Shown one piece after another: positions 1 through 64,000 of a stretch of 64,000 bases of DNA; position 1 is the first letter of the stretch, and the number at the start of each line of letters is the position of its first letter. The notes beneath the pieces are model-generated. The model saw nothing but the letters and a program-made list of their open reading frames with translations. It did no database searches and was not told the DNA's origin. Source of the DNA: Sedimentisphaerales bacterium (GTDB lineage Bacteria > Planctomycetota > Phycisphaerae > Sedimentisphaerales > SM23-30); assembly GCA_028281535.1 (NCBI GenBank), contig JANQJS010000003.1:62001-126000 (forward strand). Reading direction: 5' to 3'. Made by a program: the position numbers and the translations under genes.

Positions 1-2
1 AT

Positions 3-1316
3 TCGACAGATCATCGTTGGTTTCTGCCTCACTTTGAGAAAATGCTTTATGATCAGGCGATGCTTGCAATGGCGTATCTAGAAGCCTATCAGGCGACAGG
101 GAATAAAAATTATGCCCAGACGGCAGAAAAAATATTTACCTATGTTTTGCGAGATATGACATCAACAGAAGGTGGATTTTATTCAGCTGAAGATGCTGAT
201 AGTGAAGGTGAAGAAGGAAAGTTTTATCTCTGGGATCGTCAGGAACTCATTAAGGTATTAGGTGAAAAAGAAGGTGAGTTATTTGCTAAAGTATACAATG
301 CAACACCTGATGGCAATTATTTTGAGGAAGCGACTGGGCATCGTACAGGAACCAACCATTTTTATCTGGAAGATGCTATTGACGAAATCGCTCAGCAGTT
401 GGAGATGGATGCCAATGAATTAATACAGCGATTAGAAGGATCTCGTAAAAAACTATTTGATGTTCGTGAAAAACGCATTCACCCTTATAAAGATGATAAA
501 ATCTTGACAGATTGGAATGGTCTTATGATAGCCGCATTTGCTAAGGGGGCTGAAATTCTTAATAATGCGACTTATGCTCAGGCGGCACAAAAAGCCGCCC
601 AGTTTATCGAGAAAAAACTGACTAAAGATGGCGAATTGCTCCATCGTTATCGTCAAGGGCAAGCAGGTATTGTGGCCAATTTGGATGACTATGCTTTTAT
701 GATTTGGGGATTGTTGAATTTGTATGAAGCAGATTTCAATGTTGTCCATCTAGAGCGTGCAATACAACTTCAAGACATCATGATGAAAAAGTTCTGGGAT
801 ACTGAGCATGGTGGTTTCTTTTTTACCGTTGACAATAACCCAGATTTGATTGTGCGTCAGAAGGATGTCTATGACGGTGCCATACCATCGGGCAATTCTG
901 TGTCTATGTTGAATCTTTACCGGCTAAGCCGTATCACAGGTAAAACAGAGTATGAAGAAAATGCCCAAAAAATCGGCAAAGCATTTTACAATCAGGTTGC
1001 TCCCAATGGATCGCAATATAGTATGATGATGTGTGGTTTGGCTTTTGGTGTTGGGCCTTCTTATGAAATCGTGATTTCGGGTGATCCTAGCAAAGAAGAT
1101 ACCAAGGCAATGATTGCTGCTCTTCGTGAAAAATATATTCCACATAAAGTGATTATTTTGCGAAACCATGAAGCGTCACCAGCGATTAGTCAATTAGCAA
1201 CTTATACAGAGAACCAGGTGATGATCGATAACAAAGCCACTGCTTATGTTTGCCAGAATTTTACTTGCTCAGCACCGACAACTGATGTCAAAAAAATGAT
1301 GGAGCTAATTAAATAG
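3..1316 (+). CDS. YyaL/DUF255-family protein (thioredoxin-domain/six-hairpin), C-terminal part
   Basis: The gene is cut by the window start. The frame is open from base 3, and the first residues (RWFLPHFEKMLYDQA) are the conserved signature found just after the thioredoxin-like domain of the YyaL/SPATA20 family. What remains is the alpha/alpha-barrel-like half, with GGFYSAEDADSEGEEGKFY, a DWNGLM motif and an AIPSGNS motif typical of the family. Members are about 600-700 residues, so roughly the N-terminal 230 residues, including the thioredoxin domain, lie outside. The biochemical role of the family is not settled. The barrel resembles N-acylglucosamine epimerase or cellobiose epimerase folds. 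No terminator hairpin is obvious after the stop. Family assignment is firm, function open. Confidence 0.9.
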   Translation, partial: STDHRWFLPHFEKMLYDQAMLAMAYLEAYQATGNKNYAQTAEKIFTYVLRDMTSTEGGFYSAEDADSEGEEGKFYLWDRQELIKVLGEKEGELFAKVYNATPDGNYFEEATGHRTGTNHFYLEDAIDEIAQQLEMDANELIQRLEGSRKKLFDVREKRIHPYKDDKILTDWNGLMIAAFAKGAEILNNATYAQAAQKAAQFIEKKLTKDGELLHRYRQGQAGIVANLDDYAFMIWGLLNLYEADFNVVHLERAIQLQDIMMKKFWDTEHGGFFFTVDNNPDLIVRQKDVYDGAIPSGNSVSMLNLYRLSRITGKTEYEENAQKIGKAFYNQVAPNGSQYSMMMCGLAFGVGPSYEIVISGDPSKEDTKAMIAALREKYIPHKVIILRNHEASPAISQLATYTENQVMIDNKATAYVCQNFTCSAPTTDVKKMMELIK

Positions 1317-1801
1317 CATTCATGCCATCTTTAAAATCTGCTTGAATATATTAAGATCTTAAAATGATAAACGAGAAAGCAGGTATGAGTCCAATGCCTG
1401 ATACAACCTCTTACTTCAATTTCTTGTTATCTTTGTAATAGAACACTCGAAATCTCCATTATTGAGTTATCGGTCCCTAGCTTATTTCCTATATCAAAAG
1501 TAGGATGTTACATACCATCAGTATGTTGTTTTCGTACAACATCTATCCTCTATCCATAGATTCTCTAAAGGACTTCACAAAGTATCAACATATATCGTAA
1601 CTCGTGATATTTGTTCAATATAGCTAAAAAGAGTGAAGATTCTATTGCGAATTGTTGTGTATGGCACAGTGATTGCAATTATACACAGTCCTGTCGGAAA
1701 TGGTGTATAAGTTGAGATTGTTTCGGGTATTTCAAGTACGATTTTTGTGTAGAAAAATTATAACGTTAGGTAAGACAGTTATTTAATTCTGGGAGAAAAA
1801 A
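1317..1801. other. Intergenic region of 485 bp with a possible three-way-junction RNA fold
   Basis: No convincing ORF is present. Around 1504-1543 short complementary blocks could form a three-way junction: GATGT (1504-1508) with ACATC (1539-1543), ACATAC (1510-1515) with GTATGT (1521-1526), and a weak inner pairing between them. It lies about 260 bases before the next gene, so it could be a leader element or chance. The ribosome-binding site of the next gene is GGGAG at 1791-1795. Confidence 0.35.
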
Positions 1802-4126
1802 ATGACGCAACGCAAATCACTATGGAAAATGTTTACTTTGTTAATCATCGCTCTCGTTGGCATGAATAGTCAACTCATGGCCGATGGTACAGAAACATTG
1901 GGCACACCGACGATTAATATCGAAAAAGGTACCAGTATTATTGTTAAAGGGGTTGGTTTGAATGTTCAGCCCGGTAATATTGATGTGACCGTTCCAGCAG
2001 GCAATACTGTTAAGCAGGTTGTTCTCTATTGGTCGGGTTTCTACTTTAATGAAGTGGTTCCTGGTGATGAAACAATGGCCATTGATGTATCAGGTAATTC
2101 TGTGACGGGTGATAAAATTGGCGGAACCATCAATTTTTTCAAAAATGGTAATACCGCAGCCTATCGCAAAGATATTACGGATTTAGGTCTGATTGGTGTC
2201 GGGGCAAACTCGATTACCATCAGCGGATTATCTTTTACCCTGGAGCAGCATGGTGCTGGCCTTCTGGTGATTCTGGATGACGGTGTTAGCCCATTAGTTG
2301 ATTTAGGTTGGGTTGATGGTGCAGATAATGCCTATCGTTTCTTTGCAGATCCAAAACGATATACCATTCCTCAGACGTTTACTTTTGGTGCTTCGACCGA
2401 AGCTCGAATTGCTCAATTAAGCGTCATGGCAGGAAGTGTACAAGGCCCAGATGACAATGGTGGAATTCGTCCAAACCTCATTAAAGTAACTATACCTGGT
2501 CAAGCAGATCAGGACTTTATCAACGTGTTAGCTAGTAATGATGGCGACGAATTTGATACGTTAACTCTCGATATCAATGTGCCAGCTGGTGCGACTCAAT
2601 TGACTGCAGAACTTATTTCTGAAGATGTTAATAACACCGGTGCTCTACCAGCTTCTATGGTTTGGGTAGGGGGTGGTTTATTCATTCAACCTCAAGTGGT
2701 ATGTAGCGGTTCTATTGGTGATTTTGTCTGGGATGATCTGAATGGTAACGGCATTCAGGATGGTGGCGAACCTGGCCTTCAAGGTGTGACCGTTACTTTA
2801 AGTGATAACGTTGGCGTTATTGCGACCACCTCGACGGGTGCTAATGGTGAGTATCTATTTGAAGGTCTTTGCCGCGGTGAGTATTCTGTGGCTGTTGACG
2901 GTTTAACCGTTCCTGCTGGGATGACACCAACCACAGAAAATTCTGGTGGTAATGATGCGATAGATAGCGATGAAAATCCAAAGTCTGTCAATCTTCCTAC
3001 TGATAGCAGTAGCGATCTTACTGTAGATTTTGGTTTTGTCAAACCCGCCCAGGAGTGCAGTTTGGATCTGGCGATTGATTATTGCATTGGGCGTAAAACA
3101 ACACCTCCAAGTGATAATGATTGCGATGGTAAACTCAAACAACTGACTTTCATCTATACGGGTGAAGGTTGTGCCGCGAGCAATAATTCACAAGATAGTG
3201 ATCAATGTAAAAAGAGTGCAAACAACGCAGATAATGTCACAATCAAAGTCTTTAATGCCCATTGGCAATTGATCGATATCTTCCGCCATGTTTCATTGGA
3301 AGATGAATTTACCGTAAGTTCTCATCATTTTGGTGATGAAATTCGTGTGAAAATTTACAACCAACATTGGGAAAAAATCGAATATCTAACCATTCATACC
3401 TCTTGTTCAGAACCTTTAAATAAAGGTGATCAATTTGGTAGCCTGTTGGTTGACGAAATTGTGACAAACAATAATGAAGATAAACATTATGGTTTCAAAG
3501 ATTTTTATAAGAAGAAATGTAATGATGATGAACCCAAAGATGAATGTCGCAAGAAATTACCTCGTAAAGGTGCCAATGTTGAATTTGTATACACTGTGAC
3601 AAACACGGGTTCCTCTACAGTCAACAATGTCGAAGTCACTGACGGTCTAGGTGTTGTTCCAGGTAGTCCGATTGCATCGATCGCTGCAGATGAATCTGTC
3701 GAATTAGTCGTCAATGTATTCCTAGATTCAGAAGCATGGGTTATGGTTACAGCGCAAAGCGGTGATAATTGCAGTGCCAACGCCAAAGTAGACATCGACA
3801 TGAAAGAACCTAAAGAAGACGACGATGAATGCAAAGGCAAACATTGCGATGAAGAGCAAGAAGAAAACTGTCGTCATGGCAAGTGTGATGACGATGAAGA
3901 GGAAGATGATGACAGAGACTGTCGTGACAAAGATCGTGACGATGACGAAGAAGAAAACGAAAAAGAGTGTCGTCGTGGAAAATGTGAAAAAGACGATGAT
4001 CAAGATAAAGAAGAAGATGAACGTAAAGAACGAAATCGAAAAGATAAAGAGGATGACGACGAAGATGACGATGATAAAGATCGTGGTCGTAATTGTAAAA
4101 AGAAATCCTGGTGGAAATGGTGGTAG
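1802..4126 (+). CDS. Secreted SdrD_B/DUF11-containing surface protein with Cys-studded charged tail
   Basis: A 774-residue exported protein with a signal peptide at about 1-27 (hydrophobic core, cleavage near LMADG). Residues 30-298 form a beta-rich domain I cannot name. Residues 302-413 are an SdrD_B/Cna-B-like repeat, with GSIGDFVWDDLNGNGIQDGG as its hallmark. Residues 418-575 hold a cysteine-containing beta domain with a TGEGCAASNNSQ motif. Residues 585-665 are a DUF11-like domain with YTVTNTGSSTV. The last 110 residues are almost only D, E, K and R, with paired cysteines (CKGKHC, CRHGKC, CRRGKC), and the protein ends in WWKWW. No LPXTG or PEP-CTERM anchor is visible. A good RBS (GGGAG, 1791) supports the start, and a terminator follows at 4167. 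A role at the cell surface is inferred; a specific function cannot be assigned. Confidence 0.85.
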   Translation: MTQRKSLWKMFTLLIIALVGMNSQLMADGTETLGTPTINIEKGTSIIVKGVGLNVQPGNIDVTVPAGNTVKQVVLYWSGFYFNEVVPGDETMAIDVSGNSVTGDKIGGTINFFKNGNTAAYRKDITDLGLIGVGANSITISGLSFTLEQHGAGLLVILDDGVSPLVDLGWVDGADNAYRFFADPKRYTIPQTFTFGASTEARIAQLSVMAGSVQGPDDNGGIRPNLIKVTIPGQADQDFINVLASNDGDEFDTLTLDINVPAGATQLTAELISEDVNNTGALPASMVWVGGGLFIQPQVVCSGSIGDFVWDDLNGNGIQDGGEPGLQGVTVTLSDNVGVIATTSTGANGEYLFEGLCRGEYSVAVDGLTVPAGMTPTTENSGGNDAIDSDENPKSVNLPTDSSSDLTVDFGFVKPAQECSLDLAIDYCIGRKTTPPSDNDCDGKLKQLTFIYTGEGCAASNNSQDSDQCKKSANNADNVTIKVFNAHWQLIDIFRHVSLEDEFTVSSHHFGDEIRVKIYNQHWEKIEYLTIHTSCSEPLNKGDQFGSLLVDEIVTNNNEDKHYGFKDFYKKKCNDDEPKDECRKKLPRKGANVEFVYTVTNTGSSTVNNVEVTDGLGVVPGSPIASIAADESVELVVNVFLDSEAWVMVTAQSGDNCSANAKVDIDMKEPKEDDDECKGKHCDEEQEENCRHGKCDDDEEEDDDRDCRDKDRDDDEEENEKECRRGKCEKDDDQDKEEDERKERNRKDKEDDDEDDDDKDRGRNCKKKSWWKWW

Positions 4127-4166
4127 TCCTCCTGTTATCTTTTTGATGGAATGATAAACTAATCAA

Positions 4167-4198
4167 GGACTGTGGGCTTAGCTCGCAGTCCTTTTTTT
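4167..4198 (+). terminator. Rho-independent terminator after the SdrD_B protein gene
   Basis: GGACTGTGGGC (4167-4177) pairs with GCTCGCAGTCC (4181-4191), with two G-U pairs, and is followed by a run of seven T. It sits 40 bases after the stop codon. Confidence 0.85.
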
Positions 4199-4254
4199 AT
4201 AGCTTTTATTGAATATAATTGCTAAACCTCTCGGCTGACGCTAGCATATCCCTT

Positions 4255-6297
4255 ATGTCAAAGCGATTTATACTCATCAATACGATTTTTGCCATTGTCA
4301 TGCTGACCGTTTGGTTAGCGGCACGATCTATCCTCTGCAGCCTGGGGATCTGGCAGGAAGATATAGCAGGAGCGGAATCGTTAACGACGGATCAGTTTAT
4401 TCTCGCAATAATAAATATCTTTACGAACGGATTACTATTACTCATTTGGTCCAGTTGTTTAACCCTTTATGGGATAGCCTGTCTTACTTTATTGCGATTA
4501 GATGAGTTGCCGTTAGGGCAAAAAATTCTCTTGGGGTTTGGGATCGGTCTTGTCGAAATGTGTCTTGTGACATTTATCCTCGGTTGGCTAGGGTGGCTAA
4601 GCCAATCTATCATGATAGGCCTTATCATCATTATGGCATTGTTTGGTCTCTTTATGCTCCGCAATCATCTAAAAAACATTTTCACGTTTTCAAAATTCGT
4701 ATCGAGTGAAAAGTCAATCTGGCTTACCGCATTGCTTATTCCCATTGCATCATTGGCATTCATGGCATCCATGTTGCCATCAGGAATTCTATGGCATGAT
4801 GATGGCAAAGGTTATGACGTATTGGAATATCATCTACAGTTACCAAAAGAGTATACCCAAATGGGACAAATCACCGAGCGGCCGCATAATGTTTTCAGCT
4901 ATATGCCTGAAAATATGGAGATGCTCTATCTGGTTGCGATGCTCATCAAATCCGATCACATCGAAGGCATGTATTTAGGAAAAATACTCAATTGGCTATT
5001 GGCTGTTTGTTTACTTGTTGCGGTTTTTCAGTTTACCTGTCAATGGAGTCGGACCGGAGCAATCATCGCGACATTAGCCATTGCCGGACCGCAACTATTT
5101 TTTGTTTCGACCATTGCTTACGTGGAAACGCTCATGCTCTTGATGTTTACACTAGGGTTAGGCTGTGCCTTTAAAATGACCAGCTGCTTAGATGAGCAGC
5201 GTTGGACTTACGCTCTTTTAAGTGGCATTTTTATAGGGGCAGCTTGTGGCACAAAATATACCGCACTGGTCATGGCCGCTCCTATAGTGGCAATCGTTGT
5301 ACTCATGATAACAAAATGGCATTGGCAAACGTTTGGCATTTTTCTATTTGCTCTTTGTCTGACCTTTTCTCCCTGGTTAATCAAAAATGCCATTCTCACA
5401 GGTAATCCCGTTTTTCCACTCGCGGCGAAAACGCTGGGACAACACCATTGGTCCGATGAGCAGGTCGATCGATGGAATCAGTCGGTACAAGCCAAATTGT
5501 CAGATGAAGAAATTGAAAAAGGAATCATTTATTCAAAAATAAAAAAACTTTTACAGCAGTTACTCCTTCCAAAATATTATGGGGGGGTATGTATCATTGC
5601 AGGTCTAATCCTCCTTGTTGCTCGTAAAGCGATAAGTCAGCGTGTCGTAATGATTCTACTATTAGGTTTTTGCATCCAGTTACTCTTTTGGACAGGTTTT
5701 ACCCATCTGCAGAGTCGATTCCTTCTTTTTATCCTCATACCCCTGGCATTTTTAATCGCCATGCTTTGGTCGCATATACAATCGTTCATATTAAAGAAAG
5801 CACTTGTTGCGATAACCATCGTTTTTACCACATTTCATTTGTTGATCTGTGTGGATGCATATGCAACAAGTACTAAGCTGCCAACCAGCCAGTATGGTTT
5901 TTTCCCTTTAGTATTTCGGGATGAAATCATTGCCGCGGCATACCCTTTTTCAGATCCCCTAGAAATACAACTGAATAAAAAATGCTTGTTTGTCGGAGAA
6001 GCCCGTCCATTTTATACCCTTTGCGATGTGGTCTATCATACCGTCTATGATCATTGCGAACTTAACGAAAGATTGGCTTCAGAAGAGATTGTGGCAAACG
6101 TTATTCGCTGGCTCAATGATGAAGGCATCACGCACATGTATGTTGATTGGAATGAAGTCAATCGCTTACACAAGAATTACAATTTCGCACCTGCCATAAC
6201 ACCTGATGCAATAAAAAAACTTGAGCAGGCTGGATTACGACTCATCGAAAGGCAGACCCTTGCAAGGTACCCAATAGAACTTTACGAAGTAAAATAA
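4255..6297 (+). CDS. Multi-pass membrane protein, GT39/ArnT-like glycosyltransferase
   Basis: About 680 residues with 11-13 predicted membrane segments. An early luminal acidic stretch (DDGKGYDVLEYHLQLPKEY, near residue 185 from this start) resembles the first periplasmic loop of GT-C enzymes such as PMT/ArnT, where an Asp is catalytic. The C-terminal ~130 residues are soluble. An upstream TTG at 4219 would add 12 residues; I prefer the ATG at 4255 because the hydrophobic segment follows it directly, but neither start has a strong RBS. Known GT-C enzymes move sugars from polyprenyl-phosphate carriers to protein or lipid. The acceptor here cannot be read from context. It stands alone between a terminator and the aminotransferase gene. 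An O-antigen-ligase-like membrane protein is the alternative. Confidence 0.6.
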   Translation: MSKRFILINTIFAIVMLTVWLAARSILCSLGIWQEDIAGAESLTTDQFILAIINIFTNGLLLLIWSSCLTLYGIACLTLLRLDELPLGQKILLGFGIGLVEMCLVTFILGWLGWLSQSIMIGLIIIMALFGLFMLRNHLKNIFTFSKFVSSEKSIWLTALLIPIASLAFMASMLPSGILWHDDGKGYDVLEYHLQLPKEYTQMGQITERPHNVFSYMPENMEMLYLVAMLIKSDHIEGMYLGKILNWLLAVCLLVAVFQFTCQWSRTGAIIATLAIAGPQLFFVSTIAYVETLMLLMFTLGLGCAFKMTSCLDEQRWTYALLSGIFIGAACGTKYTALVMAAPIVAIVVLMITKWHWQTFGIFLFALCLTFSPWLIKNAILTGNPVFPLAAKTLGQHHWSDEQVDRWNQSVQAKLSDEEIEKGIIYSKIKKLLQQLLLPKYYGGVCIIAGLILLVARKAISQRVVMILLLGFCIQLLFWTGFTHLQSRFLLFILIPLAFLIAMLWSHIQSFILKKALVAITIVFTTFHLLICVDAYATSTKLPTSQYGFFPLVFRDEIIAAAYPFSDPLEIQLNKKCLFVGEARPFYTLCDVVYHTVYDHCELNERLASEEIVANVIRWLNDEGITHMYVDWNEVNRLHKNYNFAPAITPDAIKKLEQAGLRLIERQTLARYPIELYEVK

Positions 6298-6326
6298 TAC
6301 TTTATAATATGTTAGAATCGTCAGGT

Positions 6327-6358
6327 GCTATGTCCACGTTTACGTGGGCTTACATAGC
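6327..6358. terminator. Hairpin between the membrane protein and aminotransferase genes
   Basis: GCTATGT...CCACGT pairs with ACGTGGG...ACATAGC around a TT loop, with a small asymmetry. There is no T-run, so it may be a weak terminator or a member of a hairpin repeat family (compare 11530-11555, which also contains CCCAC/GTGGG arms). Confidence 0.45.
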
Positions 6359-6397
6359 TCAACCAATAAATATAATTGCCCCAGTAAAGGCTATTGA

Positions 6398-7507
6398 ATG
6401 GAAATCGAAACCAACATACCAAAACGTATTCTCATGGGGCCTGGTCCCAGCAACGCTAACCCACGAGTATTAAACGCCATGTCTCGCCCGCTCATTGGGC
6501 ATCTCGATCCAGAATTTCTAAAGATCATGGATCAAACCAAAGAGATGCTGCGAACACTTTTCAAGACCAAAAACGAAATGACTTTTCCCATTTCCGCACC
6601 CGCCAGTGCGGCAATGGAATGTTGTATCGTTAACCTATTAGAGCCTGGCGACACTGCTTTGATCTGCGTCAATGGGGTCTTTGGTCAGCGCATGTGTGAA
6701 AATGTTGAGCGGTGCGGTGCCAAACTCATTCGTGTGGATGCTCCGTGGGGCCAGCCAATTGATCCGGAGTTAGTAGAAACCGAATTAATAGAGAATAAAC
6801 CCAAACTAGTCTGTATCGTTCACGCAGAAACTAGCACTGGCCTTCGACAGCCACTGGAAGAGATCGGTAAGTTGGCGAAAGACTATGATGCACTATTTCT
6901 GGTTGATGCTGTCACCAGTCTGGCAGGTATTGACGTGCAGATGGATAATTGGAAGATCGATGCGATTTACAGCGGCACACAAAAATGTCTCAGCGCTCCT
7001 CCAGGACTCTCACCTGTATCCTTTAGTGAGAATGCATTACAAAAAATTCGCAATCGACAATCAAAAGTACAAAGCTGGTTTCTCGATATCAATCTATTGG
7101 ACAGTTATTGGAGCGGTGAAAAAAGAGCTTACCATCATACCGCACCCGTTAGTTCAATTTTTGCCCTGCATGAAGCGTTAAAAATCGTTTTGGAAGAAGG
7201 GCTTGAGAATCGATTCAAGAGACATCAACAGAATCATGAACTGTTAAAAGAAGGATTAGAAAAGCTTGGGTTTGAATTTGTCGTAGATGAAGCCCATCGA
7301 TTACCTCAGCTTAATGCGGTTAAAATTCCTGCCGGAGTCGATGATGCAAAGGTCCGATCGCAACTTCTAAACGAGTTCAATATCGAAATAGGTGCAGGTC
7401 TGGGTGAATTTGCTGGGAAAGTCTGGCGTATTGGTCTAATGGGAGAAAGTAGCCAACCTGAATATATTAACCAGTTATTAGAAGCTCTTAAGAAGCTTAT
7501 AAAATAA
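6398..7507 (+). CDS. Alanine--glyoxylate / serine--pyruvate-type aminotransferase (class V PLP)
   Basis: A 369-residue class V aminotransferase. It starts with the family signature LMGPGPSNANPRVL, has HAETSTG at 142-148, the PLP-pyridine Asp in VDAVTS (D170) and the Schiff-base Lys in SGTQKCLSAPPG (K196). This matches AGXT/serine-glyoxylate aminotransferase in length and motif order. Such enzymes convert glyoxylate to glycine using alanine or serine as amino donor, in the cytoplasm. The glycolate/D-lactate-type dehydrogenase 1.2 kb downstream could supply glyoxylate, which makes a glycolate-glyoxylate-glycine route plausible. The amino donor cannot be told from sequence alone. It has its own 5' region and no partner within 80 bases upstream. 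Confidence 0.9.
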   Translation: MEIETNIPKRILMGPGPSNANPRVLNAMSRPLIGHLDPEFLKIMDQTKEMLRTLFKTKNEMTFPISAPASAAMECCIVNLLEPGDTALICVNGVFGQRMCENVERCGAKLIRVDAPWGQPIDPELVETELIENKPKLVCIVHAETSTGLRQPLEEIGKLAKDYDALFLVDAVTSLAGIDVQMDNWKIDAIYSGTQKCLSAPPGLSPVSFSENALQKIRNRQSKVQSWFLDINLLDSYWSGEKRAYHHTAPVSSIFALHEALKIVLEEGLENRFKRHQQNHELLKEGLEKLGFEFVVDEAHRLPQLNAVKIPAGVDDAKVRSQLLNEFNIEIGAGLGEFAGKVWRIGLMGESSQPEYINQLLEALKKLIK

Positions 7508-7511
7508 ATTT

Positions 7512-8531
7512 TTAAGAACTTTGACTGCTCACCAAATTGACTTCTTCGGTCATCGCAAGGGCTTTAAAGTGAATGTCAATATCTTGAAGTGATTTTTCGA
7601 ATTGTGTTTGCGTTTCTTCAAATGAACCAGGCTGATGGATACTGTTGCTGAGTTCATGATAAACGATTTTTAAAGAGGTCAGTTTATCTTTTGGGAACCC
7701 TTCAGGAAGTGCGTAGTGCTCCATGAGTGCTTCACAATCAAATTTTCCATCGAGGCCTGTGACCCGATGCAAGTATTGTTCAATAAATACCCGCAAATAA
7801 AATATCCCAGCCAATGGCATACCGCCATGATTGGATATCAGAGCGTTACTCATATGAGTCTGCTCTTCTTTTGGAATATATTTCGCTATATGAGCAGATG
7901 GAAAACTGCTGACACCCACGATTTGAAGTTTACAACCGTTTTTCGATGAATAATCTTTTCGTACAAAAAAGACCACCGGCTCCTTGCGGCACTTCTGGCA
8001 AATATAAGGCAAAACAAACACACTGGCTGACTTTGAATCATTCAAACCATACTGAATATTCGATGGTACATAATTCAAACCCTCATACCCAGATGTGTGA
8101 CTGGTCACTTCACCTTTGCAATGAGTACAACTGATATCCACTTTAGGAATCGTAATATGACTCATGGCCTGCTCAAGCTCGGTTTGCGAAAACAAGTTGG
8201 TCGCAGAACCCGCATACTCACAATCAAATGACCAAAGCGATGAGAGGATTGCATCTTTTAACCCAAAAAATTCTTTTTGAACGACTTGTGATTCTGCCTC
8301 AGATAAAGCCCGGCGTTCTTGCAGACCAAATTGATTGGTTGTCTGAACAATATATTCCTGTTGTTGAATCTTTTTATCGAGGGGGGATAGATCCAGGCGG
8401 ATACTGCCATAGATACTTCGCGTTTCCAATAAGCTGGCGATCGATGTCTTGATCAGCTCTTTGGCTTGTTGGATTAATTCGTCGCGATAGGTTTCAAACC
8501 CTTTGAAGCCATTTAAATTACTTTGAATCAT
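7512..8531 (-). CDS. CxxC zinc-ribbon protein with DUF4145-like C-terminus
   Basis: About 339 residues, cytoplasmic, no signal peptide. Two CxxC pairs (SCTHCKG and YICQKCRKE), about 60 residues apart, look like a zinc knuckle in the middle. The C-terminal ~100 residues (LRVFIEQYLHRVTG ... LKIVYHELSNSIHQPG) resemble the DUF4145/HEPN-like helical module often found with defence or nucleic-acid-associated proteins. I chose the ATG at 8531, with AAGG about 12 bases upstream, over a TTG at 8561. It ends 4 bases after the convergent aminotransferase gene. Function is unknown; the DUF4145 match is by eye. Confidence 0.65.
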   Translation of the reverse strand: MIQSNLNGFKGFETYRDELIQQAKELIKTSIASLLETRSIYGSIRLDLSPLDKKIQQQEYIVQTTNQFGLQERRALSEAESQVVQKEFFGLKDAILSSLWSFDCEYAGSATNLFSQTELEQAMSHITIPKVDISCTHCKGEVTSHTSGYEGLNYVPSNIQYGLNDSKSASVFVLPYICQKCRKEPVVFFVRKDYSSKNGCKLQIVGVSSFPSAHIAKYIPKEEQTHMSNALISNHGGMPLAGIFYLRVFIEQYLHRVTGLDGKFDCEALMEHYALPEGFPKDKLTSLKIVYHELSNSIHQPGSFEETQTQFEKSLQDIDIHFKALAMTEEVNLVSSQSS

Positions 8532-8670
8532 GAACGTCGACCTTGTAGTTTCTTGAAGCAATGTAGAGAAGTCCTATTCCAATATGCTACTAATTTCGGC
8601 ATTCAAACTTGGTTACTATAGACATTTATAGGTCTAGACAAAAATAATTCATAGATTAAAATCTAGTCAT

Positions 8671-11517
8671 ATGACAGACTATCACATTAATTATGCAATT
8701 GAGGCATTATCCCAATCGATACAAGGGGAAGTTCATACGGATCCTATGACGCGAGGTATCTATGCGACCGATGCAAGTAACTACCAAATAACACCTCTTG
8801 CCGTTGTTTTACCCAAAAGTGAAGATGACATCCTGAAAGTTTTAGCTTGTGCTGATGAATATAATATTCCGATAACTCCGCGAGCAGGCGGTACCAGCTT
8901 GGGCGGACAAGTCGTCGGAAAGTCAATCATCATCGATTGCAGTAAATATATGGACCAGATTCTGGAAATAAACGCCGAAGAAAAATGGGTTCGCGTCCAG
9001 CCCGGTGTCGTCCGGGATCAACTCAATAAAGTACTTGTCCAGCATGACCTATTTTTCGCACCCGATCCAGCGACCACCAGCCGAGCCAATATCGGCGGGA
9101 TGATCGGAAATAATTCATCAGGTGCACGCAGCATTATTTATGGCAAAACCGTAGATCACCTACTTGAATGCAAAGTGGCTCTGCTGGATGGAACGATTTT
9201 AGATATTAAAAATAATTCCATCGGTATCGACTCAAACCATCTTGATGAATTTAAAGATATCATCCATATCAACTATGATGAAATAAAAAAACGCTATCCC
9301 AAAACCATGCGGCGAGTGGGGGGGTACAATCTCGATGAATTTGTCCAGGCCGATCATTGGAATCTATCAAAACTTTTTTGTGGTAGTGAAGGCACGCTTG
9401 GATTTCTTCTGGAAGCGAAAATCCACCTGGAGTCCCTCCCCAAACAAGTTGGTTTGTGTGTGGTGCATTACGACACCTTAATGTCAGCAATCAATTCTGT
9501 CACGGATATCGTCAAGCACCAGCCCAGTGCGGTTGAAATTTTTGATAATGTGATTATCGATCTCGCTAGATCAAATCCCGAGTCGGCCAAGTTATGTGAT
9601 TTTCTAGAAAAAGATCCCCAGGCGGTTTTGATCGTTGAATTTTATAGCGACACACCAGAAGAGCTAAACCAAAAACTCAACAATTTTGTTTCCGATATGC
9701 AATCCAAACAGATCGGCTACGCCTGGCCCATCCGCACCGACAAACAACTCATGGCCAACATCTGGACCGTGCGTAAAAATGGTCTCGGTCTTTTGTTAGG
9801 CATGAAAGGCGAGAAAAAGCCCATGGCCTTCATTGAAGATGCCGCGATCCCTCTTGAGCATTTGGCCGATTACATTGATCAACTTTTAGCATTTTGCAAA
9901 TCGATTCAATGTGAGGTCGCGATGTATGCCCACGCCAGTGTAGGCGTCTTGCATGTCCGTCCGATTCTCGATCTAAAGCAATCCGATGATATCGAAAAGA
10001 TGAAACAAATTGCCGATACTTCTTTTAACCTGGTTAAACATTACAATGGTTCCTGGAGCAGTGAACATGGCGATGGTTTGGTTCGCAGCAGCTATATGGA
10101 AGATTTCTATGGTCCACAAATTTACAATACCTTTAAGCAAATTAAACAACTATTCGATCCCAAAGGACTCATGAATCCCGGTAAAATCGTCGATGGTCCA
10201 GCCATGGATCAGAATTTACGCTTTGGTCCAGAGTATCAAGTGCAGCCGATTAATTCGGTGTATCATTATTTGGACGATGGTAGTTTTTCTGCCGCCGTCG
10301 AAATGTGCAGCGGTGTCGGAGCTTGTCGCCAAACGCTGGCAGGGACCATGTGCCCAAGTTATCGCGTGACACGTGATGAAGCCCATTCGACCCGCGGTCG
10401 AGCCAACGCCTTGAGACTAGCCATGTCTGGACAATTAGATCAAGAGGGGCTGGCCAGTAATCAGGTTCACGAGGTTTTAGATTTATGCCTCTCTTGCAAA
10501 GCCTGCAAAAGTGAATGTCCCAGCACTGTCGACATGGCTAAACTCAAAAGTGAATTCCTCCAACACTACTATGATACCCATGGTACAAAATTACGAGACA
10601 AGCTCATTTGCAATTCGCGAAAAATGGCAGAACTTTTTTCCGGATTTTTTGCCCCTTTTATAAACTTCATACAGAATCTATCGATTACGAAGTCTCTTCA
10701 AGAAAAATATATAGGCATCGATCAACGACGGAGATTACCAGATTATACGTCTCAAACCTTTCCGAGCTGGTTTAAAAATCAAAAGAGAAAAGCATCCCCT
10801 AAAAAAGTGGTACTATTCAATGATACCTATATTAATTTCCATGAACCCCATGTCGGTATCGCCGCTGTTGAACTTTTAGAATCTTGCGGCTATGAAGTTA
10901 TTCTCGCCAATGCCGGCTGTTGCCAACGGCCTCGAATTTCCAATGGCTTTCTAAGACAAGCCAAACAAGATGGAAGGCAAACGCTTGCGAAATTGGACCG
11001 CTTTATTCGCGATGGTTTGCAAATCGTTTGCTGCGAACCCAGCTGTGCATCGGCGTTAACAGATGACTTACCAGATCTAATAGGAAATAAAGCTCTTCGT
11101 GAACGCATCAAAGACAACGTAAAAATGATCGACCTTTTCTTGCAGGAAGAATTAGAAGCAGGCAACATCAAAGGCCAATTTAAATCACTGGTTGACGACA
11201 TTACGCTACACGGACATTGCCATCAAAAAGCCCTCTATGGCACAAAAGCGATAAAAGAAATTTACTCACAAATAGAAAATTGTCAATTTAAAGAACTCGA
11301 CTCTGGCTGTTGCGGTATGGCAGGCTCCTTCGGCTATGAAAAAGAACATTATGACTTATCCGTCAAAGTTGCCGAAGACAAACTACTCCCCAAACTCAAC
11401 GACCTCAAAGATCAAACCACCATCGTGACCTGTGGCTTCAGCTGCCGTCATCAAATCAAAGATCTCACCAACCACCAACCACTACATTGGGTAGAAACCA
11501 TCCGTGGTATTGAATAA
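8671..11517 (+). CDS. FAD- and Fe-S-binding oxidoreductase (GlcD-GlcF/YdiJ-like fusion)
   Basis: A 948-residue flavoprotein joining all electron-transfer parts in one chain. Residues 35-250 are the FAD-binding PCMH domain (PRAGGTSLGGQ at 70-80, NNSSGARS at 147-154, GSEGTLGF at 238-245). Residues 260-510 are the FAD-oxidase C-terminal domain (AHASVGVLHVRP, EHGDGL). Then comes a cluster motif C546-x5-C552-x8-C561-P, a second motif C606-x2-C609-x2-C612-x3-C616-P, and two CCG domains (CCQRPR, CCGMAGSFGYE). This is the layout of YdiJ/D-2-hydroxyglutarate and D-lactate dehydrogenases and of fused glycolate oxidases. It oxidises a D-2-hydroxy acid and passes electrons to a membrane acceptor. Glycolate is suggested only by the nearby aminotransferase. 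Confidence 0.9.
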   Translation: MTDYHINYAIEALSQSIQGEVHTDPMTRGIYATDASNYQITPLAVVLPKSEDDILKVLACADEYNIPITPRAGGTSLGGQVVGKSIIIDCSKYMDQILEINAEEKWVRVQPGVVRDQLNKVLVQHDLFFAPDPATTSRANIGGMIGNNSSGARSIIYGKTVDHLLECKVALLDGTILDIKNNSIGIDSNHLDEFKDIIHINYDEIKKRYPKTMRRVGGYNLDEFVQADHWNLSKLFCGSEGTLGFLLEAKIHLESLPKQVGLCVVHYDTLMSAINSVTDIVKHQPSAVEIFDNVIIDLARSNPESAKLCDFLEKDPQAVLIVEFYSDTPEELNQKLNNFVSDMQSKQIGYAWPIRTDKQLMANIWTVRKNGLGLLLGMKGEKKPMAFIEDAAIPLEHLADYIDQLLAFCKSIQCEVAMYAHASVGVLHVRPILDLKQSDDIEKMKQIADTSFNLVKHYNGSWSSEHGDGLVRSSYMEDFYGPQIYNTFKQIKQLFDPKGLMNPGKIVDGPAMDQNLRFGPEYQVQPINSVYHYLDDGSFSAAVEMCSGVGACRQTLAGTMCPSYRVTRDEAHSTRGRANALRLAMSGQLDQEGLASNQVHEVLDLCLSCKACKSECPSTVDMAKLKSEFLQHYYDTHGTKLRDKLICNSRKMAELFSGFFAPFINFIQNLSITKSLQEKYIGIDQRRRLPDYTSQTFPSWFKNQKRKASPKKVVLFNDTYINFHEPHVGIAAVELLESCGYEVILANAGCCQRPRISNGFLRQAKQDGRQTLAKLDRFIRDGLQIVCCEPSCASALTDDLPDLIGNKALRERIKDNVKMIDLFLQEELEAGNIKGQFKSLVDDITLHGHCHQKALYGTKAIKEIYSQIENCQFKELDSGCCGMAGSFGYEKEHYDLSVKVAEDKLLPKLNDLKDQTTIVTCGFSCRHQIKDLTNHQPLHWVETIRGIE

Positions 11518-11529
11518 TCCCAACCGATG

Positions 11530-11555
11530 CCATGCCCACACTTGTGTGGGCATGG
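11530..11555. terminator. Bidirectional terminator hairpin between dehydrogenase and ferritin genes
   Basis: A perfect 11-base stem, CCATGCCCACA (11530-11540) with TGTGGGCATGG (11545-11555), around CTTG. It is placed between two convergent stop codons. The flanking T-rich tracts are modest. Confidence 0.75.
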
Positions 11556-11574
11556 TTATTAAAACCAAATATAA

Positions 11575-12072
11575 TTATTCCGCTTCAGGGACTCTCTGAG
11601 CCAATTCGCGGTCGATCATGAGAATACCTTCTTGAGAATCACCAATACGTTTTAAGTCATTAATAATATCACGAGCAGTTTTTTCTTCTTCAACCTGTTC
11701 GGTGATAAACCACTGCAAAAAGACTTGAGATGCATGATCCTGTTTTTCAACGCACAAACTCATAAGTTTATTAATGCAACCTGTGATATGTTGCTCATGA
11801 GCTAACGCGGCTTCAAAGACGGCTAGCGGAGATGCCCATTCGGTTGGCGGGGCGCCGATGGCTTTAAGTTCAACTCTGCCATCTAGGTCATGAACGAATT
11901 CATAAATGCGGTTGGCATGATCCAGCTCTTCTTTGTATTGATTTTGCATCCAGTGAGCAAACCCGCCCAAGTCAATGCTTTCGCAGTAGGTTGCCATCGA
12001 TAAATAAATATATGCGGAATAAAATTCTTCCTGGATCTGATCGTTAAATGCCTGGTTGATAGCCTTATCCAT
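11575..12072 (-). CDS. ftnA: Non-haem ferritin
   Basis: A 165-residue four-helix ferritin of the usual bacterial FtnA length. Ferroxidase ligands are visible: the Glu pair in QEEFYSAYIY on helix A, EELDHA on helix B (Glu and His), the Glu of LAHEQHIT on helix C, and the EQVEEE region on helix D. It oxidises Fe(II) and stores Fe(III) in a 24-subunit cytoplasmic shell. It is transcribed in the same direction as the metal-binding lipoprotein gene (43-base gap), so both may be co-expressed. No Fur-like operator was recognised. Confidence 0.93.
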   Translation of the reverse strand: MDKAINQAFNDQIQEEFYSAYIYLSMATYCESIDLGGFAHWMQNQYKEELDHANRIYEFVHDLDGRVELKAIGAPPTEWASPLAVFEAALAHEQHITGCINKLMSLCVEKQDHASQVFLQWFITEQVEEEKTARDIINDLKRIGDSQEGILMIDRELAQRVPEAE

Positions 12073-12114
12073 GTGTGGGGCGTCTCCATTAAAAATAGTG
12101 GTTAATATCGTTGA

Positions 12115-12453
12115 TTAAGATCCTGGTGTTTTTTCAAGAGTGATACCTTGATCTGTAATTTTTTTCAAATTCGCTTGCGCGTTTTCCATGAATTTACCCT
12201 TGCACATTTTGCAACACATATAAATTCGGTTGCCATCCACATCAGCATAAACAGATTTGTCAATGCTTTCGGCGGTCATAGGGCAAGATCCTTGAACTTT
12301 GGATGTGACATCTGAAACCAAATCTTTTGCTTTATCCATCGCAGCTTCAGATTCTTTTTGTAATGGGGCTGATGTGGATTCTGACTTTTTTCCACATCCG
12401 GGTAGAGATACAAATCCAATTGTTAAAACTAGACATACAATTAATCGACTCAT
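12115..12453 (-). CDS. Exported lipoprotein with CCxxC metal-binding (YHS/TRASH-like) domain
   Basis: About 112 residues from the ATG at 12453, which has AAAGG 8 bases upstream; a start at 12492 would add 13 residues and lacks this. The signal peptide ends in a lipobox (SLPGC), so it should be a lipidated envelope protein. After a short helical linker the C-terminal ~50 residues read CPMTAE...DVDGNRIYMCCKMCKGKF, a cysteine pattern like the TRASH/YHS domains of heavy-metal proteins and common in planctomycete lipoproteins. Metal binding (Cu, Zn or Fe) is inferred. Adjacency to ferritin fits metal handling but does not prove it. Confidence 0.8.
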   Translation of the reverse strand: MSRLIVCLVLTIGFVSLPGCGKKSESTSAPLQKESEAAMDKAKDLVSDVTSKVQGSCPMTAESIDKSVYADVDGNRIYMCCKMCKGKFMENAQANLKKITDQGITLEKTPGS

Positions 12454-12593
12454 GGCAAAGACCTTTCGATTTAGAATGTTAAATTCAGCCAATATCTTAT
12501 TTACCTAAAAATAAGAAACTGGGATCACTCTACAGGCGATCCACGATTCAGTCGATATTTTACCCCTTTGACATGAAACTACCAGAGAAAAAA

Positions 12594-12633
12594 ATATCTG
12601 TATCACCAGTTACGAAATGGATGATACAGATAT
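12594..12633 (-). terminator. Rho-independent terminator for the four-repeat secreted protein gene
   Basis: An 11-base inverted repeat, ATATCTGTATC (12594-12604) and GATACAGATAT (12623-12633), is followed on the minus strand by a T-run (A-run at 12587-12593 on plus). It lies about 30 bases past the stop of the leftward gene. Confidence 0.8.
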
Positions 12634-12665
12634 CAAAATAACACTAAGTCATTATTTTAAATGGT

Positions 12666-14060
12666 TTACGAGGCAAGTTTTTTGCCTGTGACTTCGCGGC
12701 TGCCTCGAGGTGTGACAAATTCACCTTTAAGTGTTTCCCCGTCAATGGTTCCTTTAAATGTCATTTCAAATTGATTGTCATTACGAGAAACGGTATAGCT
12801 AAATGAGATTTGGTTGCCATCAATTGTTATTTTATTAATCTCGGTTGTTCGATTACGTCGACCTTGATAACTGCCTGACATATCCTCATGTATCGTTAGC
12901 TTTCGGGTTCGTGTTTGGCCATTTCGGCCTTCGCTGGTAAGCTCCCAAACACCAACCACATTGATGGTATTTGACGCTTCTTTGCTTTTTGTTTCTTGGG
13001 CAATTTTTGGGGCTTCGTCAGCTTTGCGAATACCAATTGCTTCAAATTCTCCCCAGGGTCCTGAGACATTACCAACTAATTTTCCACCCTCAATTTTGCC
13101 AACATAAGCCGTTTCATAAATCTCACCTTCTTCATTTTTTTCGCGACGCGATAAGTGAAATTGCCCATTTTCCATTTTGATCGCATCTACTTTCCGTTCG
13201 CCAAATTCGTCACTATTCCAGCGAGCAAACATTTTTCCATCTTTTTGCGCCACGGTCAATTGGATCTCAAAAGATTCATCTTCTTCCATTTGAATATTGA
13301 CACCCCAGACGCCCAGTAATGATTTGGCTTCATTGCCTGACTGGGCTGGCAGGTTGGCAGCTTTTCGATTGCCGCTCATTTCAAATTCCCATTCATCGCC
13401 CATGGATAAAGTCCCTTTGAGCTGATCACCTTCAAGCATTCCGTTAAAAGTCATTTTAAATTCTTCGCCGTCCCGCTCGCGAACGCGTTCAAAGGAGAGT
13501 TTGCCATCTTCAAATTTGACGTTAGAGACTTCATTTTCCCCGCGGCGTGATTTCCAGATACCCGTCAGTTCACCTGAATCAGTTTGACCAATTGTTAATG
13601 TGGTCGTAAACTCGCGATCGCGACGTTGCATTTTGAATTCCCACTCACCCAGGATAGGAAGTTTTTTCTGGCTGGCACGTCTGGCGGTAATTTTTGTTTC
13701 GCCTCGTCGGCTCGTCATGCTTCCAATAAGTTGCCCATTTTCAAATTTGCCTGTAAAGCTGGTTTTGAATTCTTCGCCATTCCTTTCACGGATGCGATCG
13801 AAGCTGAGCGTATTATTCTCAAAGGTCACATTTTTAAGTTCCTGCTGACCCCGGCGAGTTTTCCAGGTGCCAGCGTAACTTCCGTCTGTGTTTTGGGAAA
13901 TCGTAATCTGGCTTGCCACTTCGCGGTCCCGTCGTTTCATCATGAATTCCCAGTCACCCACAATCGAATCTGCACACCATGCAGGAGTAGAACAAGTTAG
14001 CACAAGACAAACGCACATTATTAGCGAGAAGCCTGAAAATCTTTGGACAGTATTCTTCAT
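12666..14060 (-). CDS. Secreted protein of four tandem ~110-residue beta repeats
   Basis: A 464-residue protein with a signal peptide (cleavage near AWCADS, about residue 30) and four tandem repeats at about 31-130, 133-235, 245-350 and 368-464. Each repeat begins G(D/E)WEF or GVWxx, continues with (Q/T)LT(I/V)...G...G.W....G...(V/I), then a LSF.R(V/I)RERxGEEF-type block and FxGxxxxGxLxG, ending in R(R/K)A. Repeats 1 and 2 are nearly identical; 3 and 4 have diverged. The alternating pattern suggests small lipocalin-like beta-barrels or sandwiches. AGGAGTG upstream supports the start. I do not recognise the family; it is probably periplasmic or exported. Confidence 0.8.
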   Translation of the reverse strand: MKNTVQRFSGFSLIMCVCLVLTCSTPAWCADSIVGDWEFMMKRRDREVASQITISQNTDGSYAGTWKTRRGQQELKNVTFENNTLSFDRIRERNGEEFKTSFTGKFENGQLIGSMTSRRGETKITARRASQKKLPILGEWEFKMQRRDREFTTTLTIGQTDSGELTGIWKSRRGENEVSNVKFEDGKLSFERVRERDGEEFKMTFNGMLEGDQLKGTLSMGDEWEFEMSGNRKAANLPAQSGNEAKSLLGVWGVNIQMEEDESFEIQLTVAQKDGKMFARWNSDEFGERKVDAIKMENGQFHLSRREKNEEGEIYETAYVGKIEGGKLVGNVSGPWGEFEAIGIRKADEAPKIAQETKSKEASNTINVVGVWELTSEGRNGQTRTRKLTIHEDMSGSYQGRRNRTTEINKITIDGNQISFSYTVSRNDNQFEMTFKGTIDGETLKGEFVTPRGSREVTGKKLAS

Positions 14061-14404
14061 TGAAACACACTCCTAAGCTTTTAAAAATTAGATATTTAAA
14101 GAAAATGAAAGATGTATTGCTTACCTACCCTAAAAATACGTAAACGATTTGAACTTATTTCCCAAAATCTCATAAAAAATATCAAGTTTAAATTTAATGT
14201 TACCTATTGATATGCCTGTAATTACAGTTAATTATGTTTTTGCCCATGTTTGGGTAAATTGCTTTGACCAAAATGCCAAATTGTGGTCTAATTGTCAGAT
14301 TACGCATCGTTGTAGATCGGTTATATCTACGACCTAAACGGCGCTGGGCTATTTGTGGCGGCCCGGAAGTACGTCAAACTGCCATGGATAGGAATATTAA
14401 CCTC
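14061..14404. other. Divergent intergenic region and rpsA leader with hairpins
   Basis: About 344 bases separate the leftward secreted-protein gene from rpsA. A 9-base stem, GTTGTAGAT (14309-14317) with ATCTACGAC (14325-14333), one G-U pair and a 7-base loop, lies about 70 bases before the chosen rpsA start. A GGGC/GCCC stem follows (14346-14349, 14361-14364). The frame is open upstream to 14264 but the residues there look non-coding. Confidence 0.5.
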
Positions 14405-16270
14405 ATGATAAAATCCAACATTCTTCACGATCTGGGGATTGACGAGCAGGAAATTGAACAACAAGCGATTGCTGCTCTCGGCACCGAAACTCGAGATGAA
14501 CTCCTCGAAGTTATTGACAAAACGGTCACCCATTTCGAACCAGGCACCATCTTCAAAGGCACCATTGTCAATCACATCGGCGACGATGTCATTGTCGAAG
14601 TCGGCCTAAAAAGCGAAGGGATCGTTAGCTCACAGGAATTTGATAGTTCAGATGAAATCGTTATAGGCGATGTGATCGAAGTGATGCTTGAAGCTGTCGA
14701 AAGCGACAGTGGCCTGGTCCTCTTAAGCAAACGCAAAGCAGACCGCATTCGCGGCTGGGAAAATATTCTCGAAAATTACAAAGAAGGCGATTCCATCAAA
14801 GGGAAAGTCACACGTCGCATCAAAGGTGGATTGCTGGTGGATGTGGGCGTTCCTGTCTTTCTACCAGCTTCTCAAGTGGATATTCGTCGTCCGAGCGACA
14901 TCACCGAATTTATTGGCAACGAAACAGAAGCCAAGATTTTGAAAATCGATCGCGAACGTCGCAATATTGTTATTTCACGTCGTAAACTGCTCGAAGATAC
15001 ACGAGCCAACGCACGAAATACCATTCTATCAGAAATCGAAGAAGGTCAAATTCGCACCGGTACCGTCAAGAATATCGCTGATTTCGGTGTATTCGTTGAT
15101 TTAGGCGGTCTCGACGGATTGCTTCATATTACCGACATGAGCTGGGGCCGCGTAGGTCACCCATCAGAGCTGGTTCAGTTGGATCAGGAAATCGAAGTCA
15201 AAATTATTGGCATTGATCGTGATAATGAGAAAATCGCTCTGGGGCTCAAGCAGAAATCAGACAACCCATGGTTAACTGTTAACGATCGTTATCCTGTCAA
15301 ACAAACCGTTAAAGGGCATGTCGTCAATATTATGAATTACGGTGTCTTCATCAAGTTGGAAGAAGGCGTCGAAGGTTTGATCCACATCAGTGAAATGAGC
15401 TGGACCAAACGTATCAACCACCCAAGCGAAATCTTGAGCGTCGGCCAGGAAGTCGATTGTGTGGTTCTCGAAGTGAATGCGGCCAAGCAGGAAATATCAC
15501 TCGGTATCAAGCAGTTGGACGAAAATCCATGGACCGCCGTTGCCGAGAAATACCCTCCGGGCACCATTATCGAAGGCAAAGTGCGTAATCTGGCCAACTA
15601 CGGCGCATTCATCGAAATCGAAGAAGGTATCGATGGCTTACTGCATGTCTCTGACTTGAGCTGGACTAAGAAGATCAGCCATCCAGGCGAAATGCTCAAG
15701 AAGGGCGATAGCTTCAAATGCATCGTTTTAACGGTGGATCAGGAAAAACAACGCGTTGCGTTAGGTCTCAAACAAATGACCGAAGATCCATGGGTTCGAG
15801 CTGTGCCAGAAAAATACATTCCTGGCCAGATCGTCAAAGGTTGCGTTACCAAGTTGACCAACTTTGGTGTCTTCGTGGAATTGGAGCCAGATCTCGAAGG
15901 TCTGCTGCATATTTCTGAATTGTCAGATCAAAAAGTCGAAGGGCCACAAGATGTCGTTAAGCCTGGCGATGAACTCGAAGTTAAAATTCTTCGTGTGGAT
16001 ACCGATGATCGCAAAATCGGCTTGTCGTTGAAACGTGCCAAATGGGCCGCTGAAGATGATCCAATCGAAGAAGATGAGTCCAAACCACAACGTGGTGGGT
16101 TGGGTGAAAGTGCACCTGGTGGACAATTAATTGATAATTCATTATTGCAACAGCACGTTCAACCAGTTTCGCCGATCGAACCAGCCGCTGAAGCGGTTCC
16201 TGAACCAGAAGCGGCACCTGAGCCACAAGAGGGCGAAGGATCTTCAGATTCGGAAGAAAAAACGGAATAA
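14405..16270 (+). CDS. rpsA: 30S ribosomal protein S1
   Basis: About 621 residues with six S1 RNA-binding OB folds in tandem. They begin at FEPGTIFKGTIV, YKEGDSIKGKV, IEEGQIRTGTV, YPVKQTVKGHV, YPPGTIIEGKV and YIPGQIVKGCV. Repeats 3-6 carry the FGVFVxLxxxxGLLHIS signature; repeats 1-2 are the more divergent ribosome-docking type. The tail is P/E/A-rich and acidic. S1 helps mRNAs with weak Shine-Dalgarno sequences bind the 30S subunit. The start is uncertain: ATG 14405 (AGGA 12 bases upstream) fits the family N-terminus, ATG 14384 is the alternative. A terminator follows at 16338. Confidence 0.93.
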   Translation: MIKSNILHDLGIDEQEIEQQAIAALGTETRDELLEVIDKTVTHFEPGTIFKGTIVNHIGDDVIVEVGLKSEGIVSSQEFDSSDEIVIGDVIEVMLEAVESDSGLVLLSKRKADRIRGWENILENYKEGDSIKGKVTRRIKGGLLVDVGVPVFLPASQVDIRRPSDITEFIGNETEAKILKIDRERRNIVISRRKLLEDTRANARNTILSEIEEGQIRTGTVKNIADFGVFVDLGGLDGLLHITDMSWGRVGHPSELVQLDQEIEVKIIGIDRDNEKIALGLKQKSDNPWLTVNDRYPVKQTVKGHVVNIMNYGVFIKLEEGVEGLIHISEMSWTKRINHPSEILSVGQEVDCVVLEVNAAKQEISLGIKQLDENPWTAVAEKYPPGTIIEGKVRNLANYGAFIEIEEGIDGLLHVSDLSWTKKISHPGEMLKKGDSFKCIVLTVDQEKQRVALGLKQMTEDPWVRAVPEKYIPGQIVKGCVTKLTNFGVFVELEPDLEGLLHISELSDQKVEGPQDVVKPGDELEVKILRVDTDDRKIGLSLKRAKWAAEDDPIEEDESKPQRGGLGESAPGGQLIDNSLLQQHVQPVSPIEPAAEAVPEPEAAPEPQEGEGSSDSEEKTE

Positions 16271-16337
16271 TTCCAATATTCCTGGAAAAGTTGGCTATTA
16301 AAGGCATATAATTAATAGCTAGAAGAAGAGTTTATAG

Positions 16338-16374
16338 GAGGTTATGCGTTCTAGTGATGCATAACCTCTTTTTA
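16338..16374 (+). terminator. Rho-independent terminator of rpsA
   Basis: GAGGTTATGC (16338-16347) pairs with GCATAACCTC (16359-16368) over an 11-base loop, followed by TTTTTAT. Confidence 0.9.
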
Positions 16375-16549
16375 TGACTACAGTTAAGTTTCTTTAGCGG
16401 GATTCGGATTTGTCTGGGTTGAATTTAATTTAACCAGTCTGTGTGATAAGCCGATAATTGAAATACCAGATAGAAAAAACTGGTATTTACCGCTGAATCG
16501 TATTAGCTTTAGGATAAAGATCTTGTCTCAATTTTAAATAGGACGGAAT

Positions 16550-17356
16550 GTGGACTCACCCTTACAAATATATCTAGAAGAAATTAACGAAGCCGCTCTC
16601 CTTACAGCAGATGAAGAGAAAGAGTTAGCTCGTAAAATTATCCATGAAAATGACCCCGAAGCTCGTGATCGAATGATCCGCAGCAATTTACGTCTGGTCG
16701 TCAATATCGCCAAAAAATTCACCAATCGGGGTATGCCACTCGCTGATTTGATCGAAGAGGGCAATCTTGGTTTGCTTAGAGCTGTGGAAGGGTTTGATCC
16801 TGAACAGGGCTCACGATTCAGTACCTACGCATCCTGGTGGATCAAGCAGGCAATTAAGCGTTCATTGATTAATGCCGTTCAACCGATACATATTCCAGCA
16901 TATATGGTCGAAATGATCGCTCGCTGGAAGCAGGCCCAGGTCAAGCTCGAAGAAGAGTTAGGCCGAACCCCAAGTATCGAAGAAATGAGCGAAGCTCTGG
17001 AACTGCCTACCCGTAAAACCAAATTTATCCGCAAAGCGGTCAAAGCATTTACGTCGCCAACTCAAATGCCTGAAGGTGACGATTCGATTACCATCAATGA
17101 GATGTTGGAAGATGAAAAAACCCTTCGTCCTGATGAAGCGGTTTTTAACGCGGATGAATTAGAAACGATTCAGAAATTACTCAACCAGATCGACAAGCGT
17201 GAAGCTGAGGTGTTACGCTTGCGTTTTGGATTGGATGATGAAGAGCCGTTGACCCTCAAAGAAATTGGCGAGCGTGTCGGATTAACGCGCGAACGTGTTC
17301 GCCAAATTGAAAAAGAATCCCTTGCGAAGCTGCATACATTTCTGGATAATGGCTGA
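16550..17356 (+). CDS. Primary-type RNA polymerase sigma factor (sigma-70 family, no region 1.1)
   Basis: 268 residues beginning directly at region 1.2 (DSPLQIYLEEI). Region 2 is complete (NLRLVVNIAKKF, LIEEGNLGLLRAVEGFDPEQG, FSTYASWWIKQAIKRS). Region 3 follows (HIPAYMVEMI), and region 4 has the -35 helix-turn-helix (LTLKEIGERVGLTRERVRQIE). The region 2.4 sequence is that of RpoD/SigA, so it should read ordinary -35/-10 promoters like the TTGACA/TATATT one at 34085. The start is GTG at 16550 with AGGA 6 bases upstream. Without region 1.1 it is shorter than E. coli RpoD, like group 2 or compact SigA factors. Whether it is the housekeeping factor cannot be decided here. Confidence 0.92.
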   Translation: MDSPLQIYLEEINEAALLTADEEKELARKIIHENDPEARDRMIRSNLRLVVNIAKKFTNRGMPLADLIEEGNLGLLRAVEGFDPEQGSRFSTYASWWIKQAIKRSLINAVQPIHIPAYMVEMIARWKQAQVKLEEELGRTPSIEEMSEALELPTRKTKFIRKAVKAFTSPTQMPEGDDSITINEMLEDEKTLRPDEAVFNADELETIQKLLNQIDKREAEVLRLRFGLDDEEPLTLKEIGERVGLTRERVRQIEKESLAKLHTFLDNG

Positions 17357-17403
17357 CTCAAACAAAGTAAGATCAGAAAACCATTTACAGAAAAGGTTAG
17401 GTC

Positions 17404-17955
17404 ATGAGCAGCTCATCCCAGATGGAACTTCAAAATCAACTCATCGGACACATTCGTAATATCCCTGATTTTCCCAAGCCAGGCATTGTCTTTCGTGATA
17501 TTACCCCCTTGCTTGCCAATGCAGATGCTTTAGAGTTAACCCTCCATCAGATGGCTCATCCTTTTGCAGATCAAGAAGTTGATATTGTCATCGGGGCTGA
17601 AAGCCGAGGTTTTATTTTTGGAACATCCATGGCAAGGCAATTGAATGCTGGGTTCGTACCCGTTCGCAAAAAAGGTAAATTACCTTACGAGACATTAAGT
17701 GAATCATATGAATTAGAATATGGAACCGATAGCCTGGAAATTCATGCAGATGCGATTAAGCCTGGCCAACGTGTTTTGCTGGTCGATGATTTGTTAGCCA
17801 CAGGCGGTACGATGCAGGCCTGCTGTAATATGGTTCAAAAATTACAAGGCACAGTGGTGGGGATTATTTTTCTTATCGAATTATCGTTTCTTAATGGCCG
17901 GGACAAACTTAGTGATTATCCCGTCCATTCATTGATTAAATATGATGCTGAATAA
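17404..17955 (+). CDS. apt: Adenine phosphoribosyltransferase
   Basis: 183 residues, normal Apt length. The family N-terminus IRNIPDFPKPGIVFRDITPLL, the ESRGF(I)FG base-binding loop and the PRPP motif VLLVDDLLATGGTM are all intact. The enzyme salvages adenine to AMP in the cytoplasm. It follows the sigma factor gene by 47 bases on the same strand and may be co-transcribed. It converges on the next gene with only 11 bases between stops. Confidence 0.96.
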   Translation: MSSSSQMELQNQLIGHIRNIPDFPKPGIVFRDITPLLANADALELTLHQMAHPFADQEVDIVIGAESRGFIFGTSMARQLNAGFVPVRKKGKLPYETLSESYELEYGTDSLEIHADAIKPGQRVLLVDDLLATGGTMQACCNMVQKLQGTVVGIIFLIELSFLNGRDKLSDYPVHSLIKYDAE

Positions 17956-17966
17956 TTTGTGAAATC

Positions 17967-18335
17967 TTATTCTTGATCGTCTTGTTCAGAATCTTCAGCG
18001 TCTGATTTATTTTCTTTCCCCAATTCTTCAATTGAGACTGGGTCTGCGACTTTGCGGTACCCAAGTGCTTTTGCTATCTCCAAAACCTCAGTAAAACTAG
18101 GGAAAGGGCGATTGTTAGCTTTTTTATATTGGTCAATTGCCATAAGGAACTCGAACTGCTCATCATTCATTTCTCCTTCTTCAGCAGAGCGACGATCATC
18201 GCTGCGACGACGTCCAGGTCCTCGACGTCTATCCCAGCCTGTACGGCGATCTGGGCCTGAATGGCGTCTATCTCGTCTTTCGGTGCCGCGACGGTCTGGA
18301 CCGTTGTATTCTCCGGATTCGTTTTCTTCAGTCAT
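17967..18335 (-). CDS. Small cytoplasmic protein with Arg/Asp-rich N-terminus
   Basis: 122 residues. Residues 10-50 repeat (G)PDRR/DRR units, a basic-acidic, probably disordered, stretch. Residues 55-105 form a short helical domain (NDEQFEFLMAIDQYKKANN ... FTEVLEIAKALGYRKV) that looks like a small helix-turn-helix or helical bundle. The tail is acidic. AAGGA lies 6 bases before the ATG. It sits 22 bases downstream of the DUF2007-like gene and is probably co-transcribed. Function unknown; nucleic-acid binding is possible from the Arg-rich part. Confidence 0.7.
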   Translation of the reverse strand: MTEENESGEYNGPDRRGTERRDRRHSGPDRRTGWDRRRGPGRRRSDDRRSAEEGEMNDEQFEFLMAIDQYKKANNRPFPSFTEVLEIAKALGYRKVADPVSIEELGKENKSDAEDSEQDDQE

Positions 18336-18357
18336 AGGAGGTCCTTATTTAAGTGGT

Positions 18358-18699
18358 TTAGTCGTGATCATCCGGATTAAATTCACCCAGATCTTCAAAT
18401 TCGTCTTCTTCCTCGTCGTAGGCATCATAGTCTTCATCATATTCATGATCGGCATTATGACGATCAATAATCGCTTCAGCTTCAGATATATGTTCTTCGG
18501 CGACCAGAATAGGAATGCCCTGACCTAGTTCAGTTTCTAGTTCTTCTTCCTCTTTTTCGTCCTGCTCCTCATCGATGCGTGCCTGGATGCCATGCTCTTC
18601 CAGTAGTGAGCTGAAAAATTCAGCTTCTGAGATATCTTGTGCAAATGCTACTGGGATGTAGTCTTCGTCGGATAAGGAGGATTCGTCTTTCTTTGCCAT
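18358..18699 (-). CDS. DUF2007-like small protein
   Basis: 113 residues, very acidic. The first two thirds (VAFAQDISEAEFFSSLLEEH, GIQARI, GIPILVAEEHISEAEAII) follow the pattern of DUF2007, a small ferredoxin-like domain with two beta-alpha halves that has been called a putative signal-transducing protein. The C-terminal 30 residues are nearly all D, E and Y and likely disordered. A clear GGAGG-type RBS lies upstream. First gene of a probable two-gene leftward unit with the Arg/Asp-rich protein. Confidence 0.7.
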   Translation of the reverse strand: MAKKDESSLSDEDYIPVAFAQDISEAEFFSSLLEEHGIQARIDEEQDEKEEEELETELGQGIPILVAEEHISEAEAIIDRHNADHEYDEDYDAYDEEEDEFEDLGEFNPDDHD

Positions 18700-19067
18700 G
18701 TCGCTTTTTTACCCAATTAAAATCATGTTGTAAATTCATTAAACGTTTCACAATTTATACCGAAAAATGATCACATTTCAACCGGTGGCTTTGTGAAAAT
18801 GCGATAAAAATTATTACGAAATCTAAAGTAGAGCTCATTTCATGAAAAGCTCAAAAGACTGCTAGACATTAAAAAATCGGCTCAAAACCATGAATTTGGT
18901 TAATATTTTTCATTAAAATTGCTCCAAATGGGTGTTAGAGTGCAAAATTTGGCATATTTAGACTTTTTTTTGTTGCATTCTTATTACAGAATATTAAAAC
19001 ATGTGTAGTTAATTGTTGTTAAATAGGATTTTTATTAACTTACTTCATTCATGGAGGATCTACAAAG
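18700..19067. other. AT-rich divergent intergenic region upstream of the histone gene
   Basis: 368 bases with no ORF worth calling. It must hold promoters for the leftward DUF2007-like gene and the rightward histone gene. A loose pair TTGTTG-N16-TATTAA near 18970-18997 is a possible histone promoter. The strong RBS ATGGAGGATC begins near 19050. No palindromic operator was seen. Confidence 0.4.
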
Positions 19068-19304
19068 ATGGCAAAAAAGAAAGCCAAAAAGAAAGCAACA
19101 AAGAAAAAAGCTAAAAGAGCGAGCAAATCCCGTGACGTATTAGTCGTCGCAAGCAAAGTCAAAAATTACATCCGTTCTCAAGGCATGATGTGCAGCTCAG
19201 ATGCTGTTCAAGCTATGTCTGAAAACATCTACGGATGTCTAGATCGTGCGATCGAACGTGCACAAGCTAATCGTCGTTCGACCATTAAGCCACAAGATCT
19301 GTAG
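19068..19304 (+). CDS. Bacterial histone-fold protein with lysine-rich N-terminal tail
   Basis: 78 residues. Residues 1-22 are a Lys/Ala/Arg tail (MAKKKAKKKATKKKAKRA). Residues 23-78 fit a single histone fold: a first helix VLVVASKVKNYIRSQG, a long central helix from SSDAVQAMSEN to RAQANRR, and the short ending RSTIKPQDL. That ending matches the (R/K)(K/S)T(I/V)xxxD(L/I) end of archaeal histones and of the bacterial singlet histones described in Bdellovibrio and relatives. It likely dimerises and binds DNA, with the tail adding charge. A very strong GGAGG RBS and a solid terminator suggest high monocistronic expression. The family call rests on motif recognition. Confidence 0.82.
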   Translation: MAKKKAKKKATKKKAKRASKSRDVLVVASKVKNYIRSQGMMCSSDAVQAMSENIYGCLDRAIERAQANRRSTIKPQDL

Positions 19305-19343
19305 TAGACTCTTGCCGCGAAAGGGAGTCGTAAGCTAACAACG

Positions 19344-19384
19344 GTCGTGCCTTCTTTAAATGTTGAGGGCACGGCTGTTTTTTT
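19344..19384 (+). terminator. Rho-independent terminator of the histone gene
   Basis: CGTGCCTTC (from 19346) pairs with GAGGGCACG (to 19373), one G-U pair, followed by a run of seven T at 19378-19384. Confidence 0.85.
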
Positions 19385-19427
19385 GCGCATCAACAAAGGC
19401 CAAAGGCTAACAGTCCCCCTGTGAGAT

Positions 19428-21182
19428 CTAAAACTTATAATTCAGTAGGCTGCCTCGAGAATCCCGTGTGACGAATTCTATCTGGTCATTGGAGAAATTA
19501 CTGTTCGCACGAATAATGACCACTTTATCTCGCTTTAGCTCAAAATCATAAATGACCGAGCGTTTCTTGTTTTGCAGGTAATAGGCCACTTCAGGGGAGA
19601 CTTCCACTTCGATGGTTTCAATATTTTGTTTTTCTAATACCGACTGTACGCGACGCATGATTTCCAGGGACATGCTTTCAGGCGTTTTAATCAAGCCTGA
19701 GCCTTTACAATGAACACAGTCCATGTAGTTATTACGCTCGTAACTGGGCCGCATTCTTTGACGGGTCATTTCAATGATACCAAATTGGCTCATGCGTAAG
19801 ATTTTTGTTCTGGAGCGATCTGTACTGACGGCTTCTTTAAGCGTTCGTTCGATACTACGCCGATTTTTCTCTTGGAGCATATCGATAAAATCGATGATGA
19901 TCACGCCGCCCAGATCACGCAATCTCAATTGACGAGCAATTTCTTCACAAGCCTCAGTGTTAATAATATGAGCCGTCGTTTCAGCGTTATCGTGATTGCG
20001 ATTTTTACCGCTGTTGACATCAATCGCTACAAGTGCTTCAGCCTGATCAATGACAAGCGAACCACCACTGCTGAGTGGGACATGGCGGGATTGAATTTCT
20101 TCAATTTTTTCCTCAATATGATGCTTCGTAAAGAGTGGCATGTTGCCTTCGTAATGGGTGATTCTACATTGTGTACGCGGCATGGCGATTCGTATAAAAG
20201 ATTTAACCCGTTTGACGGTATCTTCTGAATCGCAAATGATCTTCTTGATGTTTGTATTTAAAATGTCACGAATGGTGCGGATGACCAAGTCTGATTCTCG
20301 ATATAATTCTTTAGGGGCAGGATCTTTTTTGATCTGCTTAGAGATTGTTTTCCATAATCTCACGAGATAATTTAGGTCGCGTTGTAGGTCGCGTTTGTTG
20401 CGATCAATACCTGCAGTGCGAATAATCACACCCATGTCTTCAGGGGGATCTAGCTGTTTTAGCAACTCTTTAAGTCGACTTCGAGAAATTTCATCTTCGA
20501 TTTTCCGGGAAACACCTGTTCGGTTCATCCCTGGCATCAGCACGAGAAAACGACCTGGTATTGACAGGTAGGTTGTTAATGTAGGGCCTTTTGTGCCGAT
20601 ACCTTCTTTGATAACTTGTACGATAATTTCTTGGCCGCGTTTAAGGCAATCTTGGATAGGGGGGCGATCTCGCCTAGGTCGTTTCTGGCCAACGCGTTCT
20701 TTTTTATTGTTTGATGGAAAATAGGACGTTTGAAGATCGCTGATATGTAAAAAACCATTTTGACCAATGCCAAAATCTACAAAGCAGGCTTGGATGCTCG
20801 GTTCGATGTTGGTGATTTTTCCTTTGTAAATATTACCAACATGGCTGGTCGTTGTGGAACGCTCAATGTATAGTTCATCGAGCTTGCCATCTTCGACAAT
20901 CGCAATCCGGCACTCTTCTTCTTGTGCGACATTAATCAGCATCTCACGTACAGGTTCAGATTTAGTATAAGACGTTTTTTTAGAAGAAGATTTCTTTTTG
21001 AGAGACTCTTTCTTTTTCTGGATTGATTTTTTAGGTGTAGGTTTAGTTGTTGTAGTCGGTTTAGGGGCGTTTTCTATTGAATCCTGTTTTTGTTCAGATG
21101 ATTCTTTTCTTGAGCCCCTTTTTTTCTTCTTTTTTGAAATTGTTTTTTTCTTATTGGGATGGGTCTTTTTATTGATGGCCAT
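19428..21182 (-). CDS. rng: Ribonuclease E/G family endoribonuclease
   Basis: About 584 residues from ATG 21182 (a TTG at 21209 would add 9). The first ~75 residues are a Lys/Ser-rich, probably RNA-binding, extension. An S1 domain follows (GNIYKGKITNIEPSIQACFVDFG), then the RNase H-like/DNase I-like catalytic core with both metal Asp sites (AIDVNSGK and IIIDFIDM). The Zn-link is CVHCKGSGL. This is RNase G-sized with a basic N-terminal tail instead of the long C-terminal scaffold of E. coli RNase E. It processes and degrades RNA in the cytoplasm. It is the last gene of the leftward PTS-containing cluster, 36 bases after the TIGR03936 gene, a pairing common in bacteria. Confidence 0.93.
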   Translation of the reverse strand: MAINKKTHPNKKKTISKKKKKRGSRKESSEQKQDSIENAPKPTTTTKPTPKKSIQKKKESLKKKSSSKKTSYTKSEPVREMLINVAQEEECRIAIVEDGKLDELYIERSTTTSHVGNIYKGKITNIEPSIQACFVDFGIGQNGFLHISDLQTSYFPSNNKKERVGQKRPRRDRPPIQDCLKRGQEIIVQVIKEGIGTKGPTLTTYLSIPGRFLVLMPGMNRTGVSRKIEDEISRSRLKELLKQLDPPEDMGVIIRTAGIDRNKRDLQRDLNYLVRLWKTISKQIKKDPAPKELYRESDLVIRTIRDILNTNIKKIICDSEDTVKRVKSFIRIAMPRTQCRITHYEGNMPLFTKHHIEEKIEEIQSRHVPLSSGGSLVIDQAEALVAIDVNSGKNRNHDNAETTAHIINTEACEEIARQLRLRDLGGVIIIDFIDMLQEKNRRSIERTLKEAVSTDRSRTKILRMSQFGIIEMTRQRMRPSYERNNYMDCVHCKGSGLIKTPESMSLEIMRRVQSVLEKQNIETIEVEVSPEVAYYLQNKKRSVIYDFELKRDKVVIIRANSNFSNDQIEFVTRDSRGSLLNYKF

Positions 21183-21218
21183 AATATATGTTGTTCTTCC
21201 TTGCGTCAAACTATTGAG

Positions 21219-21896
21219 CTAGTCAATATCTGTTTCCATTAATTCCTCTGGATAACCAGCGGCCAATCGTTTTATTTCGAGAATGGATTCAACCTCTTTC
21301 AGGTCCAGTGCCTCACACAGTTCGCTTATGCGAATTGTGCCTTGCGGCTCCACTTTGATCTGGCAACGCAAATGCCTGTTATCAAGCTCAAGCCAATTGA
21401 TATACTCTGGCAAATTGATCGAACGCTGCGGATGCCGACCTCTGCGTGGCCTATGGATAATATACTCTTTTTTATTTTTAAATGCCTCAATTTTTTCCTG
21501 TAATTGAGTTTGGTCAAGATCGGATCGTAAATGAATCTCATAACGAGCCCAATTTGGCAGTAATGAAACCCCTTTTGGAATGATCCGAATATGACAAATG
21601 GTAATGCCCTTGGGCAGTGTTTCTTCTAACTTTTGTTGATATTGCTGGCAATCACATGGAAATGTTGTGTCAATGACTAACAGTTCTTTCAGCGATGACA
21701 TGCCAACACTTCTAGGTAGAGGCAAACTGAGTTTCATATGCGGGTTAAAGCCTTTACTGAATTCAACCGGGAGTTGTGCTCGAATCAACGCCCTTTGCCA
21801 GAGAGTCATGGTGTCGCGATGTGACAAAAAACGTAAATCGCCTTCTATGGAGAACCATATTGCGATTTTACAGGTTTGATGATCCATGGCTATCAT
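21219..21896 (-). CDS. TIGR03936-family radical-SAM-associated protein (DUF2344)
   Basis: 225 residues with the family signature FLSHRDTMTLWQRALIRA followed by LPVEFSKGFNPHMKLSLPLP. In many bacteria this domain is fused to, or encoded next to, a radical SAM protein and lies directly upstream of rng, as here; no radical SAM partner is in the window. Its biochemical role is not established. It is translated 3 bases after ptsI ends, so operon membership is near certain. Confidence 0.85.
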   Translation of the reverse strand: MIAMDHQTCKIAIWFSIEGDLRFLSHRDTMTLWQRALIRAQLPVEFSKGFNPHMKLSLPLPRSVGMSSLKELLVIDTTFPCDCQQYQQKLEETLPKGITICHIRIIPKGVSLLPNWARYEIHLRSDLDQTQLQEKIEAFKNKKEYIIHRPRRGRHPQRSINLPEYINWLELDNRHLRCQIKVEPQGTIRISELCEALDLKEVESILEIKRLAAGYPEELMETDID

Positions 21897-21899
21897 ACG

Positions 21900-23639
21900 T
21901 TAGGCTTCCGCATCCTGAATTTTTCGGATTTCTTCTCGTAAATAATTAATTGTTTGTTTACTTGTATCAAATTCCATTGCACGGCGGGCGATGGCGTTAC
22001 ATTCATCAAGTGAGATAGAGCGAATGACTTTTTTTACTTCTGGTATCATCGGAGGTGATAGACTTAATGTTCGAAGGCCCAGTCCTATGAGTAGGGGGGC
22101 ATATTCAACATCCGATGCCATTTCTCCACATAAACTAATATCAATTTTTGCACGATGTGCACATTGAATGGTTTGCCGTATCAGATTGAGTACCGCGGGG
22201 TGAGCGGGTGTATATAGTGATGCCACGCGTTCATTTACACGGTCTACCGCCAGGGTGTATTGTGTGAGATCATTTGTGCCTATACTGAAGAAATCGACTT
22301 CATTCGCCAAGTGATCTGCAATTAATGCTGCGGCGGGCGTTTCAATCATGACGCCAATTTGCATGGTGTGATCAAAGTCAATGCCTTCTTCTTCAAGATC
22401 TTCTTTGACATCTTCGACGATCCATTTGGCCTGACGTAATTCCATGATGTTCGTGATCAGTGGAAACATAATTTTGATGTTGCCAAAGACGCTTGCTCTC
22501 AAAATAGCCCTGATTTGAGTTTTAAACAAATGAAGATGCTGTAAGCAGTATCGTATGGACCGCAGGCCTAGAAATGGATTTCGTTCCCGAATATTGTGGC
22601 CGTAATGCGTGAATTTATCTGCACCAAGATCCAGCGTTCGAATCGTTATTGGATGATCGCCAAAATTTTCAATCGTAGCTTTGTAGGCCTGAAAATGATC
22701 TTCTTCAGTCGGTTCATGGTCGATGTCTAGATAAAGAAATTCTGTACGATATAACCCGATGCCGTCACCACCTTTTTTAAGTGTGATATCGGCTTCGTGA
22801 GGGAATTCAATGTTCCCTAATAAATCAATTTTTGTTCCGTCTGTTGTTTTGGCATCCAGGCTGGCCAATTCGCCGAGGGCTGTTTCATGTTCCACCATTT
22901 CTTCAGCCATGGCTTTGTAATCATCAATCGTTGACTCATCGGGATTGATAATGATGGTGCCTTGTGTGCCATCAATAATAACACGATCACCTGAAGCGAC
23001 CGTTTGAGTGATTTTTCCTAAACCAACCACTGCTGGAATACCTAGGCTTCTGGCAACAATGGCAGTATGAGATGTTCGACCACCTGCATCGGTTGCCAGG
23101 CCCTTCACATAATGTTGATTGAATGAGGCTGTTTGGGTTGGCGTCAAGTCTTGTGAAATAATCACCATTGGTTCAGAGAAATTTGAGATTTCTTCTTGTC
23201 GTTTACCGATGAGATGCCGAAGTAAGCGTTTTTCGATATCATAGATATCATGAACACGCTCTGAAATATAAGCATCGTCTGCCTGAGAAAAATGTTTGGC
23301 AATATCACGCAAGATATGGCTTACAGCATATTCGGCGGTATAGAAATTTTCACTGATCAGATCGGCGATTTTTTTTCGAAGACTTCGATCTCTTAGGAAA
23401 TGCAAATGGACCGCAAAAATATCCTTAATACGGCTATCCCAGATTTCGGCTTGTGTGCCCTGCATCTGGGAGACTTCTTCAATGGCATCCAGGAAGGCTT
23501 GGCGTAATCGCTGGATTTCGGCACGGACTTGTTTTCTGACGACGAAACGTTGAGGGATTCGGTAATCTTCAGCTTCTAAGATGATAGCTGGGCAGATAGC
23601 AATACCTGGTGAAACACCTATGCCTTTAAGAATTTCCAT
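21900..23639 (-). CDS. ptsI: Phosphoenolpyruvate--protein phosphotransferase (enzyme I)
   Basis: 579 residues, normal EI length. The phosphorylated His is in GGRTSHTAIVARSLGIPAV. The C-terminal PEP-binding TIM barrel has GIGLYRTEFLYL, RTLDLGADK, MIETPAA and SLCGEMASD. EI takes phosphate from PEP and hands it to HPr. It directly abuts the HPr gene. No EIIB or EIIC sugar permease is in the window, so this set looks regulatory. Confidence 0.96.
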   Translation of the reverse strand: MEILKGIGVSPGIAICPAIILEAEDYRIPQRFVVRKQVRAEIQRLRQAFLDAIEEVSQMQGTQAEIWDSRIKDIFAVHLHFLRDRSLRKKIADLISENFYTAEYAVSHILRDIAKHFSQADDAYISERVHDIYDIEKRLLRHLIGKRQEEISNFSEPMVIISQDLTPTQTASFNQHYVKGLATDAGGRTSHTAIVARSLGIPAVVGLGKITQTVASGDRVIIDGTQGTIIINPDESTIDDYKAMAEEMVEHETALGELASLDAKTTDGTKIDLLGNIEFPHEADITLKKGGDGIGLYRTEFLYLDIDHEPTEEDHFQAYKATIENFGDHPITIRTLDLGADKFTHYGHNIRERNPFLGLRSIRYCLQHLHLFKTQIRAILRASVFGNIKIMFPLITNIMELRQAKWIVEDVKEDLEEEGIDFDHTMQIGVMIETPAAALIADHLANEVDFFSIGTNDLTQYTLAVDRVNERVASLYTPAHPAVLNLIRQTIQCAHRAKIDISLCGEMASDVEYAPLLIGLGLRTLSLSPPMIPEVKKVIRSISLDECNAIARRAMEFDTSKQTINYLREEIRKIQDAEA

Positions 23640-23927
23640 TTACACTTCATCTAGTTCATTTTCAATCACCTTGGATAGTGCCTCAACTGCTTCTGCGGCA
23701 TCCTTACCTTCGGCGATGATGGTGAGTTGGGTCCCCATTGATGCCGCAAGCATTGTCATTTGCATGATGCTTTTGCCATCGACACATTGTTCTTCTTTAT
23801 AGACATTGATTTTAGAGCCAAACTGACTAGCGCAATCTACAAATTGCATGGCAGGGCGCATATGCAACCCATCTTTATGCTGAACTTTGACAATGCGTTC
23901 CTCGCGTAATTCTTGACTCATGGGCAA
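23640..23927 (-). CDS. ptsH: Phosphocarrier protein HPr
   Basis: 95 residues. The active-site His is in KDGLHMRPAMQF; the usual Ala after it is Met. The regulatory-serine region is conserved (DGKSIMQMTML), so the Ser46 site of HPr kinase systems is present, although no HprK is in the window. It sits between the EIIA and EI genes. About 7 residues longer than E. coli HPr at the N-terminus. Confidence 0.93.
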   Translation of the reverse strand: MPMSQELREERIVKVQHKDGLHMRPAMQFVDCASQFGSKINVYKEEQCVDGKSIMQMTMLAASMGTQLTIIAEGKDAAEAVEALSKVIENELDEV

Positions 23928-23944
23928 TATCTTGTTTTTCTTTG

Positions 23945-24427
23945 TTATATATTACTATCTTGTTGCGATTCATCCGCTTCCTGAATCAAATCAACAATGG
24001 CTTCTTTGTTTTCAGCTTGTCTGAGAAACTTACGAAACATTTCTTTTTGCAGATGTGAAAAAATGTTTTCCATTGCTTCTAAATGCTTATCAGGATTGTC
24101 AGGCGGACTTAATAGTAACAGTACTGAATAGACAGGAGATTTATCCAGAGATGAAAAGTCAAGGCCTTGTTGACTGCATCCAATGGTGCCGATCATTTCT
24201 TTGATATCTGGGTGCTTGATGTGTGGCACTGCGATGCCTTTGCCGATTCCTGTACTGCCTTGGTTTTCGCGTTCAATAATCTTTATGGCGATCTCATCCG
24301 TTTTTGATGAGTCGAGGACACCCGCGTTTGACAGTGATTCTACTAGTTCCCGAATGGCATCGTCGCGTGTGTCAGATTGTAAATCTGGTATGATCGCGTC
24401 GACGACCATGAAATCACTCAATTTCAT
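23945..24427 (-). CDS. PTS EIIA domain protein, PtsN (nitrogen-regulatory)-like
   Basis: 160 residues, one EIIA(fructose/mannitol) domain. The phosphorylated His is in GIGKGIAVPHIKHP. The LLLLSPPDNPDKHLEAM stretch fits PtsN-type EIIA. With no attached EIIB/EIIC and placed next to hpf, HPr and EI, it matches the regulatory PTS(Ntr) layout of proteobacteria, where EIIA reports phosphorylation state to potassium or stress responses. Its target here is unknown. The final ~20 residues are acidic/Gln-rich. Confidence 0.9.
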   Translation of the reverse strand: MKLSDFMVVDAIIPDLQSDTRDDAIRELVESLSNAGVLDSSKTDEIAIKIIERENQGSTGIGKGIAVPHIKHPDIKEMIGTIGCSQQGLDFSSLDKSPVYSVLLLLSPPDNPDKHLEAMENIFSHLQKEMFRKFLRQAENKEAIVDLIQEADESQQDSNI

Positions 24428-24490
24428 CCAATTGCTCCTGGTTACATTAATTGATTATGCATGTGTGATGCGTTAAAAAAATCTAACGAT

Positions 24491-24847
24491 TTAGGCGTCA
24501 GGGGTTTCAAGCGAATCCAAATAATCGTTGGTTGCCTGAGCTGTGCCAGATCGTCCTTTATGCTTATGTTGTTTTTCTTTATATCGTCTTAATTGTCGTT
24601 CCATTTTATCGACACCCAAATCGATGGAGCCATACATGTCTTCACCGGTTTCTGTAACAACAAATTGTTGGGCATGATCTGTTTTGACAATGATTTCAAC
24701 CTTCTGGGTTAATTTTTCTTCCTCAAGGATCACATCAATTTCTGCAATCCGCCCATAGTGATTGCTTAGTTTGGCTATTTTTTTCTCTACATAGCTGTGG
24801 ATAGCATCTGTGACATCAAAGTGTCGACCAGTGATATTTGTGATCAT
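24491..24847 (-). CDS. hpf: Ribosome hibernation-promoting factor, short form
   Basis: 118 residues with the YfiA/HPF beta-alpha fold: MITNITGRHFDVTDAIHSYVEKK, a central strand HAQQFVVTETGEDMYGSIDLGVDKMERQLRRYK and a basic Lys/His tail. It lacks the C-terminal dimerisation domain of long HPF, so it should be a short HPF or RaiA type. It binds the 30S decoding region in stationary cells. The gene order hpf-ptsN-ptsH resembles the proteobacterial rpoN operon, though no rpoN is here. Confidence 0.92.
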   Translation of the reverse strand: MITNITGRHFDVTDAIHSYVEKKIAKLSNHYGRIAEIDVILEEEKLTQKVEIIVKTDHAQQFVVTETGEDMYGSIDLGVDKMERQLRRYKEKQHKHKGRSGTAQATNDYLDSLETPDA

Positions 24848-24912
24848 TTTATCATCCTTTCTGTTTATAATGACTTAAACAGGTTTTGTTTTTCATGAGT
24901 CGCCGTCATCTA

Positions 24913-25755
24913 TTAATTACTTTGTTTTTCGTCTTGATGGTCAGTAACAACAGGGCCAGGAATCAACTCAATTTTATTGGGCCTGTTGACCTGATGGTCT
25001 GGGACGATGACGCCGCCACTAATGGTAAATCGTAACGCCTCCTCGATGGTAATCGGAAGGTCGATGACATCGTTCTTACTAACGGTTATTACATACCCTG
25101 TCACTGGTGTTGGCGAACTAGGAATAAAAATACTGAGTAATTCATCATTCGCGGTCTCGTTGATTTTTTTAAAACTTTCGCCAGTGACTAAGCCGATAGA
25201 CCAGAGTCCTTTTCGTGGGTACTCCACGCCAACAACTCGATTAAATTCTATTTTATTTTCACCAAATAAAAATTCAGTGACTTGTTTGACATATGGATAA
25301 ATTTGCTTAAATAACGGAACTCTTGCAACCGTTACTTCAAACGAATTCCAGAGCCGTCTGCCGATAAAACTGGCAAGCAAACGACCCAGTACATAAACTA
25401 AAACGATCGCAATGGCAAAGCCCACCAGGGACTTTGGTCCATTCGACCAGTCCTGTGTCATTTTGTCATGACGACTTTTTTGAACTAATTTTGGGTCATT
25501 AAACCAGTCTTGTGCTAATTTATTTTCTTTTTGGTAGCTATCCAATTCTTCAGGAGTCAGTGTCGGATAGTTGGTATATTTTACCGTAACCCAGGAAACA
25601 CCTCGTGTAATATGGATGCTGATATTCGTTTGGACAAATTCAAAACATTTTACTAAAACAACGATCGTTAAGACCGTTGGGAGCAATGTGGCCAAACCTC
25701 TTGCAAAAAACTGGCGAAAGTCAGAAGTAAATCCTTTATTTTCTGCTTTTGCCAT
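24913..25755 (-). CDS. DUF502 integral membrane protein
   Basis: 280 residues. Two membrane segments (about 17-37 and 118-140) flank a long loop, and then comes the DUF502 signature: VPLFKQIYPYVKQVTEFLFG, RKGLWSIGLVTG, IFIPSSPTPVTGYVITV. The loop at 60-105 carries two similar copies of a short unit (LAQDWFNDPK / MTQDWSNGPK). DUF502 proteins are widespread envelope proteins of uncertain function. It precedes hpf by 65 bases on the same strand and may be the first gene of the cluster. Confidence 0.85.
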   Translation of the reverse strand: MAKAENKGFTSDFRQFFARGLATLLPTVLTIVVLVKCFEFVQTNISIHITRGVSWVTVKYTNYPTLTPEELDSYQKENKLAQDWFNDPKLVQKSRHDKMTQDWSNGPKSLVGFAIAIVLVYVLGRLLASFIGRRLWNSFEVTVARVPLFKQIYPYVKQVTEFLFGENKIEFNRVVGVEYPRKGLWSIGLVTGESFKKINETANDELLSIFIPSSPTPVTGYVITVSKNDVIDLPITIEEALRFTISGGVIVPDHQVNRPNKIELIPGPVVTDHQDEKQSN

Positions 25756-26123
25756 GGTCGTTATCCTCGTTATAAGCCAATATTTATCAGTGTTAGCTTT
25801 GATGTAAGTCTATTGTTTTCAACGACCTAACAAAAAAACCGGCGTCAATCAAAAGCAATAAAGTTTAACTTTAATTGACCTATGAGTCAACCACAAACCC
25901 TTGGAGGCCTGGATGTGAGTAGAGATGCCAATATAGATGAAAAAAGCAGATAGGGTTTTTCTTAAATACTATAAAAAAATAAGTTATATAAAATCCTAAT
26001 TATAAAAAAACACCTGGCAACGTTTTAATACCTGCCAGGTGTTAGATCGAACTATTTTTAAGAATAAATGTGGTTTTTTTATTAATTAAAAACCCATTCT
26101 ATCATGCATGAGAATTACCAAAA
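25756..26123. other. Intergenic region of 368 bp
   Basis: Apart from the terminator at 26009-26043 nothing coding is seen. The right-hand part belongs to the 3' end of the PEP-CTERM gene and the left-hand part should contain the promoter of the DUF502 gene. AT-rich with several A-runs. Confidence 0.5.
26009..26043 (-). terminator. Rho-independent terminator of the first PEP-CTERM gene
   Basis: AACACCTGGCA (26009-26019) and TGCCAGGTGTT (26033-26043) form a perfect 11-base stem. On the minus strand it is followed by a T-run (A-run at 26004-26010 on plus). Confidence 0.9.
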
Positions 26124-26879
26124 TTAGTTGTGTCTTTTACGCATACGAGTTAACCCTAAGGACCCAAGGCCTAAAAGCACCATCGTTGCTGGTTCTGGAA
26201 TAGCTGTTTCATCGGCTGTAATGGTAATAATGGCGCTACCGCTATAGCTTTGAGTGCCATAATCATCAAAACCAGAATTTGTTGGAAGCGAAATATCTGA
26301 AATTAGCCCGCCAAGGCTATTTTGACCATCAATCCAATCCACAGCATTCAGTGAACCACCAAACCCTTCGAAAAGCGTTAAATAATCTTCAAAGAATTGT
26401 GCATCAAAGCCAAAAGACTGGATGGTCACAACTGCACCACCTGTCAATTGATCTTGATTGGTTAATTCCTCATCTTCGTTATAACCTGTTGCGTTGGGTG
26501 TTACAATCCCAGCAAGTGATGCAATAGGCGACCCATTTGCAGTCACGGAAAGATTGAATGAACCAGTATCAAACGATGCAGAGGCCAATCCTCCTGAACT
26601 GGTATTGGTCATATTTGAAAAGCTAGCAGTCATATCGATACCAAACGTAACTCCAAGAAAAGATCCTGAGAACGAGTTGATACCTACAGCACCCATGTCT
26701 GTATTAAATACTGCCGTACCACCACCTGACCAGTTAATGACACTGGAGTTGTGGTCAAACGTTGCCGTGACAGCTGTTGTTTGTGCAAAATCAACGGTAA
26801 TATCATTGACAATTGCGGCAGATGCTGGGGTTACGCTCGCTAAGAGCAGTAATAAAGTAAAACACAAGATGTTTCTCAT
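26124..26879 (-). CDS. PEP-CTERM exported protein
   Basis: 251 residues. Signal peptide at 1-22 (LLLLLASVTPASAA). The C-terminus is a textbook PEP-CTERM signal: PEPATMVLLGLGSLGL membrane stretch followed by RMRKRH. This predicts sorting by an exosortase, cleavage and surface or matrix delivery. The middle is a Gly/Ser/Asn-rich beta domain of unknown family. An AAAGGAGG-like RBS precedes the start. Its neighbour 93 bases upstream is a second PEP-CTERM protein. Confidence 0.9.
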   Translation of the reverse strand: MRNILCFTLLLLLASVTPASAAIVNDITVDFAQTTAVTATFDHNSSVINWSGGGTAVFNTDMGAVGINSFSGSFLGVTFGIDMTASFSNMTNTSSGGLASASFDTGSFNLSVTANGSPIASLAGIVTPNATGYNEDEELTNQDQLTGGAVVTIQSFGFDAQFFEDYLTLFEGFGGSLNAVDWIDGQNSLGGLISDISLPTNSGFDDYGTQSYSGSAIITITADETAIPEPATMVLLGLGSLGLTRMRKRHN

Positions 26880-26971
26880 TTTCCATTACCTCCTTTAAGG
26901 CTTTTCTCCTGCTTTGAAGTTTTCCATTTACTCTCTTTAAATGGTCCTAAAAATATATAACGATATAATTA

Positions 26972-27823
26972 CTAGCTTTGACCATTGTCAAAACTCACAC
27001 AGTTCTTACGTCTAAAACGTGCTAATGCTAAGCTTCCTGTTCCTAGTAATAAAATAGTCGCAGGTTCAGGAATATTCGCGACGATTTTTAATTGACTGGC
27101 TAGAATTCCAGTATTACTGATGTAGTCTGATGTTGAAAAATCAGTCAGGACAGGGGTGGTATTATTATTAAAGGTAAAGTCTGCACGAAAGTCACCGATT
27201 TTAACATCGAATAGAGCCCCATCAAAAAACGCACCTTCAACAGGTTCAAAGAATGCTTGAGCCAAAGCCTGATTTGAGTTTTCAATATTGGGATTTTCAA
27301 AAGCTTGGAATGTTGCTTGATCCATGACCGCTCGAAGTAAAAGTATTTCATTGTTTAAGTCAAAATAGGCAATATTACCTAAATGTGTTACTGCTTTAGC
27401 TTTGATCAAGATTTCAATGTTATTACCACCATCAAATACTCCGATCGCATCTCCATTTCCTGTTTGACCTGGATTCACGGAGTTGTCTGCTAAAAGTTCG
27501 CTTGCCGTTATTTCCACGCTACCTAGAAATTCATAATCTGCCAATCCGCCGCCAAAAATACCGATGGGAGCTGTATTGGCGAAGGTGTTTTCATAAACAG
27601 GGTTGCCAGAAAAGGTTCTGGGTTGAAAAACAGACGGGTTTGTTGCATCGCCTAAACCATTATTAACATGAAACCACTCTGCACCATCAAAATAGGTGAA
27701 AGTGATGTCGGAGATAAATTCAGTCGCTTTTGCGTTTGAAATGAAAGGGGAGCCTGACGTAGTGAGCACTAGTAAGGCTAAAGCCGTAAGAACCTCTTTT
27801 TTTATCCTACAAATCAACATCAT
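26972..27823 (-). CDS. PEP-CTERM exported protein with extended tail
   Basis: 283 residues; signal peptide about 1-33. The C-terminal signal PEPATILLLGTGSLALARFRRKN is followed by ten more residues (CVSFDNGQS end), so the basic cluster is not quite terminal. The body is an all-beta domain of no recognised family, with an acidic first half. Not obviously homologous to the other PEP-CTERM protein outside the sorting signal. Confidence 0.88.
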   Translation of the reverse strand: MMLICRIKKEVLTALALLVLTTSGSPFISNAKATEFISDITFTYFDGAEWFHVNNGLGDATNPSVFQPRTFSGNPVYENTFANTAPIGIFGGGLADYEFLGSVEITASELLADNSVNPGQTGNGDAIGVFDGGNNIEILIKAKAVTHLGNIAYFDLNNEILLLRAVMDQATFQAFENPNIENSNQALAQAFFEPVEGAFFDGALFDVKIGDFRADFTFNNNTTPVLTDFSTSDYISNTGILASQLKIVANIPEPATILLLGTGSLALARFRRKNCVSFDNGQS

Positions 27824-27841
27824 CCATTCTCCTGTTTTGTA

Positions 27842-27862
27842 ACTCCAGATCCTATCTGGAGT
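27842..27862. promoter_or_regulatory. Perfect inverted repeat in the leader of the second PEP-CTERM gene
   Basis: ACTCCAGAT (27842-27850) - CCT - ATCTGGAGT (27854-27862). It lies 19-39 bases upstream of the minus-strand ATG at 27823, next to the RBS region, so it could act as an operator or as a translation-modulating hairpin. Confidence 0.5.
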
Positions 27863-27891
27863 CTCTCCTTCGCGTTATATACATAAAAAAA

Positions 27892-27923
27892 AGAGAACTC
27901 GGCGCAAATGTGCCAAATTCTCT
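27892..27923 (-). terminator. Rho-independent terminator of the TIGR03790/dockerin gene
   Basis: AGAGAA (27892-27897) pairs with TTCTCT (27918-27923), with an inner GGC/GCC pairing. The minus strand continues into a run of eight T. About 150 bases after the stop. Confidence 0.7.
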
Positions 27924-28070
27924 CTCTCGTATTATATTTGCTAAATCTCTCTAAAAAATGCGAATGCCATCCTATCATAATTTCACCCATTGGGAAATTA
28001 GAAAATCATTAAATTGCAAAATTAATGAATAGATTAATTTAAATAATTGTAGTTATTTTGGTTATATGGA

Positions 28071-29957
28071 TTAATTTTTCAGAAAATTTTTTGCCAACCA
28101 CAAATCTGCCAAATTAATTAGACTATCTTGGTTCACATCACAACGATCATTGTATTTTTGAAATTTACCCTCATCTAAAGCGTTTAAATCGCCTCCCATA
28201 GATTTTTTTATGTACCAGAGATCAAACAAATTAATGATAGAGTCAAGATTAGTGTCTCCCGGCATTTTTTTGAAATGATCACCTCCGGGCCCAAAAGCAA
28301 TTTGCATGAGTGGATCTCCGATTACTACTTCTGACCAACTTAAGTAGGGTATTGCTGTGTAGGCTGCTTCAACGAAGGTTAGGTCTGCAACGCCATTATC
28401 GTCATGGTCAGCTATATAATTGTAGAATAAGAAATAGTTATCTATTGCGGCATCGGATTGAGGTTCGAAGCAGTGTCCAATGGCACCTGAGCCACCAATA
28501 GCCATGAAATCGACGATTTTCCCTTGTGCATTGGGTTGAGTTGCAATATCAGAAAAAAAAGTGACGGCATTATAACTTTCAAACGAAGTGAAAATACTTC
28601 CATTTGTTAAATTGAAAATACCTGAATTTGGATCTGTTGCATACAGATAATCATCAGATAAACTTTCATCTCCGTTTATTCCATAGGTAGCAAGCGTTAT
28701 TACTTTTTGCATATCATCGCGCTCAATGAGTGTTCCTATGGTAGAATCCAAATCTGCCTGAGTTGCTTGGGTATTATTTCTTTGATCAATCACAACCATT
28801 ACGTCATGAGCCAGAGGCATTGGGGAAAAACTAAATGCATTTGTTGTACCCGTTTGTCCCGTCATAATGGTATAGCCTTGTTCATAGTCATCGATGGTTT
28901 TTTTTCCTGGTGCATCAGGAGGTTGGGGGGTATTTGGATCAAAAACCCAAAAATCTGGACCTGATGTTTCGCCGTTAGGTCCCTGATTAAATGGTGAGTA
29001 TCGGGCTAGATTAAAAATGCGATTGCTATCTGCATTTGCAACACCTGATTGCGGGGCTGTGTCAAAAACAGAAACTGTTTGAGTTGGATTGATACCAATT
29101 AAGGGGTCTGAAGCTCTTTTGGAGCGTTCGAGCATATTACGCACAGAAAAAATAGGTGTTCCTCCTTGTTCTTTGGGGCCATCTAGACGAATTGTCAGAT
29201 AGATATGACCTGTATGAAAAAGGCGATTTTGAATGCCTCCGATGAAATCGACCGGTGTTCCTTCCATGATTGGTGAGTCAACATTTGTGGGAGAGCTGAC
29301 AAATGTCCAGCTCATAACTCCCATTTGAGGCACAGGTTTGTTAAAAAGTTTGATTGGGCTGTTACGATATCCTTGGTATGGATTTGTCACACGATTATTG
29401 ATACCGATTTCATCATTGTACCAAAGCGTTGCTAACTCAGATTCAACTGAAGCCGCATTAATACTTCCTTCAAAATTAACAACAATCGCACTTGATCCGG
29501 CGGGTGAAATAACTGAGCCGAATTGGCTTTGGTTTGTATCCTCGATTCGATAGGGAAGTCCAGCCGTTGTGATGATGATTCTTATATCAGTTATTCGCGT
29601 AGGGGTATTGGGGTCTTGTAAGTAGTTTTTTAGTGGGGTAGCAATGTGTGTATTGTAGTCAGTTCGAGTGATAATTTCATCTGCGGGTGTACTGTTTGGT
29701 CCACTACAATCAGTCAGGCCAGGCAGGGAAAGGATCTGGTCATTATCAATATCAGGGTAATACTCTTGGTATAATCGTGCAATATATCTACTGGTCGGAC
29801 TGTTTTCATTCACAAGAATTAAAACATCTTCCGGGCCAAGGGTGCTGTCTGCAAGTAAGTTGCTTTGTTGGGTAAGCATAAAAAAAAACGAAGCCAGCAT
29901 CATAATCTTTATTGGAATGCCCACTACGGTTGTGCTATTCTTAAAACAACTTAACAA
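28071..29957 (-). CDS. TIGR03790-type exported protein with dockerin-like C-terminus
   Basis: 628 residues with a signal peptide (to about residue 37). The start of the mature part (EDVLILVNENSPTSRYIARLYQEYY) and TRTDYNTHIATPLKNYL ... IIITTAGLPYRI match TIGR03790, a planctomycete-rich family of unknown function. The last ~60 residues hold two EF-hand-like dockerin segments: GDTNLDSIINLFDLWYIKKS and CDVNQDSLINLADLWLAKNF, each with the D-x-N-x-D calcium loop. Dockerins bind cohesins in cellulosomes, but in planctomycetes such tails occur on many secreted proteins without known cohesin partners. Transcribed alone. Confidence 0.8.
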   Translation of the reverse strand: MLSCFKNSTTVVGIPIKIMMLASFFFMLTQQSNLLADSTLGPEDVLILVNENSPTSRYIARLYQEYYPDIDNDQILSLPGLTDCSGPNSTPADEIITRTDYNTHIATPLKNYLQDPNTPTRITDIRIIITTAGLPYRIEDTNQSQFGSVISPAGSSAIVVNFEGSINAASVESELATLWYNDEIGINNRVTNPYQGYRNSPIKLFNKPVPQMGVMSWTFVSSPTNVDSPIMEGTPVDFIGGIQNRLFHTGHIYLTIRLDGPKEQGGTPIFSVRNMLERSKRASDPLIGINPTQTVSVFDTAPQSGVANADSNRIFNLARYSPFNQGPNGETSGPDFWVFDPNTPQPPDAPGKKTIDDYEQGYTIMTGQTGTTNAFSFSPMPLAHDVMVVIDQRNNTQATQADLDSTIGTLIERDDMQKVITLATYGINGDESLSDDYLYATDPNSGIFNLTNGSIFTSFESYNAVTFFSDIATQPNAQGKIVDFMAIGGSGAIGHCFEPQSDAAIDNYFLFYNYIADHDDNGVADLTFVEAAYTAIPYLSWSEVVIGDPLMQIAFGPGGDHFKKMPGDTNLDSIINLFDLWYIKKSMGGDLNALDEGKFQKYNDRCDVNQDSLINLADLWLAKNFLKN

Positions 29958-30249
29958 TTTTCTACCCTACAAAATAACTCTCCTTGCTCTCCCAGCTAAT
30001 TCCTAAATACTGTCACAATTCTGTTCCTCCCTGAAACACATTTTACAAGATCAAAATAAGTTCTTAATGTTGCTTAGACTATTTTTTGATTTGTATATTG
30101 CTTTTGTGTGAATCCATCATTAAACCACCAGTGTAGCAGAAAAATAACAGGTATTCAATATATAACATCGTATGTGTGGGGGAGTTTATAGGATAAAGCC
30201 CTAGAAGGGGTTGGGCTGATGAGAGTTTAAATGGTTAATATGTAAATAG

Positions 30250-31737
30250 TTAACTGGATAATTGCTTTTCTAAGCAATGAAGCCAATTTGCATAGGCGTT
30301 TTGGAGCGACTCGAGTTGATTTGGGTCTGGTTCGATAGATTTTGTTTTATTAAATCCTATAAATGCCTGATCAAAATCCTTATAAACACCGCAACCCACT
30401 CCTGCACCGCGTGCGGCTCCTTGAGAGCCATCGGTGTTATAAAGTTCTACAGTACAATTGGTTACTGTTGCAAATGTTTGGGCAAAGATGGGGCTTTGGA
30501 ACATATTCGCATCGCCTGCTCGAACGGTGTTTATGCTTAAGCCCATGTCATGCATAATGTTAAGGCCATAGTTGAGTGAGAAAACAATGCCTTCTTGTGC
30601 GGCACGCAAGCAGTGAGCTAGTGTGTGTCGGTTGAAATCTAAGTTTTGGAAACATGCGCCGATATTATTGTTTGCCAAACTGCGTTCTGCACCATTACCA
30701 AATGGCAGAATGGTTAATCCTTCAGAGCCGGCAGGGATCTGGTTTGCCAGTTCGTTCATTTCGTTGTAATCTTTGCCACCCGTTAAGTTGTGTTTGAGCC
30801 AGCTGTTGAGAATACCTGTGCCGTTGATGCAAAGTAGAACACCGATACGATTTTTCTCTTCTGTGTGATTGACGTGTAAAAAGCCATTCACGCGCGATTG
30901 CGGATCAAAGCAGCTTTCTTTGGCAATGCCATAGATAACTCCAGATGTTCCCGCGGTTGTTGCTGCCTGGCCGGGTTCTAGGACATTGAGTGAGAAAGCA
31001 TTGTTGGGTTGGTCGCCACTACGATAGCAAACGGGTGTCCCGGCGGCGAGTCCGAGTTCGCTTGCAGCATCGCTAGTTAGGTTGCCCTGGTCACCAAACA
31101 CTTCGACGCGATCAGCTAGAACAGTATCAGGAATGCCATAGTAGTCCAGGACGTTGATGGCCACTTGATTTTCTTTAAAATTCCAAAGGATTCCTTCTGA
31201 TAGGCCGGTGTGAGTGGTATTGATCTGGCCGGTGAGCTTCATAGCAATGTAATCGCCGGGAAGCATAATTTTATGGATTTTTTTGAACAGGTCCGGTTCG
31301 TTTTCTTTGACCCAATGCAGCTTGGAGGCGGTAAAGTTACCTGGACTATTGAGAAAATTTTCCAGGCAGTATTCTTGGCCAAGATCGTTAAATGCTTTAT
31401 TACCAATTTCAACAGCTCGGCTATCGCACCAGATGATACTCGGGCGAAGGACTTGCTGATTTTTGTCGACGCAAACTAATCCATGCATTTGATAGGTAAT
31501 GCCAATGCCTTTGATGTCGGCGGGATTGATGGAACTTTCACTAAGAAGTTCTTGTGAGGCTGCTTTGACATTCGTCCACCAATCTTCAGGATTTTGTTCT
31601 GCCCATCCAGGTTGAGGGCTGAGAATTGCCATCTCTTTTTTAGGGCAAGTCGCACTGGCAATCAGCGCACCATTGTCTGCTTGCAACAAGGTTGCTTTCA
31701 CTGAAGACGTTCCAATGTCAAAACCTAATAAATACAT
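30250..31737 (-). CDS. xylB: Xylulokinase-type FGGY carbohydrate kinase
   Basis: 495 residues. N-terminal actin-like motif GFDIGTSSVKATLL, substrate region WCDSRAVEIG, the FGGY C-terminal motifs AATTAGTSGVIYG and DGSQGAARGAGVGCGVY. Closest by eye to xylulokinase, which phosphorylates D-xylulose; other ketose or alditol substrates are possible in this family. It is not next to a xylose isomerase. It lies near an aldo/keto reductase, a GntR regulator and a TRAP operon, so it may serve the same sugar pathway, but it has its own 390-base upstream region. Confidence 0.88.
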   Translation of the reverse strand: MYLLGFDIGTSSVKATLLQADNGALIASATCPKKEMAILSPQPGWAEQNPEDWWTNVKAASQELLSESSINPADIKGIGITYQMHGLVCVDKNQQVLRPSIIWCDSRAVEIGNKAFNDLGQEYCLENFLNSPGNFTASKLHWVKENEPDLFKKIHKIMLPGDYIAMKLTGQINTTHTGLSEGILWNFKENQVAINVLDYYGIPDTVLADRVEVFGDQGNLTSDAASELGLAAGTPVCYRSGDQPNNAFSLNVLEPGQAATTAGTSGVIYGIAKESCFDPQSRVNGFLHVNHTEEKNRIGVLLCINGTGILNSWLKHNLTGGKDYNEMNELANQIPAGSEGLTILPFGNGAERSLANNNIGACFQNLDFNRHTLAHCLRAAQEGIVFSLNYGLNIMHDMGLSINTVRAGDANMFQSPIFAQTFATVTNCTVELYNTDGSQGAARGAGVGCGVYKDFDQAFIGFNKTKSIEPDPNQLESLQNAYANWLHCLEKQLSS

Positions 31738-32128
31738 GAGATCTAAATATGTAGGCGAAATTTATCCTTTGGTCAATATGAAATTCTCCAGATAAGAAAT
31801 AAGTTATAATATTTTTATTGATAATATCTAAAGTCATTTAGGCGAGATGATCTATCAATTATTAGGCCGTTGAATAAATCTAAAGGTCAAAAAGATATTT
31901 GTTGTTAGCGTAAACAGTATTTTAGGATTTGAAATACTGTGTTGGTGAGATAATTTTTTCGAGCAATTATACGGCGATTTTAATTACAATTTAGATAAAC
32001 CAAAATTTATCATATTGTCGCACAAGCTTATCAAAACGACATCGTTTATCGTTGCGATGAGCTTGTGCATTAATTAAGGGAGCGCGTTATTGAAAAACTC
32101 GACACTGCTTAGGGACGAGTTGTTTCGA
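31738..32128. other. Intergenic region of 391 bp
   Basis: Holds the xylB promoter region and a hairpin: GCACAAGCTTATC (32020-32032) with GATGAGCTTGTGC (32056-32068), 13 base pairs with one G-U. The hairpin is 60 bases past the aldo/keto reductase stop but lacks a T-run on the minus strand, so its terminator role is uncertain. No ORF of note. Confidence 0.5.
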
Positions 32129-33166
32129 TTAATCCTCTTCTTCTAATTCTTCTTCGTCTTCTTCCTCTGGGCGTCTGAGGTGTTCGGGTAAGGCGTTATT
32201 GTCGGGTAGTTCATCGATTTCGTAACTTTTATAACCTTCATGCGTGCCATTTTTAGCAAAGTCGGCAGTTTGCTTCATGAGCTTTTCAATGTCTTCTTTG
32301 GTCATTGGTTTAAAGTTTCTGGCGATTTCCAGGTTTTTGTGGAGAATCTCCATAGAGTCAATCCCTGAGCAGAGTGTGGAAATTGGCATGGTCATTGAGA
32401 ATCGCATGGCGTCTTCGGGTTTGGCAATGTTGTTAGCAACGATAGGGCTTGGCGTTCCACATAGTGACTTCATTCCGATGACGCCCAGGTTTTTTTCAAC
32501 CGCGATAGGCAAAACTTCTTTGGTAAAACTGTAGTAGTGATAATCCAGAACGTTGATGGGCATTTGGATGGTGTCCCAGTCAAATCCGCGTTTGATCATT
32601 TCCAAGTGTACATAAGGTCGGTAATGGCCGGTAAAGCCGATATGGCGAATTTTACCTTGTTGTTTTGCTTTCAATGCAAAATCGAGAACACCCGAGTCGT
32701 AAATATCAATGATTTCACCAAGCTCGTCAATTTCATGGAATTGCCAGACATCGATGACATCTGTCTGGAGGCGTTTTAGGCTGTCTTCCAGATGTTTTTC
32801 AGCCATTTTAGGATCGCGTCCGTGATGTTTTGTCATCAAGACAATTTTTTTGCGGTAACCATCACGCAGAGCTTTGCCCATGCGTTCTTCGGCTCTGCCT
32901 TCATGATAGCACCAGGCGTTGTCAAAGAAGTTAATACCTTCATCGATTGCGGTGCGCATTAATTTAATGGCCTGGTTTTCAGTGAGGTGTTCTTCCAGGG
33001 CGATATTGCTTCCTCCAATAGCGAGTAAGGAAACTTGTTCGCCTGTTTTGCCCAGCACGCGATAGGGGATGCCGTTTCTTGCCGGGGCGGCAATGCTGAG
33101 TTTGCTCATTGAGAGTGCGGCGACTGCAGCGGTGTGAATAAATTCTCTGCGGGATAGATCCATCAT
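32129..33166 (-). CDS. TAT-exported aldo/keto reductase
   Basis: 345 residues. The N-terminus has a twin-arginine signal (LSRREFIHTAAVAAL), so the folded enzyme should be exported through Tat. The AKR barrel shows the catalytic set: Asp-x4-Tyr in FFDNAWCYHEGRAEERMG, Lys in IVLMTKHHG and His in VWQFHE. It binds NAD(P)H in related enzymes; a periplasmic cofactor source is an open question for the many planctomycete Tat-AKRs. The tail is a run of Glu and Asp. It follows the GntR regulator gene by 157 bases on the same strand. Confidence 0.9.
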   Translation of the reverse strand: MMDLSRREFIHTAAVAALSMSKLSIAAPARNGIPYRVLGKTGEQVSLLAIGGSNIALEEHLTENQAIKLMRTAIDEGINFFDNAWCYHEGRAEERMGKALRDGYRKKIVLMTKHHGRDPKMAEKHLEDSLKRLQTDVIDVWQFHEIDELGEIIDIYDSGVLDFALKAKQQGKIRHIGFTGHYRPYVHLEMIKRGFDWDTIQMPINVLDYHYYSFTKEVLPIAVEKNLGVIGMKSLCGTPSPIVANNIAKPEDAMRFSMTMPISTLCSGIDSMEILHKNLEIARNFKPMTKEDIEKLMKQTADFAKNGTHEGYKSYEIDELPDNNALPEHLRRPEEEDEEELEEED

Positions 33167-33243
33167 TGTTCTCCTGTTAACAAGGGTTTGGGTTTTAATA
33201 ACAGAAAAAAGCAGTTGCTGGGTAAGCAGTAAAATCTACGTAC

Positions 33244-33256
33244 ACATACTATATGT
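33244..33256. promoter_or_regulatory. Possible operator upstream of the aldo/keto reductase gene
   Basis: ACATA-CTA-TATGT, a small palindrome 78-90 bases before the start. It resembles the CATACA/TGTATG arms of the operator at 34113 but is shorter. Tentative. Confidence 0.3.
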
Positions 33257-33323
33257 CATTGTGTTTAAATTTGCAAATAAATTGTCTATTTTGTTTAAAA
33301 AAGAGCTTTAAGGTGATTTGAAC

Positions 33324-34058
33324 TCAATTCGATGGTGTTACATCGTTTAATTTATAAAATTTTATGGCGTGTTCTTCCGCTTGAGTGAGGTGTTTGCGCA
33401 TCGCATTGTATGCATCTTCAGGGTTTTTATCTAAAATAGATTTTGCAATATCTTGATGAAATTTGAGTGCCGCTTCTGGGGCTTCACTGAATGGGTAGGT
33501 GCTGGCAATAAATTTGTTTAGCAGATGTAAAATCGGATCCATAATAATGGGTATGAGTGGATTGTCAGTTGCTTTAGAAATACAACGATGGAATTCGATA
33601 TCGAGAGGGATATTTTTTTGAGGTTGTTTAATTTGTTTTTTCATTCTTTGGCATAATTTCATGAGATGCTCGGCAGTGTCGTCGCTTCGGTGTATTGCGG
33701 CCATTCTAGCGATTTGGGGTTCCATGAATAATCTCGTTCGGATGAGGTGCAAGAATGAGTATTCGCCACATTTCATATCCAGAAACATGTAAAATGGATC
33801 CACAATATTGGCAACATCTGGCTCTGCGATATAAACCCCGCTACCTTTGCGAATTTCTACGAGGCCGCGGCCAGCAAGCATGCGCAATGCTTCACGGATT
33901 GCGGTTCGGCTCACGCCAAATTTTTCAGCCAGTTCGATTTCGCCGGGCAGTTTATCTCCTGGGAGGAAGGATTTATTTTCAATGGCCTCTCGAATTTGCG
34001 ATTCGATTTTCTGGCTCAGTGATTTCTCTGGTTGTATTCGGGCGAACGACTCGATCAT
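33324..34058 (-). CDS. GntR-family transcriptional regulator, FadR/FCD subfamily
   Basis: 244 residues. Winged helix at about 15-80 with the GntR signature LPGEIELAEKFGVSRTAIREALRMLAGRGLVEIRKGSGVYI. The C-terminal all-helical FCD domain keeps metal/ligand histidines (EFHRCISKATDNP, MRKHLTQAEEH). FCD regulators usually bind organic or sugar acids (UxuR, ExuR, LldR, GntR) and leave DNA on binding. The gene faces away from the SDR-TRAP operon across a shared promoter-operator region, so it very likely controls that operon and itself. Confidence 0.93.
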   Translation of the reverse strand: MIESFARIQPEKSLSQKIESQIREAIENKSFLPGDKLPGEIELAEKFGVSRTAIREALRMLAGRGLVEIRKGSGVYIAEPDVANIVDPFYMFLDMKCGEYSFLHLIRTRLFMEPQIARMAAIHRSDDTAEHLMKLCQRMKKQIKQPQKNIPLDIEFHRCISKATDNPLIPIIMDPILHLLNKFIASTYPFSEAPEAALKFHQDIAKSILDKNPEDAYNAMRKHLTQAEEHAIKFYKLNDVTPSN

Positions 34059-34084
34059 TTGATTTTCCTGACATTACAAATCCG

Positions 34085-34113
34085 TTGACAAAACTCGATT
34101 AACTGTGTATATT
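34085..34113 (+). promoter_or_regulatory. Near-consensus sigma-70 promoter for the SDR-TRAP operon
   Basis: TTGACA at 34085-34090, exactly 17 bases, TATATT at 34108-34113. Transcription would begin near 34120, inside the palindromic operator, and run to the SDR gene at 34253. Confidence 0.8.
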
Positions 34114-34139
34114 GTATGACAACATACAGGTTATGTCAA
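34111..34139 (-). promoter_or_regulatory. Near-consensus sigma-70 promoter for the GntR regulator gene
   Basis: On the minus strand TTGACA (34139-34134), exactly 17 bases, TACAAT (34116-34111). It faces the plus-strand promoter and shares its -10 bases. Transcription would begin near 34104 and reach the regulator ATG at 34058. Confidence 0.78.
34113..34128. promoter_or_regulatory. Palindromic operator, probable GntR/FCD binding site
   Basis: TGTATG-ACAA-CATACA, perfect 6-base arms. It overlaps the plus promoter's -10 end and start point and lies in the spacer of the minus promoter, so one bound dimer would block both. Confidence 0.75.
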
Positions 34140-34252
34140 TTATTTTCTTAAAAAAGCGGTTTTTTTAAGGATATGATGTATAAAAATTGGATGGACTTGT
34201 GCTGATTGGTGCAGGGTAAGCAAGCGTCAAGCTCATTCACTAAGGAGACTTC

Positions 34253-35017
34253 ATGGAAATTTCTCTTAAAGGGCGGGTTGCGATAGTAACAGGTAGTTCA
34301 CAAGGGATAGGCCGGGCTATTGCAGAAGCTTTGGCGGCATCTGGTGCATCTGTAGTAATTAATAGTCATCAAAACGGCGAACGACTTGATCGTGTAGCAA
34401 AAGAAATGACAGAACAAGGGTTCCAAGTTAAGTCGGTCGTTGCAGATGTTTCTCAGAGGGTGGGATGCCAAAGGCTTCTGGATGCGGCAATGGAATTTTC
34501 AGATTCCATAGATATTCTTGTCAATAATGCGGGAGGGTTGGTGAAGAGAGTCCCAGTTGCGGAATTTGATGAAGCGCATTTTGAGAAAGTGATCGATAGT
34601 AATTTACGTTCAGCATTTTTAATGTCTCACGTGGTGATCTCTCAAATGAAAAAACAGGGATCAGGAAAAATCATTCATCTATCGTCACAGGCAGCGCATG
34701 ACGGAGGCGGCCCGGGTTCTGCGGCCTATTCCGCGAGTAAGGGTGGTATTTGGACATTTACAAAATCATTAGCCAAAGAATTAGGACCGGAAGGAATACA
34801 TGTGAATTGTATTGCGCCAGGTTTTATTGCTAACACGGTTTTTCATGATACCTTTACACCTAAAGAAACACATGAAAACGTTATTGGTATGATTCCACTA
34901 CGTCGTCATGGGCAGTCCGAAGATGTTGCGGGTGTGGCCTTGTTTCTGGCGTCAAATCTTTCTGATTATATTACCGGGCAAACCCTTGAGGTTAATGGTG
35001 GATTGTATATGCTCTAA
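34253..35017 (+). CDS. SDR-family oxidoreductase (KduD/FabG-like)
   Basis: 254 residues, classical short-chain dehydrogenase. Cofactor motif TGSSQGIGRAIAEAL, NNAG motif (VNNAGG), catalytic Ser of HLSSQA and YSASK (Tyr-x3-Lys). In KduD and related enzymes such SDRs reduce or oxidise sugar acids such as 2-keto-3-deoxy sugars or 4-deoxy-hexulose uronate; FabG-like reductases are the alternative. First gene of the operon, with AAGGAG before the ATG. Placement ahead of a TRAP transporter and behind an FCD regulator favours a sugar-acid substrate. Confidence 0.9.
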   Translation: MEISLKGRVAIVTGSSQGIGRAIAEALAASGASVVINSHQNGERLDRVAKEMTEQGFQVKSVVADVSQRVGCQRLLDAAMEFSDSIDILVNNAGGLVKRVPVAEFDEAHFEKVIDSNLRSAFLMSHVVISQMKKQGSGKIIHLSSQAAHDGGGPGSAAYSASKGGIWTFTKSLAKELGPEGIHVNCIAPGFIANTVFHDTFTPKETHENVIGMIPLRRHGQSEDVAGVALFLASNLSDYITGQTLEVNGGLYML

Positions 35018-35049
35018 GGCATTTGTTGTCATGGCAATCTGAAATTACG

Positions 35050-36090
35050 ATGAAAACGTTTGTTATTGTCATTTTGGTATTGGGCTTTTCTCTGCTTGCT
35101 TTGCTGTTTGCTGGGCCAGAGGATTCGTCTGTCTGTGTGCTTAAGCTGGCTCATGTGCTTGATGCATCTCATCCTGTTAGTCAGGGGATGGTTCGTTTAG
35201 CCGAAGAACTTGAAACTGTATCCAATGGGAAAATGCGATTGGATATCTATCCTTCAGGTCAATTGGGTGCCAGCGAACGAGAATATATTGAATCGTTACA
35301 AATCGGTTCTTTGGATATGGCCAAAGTCAGTTCAGCGGTGCTGGAAAATTTTGTACCTCAGTTTGCTGTGTTAAGTTTGCCTTATATTTTTACGTCAGAT
35401 CAACATCGTTGGAATGTATTGTTTGGTCCTGAGGGGCAGCGTTTGTTAACACTGGGGGAACCGGTATGGTTACGTGGCCTTTGTTTCTATGAATCAGGGA
35501 GCCGCAATTTCTATTTGCGAGACAAAGCGGTACATACACCAGATGACTTAAAGGGTTTGAAGATTCGTGTCATGAAAAGTTATTGGGCGATTCAGACCAT
35601 TAATGCATTGGGTGGTTCAGCGACGCCCATTTCCTTTGGTGAATTGTATACCGCGTTACAACAGGGGGTTGTTGATGGTGCGGAAAATAATATTTCGACA
35701 CTGTATCGCTCTCGTCATTATGAGGCATCCAAATATTTTGTTTTAGATGGTCATTCTTCTCCATCAGATGTTCTTATGATCAGTACGCACCGCTGGAATC
35801 GATTGAGTCAGCAGCAGCAATCCTGGTTAATGCATGCAGTGGGTGTGTCATTGAGCTATCAACGAAATTTATGGGATCAGGCTGAGCAAAAAGCATTGGA
35901 AGATATGCGTCAAAAAGGTTTAACAGTGATAGAGCCTGATAAATCATTATTTAGAGAAAAGGTTCAATCTGTTTATGATATTGTTGAAAAAGAGCATCTA
36001 GAACTTTACCAGCTGATGGTCGATATTCAAGCGATACCTGATGATAAGGATTATTTGAATCGTGTGTCGCAAAGTCGTTTGGAGAATTGA
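35050..36090 (+). CDS. dctP: TRAP transporter substrate-binding protein
   Basis: About 346 residues from ATG 35050, which begins a signal peptide (MKTFVIVILVLGFSLLALL); a TTG at 35023 is possible but badly spaced from AAGG. DctP-family landmarks: PSGQLGASEREYIESLQ, the conserved Arg region LKGLKIRVM and GVVDGAENN. DctP proteins bind carboxylates, often sugar acids, through that Arg. It delivers ligand to the DctQM permease encoded next. Confidence 0.92.
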   Translation: MKTFVIVILVLGFSLLALLFAGPEDSSVCVLKLAHVLDASHPVSQGMVRLAEELETVSNGKMRLDIYPSGQLGASEREYIESLQIGSLDMAKVSSAVLENFVPQFAVLSLPYIFTSDQHRWNVLFGPEGQRLLTLGEPVWLRGLCFYESGSRNFYLRDKAVHTPDDLKGLKIRVMKSYWAIQTINALGGSATPISFGELYTALQQGVVDGAENNISTLYRSRHYEASKYFVLDGHSSPSDVLMISTHRWNRLSQQQQSWLMHAVGVSLSYQRNLWDQAEQKALEDMRQKGLTVIEPDKSLFREKVQSVYDIVEKEHLELYQLMVDIQAIPDDKDYLNRVSQSRLEN

Positions 36091-36093
36091 ACC

Positions 36094-36618
36094 ATGTTTA
36101 AAGTTGTCTATTGGGTAGATAGGATTTTGCTATGGTTGTTATCGTTTTTGACAATCGTGATGGTTCTTGATGTTTCCTGGCAAGTATTGTCTCGTTTCAT
36201 TCTCAAAACTCCCAGTTCTTTTACACAAGAATTGGCTAGTTATTTATTGATCTGGATCAGTTTGCTGGGCAGTGCCTATGCGTTGCGACAAAAAGCACAC
36301 TTGGGTATTGATCTGTTTACTCATCGCCTGTCTTGTCAAACCAGAATGGTATGGGAATGTTTTATTTTCTCTATAGTTATTCTATTTTCAGTTTTGGTTT
36401 TGATCTGGGGTGGAGGGCGATTAGTTTTTATTACATTATATCTTAATCAAACCTCACCGGCATTGCAGATTAAAATGGGATATGTTTATACCGTTCTGCC
36501 GTTAACTGGTGTGTTGATGATATTTTATTCTGTCTATTTCATACAGTTATCCATTCAGCAGCGAGGTAACGATTCATCTGAGCAGCAGCAAGAAGATACC
36601 ATGGGGGCAACGTTATGA
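36094..36618 (+). CDS. dctQ: TRAP transporter small permease
   Basis: 174 residues, four membrane helices, DctQ signature near QVLSRFILKTPSSFTQELASYLLIW and LRQKAHLGIDLF. Starts 3 bases after dctP and overlaps dctM by 4 bases (ATGA), so translation is coupled. The tail is Gln/Glu-rich. Confidence 0.92.
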   Translation: MFKVVYWVDRILLWLLSFLTIVMVLDVSWQVLSRFILKTPSSFTQELASYLLIWISLLGSAYALRQKAHLGIDLFTHRLSCQTRMVWECFIFSIVILFSVLVLIWGGGRLVFITLYLNQTSPALQIKMGYVYTVLPLTGVLMIFYSVYFIQLSIQQRGNDSSEQQQEDTMGATL

Positions 36619-37910
36619 CCGTTTCCATGATGCTATTAATTATAATTTTTATTTTTCTGCTACTGATGAACGTTCCCATTTCAATATGCATTGCCATGGC
36701 AACCGTTTTAACCATGATGTCACATATGCCTGCGGAACCTGCCGTGACGCAAGTGGCGCAAAAAATGGCCACAGGGCTTGATAGTTTTGCTCTGTTGGCG
36801 ATACCTTTCTTTATTCTATCCGGCCAATTTATGGGGCGAGGTGGAATCGCTCGGCGTTTAATCCAGCTTGCCCGGGCATGTGTCGGGATGCTTCCTGGTG
36901 GATTGGCTTATGTGAATATTGTCTCAAGTATGTTATTTGGTTCTATTTCCGGCTCGGCGGTTGCCGCGACTTCTGCGATTGGCAGTTTCATGATTCCTGA
37001 AATGGAAAAAAGTGGTTATGACAAAAATTATTGTGCATCCGTCAATGCCACAGCATCTACGACAGGGCTTTTGATACCACCTAGTAATATTCTGATTGTA
37101 TATTCGCTGGTGAGCGGTAGCGTTTCAGTGGCGGCGTTATTTATTGCCGGGTATTTGCCAGGAATTTTGACTGGTGTATTACTCATGGTCGCCGCGGGTA
37201 TTGTTGCAAAGGCCAAAGGTTATCACGGAGGCCAACGGGTACCGTTTTCAGAATTTGTGAAACGTTCCGGTGATGCATTTTTGAGTTTGTTGCTGGTGGT
37301 CATTGTCATTGGTGGTATTATTGCCGGATTTTTTACGGCCACAGAAGCAGCAGCCATTGCTGTTTTGTATTCGTTCATTCTATCGGTTCTGATTTACCGA
37401 GAAGTAAAGCTGTCCGATTTGTCAGAGATTTTAAAACAGACCATCATTACCAATGCCGTTGTCATGCTACTCATTGGGTGCAGTATGGCGTTATCATGGA
37501 TGCTGGCTTATGAAAATATTCCTCAGTTGATTAGTAAAGCTCTATTGGAGTTGACGGATAATAAATGGCTCATTCTATTGCTGATCAATGTTGTGTTACT
37601 ATTGGTGGGGACATTTATGGATGCAACACCAGCAGTACTGATATTTACCCCGATTTTCTTACCGGTGATGGTTCAATTGGGTATTGATCCACTACACTTT
37701 GGTATTTTTATGATTTTAAATTTATGTATTGGTATCTGTACGCCGCCGGTTGGAGCGGTTTTATTTGTTGGCTGTCGCGTAGCAGATACAAAAATCACCC
37801 ATATGTTCAAATGGCTGCTTCCCTTTTTTGTGGCCATGATTATTTCACTGCTATTAGTGACTTACATACCTGAAATTACTTTAGTACTTCCCAGAGTATT
37901 TGGATTTTAA
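36615..37910 (+). CDS. dctM: TRAP transporter large permease
   Basis: 431 residues, about 12 membrane segments, DctM/SiaM type. Motifs include PFFILSGQFMGRGGIARRL, SGSAVAATSAIGSFMIPEM, LIPPSNILIVYS and GICTPPVGAVLF. It is the sodium-driven channel-forming subunit. The downstream three-paralogue block follows 36 bases later on the same strand. Confidence 0.95.
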   Translation: MTVSMMLLIIIFIFLLLMNVPISICIAMATVLTMMSHMPAEPAVTQVAQKMATGLDSFALLAIPFFILSGQFMGRGGIARRLIQLARACVGMLPGGLAYVNIVSSMLFGSISGSAVAATSAIGSFMIPEMEKSGYDKNYCASVNATASTTGLLIPPSNILIVYSLVSGSVSVAALFIAGYLPGILTGVLLMVAAGIVAKAKGYHGGQRVPFSEFVKRSGDAFLSLLLVVIVIGGIIAGFFTATEAAAIAVLYSFILSVLIYREVKLSDLSEILKQTIITNAVVMLLIGCSMALSWMLAYENIPQLISKALLELTDNKWLILLLINVVLLLVGTFMDATPAVLIFTPIFLPVMVQLGIDPLHFGIFMILNLCIGICTPPVGAVLFVGCRVADTKITHMFKWLLPFFVAMIISLLLVTYIPEITLVLPRVFGF

Positions 37911-37946
37911 AAAAAACTAACGTGTATATTGGATAGGAGAGCATTC

Positions 37947-40595
37947 ATGCGAATTGCTATGATCATTGTATGTTTTACCACGATGGTGTTTACTGTGGTG
38001 CCCCTGTCGAGTCAATCTTTTGGGAATGATTTGGACCCATTTTATGCTTACTATACCAAACGACATTTTGATGATCCATATGAAAAAATCGTGGGACAAT
38101 ATACGGATATTGTTGTTAATGTATTTGAAAATAATCAGGTTGTCTTTTCGAGACAAACCAGTTATTTACCTGTCTGGCAAACCCGACAGGGGACATGGGC
38201 TTTTGAAGAATTAATTCCTCGGCAAGGGGATGGTGATTCAGGTAGGCCAGATAGGATTAATCGTTATAGCCATGTTAGACTTATTAAAAATGAACCTGAT
38301 CAAGTCATTGTTCACTGGCGTTATGTTGAAAATTTTAAACAGGCAGAACAGGCTGGATTTATTGATGAGTATTTTACATTTACCCCAGATAAGAAAGTAC
38401 GCCGTAGGGTACGCTTTGCCAATGATAAACTGGATGAATGGCAGGATTTAGAAAAAACAATCAGGCAGGAGTGTCAACTCAATGAGAGTGGCATTGAAAT
38501 CTTATTAACAAAACGGCCTGAATTTAGGAATCTAAAGATAAAACCTGTGACGGATCGGGCCATTAAAAACGTATCCAATCATAAGCCGGTTCTATCGTTT
38601 CATTTTGATGAGGGTATCAAGACTCGATCTTATGAAGCTAAAGATATGACGCTTGAATCAGTTCATCATCTAAAAGCTAAAATTGATGGGAATATTTCAC
38701 TTTATAAAGAAGGTGTTTCTGGATCTGCTCTGATGTTTGATGGATATAGCTCCGGGGTCAAAATATCTAACAAGTCGTTTCCTAAGGATCTTTATGAGGA
38801 ATTTGAAGAAGGCTTTACGATATCCGCTTGGATATCGATTGGAGCCTATTCCTGGAATTGGTCTCCTATTATTCATCAAAGCCAGTGGAGTGATAAGGGG
38901 TATTTTCTGGGTATCAATGATTCGGGGCAACTTGGATTCATGGCAAAAGTAGGTGATCATTGGGAAACCGTTCGCAGTAAAATGTCACTGGAACGATTTC
39001 GTTGGTATCATGTTGCTGCTAGCTATAACCTTGAAGAGGGGCTGATGTGTATCTTTCTTGATGGTAAGTTAATCAAGTGCCAACGAGTCAAAGCTGAAAT
39101 TGATCCTGAAGTAGATGAAGTTCACGTCGATTTCGCAAAACAACAGGATTTTTTAATAGGTATGGGAAACAATCCTGTTCGTGCTACGAATGCCCATCGT
39201 CGTTGGACATACCCGGCGACCTTTGGATTTGATGGGTTGATCGATGAGGTGGCACTCTTTAATCGGCCTTTAAGTTGGCAGGACATCAAACAAATATATG
39301 ATCAATTGAAACCCAGTCGTGACGAAATTCATCATCCAGATATGGATCGACGGCATTTTCCTGCTAACCCGGAAGGTAAGACGGCTCCTGCTTTTTCAAC
39401 TCAATATTGGAAACTCGATTTCTATGAAAACTGGGATAATCTGTGGCGTGTCAGTGAACATCCCGATGTATTGGTTGAATTTGAACAGGTGCCTGGTCGG
39501 TTTGCATTTTGGCGCGGCCTAAGTTATGGCATTGGCATCATTACGGATAATGGTAAATGGAGTGGTGATCAAAGTTGTGAAACATGGGGAGATGATATCG
39601 CTCGAGGCTGTTGTGAGCATATGTCTGATAAGCAGTGTCGACATAGCCATGTGCGAATCATTGAAAACACGCCGGCTCGCAGTGTGATTCATTGGCGATA
39701 TGGCGAAGTGGATGTGAGGTATATTTTTCCGATGCATAATGGAGATGGTCCGTTTGCTGATGAGTATTGGACGTTTTATCCTGATGGTTTTGGTATTCGT
39801 CATGTGGCTCGAGGTGAAGGTGGTTGGCAGGAAACCATGTTCTATAATGAACCTGGCACACGTCCTGAAGATAATGTCGATCTTAAAGCCTTTACCTCAA
39901 TTGATAGTAAAGGAAAGCGAGTTGATTTTGATTGGACCGATTATTATCCATACCCTGGTCAAGGCATTCCGGCAACCGTTACCATGGTTAATATGAAATC
40001 AACCTATAAACCTGTTTATATTTACCCACCTGATTCACAGGTTATAACGTTCGTACCTCCGCTGGTTCGACGCGATTATTCCGCCTTTCACTGGGCGAAT
40101 CATTATCCGGTTTCCCAAATGTCTTCCGATGGACGCAGTGCGGAGGCCGCAGATCGTTCGGCTCACTCCTCTTTGGTGTGGGGGGAACCCTCAAAAGAGT
40201 ATCTGATGGTTGGATTATCTAATCAATCCCCAGAAAAACTTTTGCCGCGAGCTCGAAGTTGGAATAATCCGCCTAGAGTGATCCATTTAAACAATTGTAA
40301 AAGTCTTGGCTATGAACCTCAGCAACGTTGCTATCAAATTGAGAATAATAGTGAACCATTCTCTTTTACACTCGATGCCAATCATAAATCGCCATTGGTA
40401 AATCCGGCATTTGAAGTTAAAAACTGGCCTGGAAGAAATGTCAAAGCAACCGTCATGATAAACGGAAAGACGTTAAAGGATGGCCAGGATTTCCAACAGG
40501 GAGTTGTTTTTAATACAGAGGGTAAAACAGAATTAATCATTTGGTTAAAGTTAGAAACGTATAAGTCGATCAATGTAGAAATTGGAAGACATTAA
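37947..40595 (+). CDS. Exported LamG protein with two copies of an unrecognised SHV-HWRY domain
   Basis: About 882 residues from ATG 37947 (GGATAGGAGAG RBS). Signal peptide at 1-27. Residues ~30-160 hold a partial copy of the shared domain (RYSHVRLI, VHWRY, DEYFTFTPD). Residues ~215-445 are a LamG/concanavalin-like jelly roll (SALMFDGYSSGV, FTISAWI, FDGLIDEVALFNRPLS). Residues ~485-760 are the full shared domain: WRVSEHPDVLVEFE, FAFWRGLSYG, TDNGKW, MSDKQCRHSHVRII, IHWRY, DEYWTFYPDGFGIR. A C-terminal beta unit (SPLVNPAFEVKNW) is common to all three paralogues. LamG suggests glycan binding. The shared domain is not one I can name; a carbohydrate-active role is inferred from context. Confidence 0.85.
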   Translation: MRIAMIIVCFTTMVFTVVPLSSQSFGNDLDPFYAYYTKRHFDDPYEKIVGQYTDIVVNVFENNQVVFSRQTSYLPVWQTRQGTWAFEELIPRQGDGDSGRPDRINRYSHVRLIKNEPDQVIVHWRYVENFKQAEQAGFIDEYFTFTPDKKVRRRVRFANDKLDEWQDLEKTIRQECQLNESGIEILLTKRPEFRNLKIKPVTDRAIKNVSNHKPVLSFHFDEGIKTRSYEAKDMTLESVHHLKAKIDGNISLYKEGVSGSALMFDGYSSGVKISNKSFPKDLYEEFEEGFTISAWISIGAYSWNWSPIIHQSQWSDKGYFLGINDSGQLGFMAKVGDHWETVRSKMSLERFRWYHVAASYNLEEGLMCIFLDGKLIKCQRVKAEIDPEVDEVHVDFAKQQDFLIGMGNNPVRATNAHRRWTYPATFGFDGLIDEVALFNRPLSWQDIKQIYDQLKPSRDEIHHPDMDRRHFPANPEGKTAPAFSTQYWKLDFYENWDNLWRVSEHPDVLVEFEQVPGRFAFWRGLSYGIGIITDNGKWSGDQSCETWGDDIARGCCEHMSDKQCRHSHVRIIENTPARSVIHWRYGEVDVRYIFPMHNGDGPFADEYWTFYPDGFGIRHVARGEGGWQETMFYNEPGTRPEDNVDLKAFTSIDSKGKRVDFDWTDYYPYPGQGIPATVTMVNMKSTYKPVYIYPPDSQVITFVPPLVRRDYSAFHWANHYPVSQMSSDGRSAEAADRSAHSSLVWGEPSKEYLMVGLSNQSPEKLLPRARSWNNPPRVIHLNNCKSLGYEPQQRCYQIENNSEPFSFTLDANHKSPLVNPAFEVKNWPGRNVKATVMINGKTLKDGQDFQQGVVFNTEGKTELIIWLKLETYKSINVEIGRH

Positions 40596-40605
40596 GGAGT
40601 TCATC

Positions 40606-42765
40606 ATGAAGTTGGTTAATGTGATTTTAATGTTATTATTTTTTATAACCTTGCCAGTAAATGTTCAGACGGCAAAGGGCGATATGATTGCTGAATGGAC
40701 ATTTGATGATATCGAAGGTCGACGTGTCAAAGACCATGGTTCAGGATCATGGGATTTCATTGATGGCCATTTTGACATCGTTGACGGCGTTGTAGGTAAA
40801 GCGATCAAATGTGATGGTTTTACCACATCGATTGCACGCGGTGAGCCGGAGCGAGATGAAGATGACGAGGATGAAAATGAAGATGAGAATGAGGGAGAAC
40901 GGTATGAGCAAGAAATAAGTGATCCTGTGATTGCAGAAGCCTTTACCATTGAAGCGTGGGTCGCACCCCAGGCCTATCCATGGAACTGGTGCGCGGTCTA
41001 TAATCAGGAATATAAAAAAGCGCGAGGTGTCTTTTTTGGAATTGATGGTGAAGGTCGCGTTGGCCTGCATACCGCTGTAACAAGACAATGGCGAGAATGT
41101 GTTAGTCAGGACAAAATTCCTTTTATGGCCTGGTCATACATCGCCGCGACGTTTCATCCAGAATCTGGTATGCGCGTTTATATCAATGGACAGTTATCTG
41201 GGGAGTTGCATGTGAAAGGAGATCTTTTATACGATAGAGAATTTCCCATGCAAATAGCTCGTAATCATGAGCCTATGTCGCCTTCCTCTTTGAATCGAGC
41301 GGGGTTTGTGAATGTACCAGTGAAATATTCGTTTGATGGCATTATTGACGAGTTAAAGATCACCCGAGGAGTTCTTGATTCATCGCAGCTTCTTAAAAAC
41401 TACCAACGGCTTAAGCCCAGCAAAGCTCCTGAACTTGTTTGGCGAAAATTACCAAAAATTCCCACAGATAATGCTGAATTTGGAGCATTCTATACCAAAC
41501 TTAACTATGATGCGGATTGGGATCGGCTATGGCGAGATGATCGCTTTCCAGATATTGTGATTACCTTTGATGAACAAAAATATTCTATGGTGTTCTGGAA
41601 GGGGACCAATTATAACATGAACCTTATTACGGAAAATGGCAAATGGATTGGGGATCAAAGTGCCGAAACCTTTGGTGAATTTGGTTGTATGGAGCATATG
41701 TCAGATAAACAAAACCGTTATAGCCATGTTCGTTTGATTGAAAACAGCGATGCTCGAATTGTTGTACATTGGCGTTATGCGTTGACAGACATTAATTATA
41801 CCATTGCTAATACGGACTCTAAAACCAACTGGGGGGATTGGGCGGATGAGTATTATTATGTTTATCCTGATGGTATTGCTGTACGTCATTACTTGATACA
41901 TGGTATTGAGAATGGAGGATACAGCGTGACGGAACCTGCTTTGTTTTGTAGTCCTGGCGAAAAACCTGAAGACAATATTGACATGGTTGCGGTGACTGTT
42001 GCTAATCTTGCTGGCAAAACAAGCAGTCATTCATTTGAAACCTGGCCTGCTGAGGATAACAATGATGATGAAGAGGTTGGTCGTTTTAAAAATTCGGTTG
42101 ACAATGAAGTGCTATCTGTGATCAATGTCAAATCGAAAGCAAAGCCATTTTTTATCTATGAACATGAAAATAGCATCGGCCCTTATGGCGGAGGCAAACG
42201 AGAAATTGATTATCGGTTATCAAAATTTCACTGGCGAAATCATTGGCCTGTAACACAAATCCCCAGTGATGGTCGTTTCATTTTATCTAACGACAGGGTA
42301 ACCAGTTCTGCTATAACCTCACCGAGATCTGGTATAAAACGAGAGACTGAAAATGGTCCTTTAGAAGGTCGGTTTATCCTGGGAATTAGTGAAGAACCCG
42401 CTGAGGCGCTTGTTCCATTTGCGAGATTCTGGATAAACACACCTAAGCTTAAAATCAATAGCCAAAATTTTACATATAATGGATTCAGTCGAAATGATCG
42501 AGCCTATCATTTTACAAAAAATGATTCGGCTGCAACTGAAATTGCCATGACTGTTTCTGCTAGTGAATCTTCTCCTCTTGTTAATCCTGTTTTTGTTGTC
42601 AAAAATTGGAATAGCGATTCGTTGAAACTAAAAATTAATGGTGCTCAACAGAAAGAATCCGATGGGGTCAAATATTCAATTCGCAAAACACTCGAATCAC
42701 AAGATCTTATTGTGTGGCTGGAATTGAATGAAAATAAAACGACAAAGCTAACGTTTCGGCAATAA
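40606..42765 (+). CDS. Exported LamG protein with one SHV-HWRY domain, paralogue 2
   Basis: About 719 residues from ATG 40606 with AAGGAG upstream; its start is 10 bases past the previous stop. Signal peptide about 1-24. LamG at ~20-262 (IAEWTFDDIEG, FTIEAWVAPQAYPWNWC, FDGIIDELKITRG), interrupted at ~82-102 by a run of Asp/Glu/Asn. Shared domain at ~290-640: WDRLWRDDRFPDIVITFD, MVFWKGTNY, TENGKW, MSDKQNRYSHVRLI, VHWRY, DEYYYVYPDGIAVR. C-terminal beta unit SPLVNPVFVVKNW. Same H-14-H and Y-11-R spacing as its neighbours. Function unknown, likely acts on an extracellular glycan. Confidence 0.85.
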   Translation: MKLVNVILMLLFFITLPVNVQTAKGDMIAEWTFDDIEGRRVKDHGSGSWDFIDGHFDIVDGVVGKAIKCDGFTTSIARGEPERDEDDEDENEDENEGERYEQEISDPVIAEAFTIEAWVAPQAYPWNWCAVYNQEYKKARGVFFGIDGEGRVGLHTAVTRQWRECVSQDKIPFMAWSYIAATFHPESGMRVYINGQLSGELHVKGDLLYDREFPMQIARNHEPMSPSSLNRAGFVNVPVKYSFDGIIDELKITRGVLDSSQLLKNYQRLKPSKAPELVWRKLPKIPTDNAEFGAFYTKLNYDADWDRLWRDDRFPDIVITFDEQKYSMVFWKGTNYNMNLITENGKWIGDQSAETFGEFGCMEHMSDKQNRYSHVRLIENSDARIVVHWRYALTDINYTIANTDSKTNWGDWADEYYYVYPDGIAVRHYLIHGIENGGYSVTEPALFCSPGEKPEDNIDMVAVTVANLAGKTSSHSFETWPAEDNNDDEEVGRFKNSVDNEVLSVINVKSKAKPFFIYEHENSIGPYGGGKREIDYRLSKFHWRNHWPVTQIPSDGRFILSNDRVTSSAITSPRSGIKRETENGPLEGRFILGISEEPAEALVPFARFWINTPKLKINSQNFTYNGFSRNDRAYHFTKNDSAATEIAMTVSASESSPLVNPVFVVKNWNSDSLKLKINGAQQKESDGVKYSIRKTLESQDLIVWLELNENKTTKLTFRQ

Positions 42766-42779
42766 AGAAAATAATAGAT

Positions 42780-42808
42780 GTAGGGTGGGCATATTTTGCT
42801 CACCTTAC
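42780..42808. repeat. Intergenic hairpin between paralogues 2 and 3
   Basis: GTAGGGTGGGCA and TGCTCACCTTAC form an imperfect hairpin. It starts with ATAGATGTAGG (42774-42784), the same 11 bases that open the long hairpin after ettA at 57035, so the two may belong to one dispersed repeat family. Confidence 0.45.
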
Positions 42809-42848
42809 TAAAGTGTAGAAATCGTGTAGAAATATCAGGAGTTCATTT

Positions 42849-45218
42849 ATGAAGTTGTTTCTTTTTAAACCCATATTCATGGGTGTGTGCATGTTCTGTC
42901 AACTTGTTTCAATTCCGTTACTAGCGGATATTGTGGTTGATCACCGGAAAAGTCAATCTTATTCGCAGTGGTTTGATTCACATTATGAATTGTGTCAAGA
43001 GATGCAAAAAATCGCTCAACATGATCAAGAAAATTTTCAACAGCTTGAATTGAGTTATTGGAAAAGATCTGAACATTATGAAGTTGAAGAGGCCAAAGGA
43101 TTTGACATGGTCTTTGCTCCTGAGCAATCTTTGGAAAAGGCTGAGTGGGAAGTATTTGAGTCATTTTCTGACAATCAATTTTATCCATTTGAAGACATTC
43201 CAGATTCTATCGTGTTTTATTTACATCGGTCGATTAAAGCAAAAGAAGCAGTGGAGTTGCCATTAACAGTTTCTTGTAATATGCCCTTTAAAATCTGGTT
43301 AAATAAACGCTTAGTTATTACGAACAAAGAACAGAACGCGCCAGCTCAATCGAAACGCATTGAGCTGAAAAAAGGGGAAAATCAGTTACTGATTAAAATT
43401 GATAATCACTATGACACAAGTATTCGATTTTCATTACAACCCCCCATCGATTCGATGGATCTGTTGGCTCATTTTCTTTCCAAAAGCTATAAAGAGATTA
43501 AAGATAATCAGCTGAAAGAAATGATTGCATGGGAAATTGAAGATAATATTTGGTCGATTAAAAATCTAAGTGAATTACATGAAGGGTTGTGTCAGAATTA
43601 TATTGATGCCATGGCCTCAGATTTTGAATTAAAGAAGACTGCAGAGAATTTTATTAAAAAACAGAATAGTTTTTACGGTTTAAAGATCCTTCGGCTCTTA
43701 TATCAAATTGATCATTTTTGTAAGAAAATGGACTATGTTCAGGTCAATTATCCTGATGATCATCAAGGGTGGCAAGCGTTCAAGACATCAATGAACAATC
43801 TTATCAAACAATCGTCAAAAGCAATAGATGATTTTCTGGCCGGTAACAGTACTGAAAATTTACTCCAGGAACAGTTGGAAAAAACCATTGTAACAGGACT
43901 TCAAATTCCAGTACGCTTGCCCTCAACACCGCTGACTCCTGGCCGATTTGGTGGGTATTATACTGATTTAAAATATTACCCGGAATGGGACAACTGGTGG
44001 CGTATTGGCGATCATCCCGACTTGGTCATTGTTTTTCCGGAGGATACTCATAAGTTTGTTTTTTGGCGAGGCACCAATTACATTCCTCACTGGGTCACAG
44101 AAAAAGGATTTTGGTATAACAATGAATTTAATGAAACCTGGTTTTCACATGGATCAGCTGAACCGATGTCAGATAAAGATTGCCGTTATAGTCATGTGCG
44201 TCTGTTGGCCAGTCATCCGGGACGTGTAGTGGTGCATTGGCGTTATGCGCTAAACGATGTGAAATATGATATCGCCTGGCCAGATAAATTTACCGGGTGG
44301 GGCGATTGGAGCGATGAATATTACTATATATATCCGGATGCAGTTGGTGTTCGCAAGGTCATACTTCACACCTCGTATGCCAGTGAAAGTTCGATAAAAT
44401 CAACCGATGAAAGTGGACATGAATGGCAGGAAGGGATCGTTGTGTATCATCCATTTACCACGCCAGAGGATTATTTACACATTGATGCTGTACATGTTGC
44501 GAATATGCAAGGGAAATCTGGCAAGTGGTCCTGGAAGACACATGGCGAGCCAACCACGCCAACTCCCGACGGTAGTAACATTGTTATGATGAATATGAAA
44601 AGCAACTACAAGCCCTTTGTTATTTCACAAGAAGGTGTCGAATTGTCTCCGTATGAAGGCGCACAAGGAGGGTCGCATTTTCGTTGGCGTGATCACTGGC
44701 CAACCACGCGCGAGCCGACGCCTGGTAGAAATGCCAATGGCTTACAGGCGGCCCATGGTTCCTTCTTCCATGTTCTGAATATTCCCTATTATGAAAAAGA
44801 GAAACATAAACTAACCAAAATCATGCTGCACGGTTTGACCCAAACGGCTGTCGAAGGATTGGTGCCTGTCGCTCAATCCTGGCTTAAAGCGCCTGAATTG
44901 AAACTAGTGGATGATAAGCTGGCAACCTATGAAGGATACGATATGACGCAACGGGCCTATGTTTTAACTTTGTCAAAAAGTGGCACATCTGCAACCATTG
45001 ACTTGGATATTATGGCTGATAAGGAATCTCCGATGGTCAATCCTGTTTTGATTTTCAATAATTTAGAAACGAACGAACGAAAACTTTCTATGAATGGTCA
45101 GCTTTTAAAGCTGGGATCAGATTATAGCTGTGGTACGGAACTAGAGTTCAAACATACAAAACAAATTTACTGGATCAACAAAACCTTAACGAGCAAAACT
45201 AGATTATCGTTTCAGTAA
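42849..45218 (+). CDS. Exported protein with one SHV-HWRY domain and helical N-terminus, paralogue 3
   Basis: 789 residues; signal peptide to about residue 26; CAGGAG RBS. It has no LamG. Residues 90-200 include a small beta module typical of accessory sheets in glycan enzymes (FKIWLNKRLVIT, ELKKGENQLLIKIDN). Residues 205-360 are helical. The shared domain is at ~385-700: WWRIGDHPDLVIVFPE, FVFWRGTNYIPHWVTE, MSDKDCRYSHVRLL, VHWRYALNDVKYDI, DEYYYIYPDAVGVR. The end repeats the common beta unit (SPMVNPVLIFNN). Last gene of the operon before a bidirectional terminator. Not a family I recognise. Confidence 0.85.
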   Translation: MKLFLFKPIFMGVCMFCQLVSIPLLADIVVDHRKSQSYSQWFDSHYELCQEMQKIAQHDQENFQQLELSYWKRSEHYEVEEAKGFDMVFAPEQSLEKAEWEVFESFSDNQFYPFEDIPDSIVFYLHRSIKAKEAVELPLTVSCNMPFKIWLNKRLVITNKEQNAPAQSKRIELKKGENQLLIKIDNHYDTSIRFSLQPPIDSMDLLAHFLSKSYKEIKDNQLKEMIAWEIEDNIWSIKNLSELHEGLCQNYIDAMASDFELKKTAENFIKKQNSFYGLKILRLLYQIDHFCKKMDYVQVNYPDDHQGWQAFKTSMNNLIKQSSKAIDDFLAGNSTENLLQEQLEKTIVTGLQIPVRLPSTPLTPGRFGGYYTDLKYYPEWDNWWRIGDHPDLVIVFPEDTHKFVFWRGTNYIPHWVTEKGFWYNNEFNETWFSHGSAEPMSDKDCRYSHVRLLASHPGRVVVHWRYALNDVKYDIAWPDKFTGWGDWSDEYYYIYPDAVGVRKVILHTSYASESSIKSTDESGHEWQEGIVVYHPFTTPEDYLHIDAVHVANMQGKSGKWSWKTHGEPTTPTPDGSNIVMMNMKSNYKPFVISQEGVELSPYEGAQGGSHFRWRDHWPTTREPTPGRNANGLQAAHGSFFHVLNIPYYEKEKHKLTKIMLHGLTQTAVEGLVPVAQSWLKAPELKLVDDKLATYEGYDMTQRAYVLTLSKSGTSATIDLDIMADKESPMVNPVLIFNNLETNERKLSMNGQLLKLGSDYSCGTELEFKHTKQIYWINKTLTSKTRLSFQ

Positions 45219-45253
45219 GATTTGAATGATAGCCAATTTTATATTGTTGAATC

Positions 45254-45288
45254 AAAAAGGCAGGTCAAATAATTTGACCTGCCTTTTT
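45254..45288. terminator. Bidirectional rho-independent terminator
   Basis: AAAAAGGCAGGTCAAAT (45254-45270) is mirrored by ATTTGACCTGCCTTTTT (45272-45288), giving a long perfect stem with A- and T-runs on both sides. It separates the convergent operon and dihaem-protein gene. Confidence 0.95.
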
Positions 45289-45311
45289 GTAATTATTGTA
45301 AGTGCTCAGAA

Positions 45312-48300
45312 TTAATTTAGAATTTGATAGGCATCTAGGTGAGTTTCACCTGAAACATGTGTAATGAGTACGGTGTGATCATCACAACTCAATGATGATA
45401 TTTCAAATGCGATGACGCCATTTTCTGCTCCGGCTGGTACGGTAACAGATTGAGCGGTACCACCGTCGATTGAAATAGTAAATGTTTGTTGGTCATCAAA
45501 CTGCCAGACGTAAATTCTAAAACCAGCACCTGTGAATGAAAAGTTTGCAGTGGCACCAGGATTAACTCCCCATTGGGCATCATTATTAAAACCACCAACC
45601 GCTGAAACATTTCCACCGAAATTTATATAGCTGATACTAGGATCGGTATTGTTGACCATGGCCTGCCAGGTTGAACCACAGGTTGGTGGCCCAGTCGAAA
45701 CGACGAAATCGATAGTGCCAAAGCAGTCAACGATGCCGCCATCCGTAGGATTTTGTGAAATCACTGCTCCGGCAGGAACCGTATTATGATGTGTTTGTGT
45801 GATCGCTCCTACGGTAAATCCTGCTGTTGTTATCGCTGTTTGGGCATTGGCTTGAGTCATATTCACCACATTAGGAATTTGACACTGTGGGAATCCTGTA
45901 GAGACCACGAGGTCAACACTTGAACCACAGATAATTTGAGATAATGCTGGTGGCGTTTGCGAAATCACCTGTCCAGCAGGGATCGTAACGTGCGATGTTG
46001 ATGTCACTGAACCGACTGTAAAATTAGATGATGTGATGAGTGCTTCTGCAGTAGCTTGCGTTTGGTTGACAACATCAGGTACGGTGCAATTAATAACGAC
46101 TAACCAATCCTGTAAAAAGATGGTGTAATCAAGGAAGTTGACAGCACCATCACAATTCAGATCAGCCTGGTTGCAATTATTATTGTTTTGATCACAATTC
46201 TGATTTAGCCAGACGCTTAAAAGAATCATCAAATCAGCAGTATCTGTAATGTAATCATTATTAAAGTCCGTATCAGCTCCAGGAAGCGAAACAGATATGG
46301 ATTGTGACTCACCCGTTTCATTACCAAAAACATCACGAGCTTTGACGGTATAGCTATAAGATCCACATGATTGTAATCCTGAATCAATGTAAGTCGTAGA
46401 TACTTGCCATCCGCTATTATTACTGCCTGTTAGGCCTGTGGTTTCCGTAAAATAATATTCAATCGGACCATTACTATCTGAAGCCGTGGTAGCCGTCATA
46501 GATACTTGGCTATTTGATATGGCCATAGGATCTGTAGCAAAAGTCATCGGGTTGGGGCTAGGTGGATCAGATTCAGTAACAATGACAGGGCCTATGCTTA
46601 ATACATACTCTGCTAAATCGTCAATTTGCTGCGTTGTTAAATTCGAAGTTGTCCCATGCTGATCGGTTGGATTGTGTGTTGTTAGTACCTCTTGAATGGT
46701 TGCTGCACGGCCATCATTAAGATAGGGAGCTGTTCGCCAGAGACCCACTAATGATGGTGTGTCGAGCATTTCGTTGACGGTTAAACCCGTGCCGACATTA
46801 TGTTTGTTGAGGTCCGTGAAATAGGTTCCGCTATGGCAAGACGCACACCGATTGGCAAAGAGGGTTTGTCCATTTTGAGCATTTGGACTAAGCTGGCCAC
46901 TAACAAGATGTGGACTCGGTTTAGGTGTTAGGGATGTCAAATAAGTGACAACATCCGCGGCATCTTGTTCTGGGTAATCACTAATTCTGTAATCGCCCTT
47001 GAAATTTTCTCTGACAATAAAGTCTAAATCTGGTCGACCACCATTGGAATCCATCGGTGGCGTAAAGGCAGAATAGAGTGGGCTTTTTGTTGCTCTCAGT
47101 GAACCATAGCCATCAACCGATAGATCCCAATTAAAACCATCGGAGGAGTTATCGCTATGACAAGTTGTGCAACTTAGCCAATGCTGGAAACATGCAGTTG
47201 CATCATTGAAATATTTTTCGCCACGTCGCTCGGCTGTGGGAGTGTTTTGAGGTCCCAGCAGAAGTGATTGTGGCGTAATGGGGGTGGTGGTTATGTCAAA
47301 ATAACTGATCGAGTCTGTAAAGTACTCGCCTACATAAACAATGTTACCAACAACCGCAATGGATCGAGGGCCATTACCATTAAGTTTTAGTCGTTGTCGT
47401 ATTCCTGATAGAAAGCCCATATCGTGAGGAATATCAGCGGTAGTATTTGCAAAACCACCTGCTGCGGCATATGCTGTTGGATCAGCTAATCGTTGGTGCA
47501 ATATTGTTAAATCAATGATACTGATTTCATGTAGCCCAGCATGTGTAACATATAATTGGGTTCCATCTGCTGAACATGCGATGGCCCAGGGGTTAGCAGC
47601 CCCTTCATAAATATCGTCCAATAGAAACGTATTCAGATAGGTGTTATCTGATAAACGGATTACAGAAACCGCGTTGGTAACAAGCCAGCCTCGGTCTAAT
47701 TGTGTAAATGGCATTTTGTACCTGGCAAGAACATGTGACACGTAGGCATATTGATTGTCAGGGGAAATACAAACGTCTTTTAAACTAGATGCTCCATCTG
47801 GTAATTGAAGTGTTTGGATGATGGTCTCTGTTGCCGTCGAAATTAATGTGACATTGGCTGCATGTGTTCCTGTATTTGCTGCACCTTGAGGTAAATGGTG
47901 CGCGACGACAAGTGTATTGCCGTTTGATGTCAAGCTTGTGGCGATTGGTTCGCGGTTGACTGAAATTGTATTTAATAGCTGAAGTGTTGTTGCATTAAAG
48001 ACACTAATAGTATTGTTGAAACGATTGGCAACGTAAACTTTATTGCTACTTGAATTAACAGAAGGAGCCACCGGGGTATGACCTGTTGTCGTTGATTGAA
48101 GGGGAATACCAGTGTTTAGATCAATCAACGTTAATTTTCCTGCATAATCTCCACTGGTGATGTAGAGTTTTTGATCGTCTTGCGAAACGGCAAGTCCATT
48201 GGGAGGTCCGGCTAAACTAAATGTTCGCGTAACAGTATTTGTTAATGTCGAAATTTCGTCAATTTGATTTGCTGTTGATTGAGCGACATAAATATGTAGC

Positions 48301-48425
48301 CCAGACGATTTTTTTTCTATGGCTATCGGAGAATAAAAATCTCCCACGGCGGCATATGATGTTGTTGTTATTGCTAATAAAAGTATCGTGATGGTATTGA
48401 TTATTTGAGTTCTTTTTATATTCAT
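45312..48425 (-). CDS. Exported beta-propeller/dihaem peroxidase-like protein with dockerin and PASTA domains
   Basis: 1037 residues. Signal peptide 1-25. Residues 26-390 are a YVTN-type beta-propeller (KLYITSGD, KVYVANRFNNTISVFN). Residues 395-615 are a MauG/cytochrome c peroxidase-like unit with two c-haem sites, C419-TT-CH423 and C527-AS-CH531. Residues 640-715 look like an Fn3-type domain, 717-777 a dockerin-like pair (DFNNDYITDTADL, DLNCDGAVNFLDY), 780-845 and 848-912 two PASTA domains (VPDVVNQTQATAEALI, IPNVVNMTQANAQTAI), and the rest a jelly-roll-like domain ending HLDAYQIL. It should reside outside the cytoplasm and handle electrons or peroxide. PASTA on such a protein is unusual. Confidence 0.88.
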   Translation of the reverse strand: MNIKRTQIINTITILLLAITTTSYAAVGDFYSPIAIEKKSSGLHIYVAQSTANQIDEISTLTNTVTRTFSLAGPPNGLAVSQDDQKLYITSGDYAGKLTLIDLNTGIPLQSTTTGHTPVAPSVNSSSNKVYVANRFNNTISVFNATTLQLLNTISVNREPIATSLTSNGNTLVVAHHLPQGAANTGTHAANVTLISTATETIIQTLQLPDGASSLKDVCISPDNQYAYVSHVLARYKMPFTQLDRGWLVTNAVSVIRLSDNTYLNTFLLDDIYEGAANPWAIACSADGTQLYVTHAGLHEISIIDLTILHQRLADPTAYAAAGGFANTTADIPHDMGFLSGIRQRLKLNGNGPRSIAVVGNIVYVGEYFTDSISYFDITTTPITPQSLLLGPQNTPTAERRGEKYFNDATACFQHWLSCTTCHSDNSSDGFNWDLSVDGYGSLRATKSPLYSAFTPPMDSNGGRPDLDFIVRENFKGDYRISDYPEQDAADVVTYLTSLTPKPSPHLVSGQLSPNAQNGQTLFANRCASCHSGTYFTDLNKHNVGTGLTVNEMLDTPSLVGLWRTAPYLNDGRAATIQEVLTTHNPTDQHGTTSNLTTQQIDDLAEYVLSIGPVIVTESDPPSPNPMTFATDPMAISNSQVSMTATTASDSNGPIEYYFTETTGLTGSNNSGWQVSTTYIDSGLQSCGSYSYTVKARDVFGNETGESQSISVSLPGADTDFNNDYITDTADLMILLSVWLNQNCDQNNNNCNQADLNCDGAVNFLDYTIFLQDWLVVINCTVPDVVNQTQATAEALITSSNFTVGSVTSTSHVTIPAGQVISQTPPALSQIICGSSVDLVVSTGFPQCQIPNVVNMTQANAQTAITTAGFTVGAITQTHHNTVPAGAVISQNPTDGGIVDCFGTIDFVVSTGPPTCGSTWQAMVNNTDPSISYINFGGNVSAVGGFNNDAQWGVNPGATANFSFTGAGFRIYVWQFDDQQTFTISIDGGTAQSVTVPAGAENGVIAFEISSLSCDDHTVLITHVSGETHLDAYQILN

Positions 48426-48464
48426 AATATTTTCACCTTTTAGTGTTATAGTCTTTATGGTCTA

Positions 48465-50792
48465 TTACCGATCAGCCCAGTTAATCCATGCATCCGGTTC
48501 GGGAGCTAGAACCTGCTCAACCGTTTGAACAGGACGGAAGTTTGGATGACTTTGGTCTGCGATATCTCGGCGACCATAATAGGTGCCATAATATTGAATG
48601 TTGGCATCTAGCCAGGTCGTGACTTTAACCATTTCTGCTTCGGTTAAGTTAACTCCCTGGTGACCATCACGAAGCATTTCATATAAACGACTGCTATGAG
48701 AGCCTAAGCTGTATGGCTCAACAAATTTGACATCAGGGAAATCTGACCATCCGAAAACGGAAATTGGAAAATCTTCCGTGATATATAAGCCTAGTAATGT
48801 TTTTGAACCATTAAAGAAGGTGCTAATATGATGATTAATAAGGTTATCATATGATGCATTGTATATTTGTGTTAAATTACTCGTAAGTGATATCCCAGCT
48901 GCTGGCGAAGTGTTACCATGACAGCTGATGCAGTTATTATCCCAAACAGGCTGGACATCGGTTGCATAGTACAAGGGTCTTTTTCCCGTTGTTTCACCAG
49001 GTTGTGGTTGAGGTGTACTTGGTGGACGCGTTAGTGCGATTAGAGTGCCGACATTATAAGATTTGGGAGCTTCACCTGGTCTTTCATGACAGCCGGTACA
49101 AGATCGAACTTCACCAGGCATGTAGTTGACTAGGGTTCGCTCACGTTGAACTTCTAAATAATTTTCATCTAGTGCCTGTAGGAAAATATTTCGATGGGCA
49201 GGCACTTTGAAATAGGCTGAGCCATCGGCTTCTACTGGAACGATTCCATATTGGAGTTTAACATATAAATGAGCTTCTCGATTGACACTGGCTGGCATAT
49301 GTTCAAAACCTGGAATGATGCGGTTAGATCCCCAAGGGCGAGGGACTTGCTCATTAATACGTATCCATTTGATACTTCCTCGAGGTACCCCATTCATGCC
49401 TTGGTAAATATCATGAACAATCACTGTTGCTTCATCATTCGCTGCTGCAACAGGATCAACGGGATCGTGAAGTGCATGTGGTTTTGGTTTGACAATAATG
49501 GGCGTAGGTATAAAACAGGAGGTACTCGCTTTATTTAAAATAAGTTCGTGAACTCCCTGATCATTGACTAAATAGAGATCGTAACCGCTGGGAGTTGTCC
49601 AGTGATCAACATTATTAAATTTACAGGAAACCAGCATTTGGTTGTCATTGACTGGATAAGGATCAGAATAGAGTTTGCCGCCTATGCCATCTTCACTTTC
49701 GAAATAGTTTGATCCATTATTGAAGAACCAGCCAGATTCATAATTGCCGTAGCTAAACATTTTTGTATTTGGTGTGAAGTAATCGATATTATACTTGCCT
49801 CCAGCGACTGAAATGTCTGAATCGCCTTCGCGAATATCTTTACTTAGATCAAATGTGAGAACCGAGCCAACCGGGCCCTGTGGGTAATGTGGCGTACCTA
49901 GATAAGCAAATTTCATCGGATTATTGGGAAACTCTCGTGGTTGCACAATTGCTGCCGGTTGCACGATCGTATTGCCAAATAACTCAACAGATTTACTGCC
50001 ATCTGGATTAACAGCCCAAATTCCCTTAACGGCTAAAGAGGCTTTGTCAACATATTCAAAACGAGAATAAGCCACCTGGCCGGTGCTTAATAAAACCGGT
50101 TGGAATTCACTGACACCATTGTGAGATAATTGTGTTAAATTTGATCCGTCATTATCAACCCTATGGAGTAATGTTACACTGAATTGACCGGTTGGATTAC
50201 AGAAGATTTCTGTTTGCCCGCGAGTAGAGGTAAACATGAATCCGCCATCAGGTAAGTAACAAGGATGCATGTCGTCGGTGTGGTTATTGTAGGTGGGGGA
50301 TTCTGCACCCAGACTGGATTTATCATATCGTGCGATCAATGCAGCTTCATTTGCCGGTGGAAATGTGATTTGTCGCAAACCCGAACCATCAATGTTAACT
50401 TCCCATATACGAAATCCTTTATCAATAGATTCCTTAAAATCAAAAACGATTTTTTGTGCATCCCAACGAAGAGAAAAACGACCAAAGATACCATTGTTGG
50501 TTGCAACGGGCATTTGTATTGCAGTAATAATGGGTGTTTCTACCAGAGTGTCGAGATTTAATTTGTAGATCCCATTGTCTGTTCGAAAGCTGCTATCCAT
50601 CCCATTGATAAAATCGGTATAATAGTGATCCGGATTAAAGGTAGGATGGCGATTATATAAAATTTCATTAAATCCAAGTTGGGCTGTATCGTATGCCAAA
50701 GTGCTTGATGAAGCGATTATGAAAACGAAACAGAGAGGTATCCATAACAATATTTTTAATGAGGCTCTAGTGGGATTGTTATACATATACAC
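48465..50792 (-). CDS. HzsA-related dihaem protein
   Basis: 775 residues; signal anchor/peptide at 12-33. The N-terminal ~330 residues contain PD40/TolB-like propeller blades (INEVNIDGSGLRQIT-type, PCYLPDGGFMFTSTRG). The middle and C-terminal parts match the hydrazine-synthase-alpha-related family: QYGIVPVEADGSAYFKVPA, haem site C565-TG-CH569 (VRSCTGCHERPGE), second haem C621-IS-CH625 (NNCISCHG), and a WLDANIQYYGTYYGRRD end. Such relatives are common in planctomycetes and verrucomicrobia that do not carry out anammox. No hzsB/hzsC is present, so hydrazine synthesis is not implied. It precedes the peroxidase-like protein by 39 bases and is co-transcribed, suggesting a shared redox function. 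Confidence 0.88.
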   Translation of the reverse strand: MYMYNNPTRASLKILLWIPLCFVFIIASSSTLAYDTAQLGFNEILYNRHPTFNPDHYYTDFINGMDSSFRTDNGIYKLNLDTLVETPIITAIQMPVATNNGIFGRFSLRWDAQKIVFDFKESIDKGFRIWEVNIDGSGLRQITFPPANEAALIARYDKSSLGAESPTYNNHTDDMHPCYLPDGGFMFTSTRGQTEIFCNPTGQFSVTLLHRVDNDGSNLTQLSHNGVSEFQPVLLSTGQVAYSRFEYVDKASLAVKGIWAVNPDGSKSVELFGNTIVQPAAIVQPREFPNNPMKFAYLGTPHYPQGPVGSVLTFDLSKDIREGDSDISVAGGKYNIDYFTPNTKMFSYGNYESGWFFNNGSNYFESEDGIGGKLYSDPYPVNDNQMLVSCKFNNVDHWTTPSGYDLYLVNDQGVHELILNKASTSCFIPTPIIVKPKPHALHDPVDPVAAANDEATVIVHDIYQGMNGVPRGSIKWIRINEQVPRPWGSNRIIPGFEHMPASVNREAHLYVKLQYGIVPVEADGSAYFKVPAHRNIFLQALDENYLEVQRERTLVNYMPGEVRSCTGCHERPGEAPKSYNVGTLIALTRPPSTPQPQPGETTGKRPLYYATDVQPVWDNNCISCHGNTSPAAGISLTSNLTQIYNASYDNLINHHISTFFNGSKTLLGLYITEDFPISVFGWSDFPDVKFVEPYSLGSHSSRLYEMLRDGHQGVNLTEAEMVKVTTWLDANIQYYGTYYGRRDIADQSHPNFRPVQTVEQVLAPEPDAWINWADR

Positions 50793-51306
50793 ATCCTTTT
50801 CTTAATTGGTACTGACGAATTATACGATCTCTCGAAACAGTTTTTGGGTTAGCTACACTCTAAAATTTTAATAGTAATTATTGAATCCTTGTCAAACATA
50901 CATATTTAACATGCATGAATATTTTTGCGCAAAGTCTCTGCGTGTATGTCCAAATATACCTCCAGCTGATGATATTTCTGATATACATACACTTGCATTG
51001 CCGTGCCCTCTAAACGTACTTTGAGCTAGGTGGTGCAATGCAATTACATTTTAGGTAAGTTTTTTTGGGTGTAGTTGATGATTAAAATTAATGCAGGTAC
51101 AAGTATCTTTATGATTGAATCCTATACTAAATACTATCGCATTGATTGAAAAAAATCAAGAGGAAAATGTTCAAGAGATGATAATTTGAATAAGAGATAA
51201 AATATATTTTATTGCTTATATAATGCTAACAAACGGTATAACGCTAATAATCGGTCGGCAAGATTAGTTAAAGCTGAAGGGAGGCAAGGCTTTGAAAATA
51301 GTATGA
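50793..51306. other. Intergenic region of 514 bp
   Basis: No ORF worth calling. It should contain the promoter for the leftward HzsA-related gene. An 8-base inverted repeat GTGTATGT (50942-50949) / ACATACAC (50985-50992), 35 bases apart, is the only structure noticed. It resembles the TGTATG/CATACA arms of the operator at 34113 but with much wider spacing. No terminator for the HD-GYP genes to the right was found on the minus strand. Confidence 0.4.
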
Positions 51307-52611
51307 TTATGGGTAAAGATAATCCAGAATCATTTTGCTGTAAAGTGTTTGTTCAGTGTTTGGGGTTTGATGTATGATTTCAGGAGTTTGATAATTGTAT
51401 TCTAGTGGAATATAAATATCAGAATCGATTTCAGAAAAATCAACATACGCGCCATTGATAAATCTAATATCTTCATTGGCGAACGATAGTACTTTAAGAT
51501 CTGGATGTTTATCGAGTTTAAATGGTGGCAATAATTTTTCTTTTGGAATTGGATTGTCTTCAGCATCAAAGGCAAACATTAAATCAGGATTAAATGGTTG
51601 GCCGCGATGATGTTTAACGACGACAGCGGTTAGACCGGTATTGGTTTTTAGTTTTGCACCTAATGGCAATGGCTGCATCAAGTCACTAAACACTTTTAGG
51701 ATGACAGGATCATAATATTTACGGATCGGATCTGTGAGCATCTCGTGTAGAATTTTAATGGGGCTTCTGGCTTGTTTGTATATTTTTTGAGAGGTAGCAG
51801 AACTGTAAGCGTCTGCAACACGTATGATCCGTGAAAATATATTAATGTCACTTCCCATTAGTCCCATCGGATAGCCTGTGCCATCCATGTTCTCATGATG
51901 ACATCGAACCGCGAGTTTGACCATCGGTTCGATCGCCTCTGGAAGCATCTCAACCCCTTTAAGCGGGTGTAAGCGAATTTTTTCCATTTCGTCATAATCT
52001 AGAGGAGTGTCTTTGTGGTGGATCTCCTGAAGATCCATCATGCCAATATCAAATAACAATGCGGATAGGGCCAAGGGTTTTAGGTTCAGTGCATCGACTT
52101 GCTGAACAGCACTGAGTCGTTCACGTTCGCGTTTGATATAGTTCTTTAGTGAATTTCCAATTAATACACTTAAGTAAAAGACATTGGCGCCATGAACTTG
52201 TGAATACTCATCACTGCTGGTCACTTGTTCTAAGATAGCTTTCGTGACAGGATTATCAGATAGATAGTTCAGCGTTTCTGAGACGAGTTGCCGAACCCCC
52301 ATGATGCTTCTACCAGTGAGTTTCGTTTTATTTTTAAGAGCGCCACTGACTTTTTGTGTCATGGCCACGGCATTACTACGAATTTGTTGCGATACTTCGA
52401 TATCCTTTGATTCATCTTCAAAATCTATGACTTCATCCAGAATCGGATCACCGACATGAACCATAATATCAGGGTAATACTTTCGTAATGACGAAATATC
52501 TGATTCAGTTAATTCATGACCTTTTTTAAGAATCATATTATGTTGGTTGGAAACATTGTGTGACAATGTCATGCCAACTGCCAATTCTTTGGTGCTAAGT
52601 AAAATCGGCAT
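51307..52611 (-). CDS. HD-GYP-like protein with degenerate HD motif
   Basis: 434 residues. N-terminal ~100 residues (MTLSHNVSNQHNMILKKGHELTESDI) resemble the DUF3391-like lead domain often in front of HD-GYP. The HD-GYP region is recognisable by LHPLKGVEMLPE, CHHENMDGTGYPMG and FSRIIRVADAYSSATS. However, the metal-binding HDIGK is LFDIGMM here, so the first His is lost. Canonical HD-GYP proteins hydrolyse cyclic di-GMP. With HD altered but HH and GYP kept, this may be a weak enzyme or a c-di-GMP sensor. A PilZ-like segment may follow (VVVKHHRGQPFNPD). It lies 33 bases downstream of its paralogue. Confidence 0.85.
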   Translation of the reverse strand: MPILLSTKELAVGMTLSHNVSNQHNMILKKGHELTESDISSLRKYYPDIMVHVGDPILDEVIDFEDESKDIEVSQQIRSNAVAMTQKVSGALKNKTKLTGRSIMGVRQLVSETLNYLSDNPVTKAILEQVTSSDEYSQVHGANVFYLSVLIGNSLKNYIKRERERLSAVQQVDALNLKPLALSALLFDIGMMDLQEIHHKDTPLDYDEMEKIRLHPLKGVEMLPEAIEPMVKLAVRCHHENMDGTGYPMGLMGSDINIFSRIIRVADAYSSATSQKIYKQARSPIKILHEMLTDPIRKYYDPVILKVFSDLMQPLPLGAKLKTNTGLTAVVVKHHRGQPFNPDLMFAFDAEDNPIPKEKLLPPFKLDKHPDLKVLSFANEDIRFINGAYVDFSEIDSDIYIPLEYNYQTPEIIHQTPNTEQTLYSKMILDYLYP

Positions 52612-52644
52612 AATATATTCTTTCTGTCATTAACTCGATTAACA

Positions 52645-53979
52645 TTATGGATAAAGTAAATTGAAAGGCAATGCCATGCTTTGAATGGCTTCACCATCTT
52701 CGCCTACTTCTTCAGGTTCATCTTTTCGTTGTGGAATGATACTGGCAAGCATCGCTGATTCAGAATTTTGTGTTTCGTCGCTATTTGCTTCCATTTTGCC
52801 AAAATCAACCACGACATTGTTCAAATAGCTGATGTCTTCATCTCCAAATGAGACTAAATGAAGTAATGGTTTTTCACTGAGCTTAAATGGTCTTTCTAAA
52901 TTTTCTGAAGAAATTTTTTCATCCATAGCATCGTATGCAAGAATAACGACTGGGTCAAACGGATTATTTAATTGATGTCGTACGACTACAGCGGTTTGAC
53001 CCGTACTCATTTTAAGCTTAGCGCCAATAGGAAAAGGTTGCAAAATTCTAAACAAGACTCTTAAGATCGCTGGGTCATAGAAGCCGCAGAAGGGTTCTGT
53101 GACCATTTCGAATAAAACACGAATAGGGCTTCGGGCGTCACTAAATACTTTTTCAGCTGTTGCTGCACTATAAGCATCCGCGACGCGAATAATTCGTGAG
53201 AAAATATTGATTTGATCGCCTAGAAGGTTTCTAGGATAACCACTGCCATCCATATTTTCGTGATGCCCTCGAATGGCCAGTTTGATCATGGGGTCCATTT
53301 CATCGGGTAACATGTCTGCACCATCAAAGGGATGATTTTTAATCAGCTCTATTTCTTTGTCGGTCAGTGGGTCGGTTTTTGTACGGATTTCCTGAAGGGG
53401 AATCATACCAATATCGCACAGCATACTGGCCATCGCCAGGGGGGTCATGTTAAAAGGATCTTTAACCTGCTTGGCGCGACTGAATTTCTGACGTTCCTTT
53501 TTGATATAATTACTAAGCGTATTTCCAATGATCACACTTAAGTAAAATACATTGGCACTGTGCTCTTGAAAATACTGGTCGCTACTGGTTATTTGATTCA
53601 TGACAGCATGAGAGACTTTGGTGGAAGCGATATAACCCATCATGTCTTTGACCGCTTTATTCACACCTTGGACATTCTCCATACTTAACATTGTTTTATC
53701 ACGCAATGCATAATTGACTTTTTGTGCGACTTGTGAAATTTCTGTATGAACATTATACGCCACTTCAAAATTATTTGAATCGTCCTGGAATGAGGTGAAT
53801 TCATCTAGTATTGGGTCACCCACATGGATCATCATGTTTGGATAATGGCGACGCAATCCAGCGATATCTTGATCCGTTAAACGATGGCCTTTTGACAAGA
53901 CCATGTTAAACTTATTGTTGATGTTGCGAGCCAGCGTCATGCCGGGGGACAACTCATCTATACTCAAATATACAGGCAT
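52645..53979 (-). CDS. HD-GYP-like protein with degenerate HD motif, upstream paralogue
   Basis: 444 residues, colinear with the next gene throughout (about half of residues alike by eye), so the two arose by tandem duplication. HD-GYP marks: NHPFDGADMLPDE, GHHENMDGSGYPRN, FSRIIRVADAYSAAT. The HD position reads LCDIGMI instead of HDIGK. The C-terminal ~40 residues differ from the paralogue (acidic, EPEEVGEDGEAI) but both end in a similar LLYP/YLYP. Retention of the same substitution in both copies suggests it is functional rather than decay. Cytoplasmic, no membrane segments. Confidence 0.85.
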   Translation of the reverse strand: MPVYLSIDELSPGMTLARNINNKFNMVLSKGHRLTDQDIAGLRRHYPNMMIHVGDPILDEFTSFQDDSNNFEVAYNVHTEISQVAQKVNYALRDKTMLSMENVQGVNKAVKDMMGYIASTKVSHAVMNQITSSDQYFQEHSANVFYLSVIIGNTLSNYIKKERQKFSRAKQVKDPFNMTPLAMASMLCDIGMIPLQEIRTKTDPLTDKEIELIKNHPFDGADMLPDEMDPMIKLAIRGHHENMDGSGYPRNLLGDQINIFSRIIRVADAYSAATAEKVFSDARSPIRVLFEMVTEPFCGFYDPAILRVLFRILQPFPIGAKLKMSTGQTAVVVRHQLNNPFDPVVILAYDAMDEKISSENLERPFKLSEKPLLHLVSFGDEDISYLNNVVVDFGKMEANSDETQNSESAMLASIIPQRKDEPEEVGEDGEAIQSMALPFNLLYP

Positions 53980-54213
53980 AAAATTTCCGTCCTATAATGT
54001 TCCAACCAATACCCCTGAATCTTCTTATACATCGGATGCATATAGATGTAAGTTAATAGGTGGAATAAGAGGGATTGTTCCTAGGGATAAGTGTGTTTTA
54101 AATCATTGAATTTAAAAAGGTTAGTAAGGATAACGATTAAAAGGAACGGTGTGGATATTACAAAAAGTTATTTTGGGATATTGTTGTCCGATAAATTAAA
54201 CTAAAAAAGATTA

Positions 54214-55197
54214 TTATAGTACTTTTTTGATATGATGGAATTGATGAGCCAATTGTTTCTTAAGGATGGGGGTTGGCAAATGTTCCAAAAATTGAAGTAC
54301 CGAGATGGCTCTAATGGCTGTAAAAAGAGGGAGGTGTTTGAGTTGCTTATCTGGTATGGGATGTTGATTGATATAACTTCCAAGGAATGTATCACGTTGA
54401 CTGTTTTTTTCGTCCAAGCCCCACAAACCATGACATGTGACAGCCAAATCATATAGATAAAATCCCCGGCCACAATCCGCAAAATCAATGAAACGAACAT
54501 GCCCTTTGTGGATTATATAATTTAATTGCAAGAGGTCAGCATGTATGAGTCCAAAGACGTCATGAGATTTTCCAAGCCGATTCATGACGGTTTTACATTG
54601 TGATTTAACTTTCTTTATCAATTCAATTTGATGTTTGGTATATGGTATTGATGTGCTCTTTGACAAAAAAGAAGTATTGCGGCTAAATAAACCTTGATAA
54701 TCCAGATGGTGACTTTTTAAAAATTTATTCTTCATGTACGTTTGGCTATGCTGGTGGAGTATGGCCATGTTGTGTCCGACTTGACTTAACGTTTTTTGAC
54801 CCGGTCCATTTTTTCGCAATATGACTTTTCCTTCGACCCATTTTGTTACAGAACAAATATAGGGATCTTGGATTGATTCATGTGAAATTTTAATACTGTT
54901 TTTCCCATGAATGGTTGAGATGGGTGTTGGGACGATAAGATTTGTATGTTTTTGCAAGCTATTGAGCCAATTGAATTCCATATTGATTTTAGATGGTGTA
55001 TTATAAGTATTCGATTGTTGTAGCCTTAGAATATATGTCGTTTTTTGAGTATGGATTTTATAGGTGATTTGTTTGCAAGAATGGTTCAGTAATTCTAATT
55101 TTGAATATTTGAATGAGTATGCCTTCAGGGCGTCATAAGCAAGTAACCTCAACCGTCTGAGTTTTGCCTGAGGTGTTAAATTTTGTTCGTTCTTCAT
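54214..55197 (-). CDS. APH-fold phosphotransferase, SrkA/RdoA-like
   Basis: 327 residues. The kinase fold of aminoglycoside/homoserine kinases: the catalytic loop GLIHADLLQLNYII (H-x-D...N) and the metal motif FIDFADCGRGFYLYDLAVTCH, whose DxxDCGxGxxxYDLA form is typical of SrkA/YihE stress-response kinases. Codon use is more AT-rich than the neighbours. The catalytic Asp and Asn are in place so it is likely active; substrate is unknown. Monocistronic with 170 bases between it and divergent ettA. Confidence 0.85.
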   Translation of the reverse strand: MKNEQNLTPQAKLRRLRLLAYDALKAYSFKYSKLELLNHSCKQITYKIHTQKTTYILRLQQSNTYNTPSKINMEFNWLNSLQKHTNLIVPTPISTIHGKNSIKISHESIQDPYICSVTKWVEGKVILRKNGPGQKTLSQVGHNMAILHQHSQTYMKNKFLKSHHLDYQGLFSRNTSFLSKSTSIPYTKHQIELIKKVKSQCKTVMNRLGKSHDVFGLIHADLLQLNYIIHKGHVRFIDFADCGRGFYLYDLAVTCHGLWGLDEKNSQRDTFLGSYINQHPIPDKQLKHLPLFTAIRAISVLQFLEHLPTPILKKQLAHQFHHIKKVL

Positions 55198-55367
55198 AAT
55201 GAAATTTATTTAAAATCTTATAATATTGATTGGAAATTCCGAGCCAGAAAACATCATACTCCGTTAGGTCAGATTTGTAAATTAGCAATTTACAGGAGCA
55301 TGCATTTAAGATATCCTGTCGCACTGTTTAAACAAAATTAACTATTATTGATGATAAGGTAAATAAT

Positions 55368-57038
55368 ATGCCCCCGAAGTTTGTTTTTGAGATGGATAGT
55401 GTGAGTAAGCGTTATGGCGAGAATGAGATATTGAAAGATATTTCGCTCTCATTTTTTTATGGAGCCAAGATTGGTGTCGTAGGTGAAAATGGGGCGGGTA
55501 AAAGTACGCTGCTCAAGATCATGGCTGGGATCGATAAAGACATTCAAGGCGAATGCAAATTGCAGTCCAAAATGTCGCTGAAATATGTGGCTCAGGAACC
55601 GGAATTGGATCTGGATAAAAGCGTTCGGGAAAACCTACAAACCGCCATCAAACCCACTTTGGATATGGTTGAGCGATTCAATGAAATCTCAATGAAGATG
55701 GGCGAAGAGATGTCCGACGATGAGATGGAAAAACTGCTCGCAGAAATGGGAACATTGCAGGATAAAATTGATGCCTGCGATGGCTGGGAAACCGATCGTA
55801 TGTTGGATATTGTTGCCGATGCAATGGTCTTGCCGCCAGATGATGTGCCTGTACAGCGATTATCGGGTGGAGAGCGTCGCCGCGTAGCATTGAGTATTGC
55901 ACTATTGGAAAAACCAGATCTACTTCTACTTGATGAACCGACCAACCACCTAGATGCCGAAACCGTTCAATGGCTCGAACAGGCACTGCGTGAATATCCA
56001 GGAACTGTTATTATTGTAACGCATGATCGTTATTTTCTCGATAACATTACCAAGTGGATTCTAGAACTGGAAAATGGCTACGGTTTGCCATTCGAAGGAA
56101 ATTATTCCAGTTGGCTAAAGCAAAAATCAGAAATGCTTCGCGTTGCGGAAAAACAAGAGTCGCAACGACAAAAAACCATGGCACGTGAATTAGAATGGAT
56201 CAATACTTCTGCTAAAGGTCGAAACCAAAAAAATCAGGCGCGTATCAATGCTTATGAAGCCATGGCCGGTGAATCAAAAGTGGATGCAAAAAGTGATGTG
56301 CTCATCCAGATTCCCAGTGGCCAGCGCTTAGGCGAAAAAGTCTTAAGCTTTAATAATGTTAAAAAAGGCTTTGGTGACATTGAACTGGTGGATGATTGCA
56401 GTTTTGAACTACCTCGCAATGGGATTGTTGGGATCATTGGTCCTAACGGTATCGGAAAAACGACCCTTTTTAAAATGATTACCGGAGACGAAAAGCCTGA
56501 TGCGGGAACGGTGGAAGTGGGGCCGACGGTGTTGATTGGGCATGTCGATCAGCATCGTGATGAACTGGATGGTAATAAAACCATATTTGAAGAAATCTCA
56601 GAGGGGGCAGATCAGCTTGATGTAGGAGGCACTCTGATTGCCGCAAGGGCTTATGTTGCACGGTTTAATTTCCGGGGTGCTCAACAGCAGAAAAAAGTCT
56701 CGCAATGCAGTGGCGGCGAACGTAACCGAATTCACATGGCAAAAATGCTTCGACGAGGCGGGAACCTACTACTGTTAGATGAACCAACAAATGATCTCGA
56801 CGTCAATACCATGCGAGTATTAGAACAAGCGATCATTGATTTTTCTGGATGTGCATTAGTCATTAGTCACGATCGATTCTTCCTCGACCGCATATGTACG
56901 CACCTACTCATATTTGAAGGCAACGGCCAAACCAAATGGTTTCAAGGTAACTTTGCTGCCTATGAAGACGAAGTCCTCAAAAAGAACCCGGACCATTTAA
57001 ATAGCCGTCGCGGCAAGTATAAACAATTTAAATTATAG
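55368..57038 (+). CDS. ettA: Energy-dependent translational throttle protein EttA (ABC-F)
   Basis: 556 residues, the same length as E. coli EttA. Two ABC domains: Walker A GENGAGKSTL and GPNGIGKTTL, signatures LSGGERRRVAL and CSGGERNRIHM, Walker B LLLLDEPTNHLD and LLLLDEPTNDLD. The linker contains the arm and P-site tRNA-interaction motif region (ELEWINTSAKGRNQKNQAR). EttA binds the ribosomal E site and gates the first elongation step by ATP/ADP ratio. Both catalytic Glu residues are present. Followed by a large hairpin. Confidence 0.95.
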   Translation: MPPKFVFEMDSVSKRYGENEILKDISLSFFYGAKIGVVGENGAGKSTLLKIMAGIDKDIQGECKLQSKMSLKYVAQEPELDLDKSVRENLQTAIKPTLDMVERFNEISMKMGEEMSDDEMEKLLAEMGTLQDKIDACDGWETDRMLDIVADAMVLPPDDVPVQRLSGGERRRVALSIALLEKPDLLLLDEPTNHLDAETVQWLEQALREYPGTVIIVTHDRYFLDNITKWILELENGYGLPFEGNYSSWLKQKSEMLRVAEKQESQRQKTMARELEWINTSAKGRNQKNQARINAYEAMAGESKVDAKSDVLIQIPSGQRLGEKVLSFNNVKKGFGDIELVDDCSFELPRNGIVGIIGPNGIGKTTLFKMITGDEKPDAGTVEVGPTVLIGHVDQHRDELDGNKTIFEEISEGADQLDVGGTLIAARAYVARFNFRGAQQQKKVSQCSGGERNRIHMAKMLRRGGNLLLLDEPTNDLDVNTMRVLEQAIIDFSGCALVISHDRFFLDRICTHLLIFEGNGQTKWFQGNFAAYEDEVLKKNPDHLNSRRGKYKQFKL

Positions 57039-57040
57039 AT

Positions 57041-57099
57041 GTAGGTCAGGTCATGCCTGACAATTTTACGTAAAACCCGTCAGGCATGGCCTGACCTAC
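57041..57099. repeat. Long 21-bp-stem hairpin, REP-like, also likely terminator of ettA
   Basis: GTAGGTCAGGTCATGCCTGAC and GTCAGGCATGGCCTGACCTAC flank a 17-base loop; only one position is G-U. There is no T-run. The 3' arm ends 3-4 bases before the next ATG. The opening ATAGATGTAGG is shared with the hairpin at 42774. Confidence 0.7.
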
Positions 57100-57101
57100 C
57101 A

Positions 57102-57527
57102 ATGATGAATAAAATATCCTATCATTTTGGTCAGTTTGAAGATTTAGAATGGCTATTTGAACATGATTGTCATGTCGATCATGATTGGATTCAACGTTGC
57201 ATTAAACACGATGAATATATCATTGCATTATGCGATGAAAGTAAAATTGGTTTTTTACGATATAGTTACTTTTGGGGTAAAATACCCTATATGGAAATGA
57301 TATGGGTGGAAGAAAAATTTAGAGGGAAAGGAATAGGTCGTGACTTGTTTAAATTTTGGGAACATCAAATGCAAGCTAAGGGGATTAAGCAGCTCATGAC
57401 TTCGGCAGTCTCGGATGAGTTGAAACCGCAACTTTGGCATGAGAAACAAGGTTTTAAAAAATGTGGTGAGGTTGCGTTTGGGGCCTTTCAGTCATCTTCA
57501 GAACAATTTTTCATCAAAACTATTTAA
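57102..57527 (+). CDS. GNAT-family N-acetyltransferase
   Basis: 141 residues. The acetyl-CoA motif is VEEKFRGKGIGRDLFKFWE, followed by a GNAT-like end (QLWHEKQGFKKCGE). Substrate unknown. Its start lies directly against the preceding hairpin, which could hide the RBS; none is clear. The alternative start ATG is at 57105. Confidence 0.85.
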   Translation: MMNKISYHFGQFEDLEWLFEHDCHVDHDWIQRCIKHDEYIIALCDESKIGFLRYSYFWGKIPYMEMIWVEEKFRGKGIGRDLFKFWEHQMQAKGIKQLMTSAVSDELKPQLWHEKQGFKKCGEVAFGAFQSSSEQFFIKTI

Positions 57528-57554
57528 TTCTGGTGAGAATTTTAATACCCTTAA

Positions 57555-58010
57555 TTAAGAATATTTCATATGGTAAGTATTAAGCAGATTCAGGAGTTCT
57601 GTTGTTTTGACATTATATAAGTTGGCTAATAAAGATTCTGCCCCGGCGATGAGTCTTGCTATTTTTTTACCTTTGATCTTATAGTGTGAAGAATAATTAT
57701 ATCCAATCGATTCTTTAAGGTTAATTTTGATGATGAAAAAATGGTCGACATCTTTCCATGCGGTAAAATGCTTTCGATATAAATAACTCGTCATAAACCC
57801 TTTTTCATTAATGAGTAGATAGCTACTGCCAAGTCTTAATTCTACTATCGCCATGATAATACCCAAGCCAAAAAGGGTTGCACCTAGGTATCCCATGATT
57901 ACCTTCTCAGGATCTTTAGTCAGCCAAAGATTTCCTGAAAAAAAGAGGGTGCTTCCAAGTAGCATAATAACAGCTTTTGTTTTACTTCGATTTAATTTGA
58001 TTATATCCAT
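57555..58010 (-). CDS. Small two-helix membrane protein, STM3941-like
   Basis: 151 residues with two membrane segments (about 13-30 and 38-57) near the N-terminus, then a beta-rich cytoplasmic part (YLLINEKGFMTSYLY ... WKDVDHFFIIKI). The layout (two helices, then ...GFxx...W.DVxxF) resembles the STM3941 family of uncharacterised proteins. No clear neighbours in function; it converges on the acetyltransferase gene. Confidence 0.6.
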   Translation of the reverse strand: MDIIKLNRSKTKAVIMLLGSTLFFSGNLWLTKDPEKVIMGYLGATLFGLGIIMAIVELRLGSSYLLINEKGFMTSYLYRKHFTAWKDVDHFFIIKINLKESIGYNYSSHYKIKGKKIARLIAGAESLLANLYNVKTTELLNLLNTYHMKYS

Positions 58011-58114
58011 GGATAAAATCTATAAAGAATTAGTAGTTTATAAGATTAATATATTCTTTTTATTTCTATACAAAGGAGCGTGTCAACCTTTAAACTTGGT
58101 GTTTCTTTGATTAT

Positions 58115-58588
58115 CTACCTGATACACCATTCAAATTGACAGACGGTTCGTCCTTCAATATTACTCGGAATTTCTCCAAGGTAGGTTAATCCTGATTTTA
58201 TATAAAATTCTTTTGCATTCGGATCGGATAGTAATTGAATTTTATTTATTTTATTGCTTAGGCAATCGTCATGCGCATGTTTTAATAATTGTGAACCGAT
58301 TCCCTTACGAATATATTCGGGAGAAATAAACATGTGTTCAAGCCAATATCCTCTAGGGTAATCAGTCTCCTTTTGAACATGAATGATAGAGTAATAACCA
58401 ACAAATAATTCGTTAATATGAGCGACAAACACAGTATTATTATCAATATATTCGTTAGTGATGGTTAATTCATCTCTCCATATTTCCATATAAGCATCAG
58501 GATAACCCCAATATCTTTTCGAAGAAAATGTTAATTCCGTCAGAGTCTGTGCATCATTAGGATGAGCTGCTTTTATAGTGATATTCAT
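58115..58588 (-). CDS. GNAT-family N-acetyltransferase
   Basis: 157 residues. Starts NITIKAAHPNDAQTLTEL; the acetyl-CoA site is MFISPEYIRKGIGSQLLKHA, and the end (NAKEFYIKSGLTYLGEIPS) is a GNAT beta-6/7 unit. Its ATG overlaps the stop of the metal permease gene by one base, so it is probably the last gene of the metal-transport operon, although acetylation has no evident link to metal uptake. Confidence 0.88.
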   Translation of the reverse strand: MNITIKAAHPNDAQTLTELTFSSKRYWGYPDAYMEIWRDELTITNEYIDNNTVFVAHINELFVGYYSIIHVQKETDYPRGYWLEHMFISPEYIRKGIGSQLLKHAHDDCLSNKINKIQLLSDPNAKEFYIKSGLTYLGEIPSNIEGRTVCQFEWCIR

Positions 58589-60105
58589 TAATCAATCGTT
58601 TTGACAAGAATCGCATCAGCTTGTTTGTGATTGAGATAGATCTGTTCACCATCTTCTCGGATGACGACCCAAGTGGCGCCGTTGTCTTGACGTTCGCCGA
58701 GTGAAATCATTTCGCCGGGTGTGAGTTGGATATCGATTGTGTTATCTTTAATTCTTTGGATTTCAGCGTGGCGGCCAGTACGTAATAAACTGACGGGTGC
58801 AATTTCACCTTTGGGAGTATGGATGAAATCTTCGGGGATTTCTTCGCCATGAGGGTCCTTGGTTGGGTGACCTAATTTGTCATCAATGTAATCAACCGTC
58901 TCTTCATCATGAATATGTTCAAGTTGTTCGGCTTGGTCGTGGATTTTTTCCATCTCCATACCAACATGTTTCAGATAAGATTCCCATAATCGGTGTGAAC
59001 GCATCATACGTTTGGAATGAAGTTGCCCTTTGCCGGTTAAAGTAACTTGACTGTTTTGTTTATCAAGCAGGCCTTCAGAGATCATCGAGGTAATGGCTTT
59101 TTTGACTTTTCCAAGTTCAACTTTTATAGAGTTTGCAATATTTGAGATAGGGACATTTTCTCCGCCAAGTTTATGTACGCTTCGTAAAATATCTTCCAGC
59201 AATTGTTGAGGAACCAATCGTTTGCGACGTAGCCAATCTGCCATAAGCCCATAACGTGGTGCAAAGATAAGTACGGCGATAAATTGCAATGTACAAAAGA
59301 GCATGATCGATACGCCACCAGCAGCGTTGAGCCAGACAGATAAATAGAGTCCGCCAATGACACTGGTCACACCGCTAATTGCAGCGATGATCATCATGCG
59401 GTTTAATCGATCCGTTAATAAATACGCTGTAGCTGCCGGTGTAATCAAAAGACCTACTGACAAAATAACACCTACCATACTCACCGCACTGACGACGACA
59501 AATGACATACAAGTTGTTAGAATATAATCAAAGAGTAGTACTGGAATGCCAATCGAAGCGGCCATGATTGGGTCAAAGCTGGTAATCTGGAAGAATCGGA
59601 AAAAAAGAATGATTACTGTCAGAACGATAACTGCAACAATGACCGTCAACCACATATCGCTATCGCCAATGCCAAGGATGTCACCCATAATAAAATGCAT
59701 AATATCGATATGGACATGCTTTTGAAAAATGGAGAGAATGACGATTCCTAATGCAAAAATTCCACAATACATAATACCAATAACTGTGTCTTCTTTAAGC
59801 CGGGAGGCTTTAGAAACAAAGCCAATAAGCGCAACTGTAATGCCCGCGGCGATGATGGAACCGATGAGCATCGCAGGAGCGTTGGCTTCAATGCCAAACG
59901 CTAATTTCATGAAAAGATAGCCACAAACCACACCTGCGATCATGGCATGTGATAGAGCGTCACCCAAAAATGCCATGCGGCGTAAAATTACCAAACAGCC
60001 TACTACGCCACAAACGCATGCAACGATGCTCCCACCTATTAGTGCCTTCAGAAAATAGGTTTGCGTCAAATGGATACCAAATGTTTGATATAGCCAGTCT
60101 GTCAT
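58588..60105 (-). CDS. Metal ABC transporter permease fused to a DtxR-type repressor (YtgCR-like)
   Basis: 505 residues. Residues 1-290 are an ABC-3 permease (about 8-9 helices; GDALSHAMIAG, SFDPIMAASIGIP, VGVILSVGLLITPAATAYLL). Residues 300-360 form a winged helix (KLGGENVPISNIANSIKV, LTGKGQLHSKRM). Residues 366-420 form the DtxR dimerisation/metal domain with ligands aligned to DtxR as H371 (H79), E375 (E83), H389 (H98), E393 (C102), E396 (E105), H397 (H106). Residues 432-505 form an SH3/FeoA-like end. The Glu in place of Cys102 is Mn-regulator-like. Chlamydia YtgCR has this fusion, and its repressor half is released by cleavage; whether that occurs here is unknown. Confidence 0.9.
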   Translation of the reverse strand: MTDWLYQTFGIHLTQTYFLKALIGGSIVACVCGVVGCLVILRRMAFLGDALSHAMIAGVVCGYLFMKLAFGIEANAPAMLIGSIIAAGITVALIGFVSKASRLKEDTVIGIMYCGIFALGIVILSIFQKHVHIDIMHFIMGDILGIGDSDMWLTVIVAVIVLTVIILFFRFFQITSFDPIMAASIGIPVLLFDYILTTCMSFVVVSAVSMVGVILSVGLLITPAATAYLLTDRLNRMMIIAAISGVTSVIGGLYLSVWLNAAGGVSIMLFCTLQFIAVLIFAPRYGLMADWLRRKRLVPQQLLEDILRSVHKLGGENVPISNIANSIKVELGKVKKAITSMISEGLLDKQNSQVTLTGKGQLHSKRMMRSHRLWESYLKHVGMEMEKIHDQAEQLEHIHDEETVDYIDDKLGHPTKDPHGEEIPEDFIHTPKGEIAPVSLLRTGRHAEIQRIKDNTIDIQLTPGEMISLGERQDNGATWVVIREDGEQIYLNHKQADAILVKTID

Positions 60106-60108
60106 TAA

Positions 60109-60876
60109 TTAAATATGTCCATTTTGTTTTAGCGTTGCGAACACTTTGAGTTCACCCTCATAAACTTCGCTGAGTAAATCTTCTTTTAAAACGGCTGATG
60201 GATCGCCATAAGCAAAAAGACGCTGTTTAATCAGTAATAATTTATCAAAATACTCTGCCGCCGTAGCCAGGTCATGGTGAACTACGACAAGTGTTCTACC
60301 TGCCGCTTTTGCACTTTCAAGTACGTCGAGAATCGCATTTTCAGTCGCGGCATCTACGCCGGCAAAAGGTTCATCCAGCAACAACAGGTCCGCACCTTGC
60401 GCCAGAGCGCGTGCCATGAAGACGCGTTGTTGTTGTCCGCCGGAGAGTTGTCCGATTTGTCGTTTGCGAAAATCACTCATCCGAACCATGTCCAAACATT
60501 CTTTGACGATTCGTTTATCTTCCTTACTGGCAGATTTGTACCAGGGAATGTTGCCATAACGGCCCATAAGGGCTACTTCTTCAACCGTGATGGGATAATC
60601 CCAATCGACGCTGCCGCGTTGAGGTACGTAGGCTACCATGCCTTTCGCTTTTTCGATCGGTTGACCTAATATTTCAATCGATCCAAAATCCCGTTTAACA
60701 AATCCAAGCAGCGATTTGATAAAAGTAGATTTGCCAGAACCATTAGGGCCAATCACGCCAATCAGTTGCCCTTGTTCTACTTCGACAGAAACATCAAGCA
60801 GGGCAGGCCTAGGTCCGTAACTGACTGTTAGGTTCTTGACGGAAAAAGCAGCGACTTCTCTGGACTCAGTGATCAT
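60109..60876 (-). CDS. Metal ABC transporter ATP-binding protein
   Basis: About 255 residues. Walker A GPNGSGKSTFIK, Q-loop VPQRGSVDWDYP (typical of Mn/Zn-type ZnuC/MntB ATPases), signature LSGGQQQRV, Walker B DLLLLDEPFAGVD, H-loop VVHHDL. The start ATG at 60876 has AGAGG 6 bases upstream; it overlaps the end of the preceding small gene by 11 bases. Energises uptake through the fused permease, whose gene begins 3 bases later. Confidence 0.93.
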   Translation of the reverse strand: MITESREVAAFSVKNLTVSYGPRPALLDVSVEVEQGQLIGVIGPNGSGKSTFIKSLLGFVKRDFGSIEILGQPIEKAKGMVAYVPQRGSVDWDYPITVEEVALMGRYGNIPWYKSASKEDKRIVKECLDMVRMSDFRKRQIGQLSGGQQQRVFMARALAQGADLLLLDEPFAGVDAATENAILDVLESAKAAGRTLVVVHHDLATAAEYFDKLLLIKQRLFAYGDPSAVLKEDLLSEVYEGELKVFATLKQNGHI

Positions 60877-61378
60877 GGTCATCCTCTTTTGTAGCAGATT
60901 GATTTTCCAGATCAATTGAAAACGTACTGACGATCGACAAACCTGGTTGCGACCAGACTGTTTGTTCTTTCAATAAGGAGGATCCATTAAAAATACGACA
61001 CCGTACGGCATGGGCTTGATTAATAAGTGAAGCAGGGGGATTGGCTTCAATAAAGAATTCGTTCTGTCCCACTTTCAATTGTGAGACAGGTTTCACTTGT
61101 ATAACTGAGCCTGCTTGAACGCTTTTTTCTTCTCTTAGGATTTCGTCGCCATCGACTTTGACAAGCAAGGCCGTGGCACTGCTTGAATCATCTAGGGATA
61201 GCGCAAAAGGATCAGGTTGAGCATCAAAGGTGGTTGTCACATCCAACCAGAAATCACCTTGAGCGGCATCGCGTTTAATTTCTTGAATCGGCACTGTAGA
61301 CGGACGACTATTCATAAATAGTGTCATGCCGCCAATGAGAACGATCCAAATAATAATAATTGAAATAAAACGCATCAA
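60866..61378 (-). CDS. Membrane-anchored small protein with acidic/His tail, metal-transport operon
   Basis: 170 residues. One N-terminal membrane anchor (FISIIIIWIVLIGGMTLFM), then a ~140-residue beta-rich extracytoplasmic domain, and a DDHDH end that could bind metal. Not a family I recognise. Placed between the binding-protein and ATPase genes, and overlapping the latter, so it probably assists metal delivery or sensing. Confidence 0.8.
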   Translation of the reverse strand: MMRFISIIIIWIVLIGGMTLFMNSRPSTVPIQEIKRDAAQGDFWLDVTTTFDAQPDPFALSLDDSSSATALLVKVDGDEILREEKSVQAGSVIQVKPVSQLKVGQNEFFIEANPPASLINQAHAVRCRIFNGSSLLKEQTVWSQPGLSIVSTFSIDLENQSATKEDDHDH

Positions 61379-61400
61379 AGTCCTTTTGTCAGATCAGAGA

Positions 61401-62318
61401 TTACCTCATGGCCTGTGAAATAATTAGCACATTTTCTCGCATCATACCAATATATGATTCGCCAGCACTACCCTTCTCTCCCATGGAATCTGAATAGAGT
61501 TCACCACCAATTGCCACGCCGGCTTCTTTAGCAATCTGACGAATCATTTTTGGATTAACGCTGGTTTCTACAAAAATGGCCTTCACGCCAAATTCTTTAA
61601 TTGAGTTGACCACAAGCTTGCGGCGTTCTGGTGTCATGCCGGCACCGACTTCATTGCCAGTGGACCATCCCACAGGAGCGCGATTTTTGAAGCCATACTC
61701 TTTGCCAAAGTAATTAAAGGCATCATGGCTCGTTACCAGAATACGTTTTTCCAATGGAATGTCATTAAACTCTGCTTTAATCCAGGCATCTAATGTTCGT
61801 AGCTGCTGCAAATAGAGCTTTGCTCTGGAAGCATAAGCTAATTTGTGATCAGGGTCAATTGTTACTAGTGCTTTAGTAATATTATTAATATAAACTGAAA
61901 CATTCGTAGGTGAAAACCAGGCGTGGGGGTCATTGACCATATTGCCATCATAATCCATTTTTAATGGCTTGATGCCATCGGTGCAGGTGACCAGTGGTTT
62001 ACCGGCATCTTTGGCTAGAGTGCCCATCCAGTTTTTACCTTCAAGGTGTAATCCATTTTGCAAGCAGATATCTGCTTTTAGAACGGTTTCCACGTCGCCC
62101 GGTGTGGGGGTGTAAGTGTGTGGGTCGGCGCCCGGTGCGAGAATGCATTTGACAATGCATTGATCGCCAACGACTTGCCTGGCAAAGTCGGCGATTTGGG
62201 TTGTCGATGCTACCACTACCAATTTCTTCTCATCATGATGTTCTGCCCAGCATGGGGTCGCATTAGTAAGAATCAAAAAGCCAAAACATGCTAATATCAA
62301 TGAACGCAACATAAACAT
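61401..62318 (-). CDS. mntA: Mn/Fe-type metal ABC transporter substrate-binding protein (ZnuA/MntA family)
   Basis: 305 residues, cluster A-I binding protein. Signal peptide 1-25. Four likely ligands in the family order: His of GADPHTYTPTPGD, His of NDPHAWFSP, Glu of IFVETSVNP and Asp of ELYSDSMG. The His-His-Glu-Asp set fits Mn/Fe-binding PsaA/MntA rather than the His-rich-loop ZnuA. Start codon is ATG 62318, or 62312, which is better spaced from AAAGGA. An operator-like palindrome lies 31-44 bases upstream. Confidence 0.93.
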   Translation of the reverse strand: MFMLRSLILACFGFLILTNATPCWAEHHDEKKLVVVASTTQIADFARQVVGDQCIVKCILAPGADPHTYTPTPGDVETVLKADICLQNGLHLEGKNWMGTLAKDAGKPLVTCTDGIKPLKMDYDGNMVNDPHAWFSPTNVSVYINNITKALVTIDPDHKLAYASRAKLYLQQLRTLDAWIKAEFNDIPLEKRILVTSHDAFNYFGKEYGFKNRAPVGWSTGNEVGAGMTPERRKLVVNSIKEFGVKAIFVETSVNPKMIRQIAKEAGVAIGGELYSDSMGEKGSAGESYIGMMRENVLIISQAMR

Positions 62319-62348
62319 TATTCCTTTCTCAAATGTTAGATGTAAAAA

Positions 62349-62362
62349 TTAGCTGAAGCTAA
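62349..62362. promoter_or_regulatory. DtxR/MntR-type operator upstream of the transporter operon
   Basis: TTAGC-TGAA-GCTAA, perfect 5-base arms with a 4-base spacer. Same arms as the sites at 62949 and 62976, 31-44 bases before the mntA start. Confidence 0.75.
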
Positions 62363-62445
62363 CTCTTGGTATTGAAAATAATTTTCTATCACAAATATCT
62401 GAATACCTCAGATGGTTATTCCATTTTATTTGACTCATGAACTGA

Positions 62446-62931
62446 TTATCGAGCTGTGACATGTGGATTCACATCACCAACCCGAATACCTTTTTTTTCG
62501 ATGTTTAATGAATTCAATGTTTCATGTAATTCATAAAGCCATTTCTTGGACCCTGTATCTTTGGCATGTTTGACCAGAATTTCCAATCGAACCAGCACTT
62601 CATGGCTGAGGACATGCTCCATGCGGCAGACTTCCATTTCGGCATCTTCCGCTGGCATACCAAGAACTTGAGTGAGTAATTCATTCAAACAATTATCGCG
62701 TCGAATCACTGACTGAGCGGCTTCTTTACCTTGCTTAGTAATTTCAACGGTGCCATAGGATTCATGGGTTACCAAGCCTTCGTCGGCCAGTTTATTGATT
62801 GCACGTGTGACGCTGGGTAATTTGACTCCCGCAGTTTTTGCTATATCACGAATTCTGACCACACCTTCCTGCGATAGGTTGTAGATCGTTTCCAGATAAT
62901 TTTCCTGGCTAGCCGTTAATCGTTTGACCAT
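62446..62931 (-). CDS. DtxR/MntR-family metal-dependent transcriptional regulator
   Basis: 161 residues: winged helix (GVVRIRDIAKTAGVKLPSVTRAINKLADEGLV), then the dimerisation domain. In DtxR numbering the primary-site residues C102, E105 and H106 are present (VCRMEHVLS), but the ancillary-site residues H79, E83 and H98 are D, N and E, and Met10 is Asn. The binding chemistry therefore differs from both DtxR and B. subtilis MntR. No SH3 domain. It probably represses the transporter operon and itself through the palindromes upstream of each. AAGGA before the start. Confidence 0.9.
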   Translation of the reverse strand: MVKRLTASQENYLETIYNLSQEGVVRIRDIAKTAGVKLPSVTRAINKLADEGLVTHESYGTVEITKQGKEAAQSVIRRDNCLNELLTQVLGMPAEDAEMEVCRMEHVLSHEVLVRLEILVKHAKDTGSKKWLYELHETLNSLNIEKKGIRVGDVNPHVTAR

Positions 62932-62948
62932 AGTCTTAATTCCTTAAG

Positions 62949-62962
62949 TTAGCATTCGCTAA
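62949..62962. promoter_or_regulatory. DtxR/MntR-type operator, regulator gene, proximal site
   Basis: TTAGC-ATTC-GCTAA, perfect arms. It covers the expected start of transcription, 18-31 bases before the regulator ATG, so it supports autoregulation. Confidence 0.78.
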
Positions 62963-62972
62963 GTTTTGTGTA

Positions 62973-63000
62973 ATGATAGCCCAGGCTAACTTTTTGTCAA
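62973..63000 (-). promoter_or_regulatory. Sigma-70 promoter of the metal regulator gene, with distal operator
   Basis: On the minus strand TTGACA (63000-62995), 16 bases, TATCAT (62978-62973). A third palindrome, ATAGC-CCAG-GCTAA (62976-62989, one mismatch), overlaps the spacer and -10, 27 bases from the proximal site. Confidence 0.75.
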
Positions 63001-63114
63001 CATCTTTTTTTTGAAAAATCATTCTTACTGGATGGGTTGCAAGCAAGTTTTGTCTTTACAAAGAGTAGGAGGGTGTGTATAACTTTGCCTTATTGATAAA
63101 CTTAGGATTCGTTA

Positions 63115-63191
63115 GCGCCCGTAGCTCAATTGGATAGAGTAGCAGACTTCGAATCTGAAGGTTGGAGGTTCGAGTCCTCCCGGGCGCACCA
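63115..63191 (+). tRNA. tRNA-Arg (anticodon UCG)
   Basis: A 77-base cloverleaf with encoded CCA. Acceptor GCGCCCG/CGGGCGC, D arm GCTC/GAGT, anticodon loop CTTCGAA (anticodon TCG at 63149-63151), T arm GGAGG-TTCGAGT-CCTCC. The top anticodon-stem pair is G-A, a mismatch, but the rest is intact. Reads CGA codons. Confidence 0.95.
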
Positions 63192-63359
63192 TAAATACCA
63201 TGTGGGTTCACAAACATTTCAGAGTGATAATTTTGCAGGTTCCTTATCACATTTTATCCAATAACCATTTGCATTTTTTGGCAATTGCGCCAAAATATCG
63301 TCATTCATATTTGTAACGTAGGGTTGCAAACGTTCAAACATAAAAAAGGAAAAAGTCGC

Positions 63360-64000
63360 ATGCGTTTTAAAGTCTTGATTTTGTCTTTGGTGGTTTTGAT
63401 GTCCAGTAATCTGTTGGCTGATGAAGTCATTTTTAAAAATGGCGAAAAGCTCATTGGTAAACTCGTACGTCTGGAAGGGGGCAAGCTCACATTCAAATCC
63501 GATATGATCGGCGAGCAAACCTTCGATGTCTCAGCTGTCAAAAACTTTACCTCTGACTCCAAAATTGACATTCACTTGCCTAATGGTGCGGTGATCGTGG
63601 ATTCTATTCAATCGGCAGGTGATGGGAAAATTAACTCTGATAGTAAGACCATCAATATCTCTGAAATAAAATCGATTAATCCGGTCAAAGTGCCACCTGT
63701 AAAATGGTCTGGTAATTTAAATGTTGGTTTTACGAGTGCTCATGGCAATACCTTTAGTCAGTCTGGTAGTTTTGGTGTAGATCTTAAAAAAGATGATACG
63801 AAAAACAAAACCGTGACAGATTTAGGTGCATTATATGTTATAGCTAGAAGTGAGGGGGGAGATGGAGAGAAAGAGACAACAGAAGAAAATGTGACAGCGA
63901 GAGGAAAAAAATCATTTTTTGTTTCTGATAAAAAGTATCATTTTGTTAGTGGAAAATTTAAGAAAGATCATATTGCCGATTTAGATCGTCGTCTAATTGG
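63360..64000 (+). CDS. DUF481/YdiY-like outer-membrane protein, N-terminal part
   Basis: The gene runs off the window end, with 213 codons visible. Start ATG 63360 with AAAGGA about 9 bases upstream. Signal peptide 1-20 (VLILSLVVLMSSNLLADE). Residues 21-110 repeat a small two-strand unit (VIFKNGEKLIGKLVRLEGGKL, then IHLPNGAVIVDSIQSAGDGKI), the periplasmic start of such proteins. After PPVKWSGNLNVGFTSAHGNT the beta-barrel-like DUF481 part begins. Outer-membrane location inferred; function of the family unclear. Confidence 0.8.
   Translation, partial: MRFKVLILSLVVLMSSNLLADEVIFKNGEKLIGKLVRLEGGKLTFKSDMIGEQTFDVSAVKNFTSDSKIDIHLPNGAVIVDSIQSAGDGKINSDSKTINISEIKSINPVKVPPVKWSGNLNVGFTSAHGNTFSQSGSFGVDLKKDDTKNKTVTDLGALYVIARSEGGDGEKETTEENVTARGKKSFFVSDKKYHFVSGKFKKDHIADLDRRLI

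Follow-up and report, generated by a model that had tools for sequence, protein, structure and literature searches.

The window, i.e., the whole 64,000 nt stretch of Sedimentisphaerales DNA that was analysed, carries seven genes on its + strand for an SDR oxidoreductase, the TRAP transporter components DctP, DctQ and DctM, and three exported paralogous proteins. The ORF coordinates confirm the single-strand arrangement described in the original prediction, with intergenic distances of at most 83 bases. Genes, protein parts and putative control elements are listed in Table 1.

Table 1. Features of the predicted operon and its control regions
Feature	Position	Strand	Basis
GntR/FCD regulator, FadR-subfamily, divergent	33324..34058	-	Pfam GntR 6e-22, FCD 2e-20
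Predicted operon promoter, sigma-70-like, TTGACA-17-TATATT, 11/12	34085..34113	+	motif scoring
Second predicted promoter, driving regulator, TTGACA-17-TACAAT, 11/12	34111..34139	-	motif scoring
Candidate FCD operator, TTGT-ATG-ACAA	34112..34122	.	sequence; overlaps -10 elements of both promoters
SDR oxidoreductase	34253..35017	+	Pfam
DctP, TRAP solute-binding protein, hexuronate-type relatives	35050..36090 (alternative start 35023)	+	Pfam 5.5e-74
DctQ, TRAP small permease	36094..36618	+	Pfam 3.5e-28
DctM, TRAP large permease	36615..37910	+	Pfam 2.8e-124
Paralogue 1	37929..40595 (ATG alternative 37947)	+	ORF, Pfam, BLASTP
Paralogue 1, signal			
Paralogue 1, half domain	38040..38408		
Paralogue 1, LamG	38742..39290		
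Paralogue 1, full domain	39366..40592		
Paralogue 2	40582..42765 (ATG alternative 40606)	+	ORF, Pfam, structure model
Paralogue 2, signal			
Paralogue 2, LamG	40933..41385		
Paralogue 2, full domain	41473..42762		
Paralogue 3, without LamG	42849..45218	+	ORF, Pfam
Paralogue 3, signal			
Paralogue 3, ~330 aa region without family match			
Paralogue 3, full domain	43941..45215		
17-pair palindrome, A and T runs at flanks, terminator-like	45253..45289	.	scored on + strand

The divergent regulator has the GntR helix-turn-helix and the FCD domain expected of the FCD regulator first proposed. Its top NCBIfam relative is NanR, with a score under the NanR cut-off. FadR-subfamily operators have the consensus TKGT, 3 nt, ACMA (PMC4494728), and a candidate site of this type is found between the divergent promoters; the pattern occurs at 4 sites within the 64 kb window, vs 2.1 expected. 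The helix-turn-helix, the FCD domain and the candidate site are all present, consistent with membership of the FadR/FCD group. The strong promoter that had been postulated is borne out by a motif score of 11/12 at 34085. As for the postulated bidirectional terminator, the palindrome is present but was scored on the + strand only, and it is its symmetry that suggests termination in both directions.

The SDR had been described as KduD-like, but it falls far short of the KduD model (196 bits, cut-off 339). It exceeds the cut-off of the glucose-1-dehydrogenase subfamily (241.6 vs 215 bits, NCBIfam), and its PDB relatives are FabG-like; on these scores it is assignable to superfamily level at most. 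The adjoining genes for binding protein, small permease and large permease form a complete TRAP transporter by Pfam. The two top PDB matches of DctP, 4n8y (2e-60) and 4x8r (7e-58), have been described in complex with galacturonate and glucuronate (PMC11668362). Since the nearest solved relatives of DctP bind hexuronates, the sugar-acid part of the earlier proposal survives, and sugar-acid uptake via TRAP is plausible. The set resembles hexuronate TRAP transporters in having DctP, DctQ and DctM, but its genes are accompanied by three copies of the unnamed domain, a combination absent at the other loci examined. TRAP genes are beside family members at 0 of 78 other loci, and at none of the further loci spanning only ~1.5 kb. 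Among the loci examined, TRAP coupling is observed in the source genome only.

Judged from pairwise BLASTP (E = 4e-100, 1e-54 and 6e-81), the three exported paralogues are homologous beyond doubt, with an identity of about one third. Every one of the shared motifs first noted in them, WR...PD, FW(R/K)G, T(D/E)xGxW, MSDK...R(H/Y)SHVR, HWRY and DEY...PD, was found. LamG (PF13385) is above cut-off in paralogues 1 and 2 (70 and 65 bits) and not in paralogue 3, in keeping with the prediction of LamG in two of them. In paralogue 1 a degenerate N-terminal half copy of the domain (residues ~38-160) precedes LamG.

Proteins from other phyla or genomes resemble each paralogue far more closely than do the two encoded next to it, and a recent duplication of the trio is thereby ruled out. 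Paralogue 1 is 68% identical to the member at locus L082, which is flanked by two GH29 genes. Paralogue 2 is 67-70% identical to Flavobacteriia proteins (L062, L055, L057) whose neighbourhoods are of a SusCD-GH95-GH97-epimerase-member-AKR type; at L062 the order is SusC-SusD-GH95-GH97-esterase-epimerase-member-AKR, the esterase name being transferred from L055. Paralogue 3 is 55% identical to members at L056 (Melioribacter) and L059, with GH29 or GH29+GH95 adjoining. All three window paralogues thus have a nearest orthologue that adjoins GH29, GH95 or AKR. By these comparisons the three belong to separate old clades. Members assigned to all three types adjoin one another at L044 and L048 as well, and these trios, together with the greater proximity to foreign orthologues than to siblings, argue for complementary rather than redundant roles.

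The domain common to the three paralogues extends over ~425 residues, not the ~280 residues first estimated. The common C-terminal beta unit that had been described is present; however it is not a separate unit, and belongs inside the ~425-residue domain. No meaningful match in the domain was obtained in Pfam for any of 108 family members, and no NCBIfam family matches it. Searches of PDB sequences, by phmmer with one sequence and with the 108-member profile at E<=10, gave no credible chain. A viral structure library gave nothing useful for the domain, and no description of it was found in the literature searched. The AlphaFold2 model of the domain is all-beta (pLDDT 94, pTM 0.94). A Foldseek search of the PDB found no counterpart, with only a weak partial likeness to galactose-mutarotase-like sheets (E ~1e-4, TM ~0.3). 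Thus the view that the domain is unrecognised is upheld by Pfam, NCBIfam, PDB sequence and PDB fold searches, all without a confident match. It should be noted that the weak fold matches lean toward mutarotase-like sheets and not toward a glycoside hydrolase, which counts against the explanation favoured below.

A model of LamG plus domain (697 residues) has a pTM of 0.91. Because the pTM stays at this value with LamG included, the two are taken to form one rigid unit; in the model LamG is packed rigidly on the domain. LamG had been read as a clue to glycan contact, and the model does not present it as a loose binding module. Fold searches with the combined model gave clostridial neurotoxin binding domains and AbnA domain 4, a likeness attributed solely to LamG, whose concanavalin-A-like lectin fold these proteins share.

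Near-invariant over the 108 members are E362, E371, D375, K376, R392, R398, Y428, D430 and H554 (paralogue 2 numbering). These are kept in all three window copies and in most copies of the source genome. In the half copies, both in paralogue 1 and in other members, E362 and E371 are lost in nearly all and R392 usually; thus the N-terminal half copies are probably inactive.

At least 78 loci were gathered, from Planctomycetota, Hydrogenedentota, Verrucomicrobiota, Bacteroidota, Acidobacteriota, Alpha- and Betaproteobacteria, TA06, Aminicenantes, other candidate phyla and a Lokiarchaeal MAG. Eight or more bacterial phyla and one Lokiarchaeal MAG thus contain the family. The commonest architecture is a LamG-sized region plus domain (57), followed by half copy plus LamG-sized region plus domain (32) and the domain alone (19), with 12 others and 12 partial. 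Two or more adjoining copies, with a maximum of five, are found at 21 of 90 loci. In the alpha- and betaproteobacterial and Lokiarchaeal members no signal peptide is apparent on inspection by eye, so the domain cannot be linked to extracellular polymers alone. At Rhizobium locus L073 the member is encoded inside a sugar ABC importer cluster, with the permease genes on one side and the ATPase gene on the other. Small imported sugars are probably the substrates of such signal-less members.

Clustering of the neighbours of members gave GH29 (19 loci), Zn-ADH (17), SSF symporter (14), SusC/D (13/12), AKR (13), sulfatase (12), Fe-ADH (10), GH95 (8), PfkB (8), amidohydrolase (7) and GH141 (5). Enrichment was counted in 46 genomes at a distance of 10 kb; the numbers are approximate, with GH29 and family members taken among the matches listed. 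Among these matches GH29 is within 10 kb of a member 23 times (~1.9 expected; 14 genomes) and GH95 11 times (1.15 expected; 10 genomes), vs 5 times for the control GH2 (1.6 expected). Such enrichment is compatible with an esterase, an epimerase or a binding protein as well as with a glycosidase, which counts against the favoured explanation.

The predicted functions of other neighbours are related to L-galactose and L-fucose. The genes next to proteobacterial members are for sugar ABC importers and for L-galactose/L-fucose oxidation. At L073 the AKR is nearest to L-galactose dehydrogenases (7lh6, 2e-71); the amidohydrolase is nearest to PDB protein 4dlf and also matches the L-fucono-1,5-lactonase model, under the equivalog cut-off. 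The neighbouring Zn-ADH is nearest to L-idonate 5-dehydrogenase. The pair of AKR and Zn-ADH has its counterpart in the L-galactose route of Luteolibacter LG18 (PMC12632266).

In the source genome there are 26 matches at E<=1e-20, some of which are parts of one gene. Three of its five GH29 genes adjoin a member or lie no more than 3 kb away. Most of the 26 members stand singly amid unrelated genes, and thus the fucosidase linkage rests mainly on other genomes and the L-fucose/L-galactose link runs via the family, not via the window neighbours. One further locus (C8) has PfkB, sulfatase, GH32, MFS, Zn-ADH, SSF and two members, and the Zn-ADH of the source genome is 62% identical to Zn-ADHs adjoining relatives. 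No good L-galactose-dehydrogenase relative was found in the source genome, only the AKR of the window (30%, 2e-10). No GH29/GH95 or sulfatase gene is present within the 64-kb window; these two absences, with the isolation of most source-genome members, also count against the explanation below.

Compared with known systems, the relatives resemble GH29/GH95/GH141 alpha-L-fucosidase and fucoidan utilisation loci in their GH29, GH95, GH141, sulfatase and SusCD neighbours. They are unlike them in that the domain matches neither GH29 nor GH95 nor GH141, and the window operon is without a known fucosidase. The Pfam list for the 108 members includes neither PF01120 (GH29) nor PF22124 (GH95). The GH141 catalytic domain is a parallel beta-helix (PMC10154630), and no beta-helix entry is among the matches listed in the fold search. 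The Luteolibacter lgu pathway for oxidation of L-galactose and L-glucose (PMC12632266) is similar in the AKR, Zn-ADH and PfkB kinases found beside relatives, but the window holds none of its enzymes bar a distant exported AKR; the family is not mentioned in the consulted part of its description. PL40, the PL37 ulvan enzymes and FdlA are, likewise, secreted enzymes acting on sulfated algal polysaccharides. All three were ruled out on fold. PL40 ulvan lyase is an (alpha/alpha)6 toroid plus an antiparallel beta domain (PMC12915356) and the P29_PDnc/PL37 oligosaccharide dehydratase an (alpha/alpha)6 incomplete toroid, and the model is all-beta sheet, with neither toroid nor helix. The FdlA catalytic domain is a right-handed beta-helix (PMC9410043), and the profile search gave no PDB match at E<=10. 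Judged from the model, these three lyase/dehydratase families differ from the domain in fold.

The domain may be the core of a new carbohydrate-active family for the breakdown of L-fucose/L-galactose glycans, most likely a glycoside hydrolase, an explanation to which we give an even chance. New here means without an apparent match in Pfam, NCBIfam, PDB sequences or PDB folds. The fuller version, held somewhat more tentatively, is a new glycoside hydrolase family of unseen fold with its own catalytic residues, specific for alpha-L-galactosides/alpha-L-fucosides, that occurs in eight or more bacterial phyla and in a Lokiarchaeal MAG and has expanded to 26 copies in one planctomycete. In the window, one such glycan would be cleaved outside the cytoplasm by the three long-diverged paralogues, each at a different linkage. 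An acidic product, uronate or aldonate, would be bound by DctP, imported by DctQM and then acted on by the SDR. The FCD regulator would be a sugar-acid sensor that represses from the operator at 34112-34122.

The original prediction had the paralogues as extracellular lyases or hydrolases for an acidic polysaccharide; its carbohydrate context and sugar-acid transporter hold, but the lyase and acidic-polysaccharide parts are weakened. GH88/GH105 enzymes are the usual partner of lyases. Among the matches listed, these are within 10 kb of a member in 0 of 45 cases in the 46 genomes, where only 0.3 were expected, and 30 of the 46 family-bearing genomes lack them entirely. Fucosidases are what is enriched nearby, fold searches match no lyase, and the SDR score is far from KduD. 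Extracellular lyases with unsaturated products imported by TRAP are therefore unlikely, and a hydrolase is more likely, even though DctP and the FCD regulator would suit them, the conserved Lys, Arg, Tyr and His could support beta-elimination, and a fucose polymer, fucoglucuronomannan, contains uronic acid. An accessory enzyme of L-fucose/L-galactose glycans that is not a glycosidase, i.e., a sugar mutarotase, de-esterase or new sulfatase-like enzyme, is a doubtful choice. Galactose mutarotases and LacZ domains of mutarotase fold are among the top Foldseek matches, and proteobacterial members look cytoplasmic and adjoin monosaccharide-oxidising genes. However the TM-scores are low, a separate aldose 1-epimerase adjoins the member at L062, and 26 copies with tandems up to five are odd for a mutarotase. 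A non-catalytic glycan-binding or surface family of LamG plus beta domain would explain the LamG fold, the degenerate half copies and the many exported isolated copies in the source genome. It is made very unlikely by the near-invariant Glu, Asp, Lys, Arg, Tyr and His over several phyla and by signal-less members beside importers and sugar-oxidising enzymes.

To our knowledge, fucose-rich algal and plant glycans are decay-resistant and many of the enzymes for them are still unknown. If confirmed, the family would give a name to many proteins that now count as "LamG" hypotheticals; these belong to Planctomycetota, Verrucomicrobiota, Bacteroidota, Acidobacteriota and Rhizobiales. A coherent family, near-invariant active-site-like residues, a confident model and a clear context offer an immediate test bench. 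Among sampled relatives of the source's family and order, any member is found in only 6 of 30.

A second site with the TTGT-N3-ACAA pattern lies in the window upstream of the gene for an FGGY kinase, and because of this site the kinase may belong to the regulon of the FCD regulator. Of the L-galactose-dehydrogenase-like aldo-keto reductases that neighbor family members, the genome has a single relative, the AKR of the window (30%, 2e-10). Its N-terminus reads SRREFIHTAAVAALSM, and the protein may be an exported sugar oxidoreductase.

Other features in the window
Feature	Position	Remarks
Two proteins	26124-27823	PEP-CTERM-like sorting signals at ends
FGGY gene	30250-31737	xylulokinase-like
TTGT-N3-ACAA, second site	32015-32025	pattern match
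AKR	32129-33166	Tat-like N-terminus
Two large exported proteins	45312-50792	CxxCH haem-binding motifs; strand opposite to TRAP operon
HD-GYP-like proteins	51307-53979	tandem pair, similar to each other
Metal ABC uptake operon	58588-62931	DtxR-like regulator

The PEP-CTERM-like endings are IPEPATMVLLGLGSLGLTRMRKR and IPEPATILLLGTGSLALARFRRK. The CxxCH pair adjoins the downstream end of the TRAP operon, and one of the two proteins displays beta-propeller-like and PASTA-like repeats. The permease of the metal ABC operon seems to be fused to a regulator-like domain.

In an Agaribacillus locus (L034:11282-17093), a family member is accompanied by DUF6797, two copies of ThuA and a gene for a 3-keto-disaccharide hydrolase, a gene set that recalls the 3-keto glycan pathway. 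Two members of ~1400-1500 aa, at L095:5006-9184 and L098:996-5534, have upstream genes that by eye resemble those for an ECF sigma factor and for a FecR-like protein.
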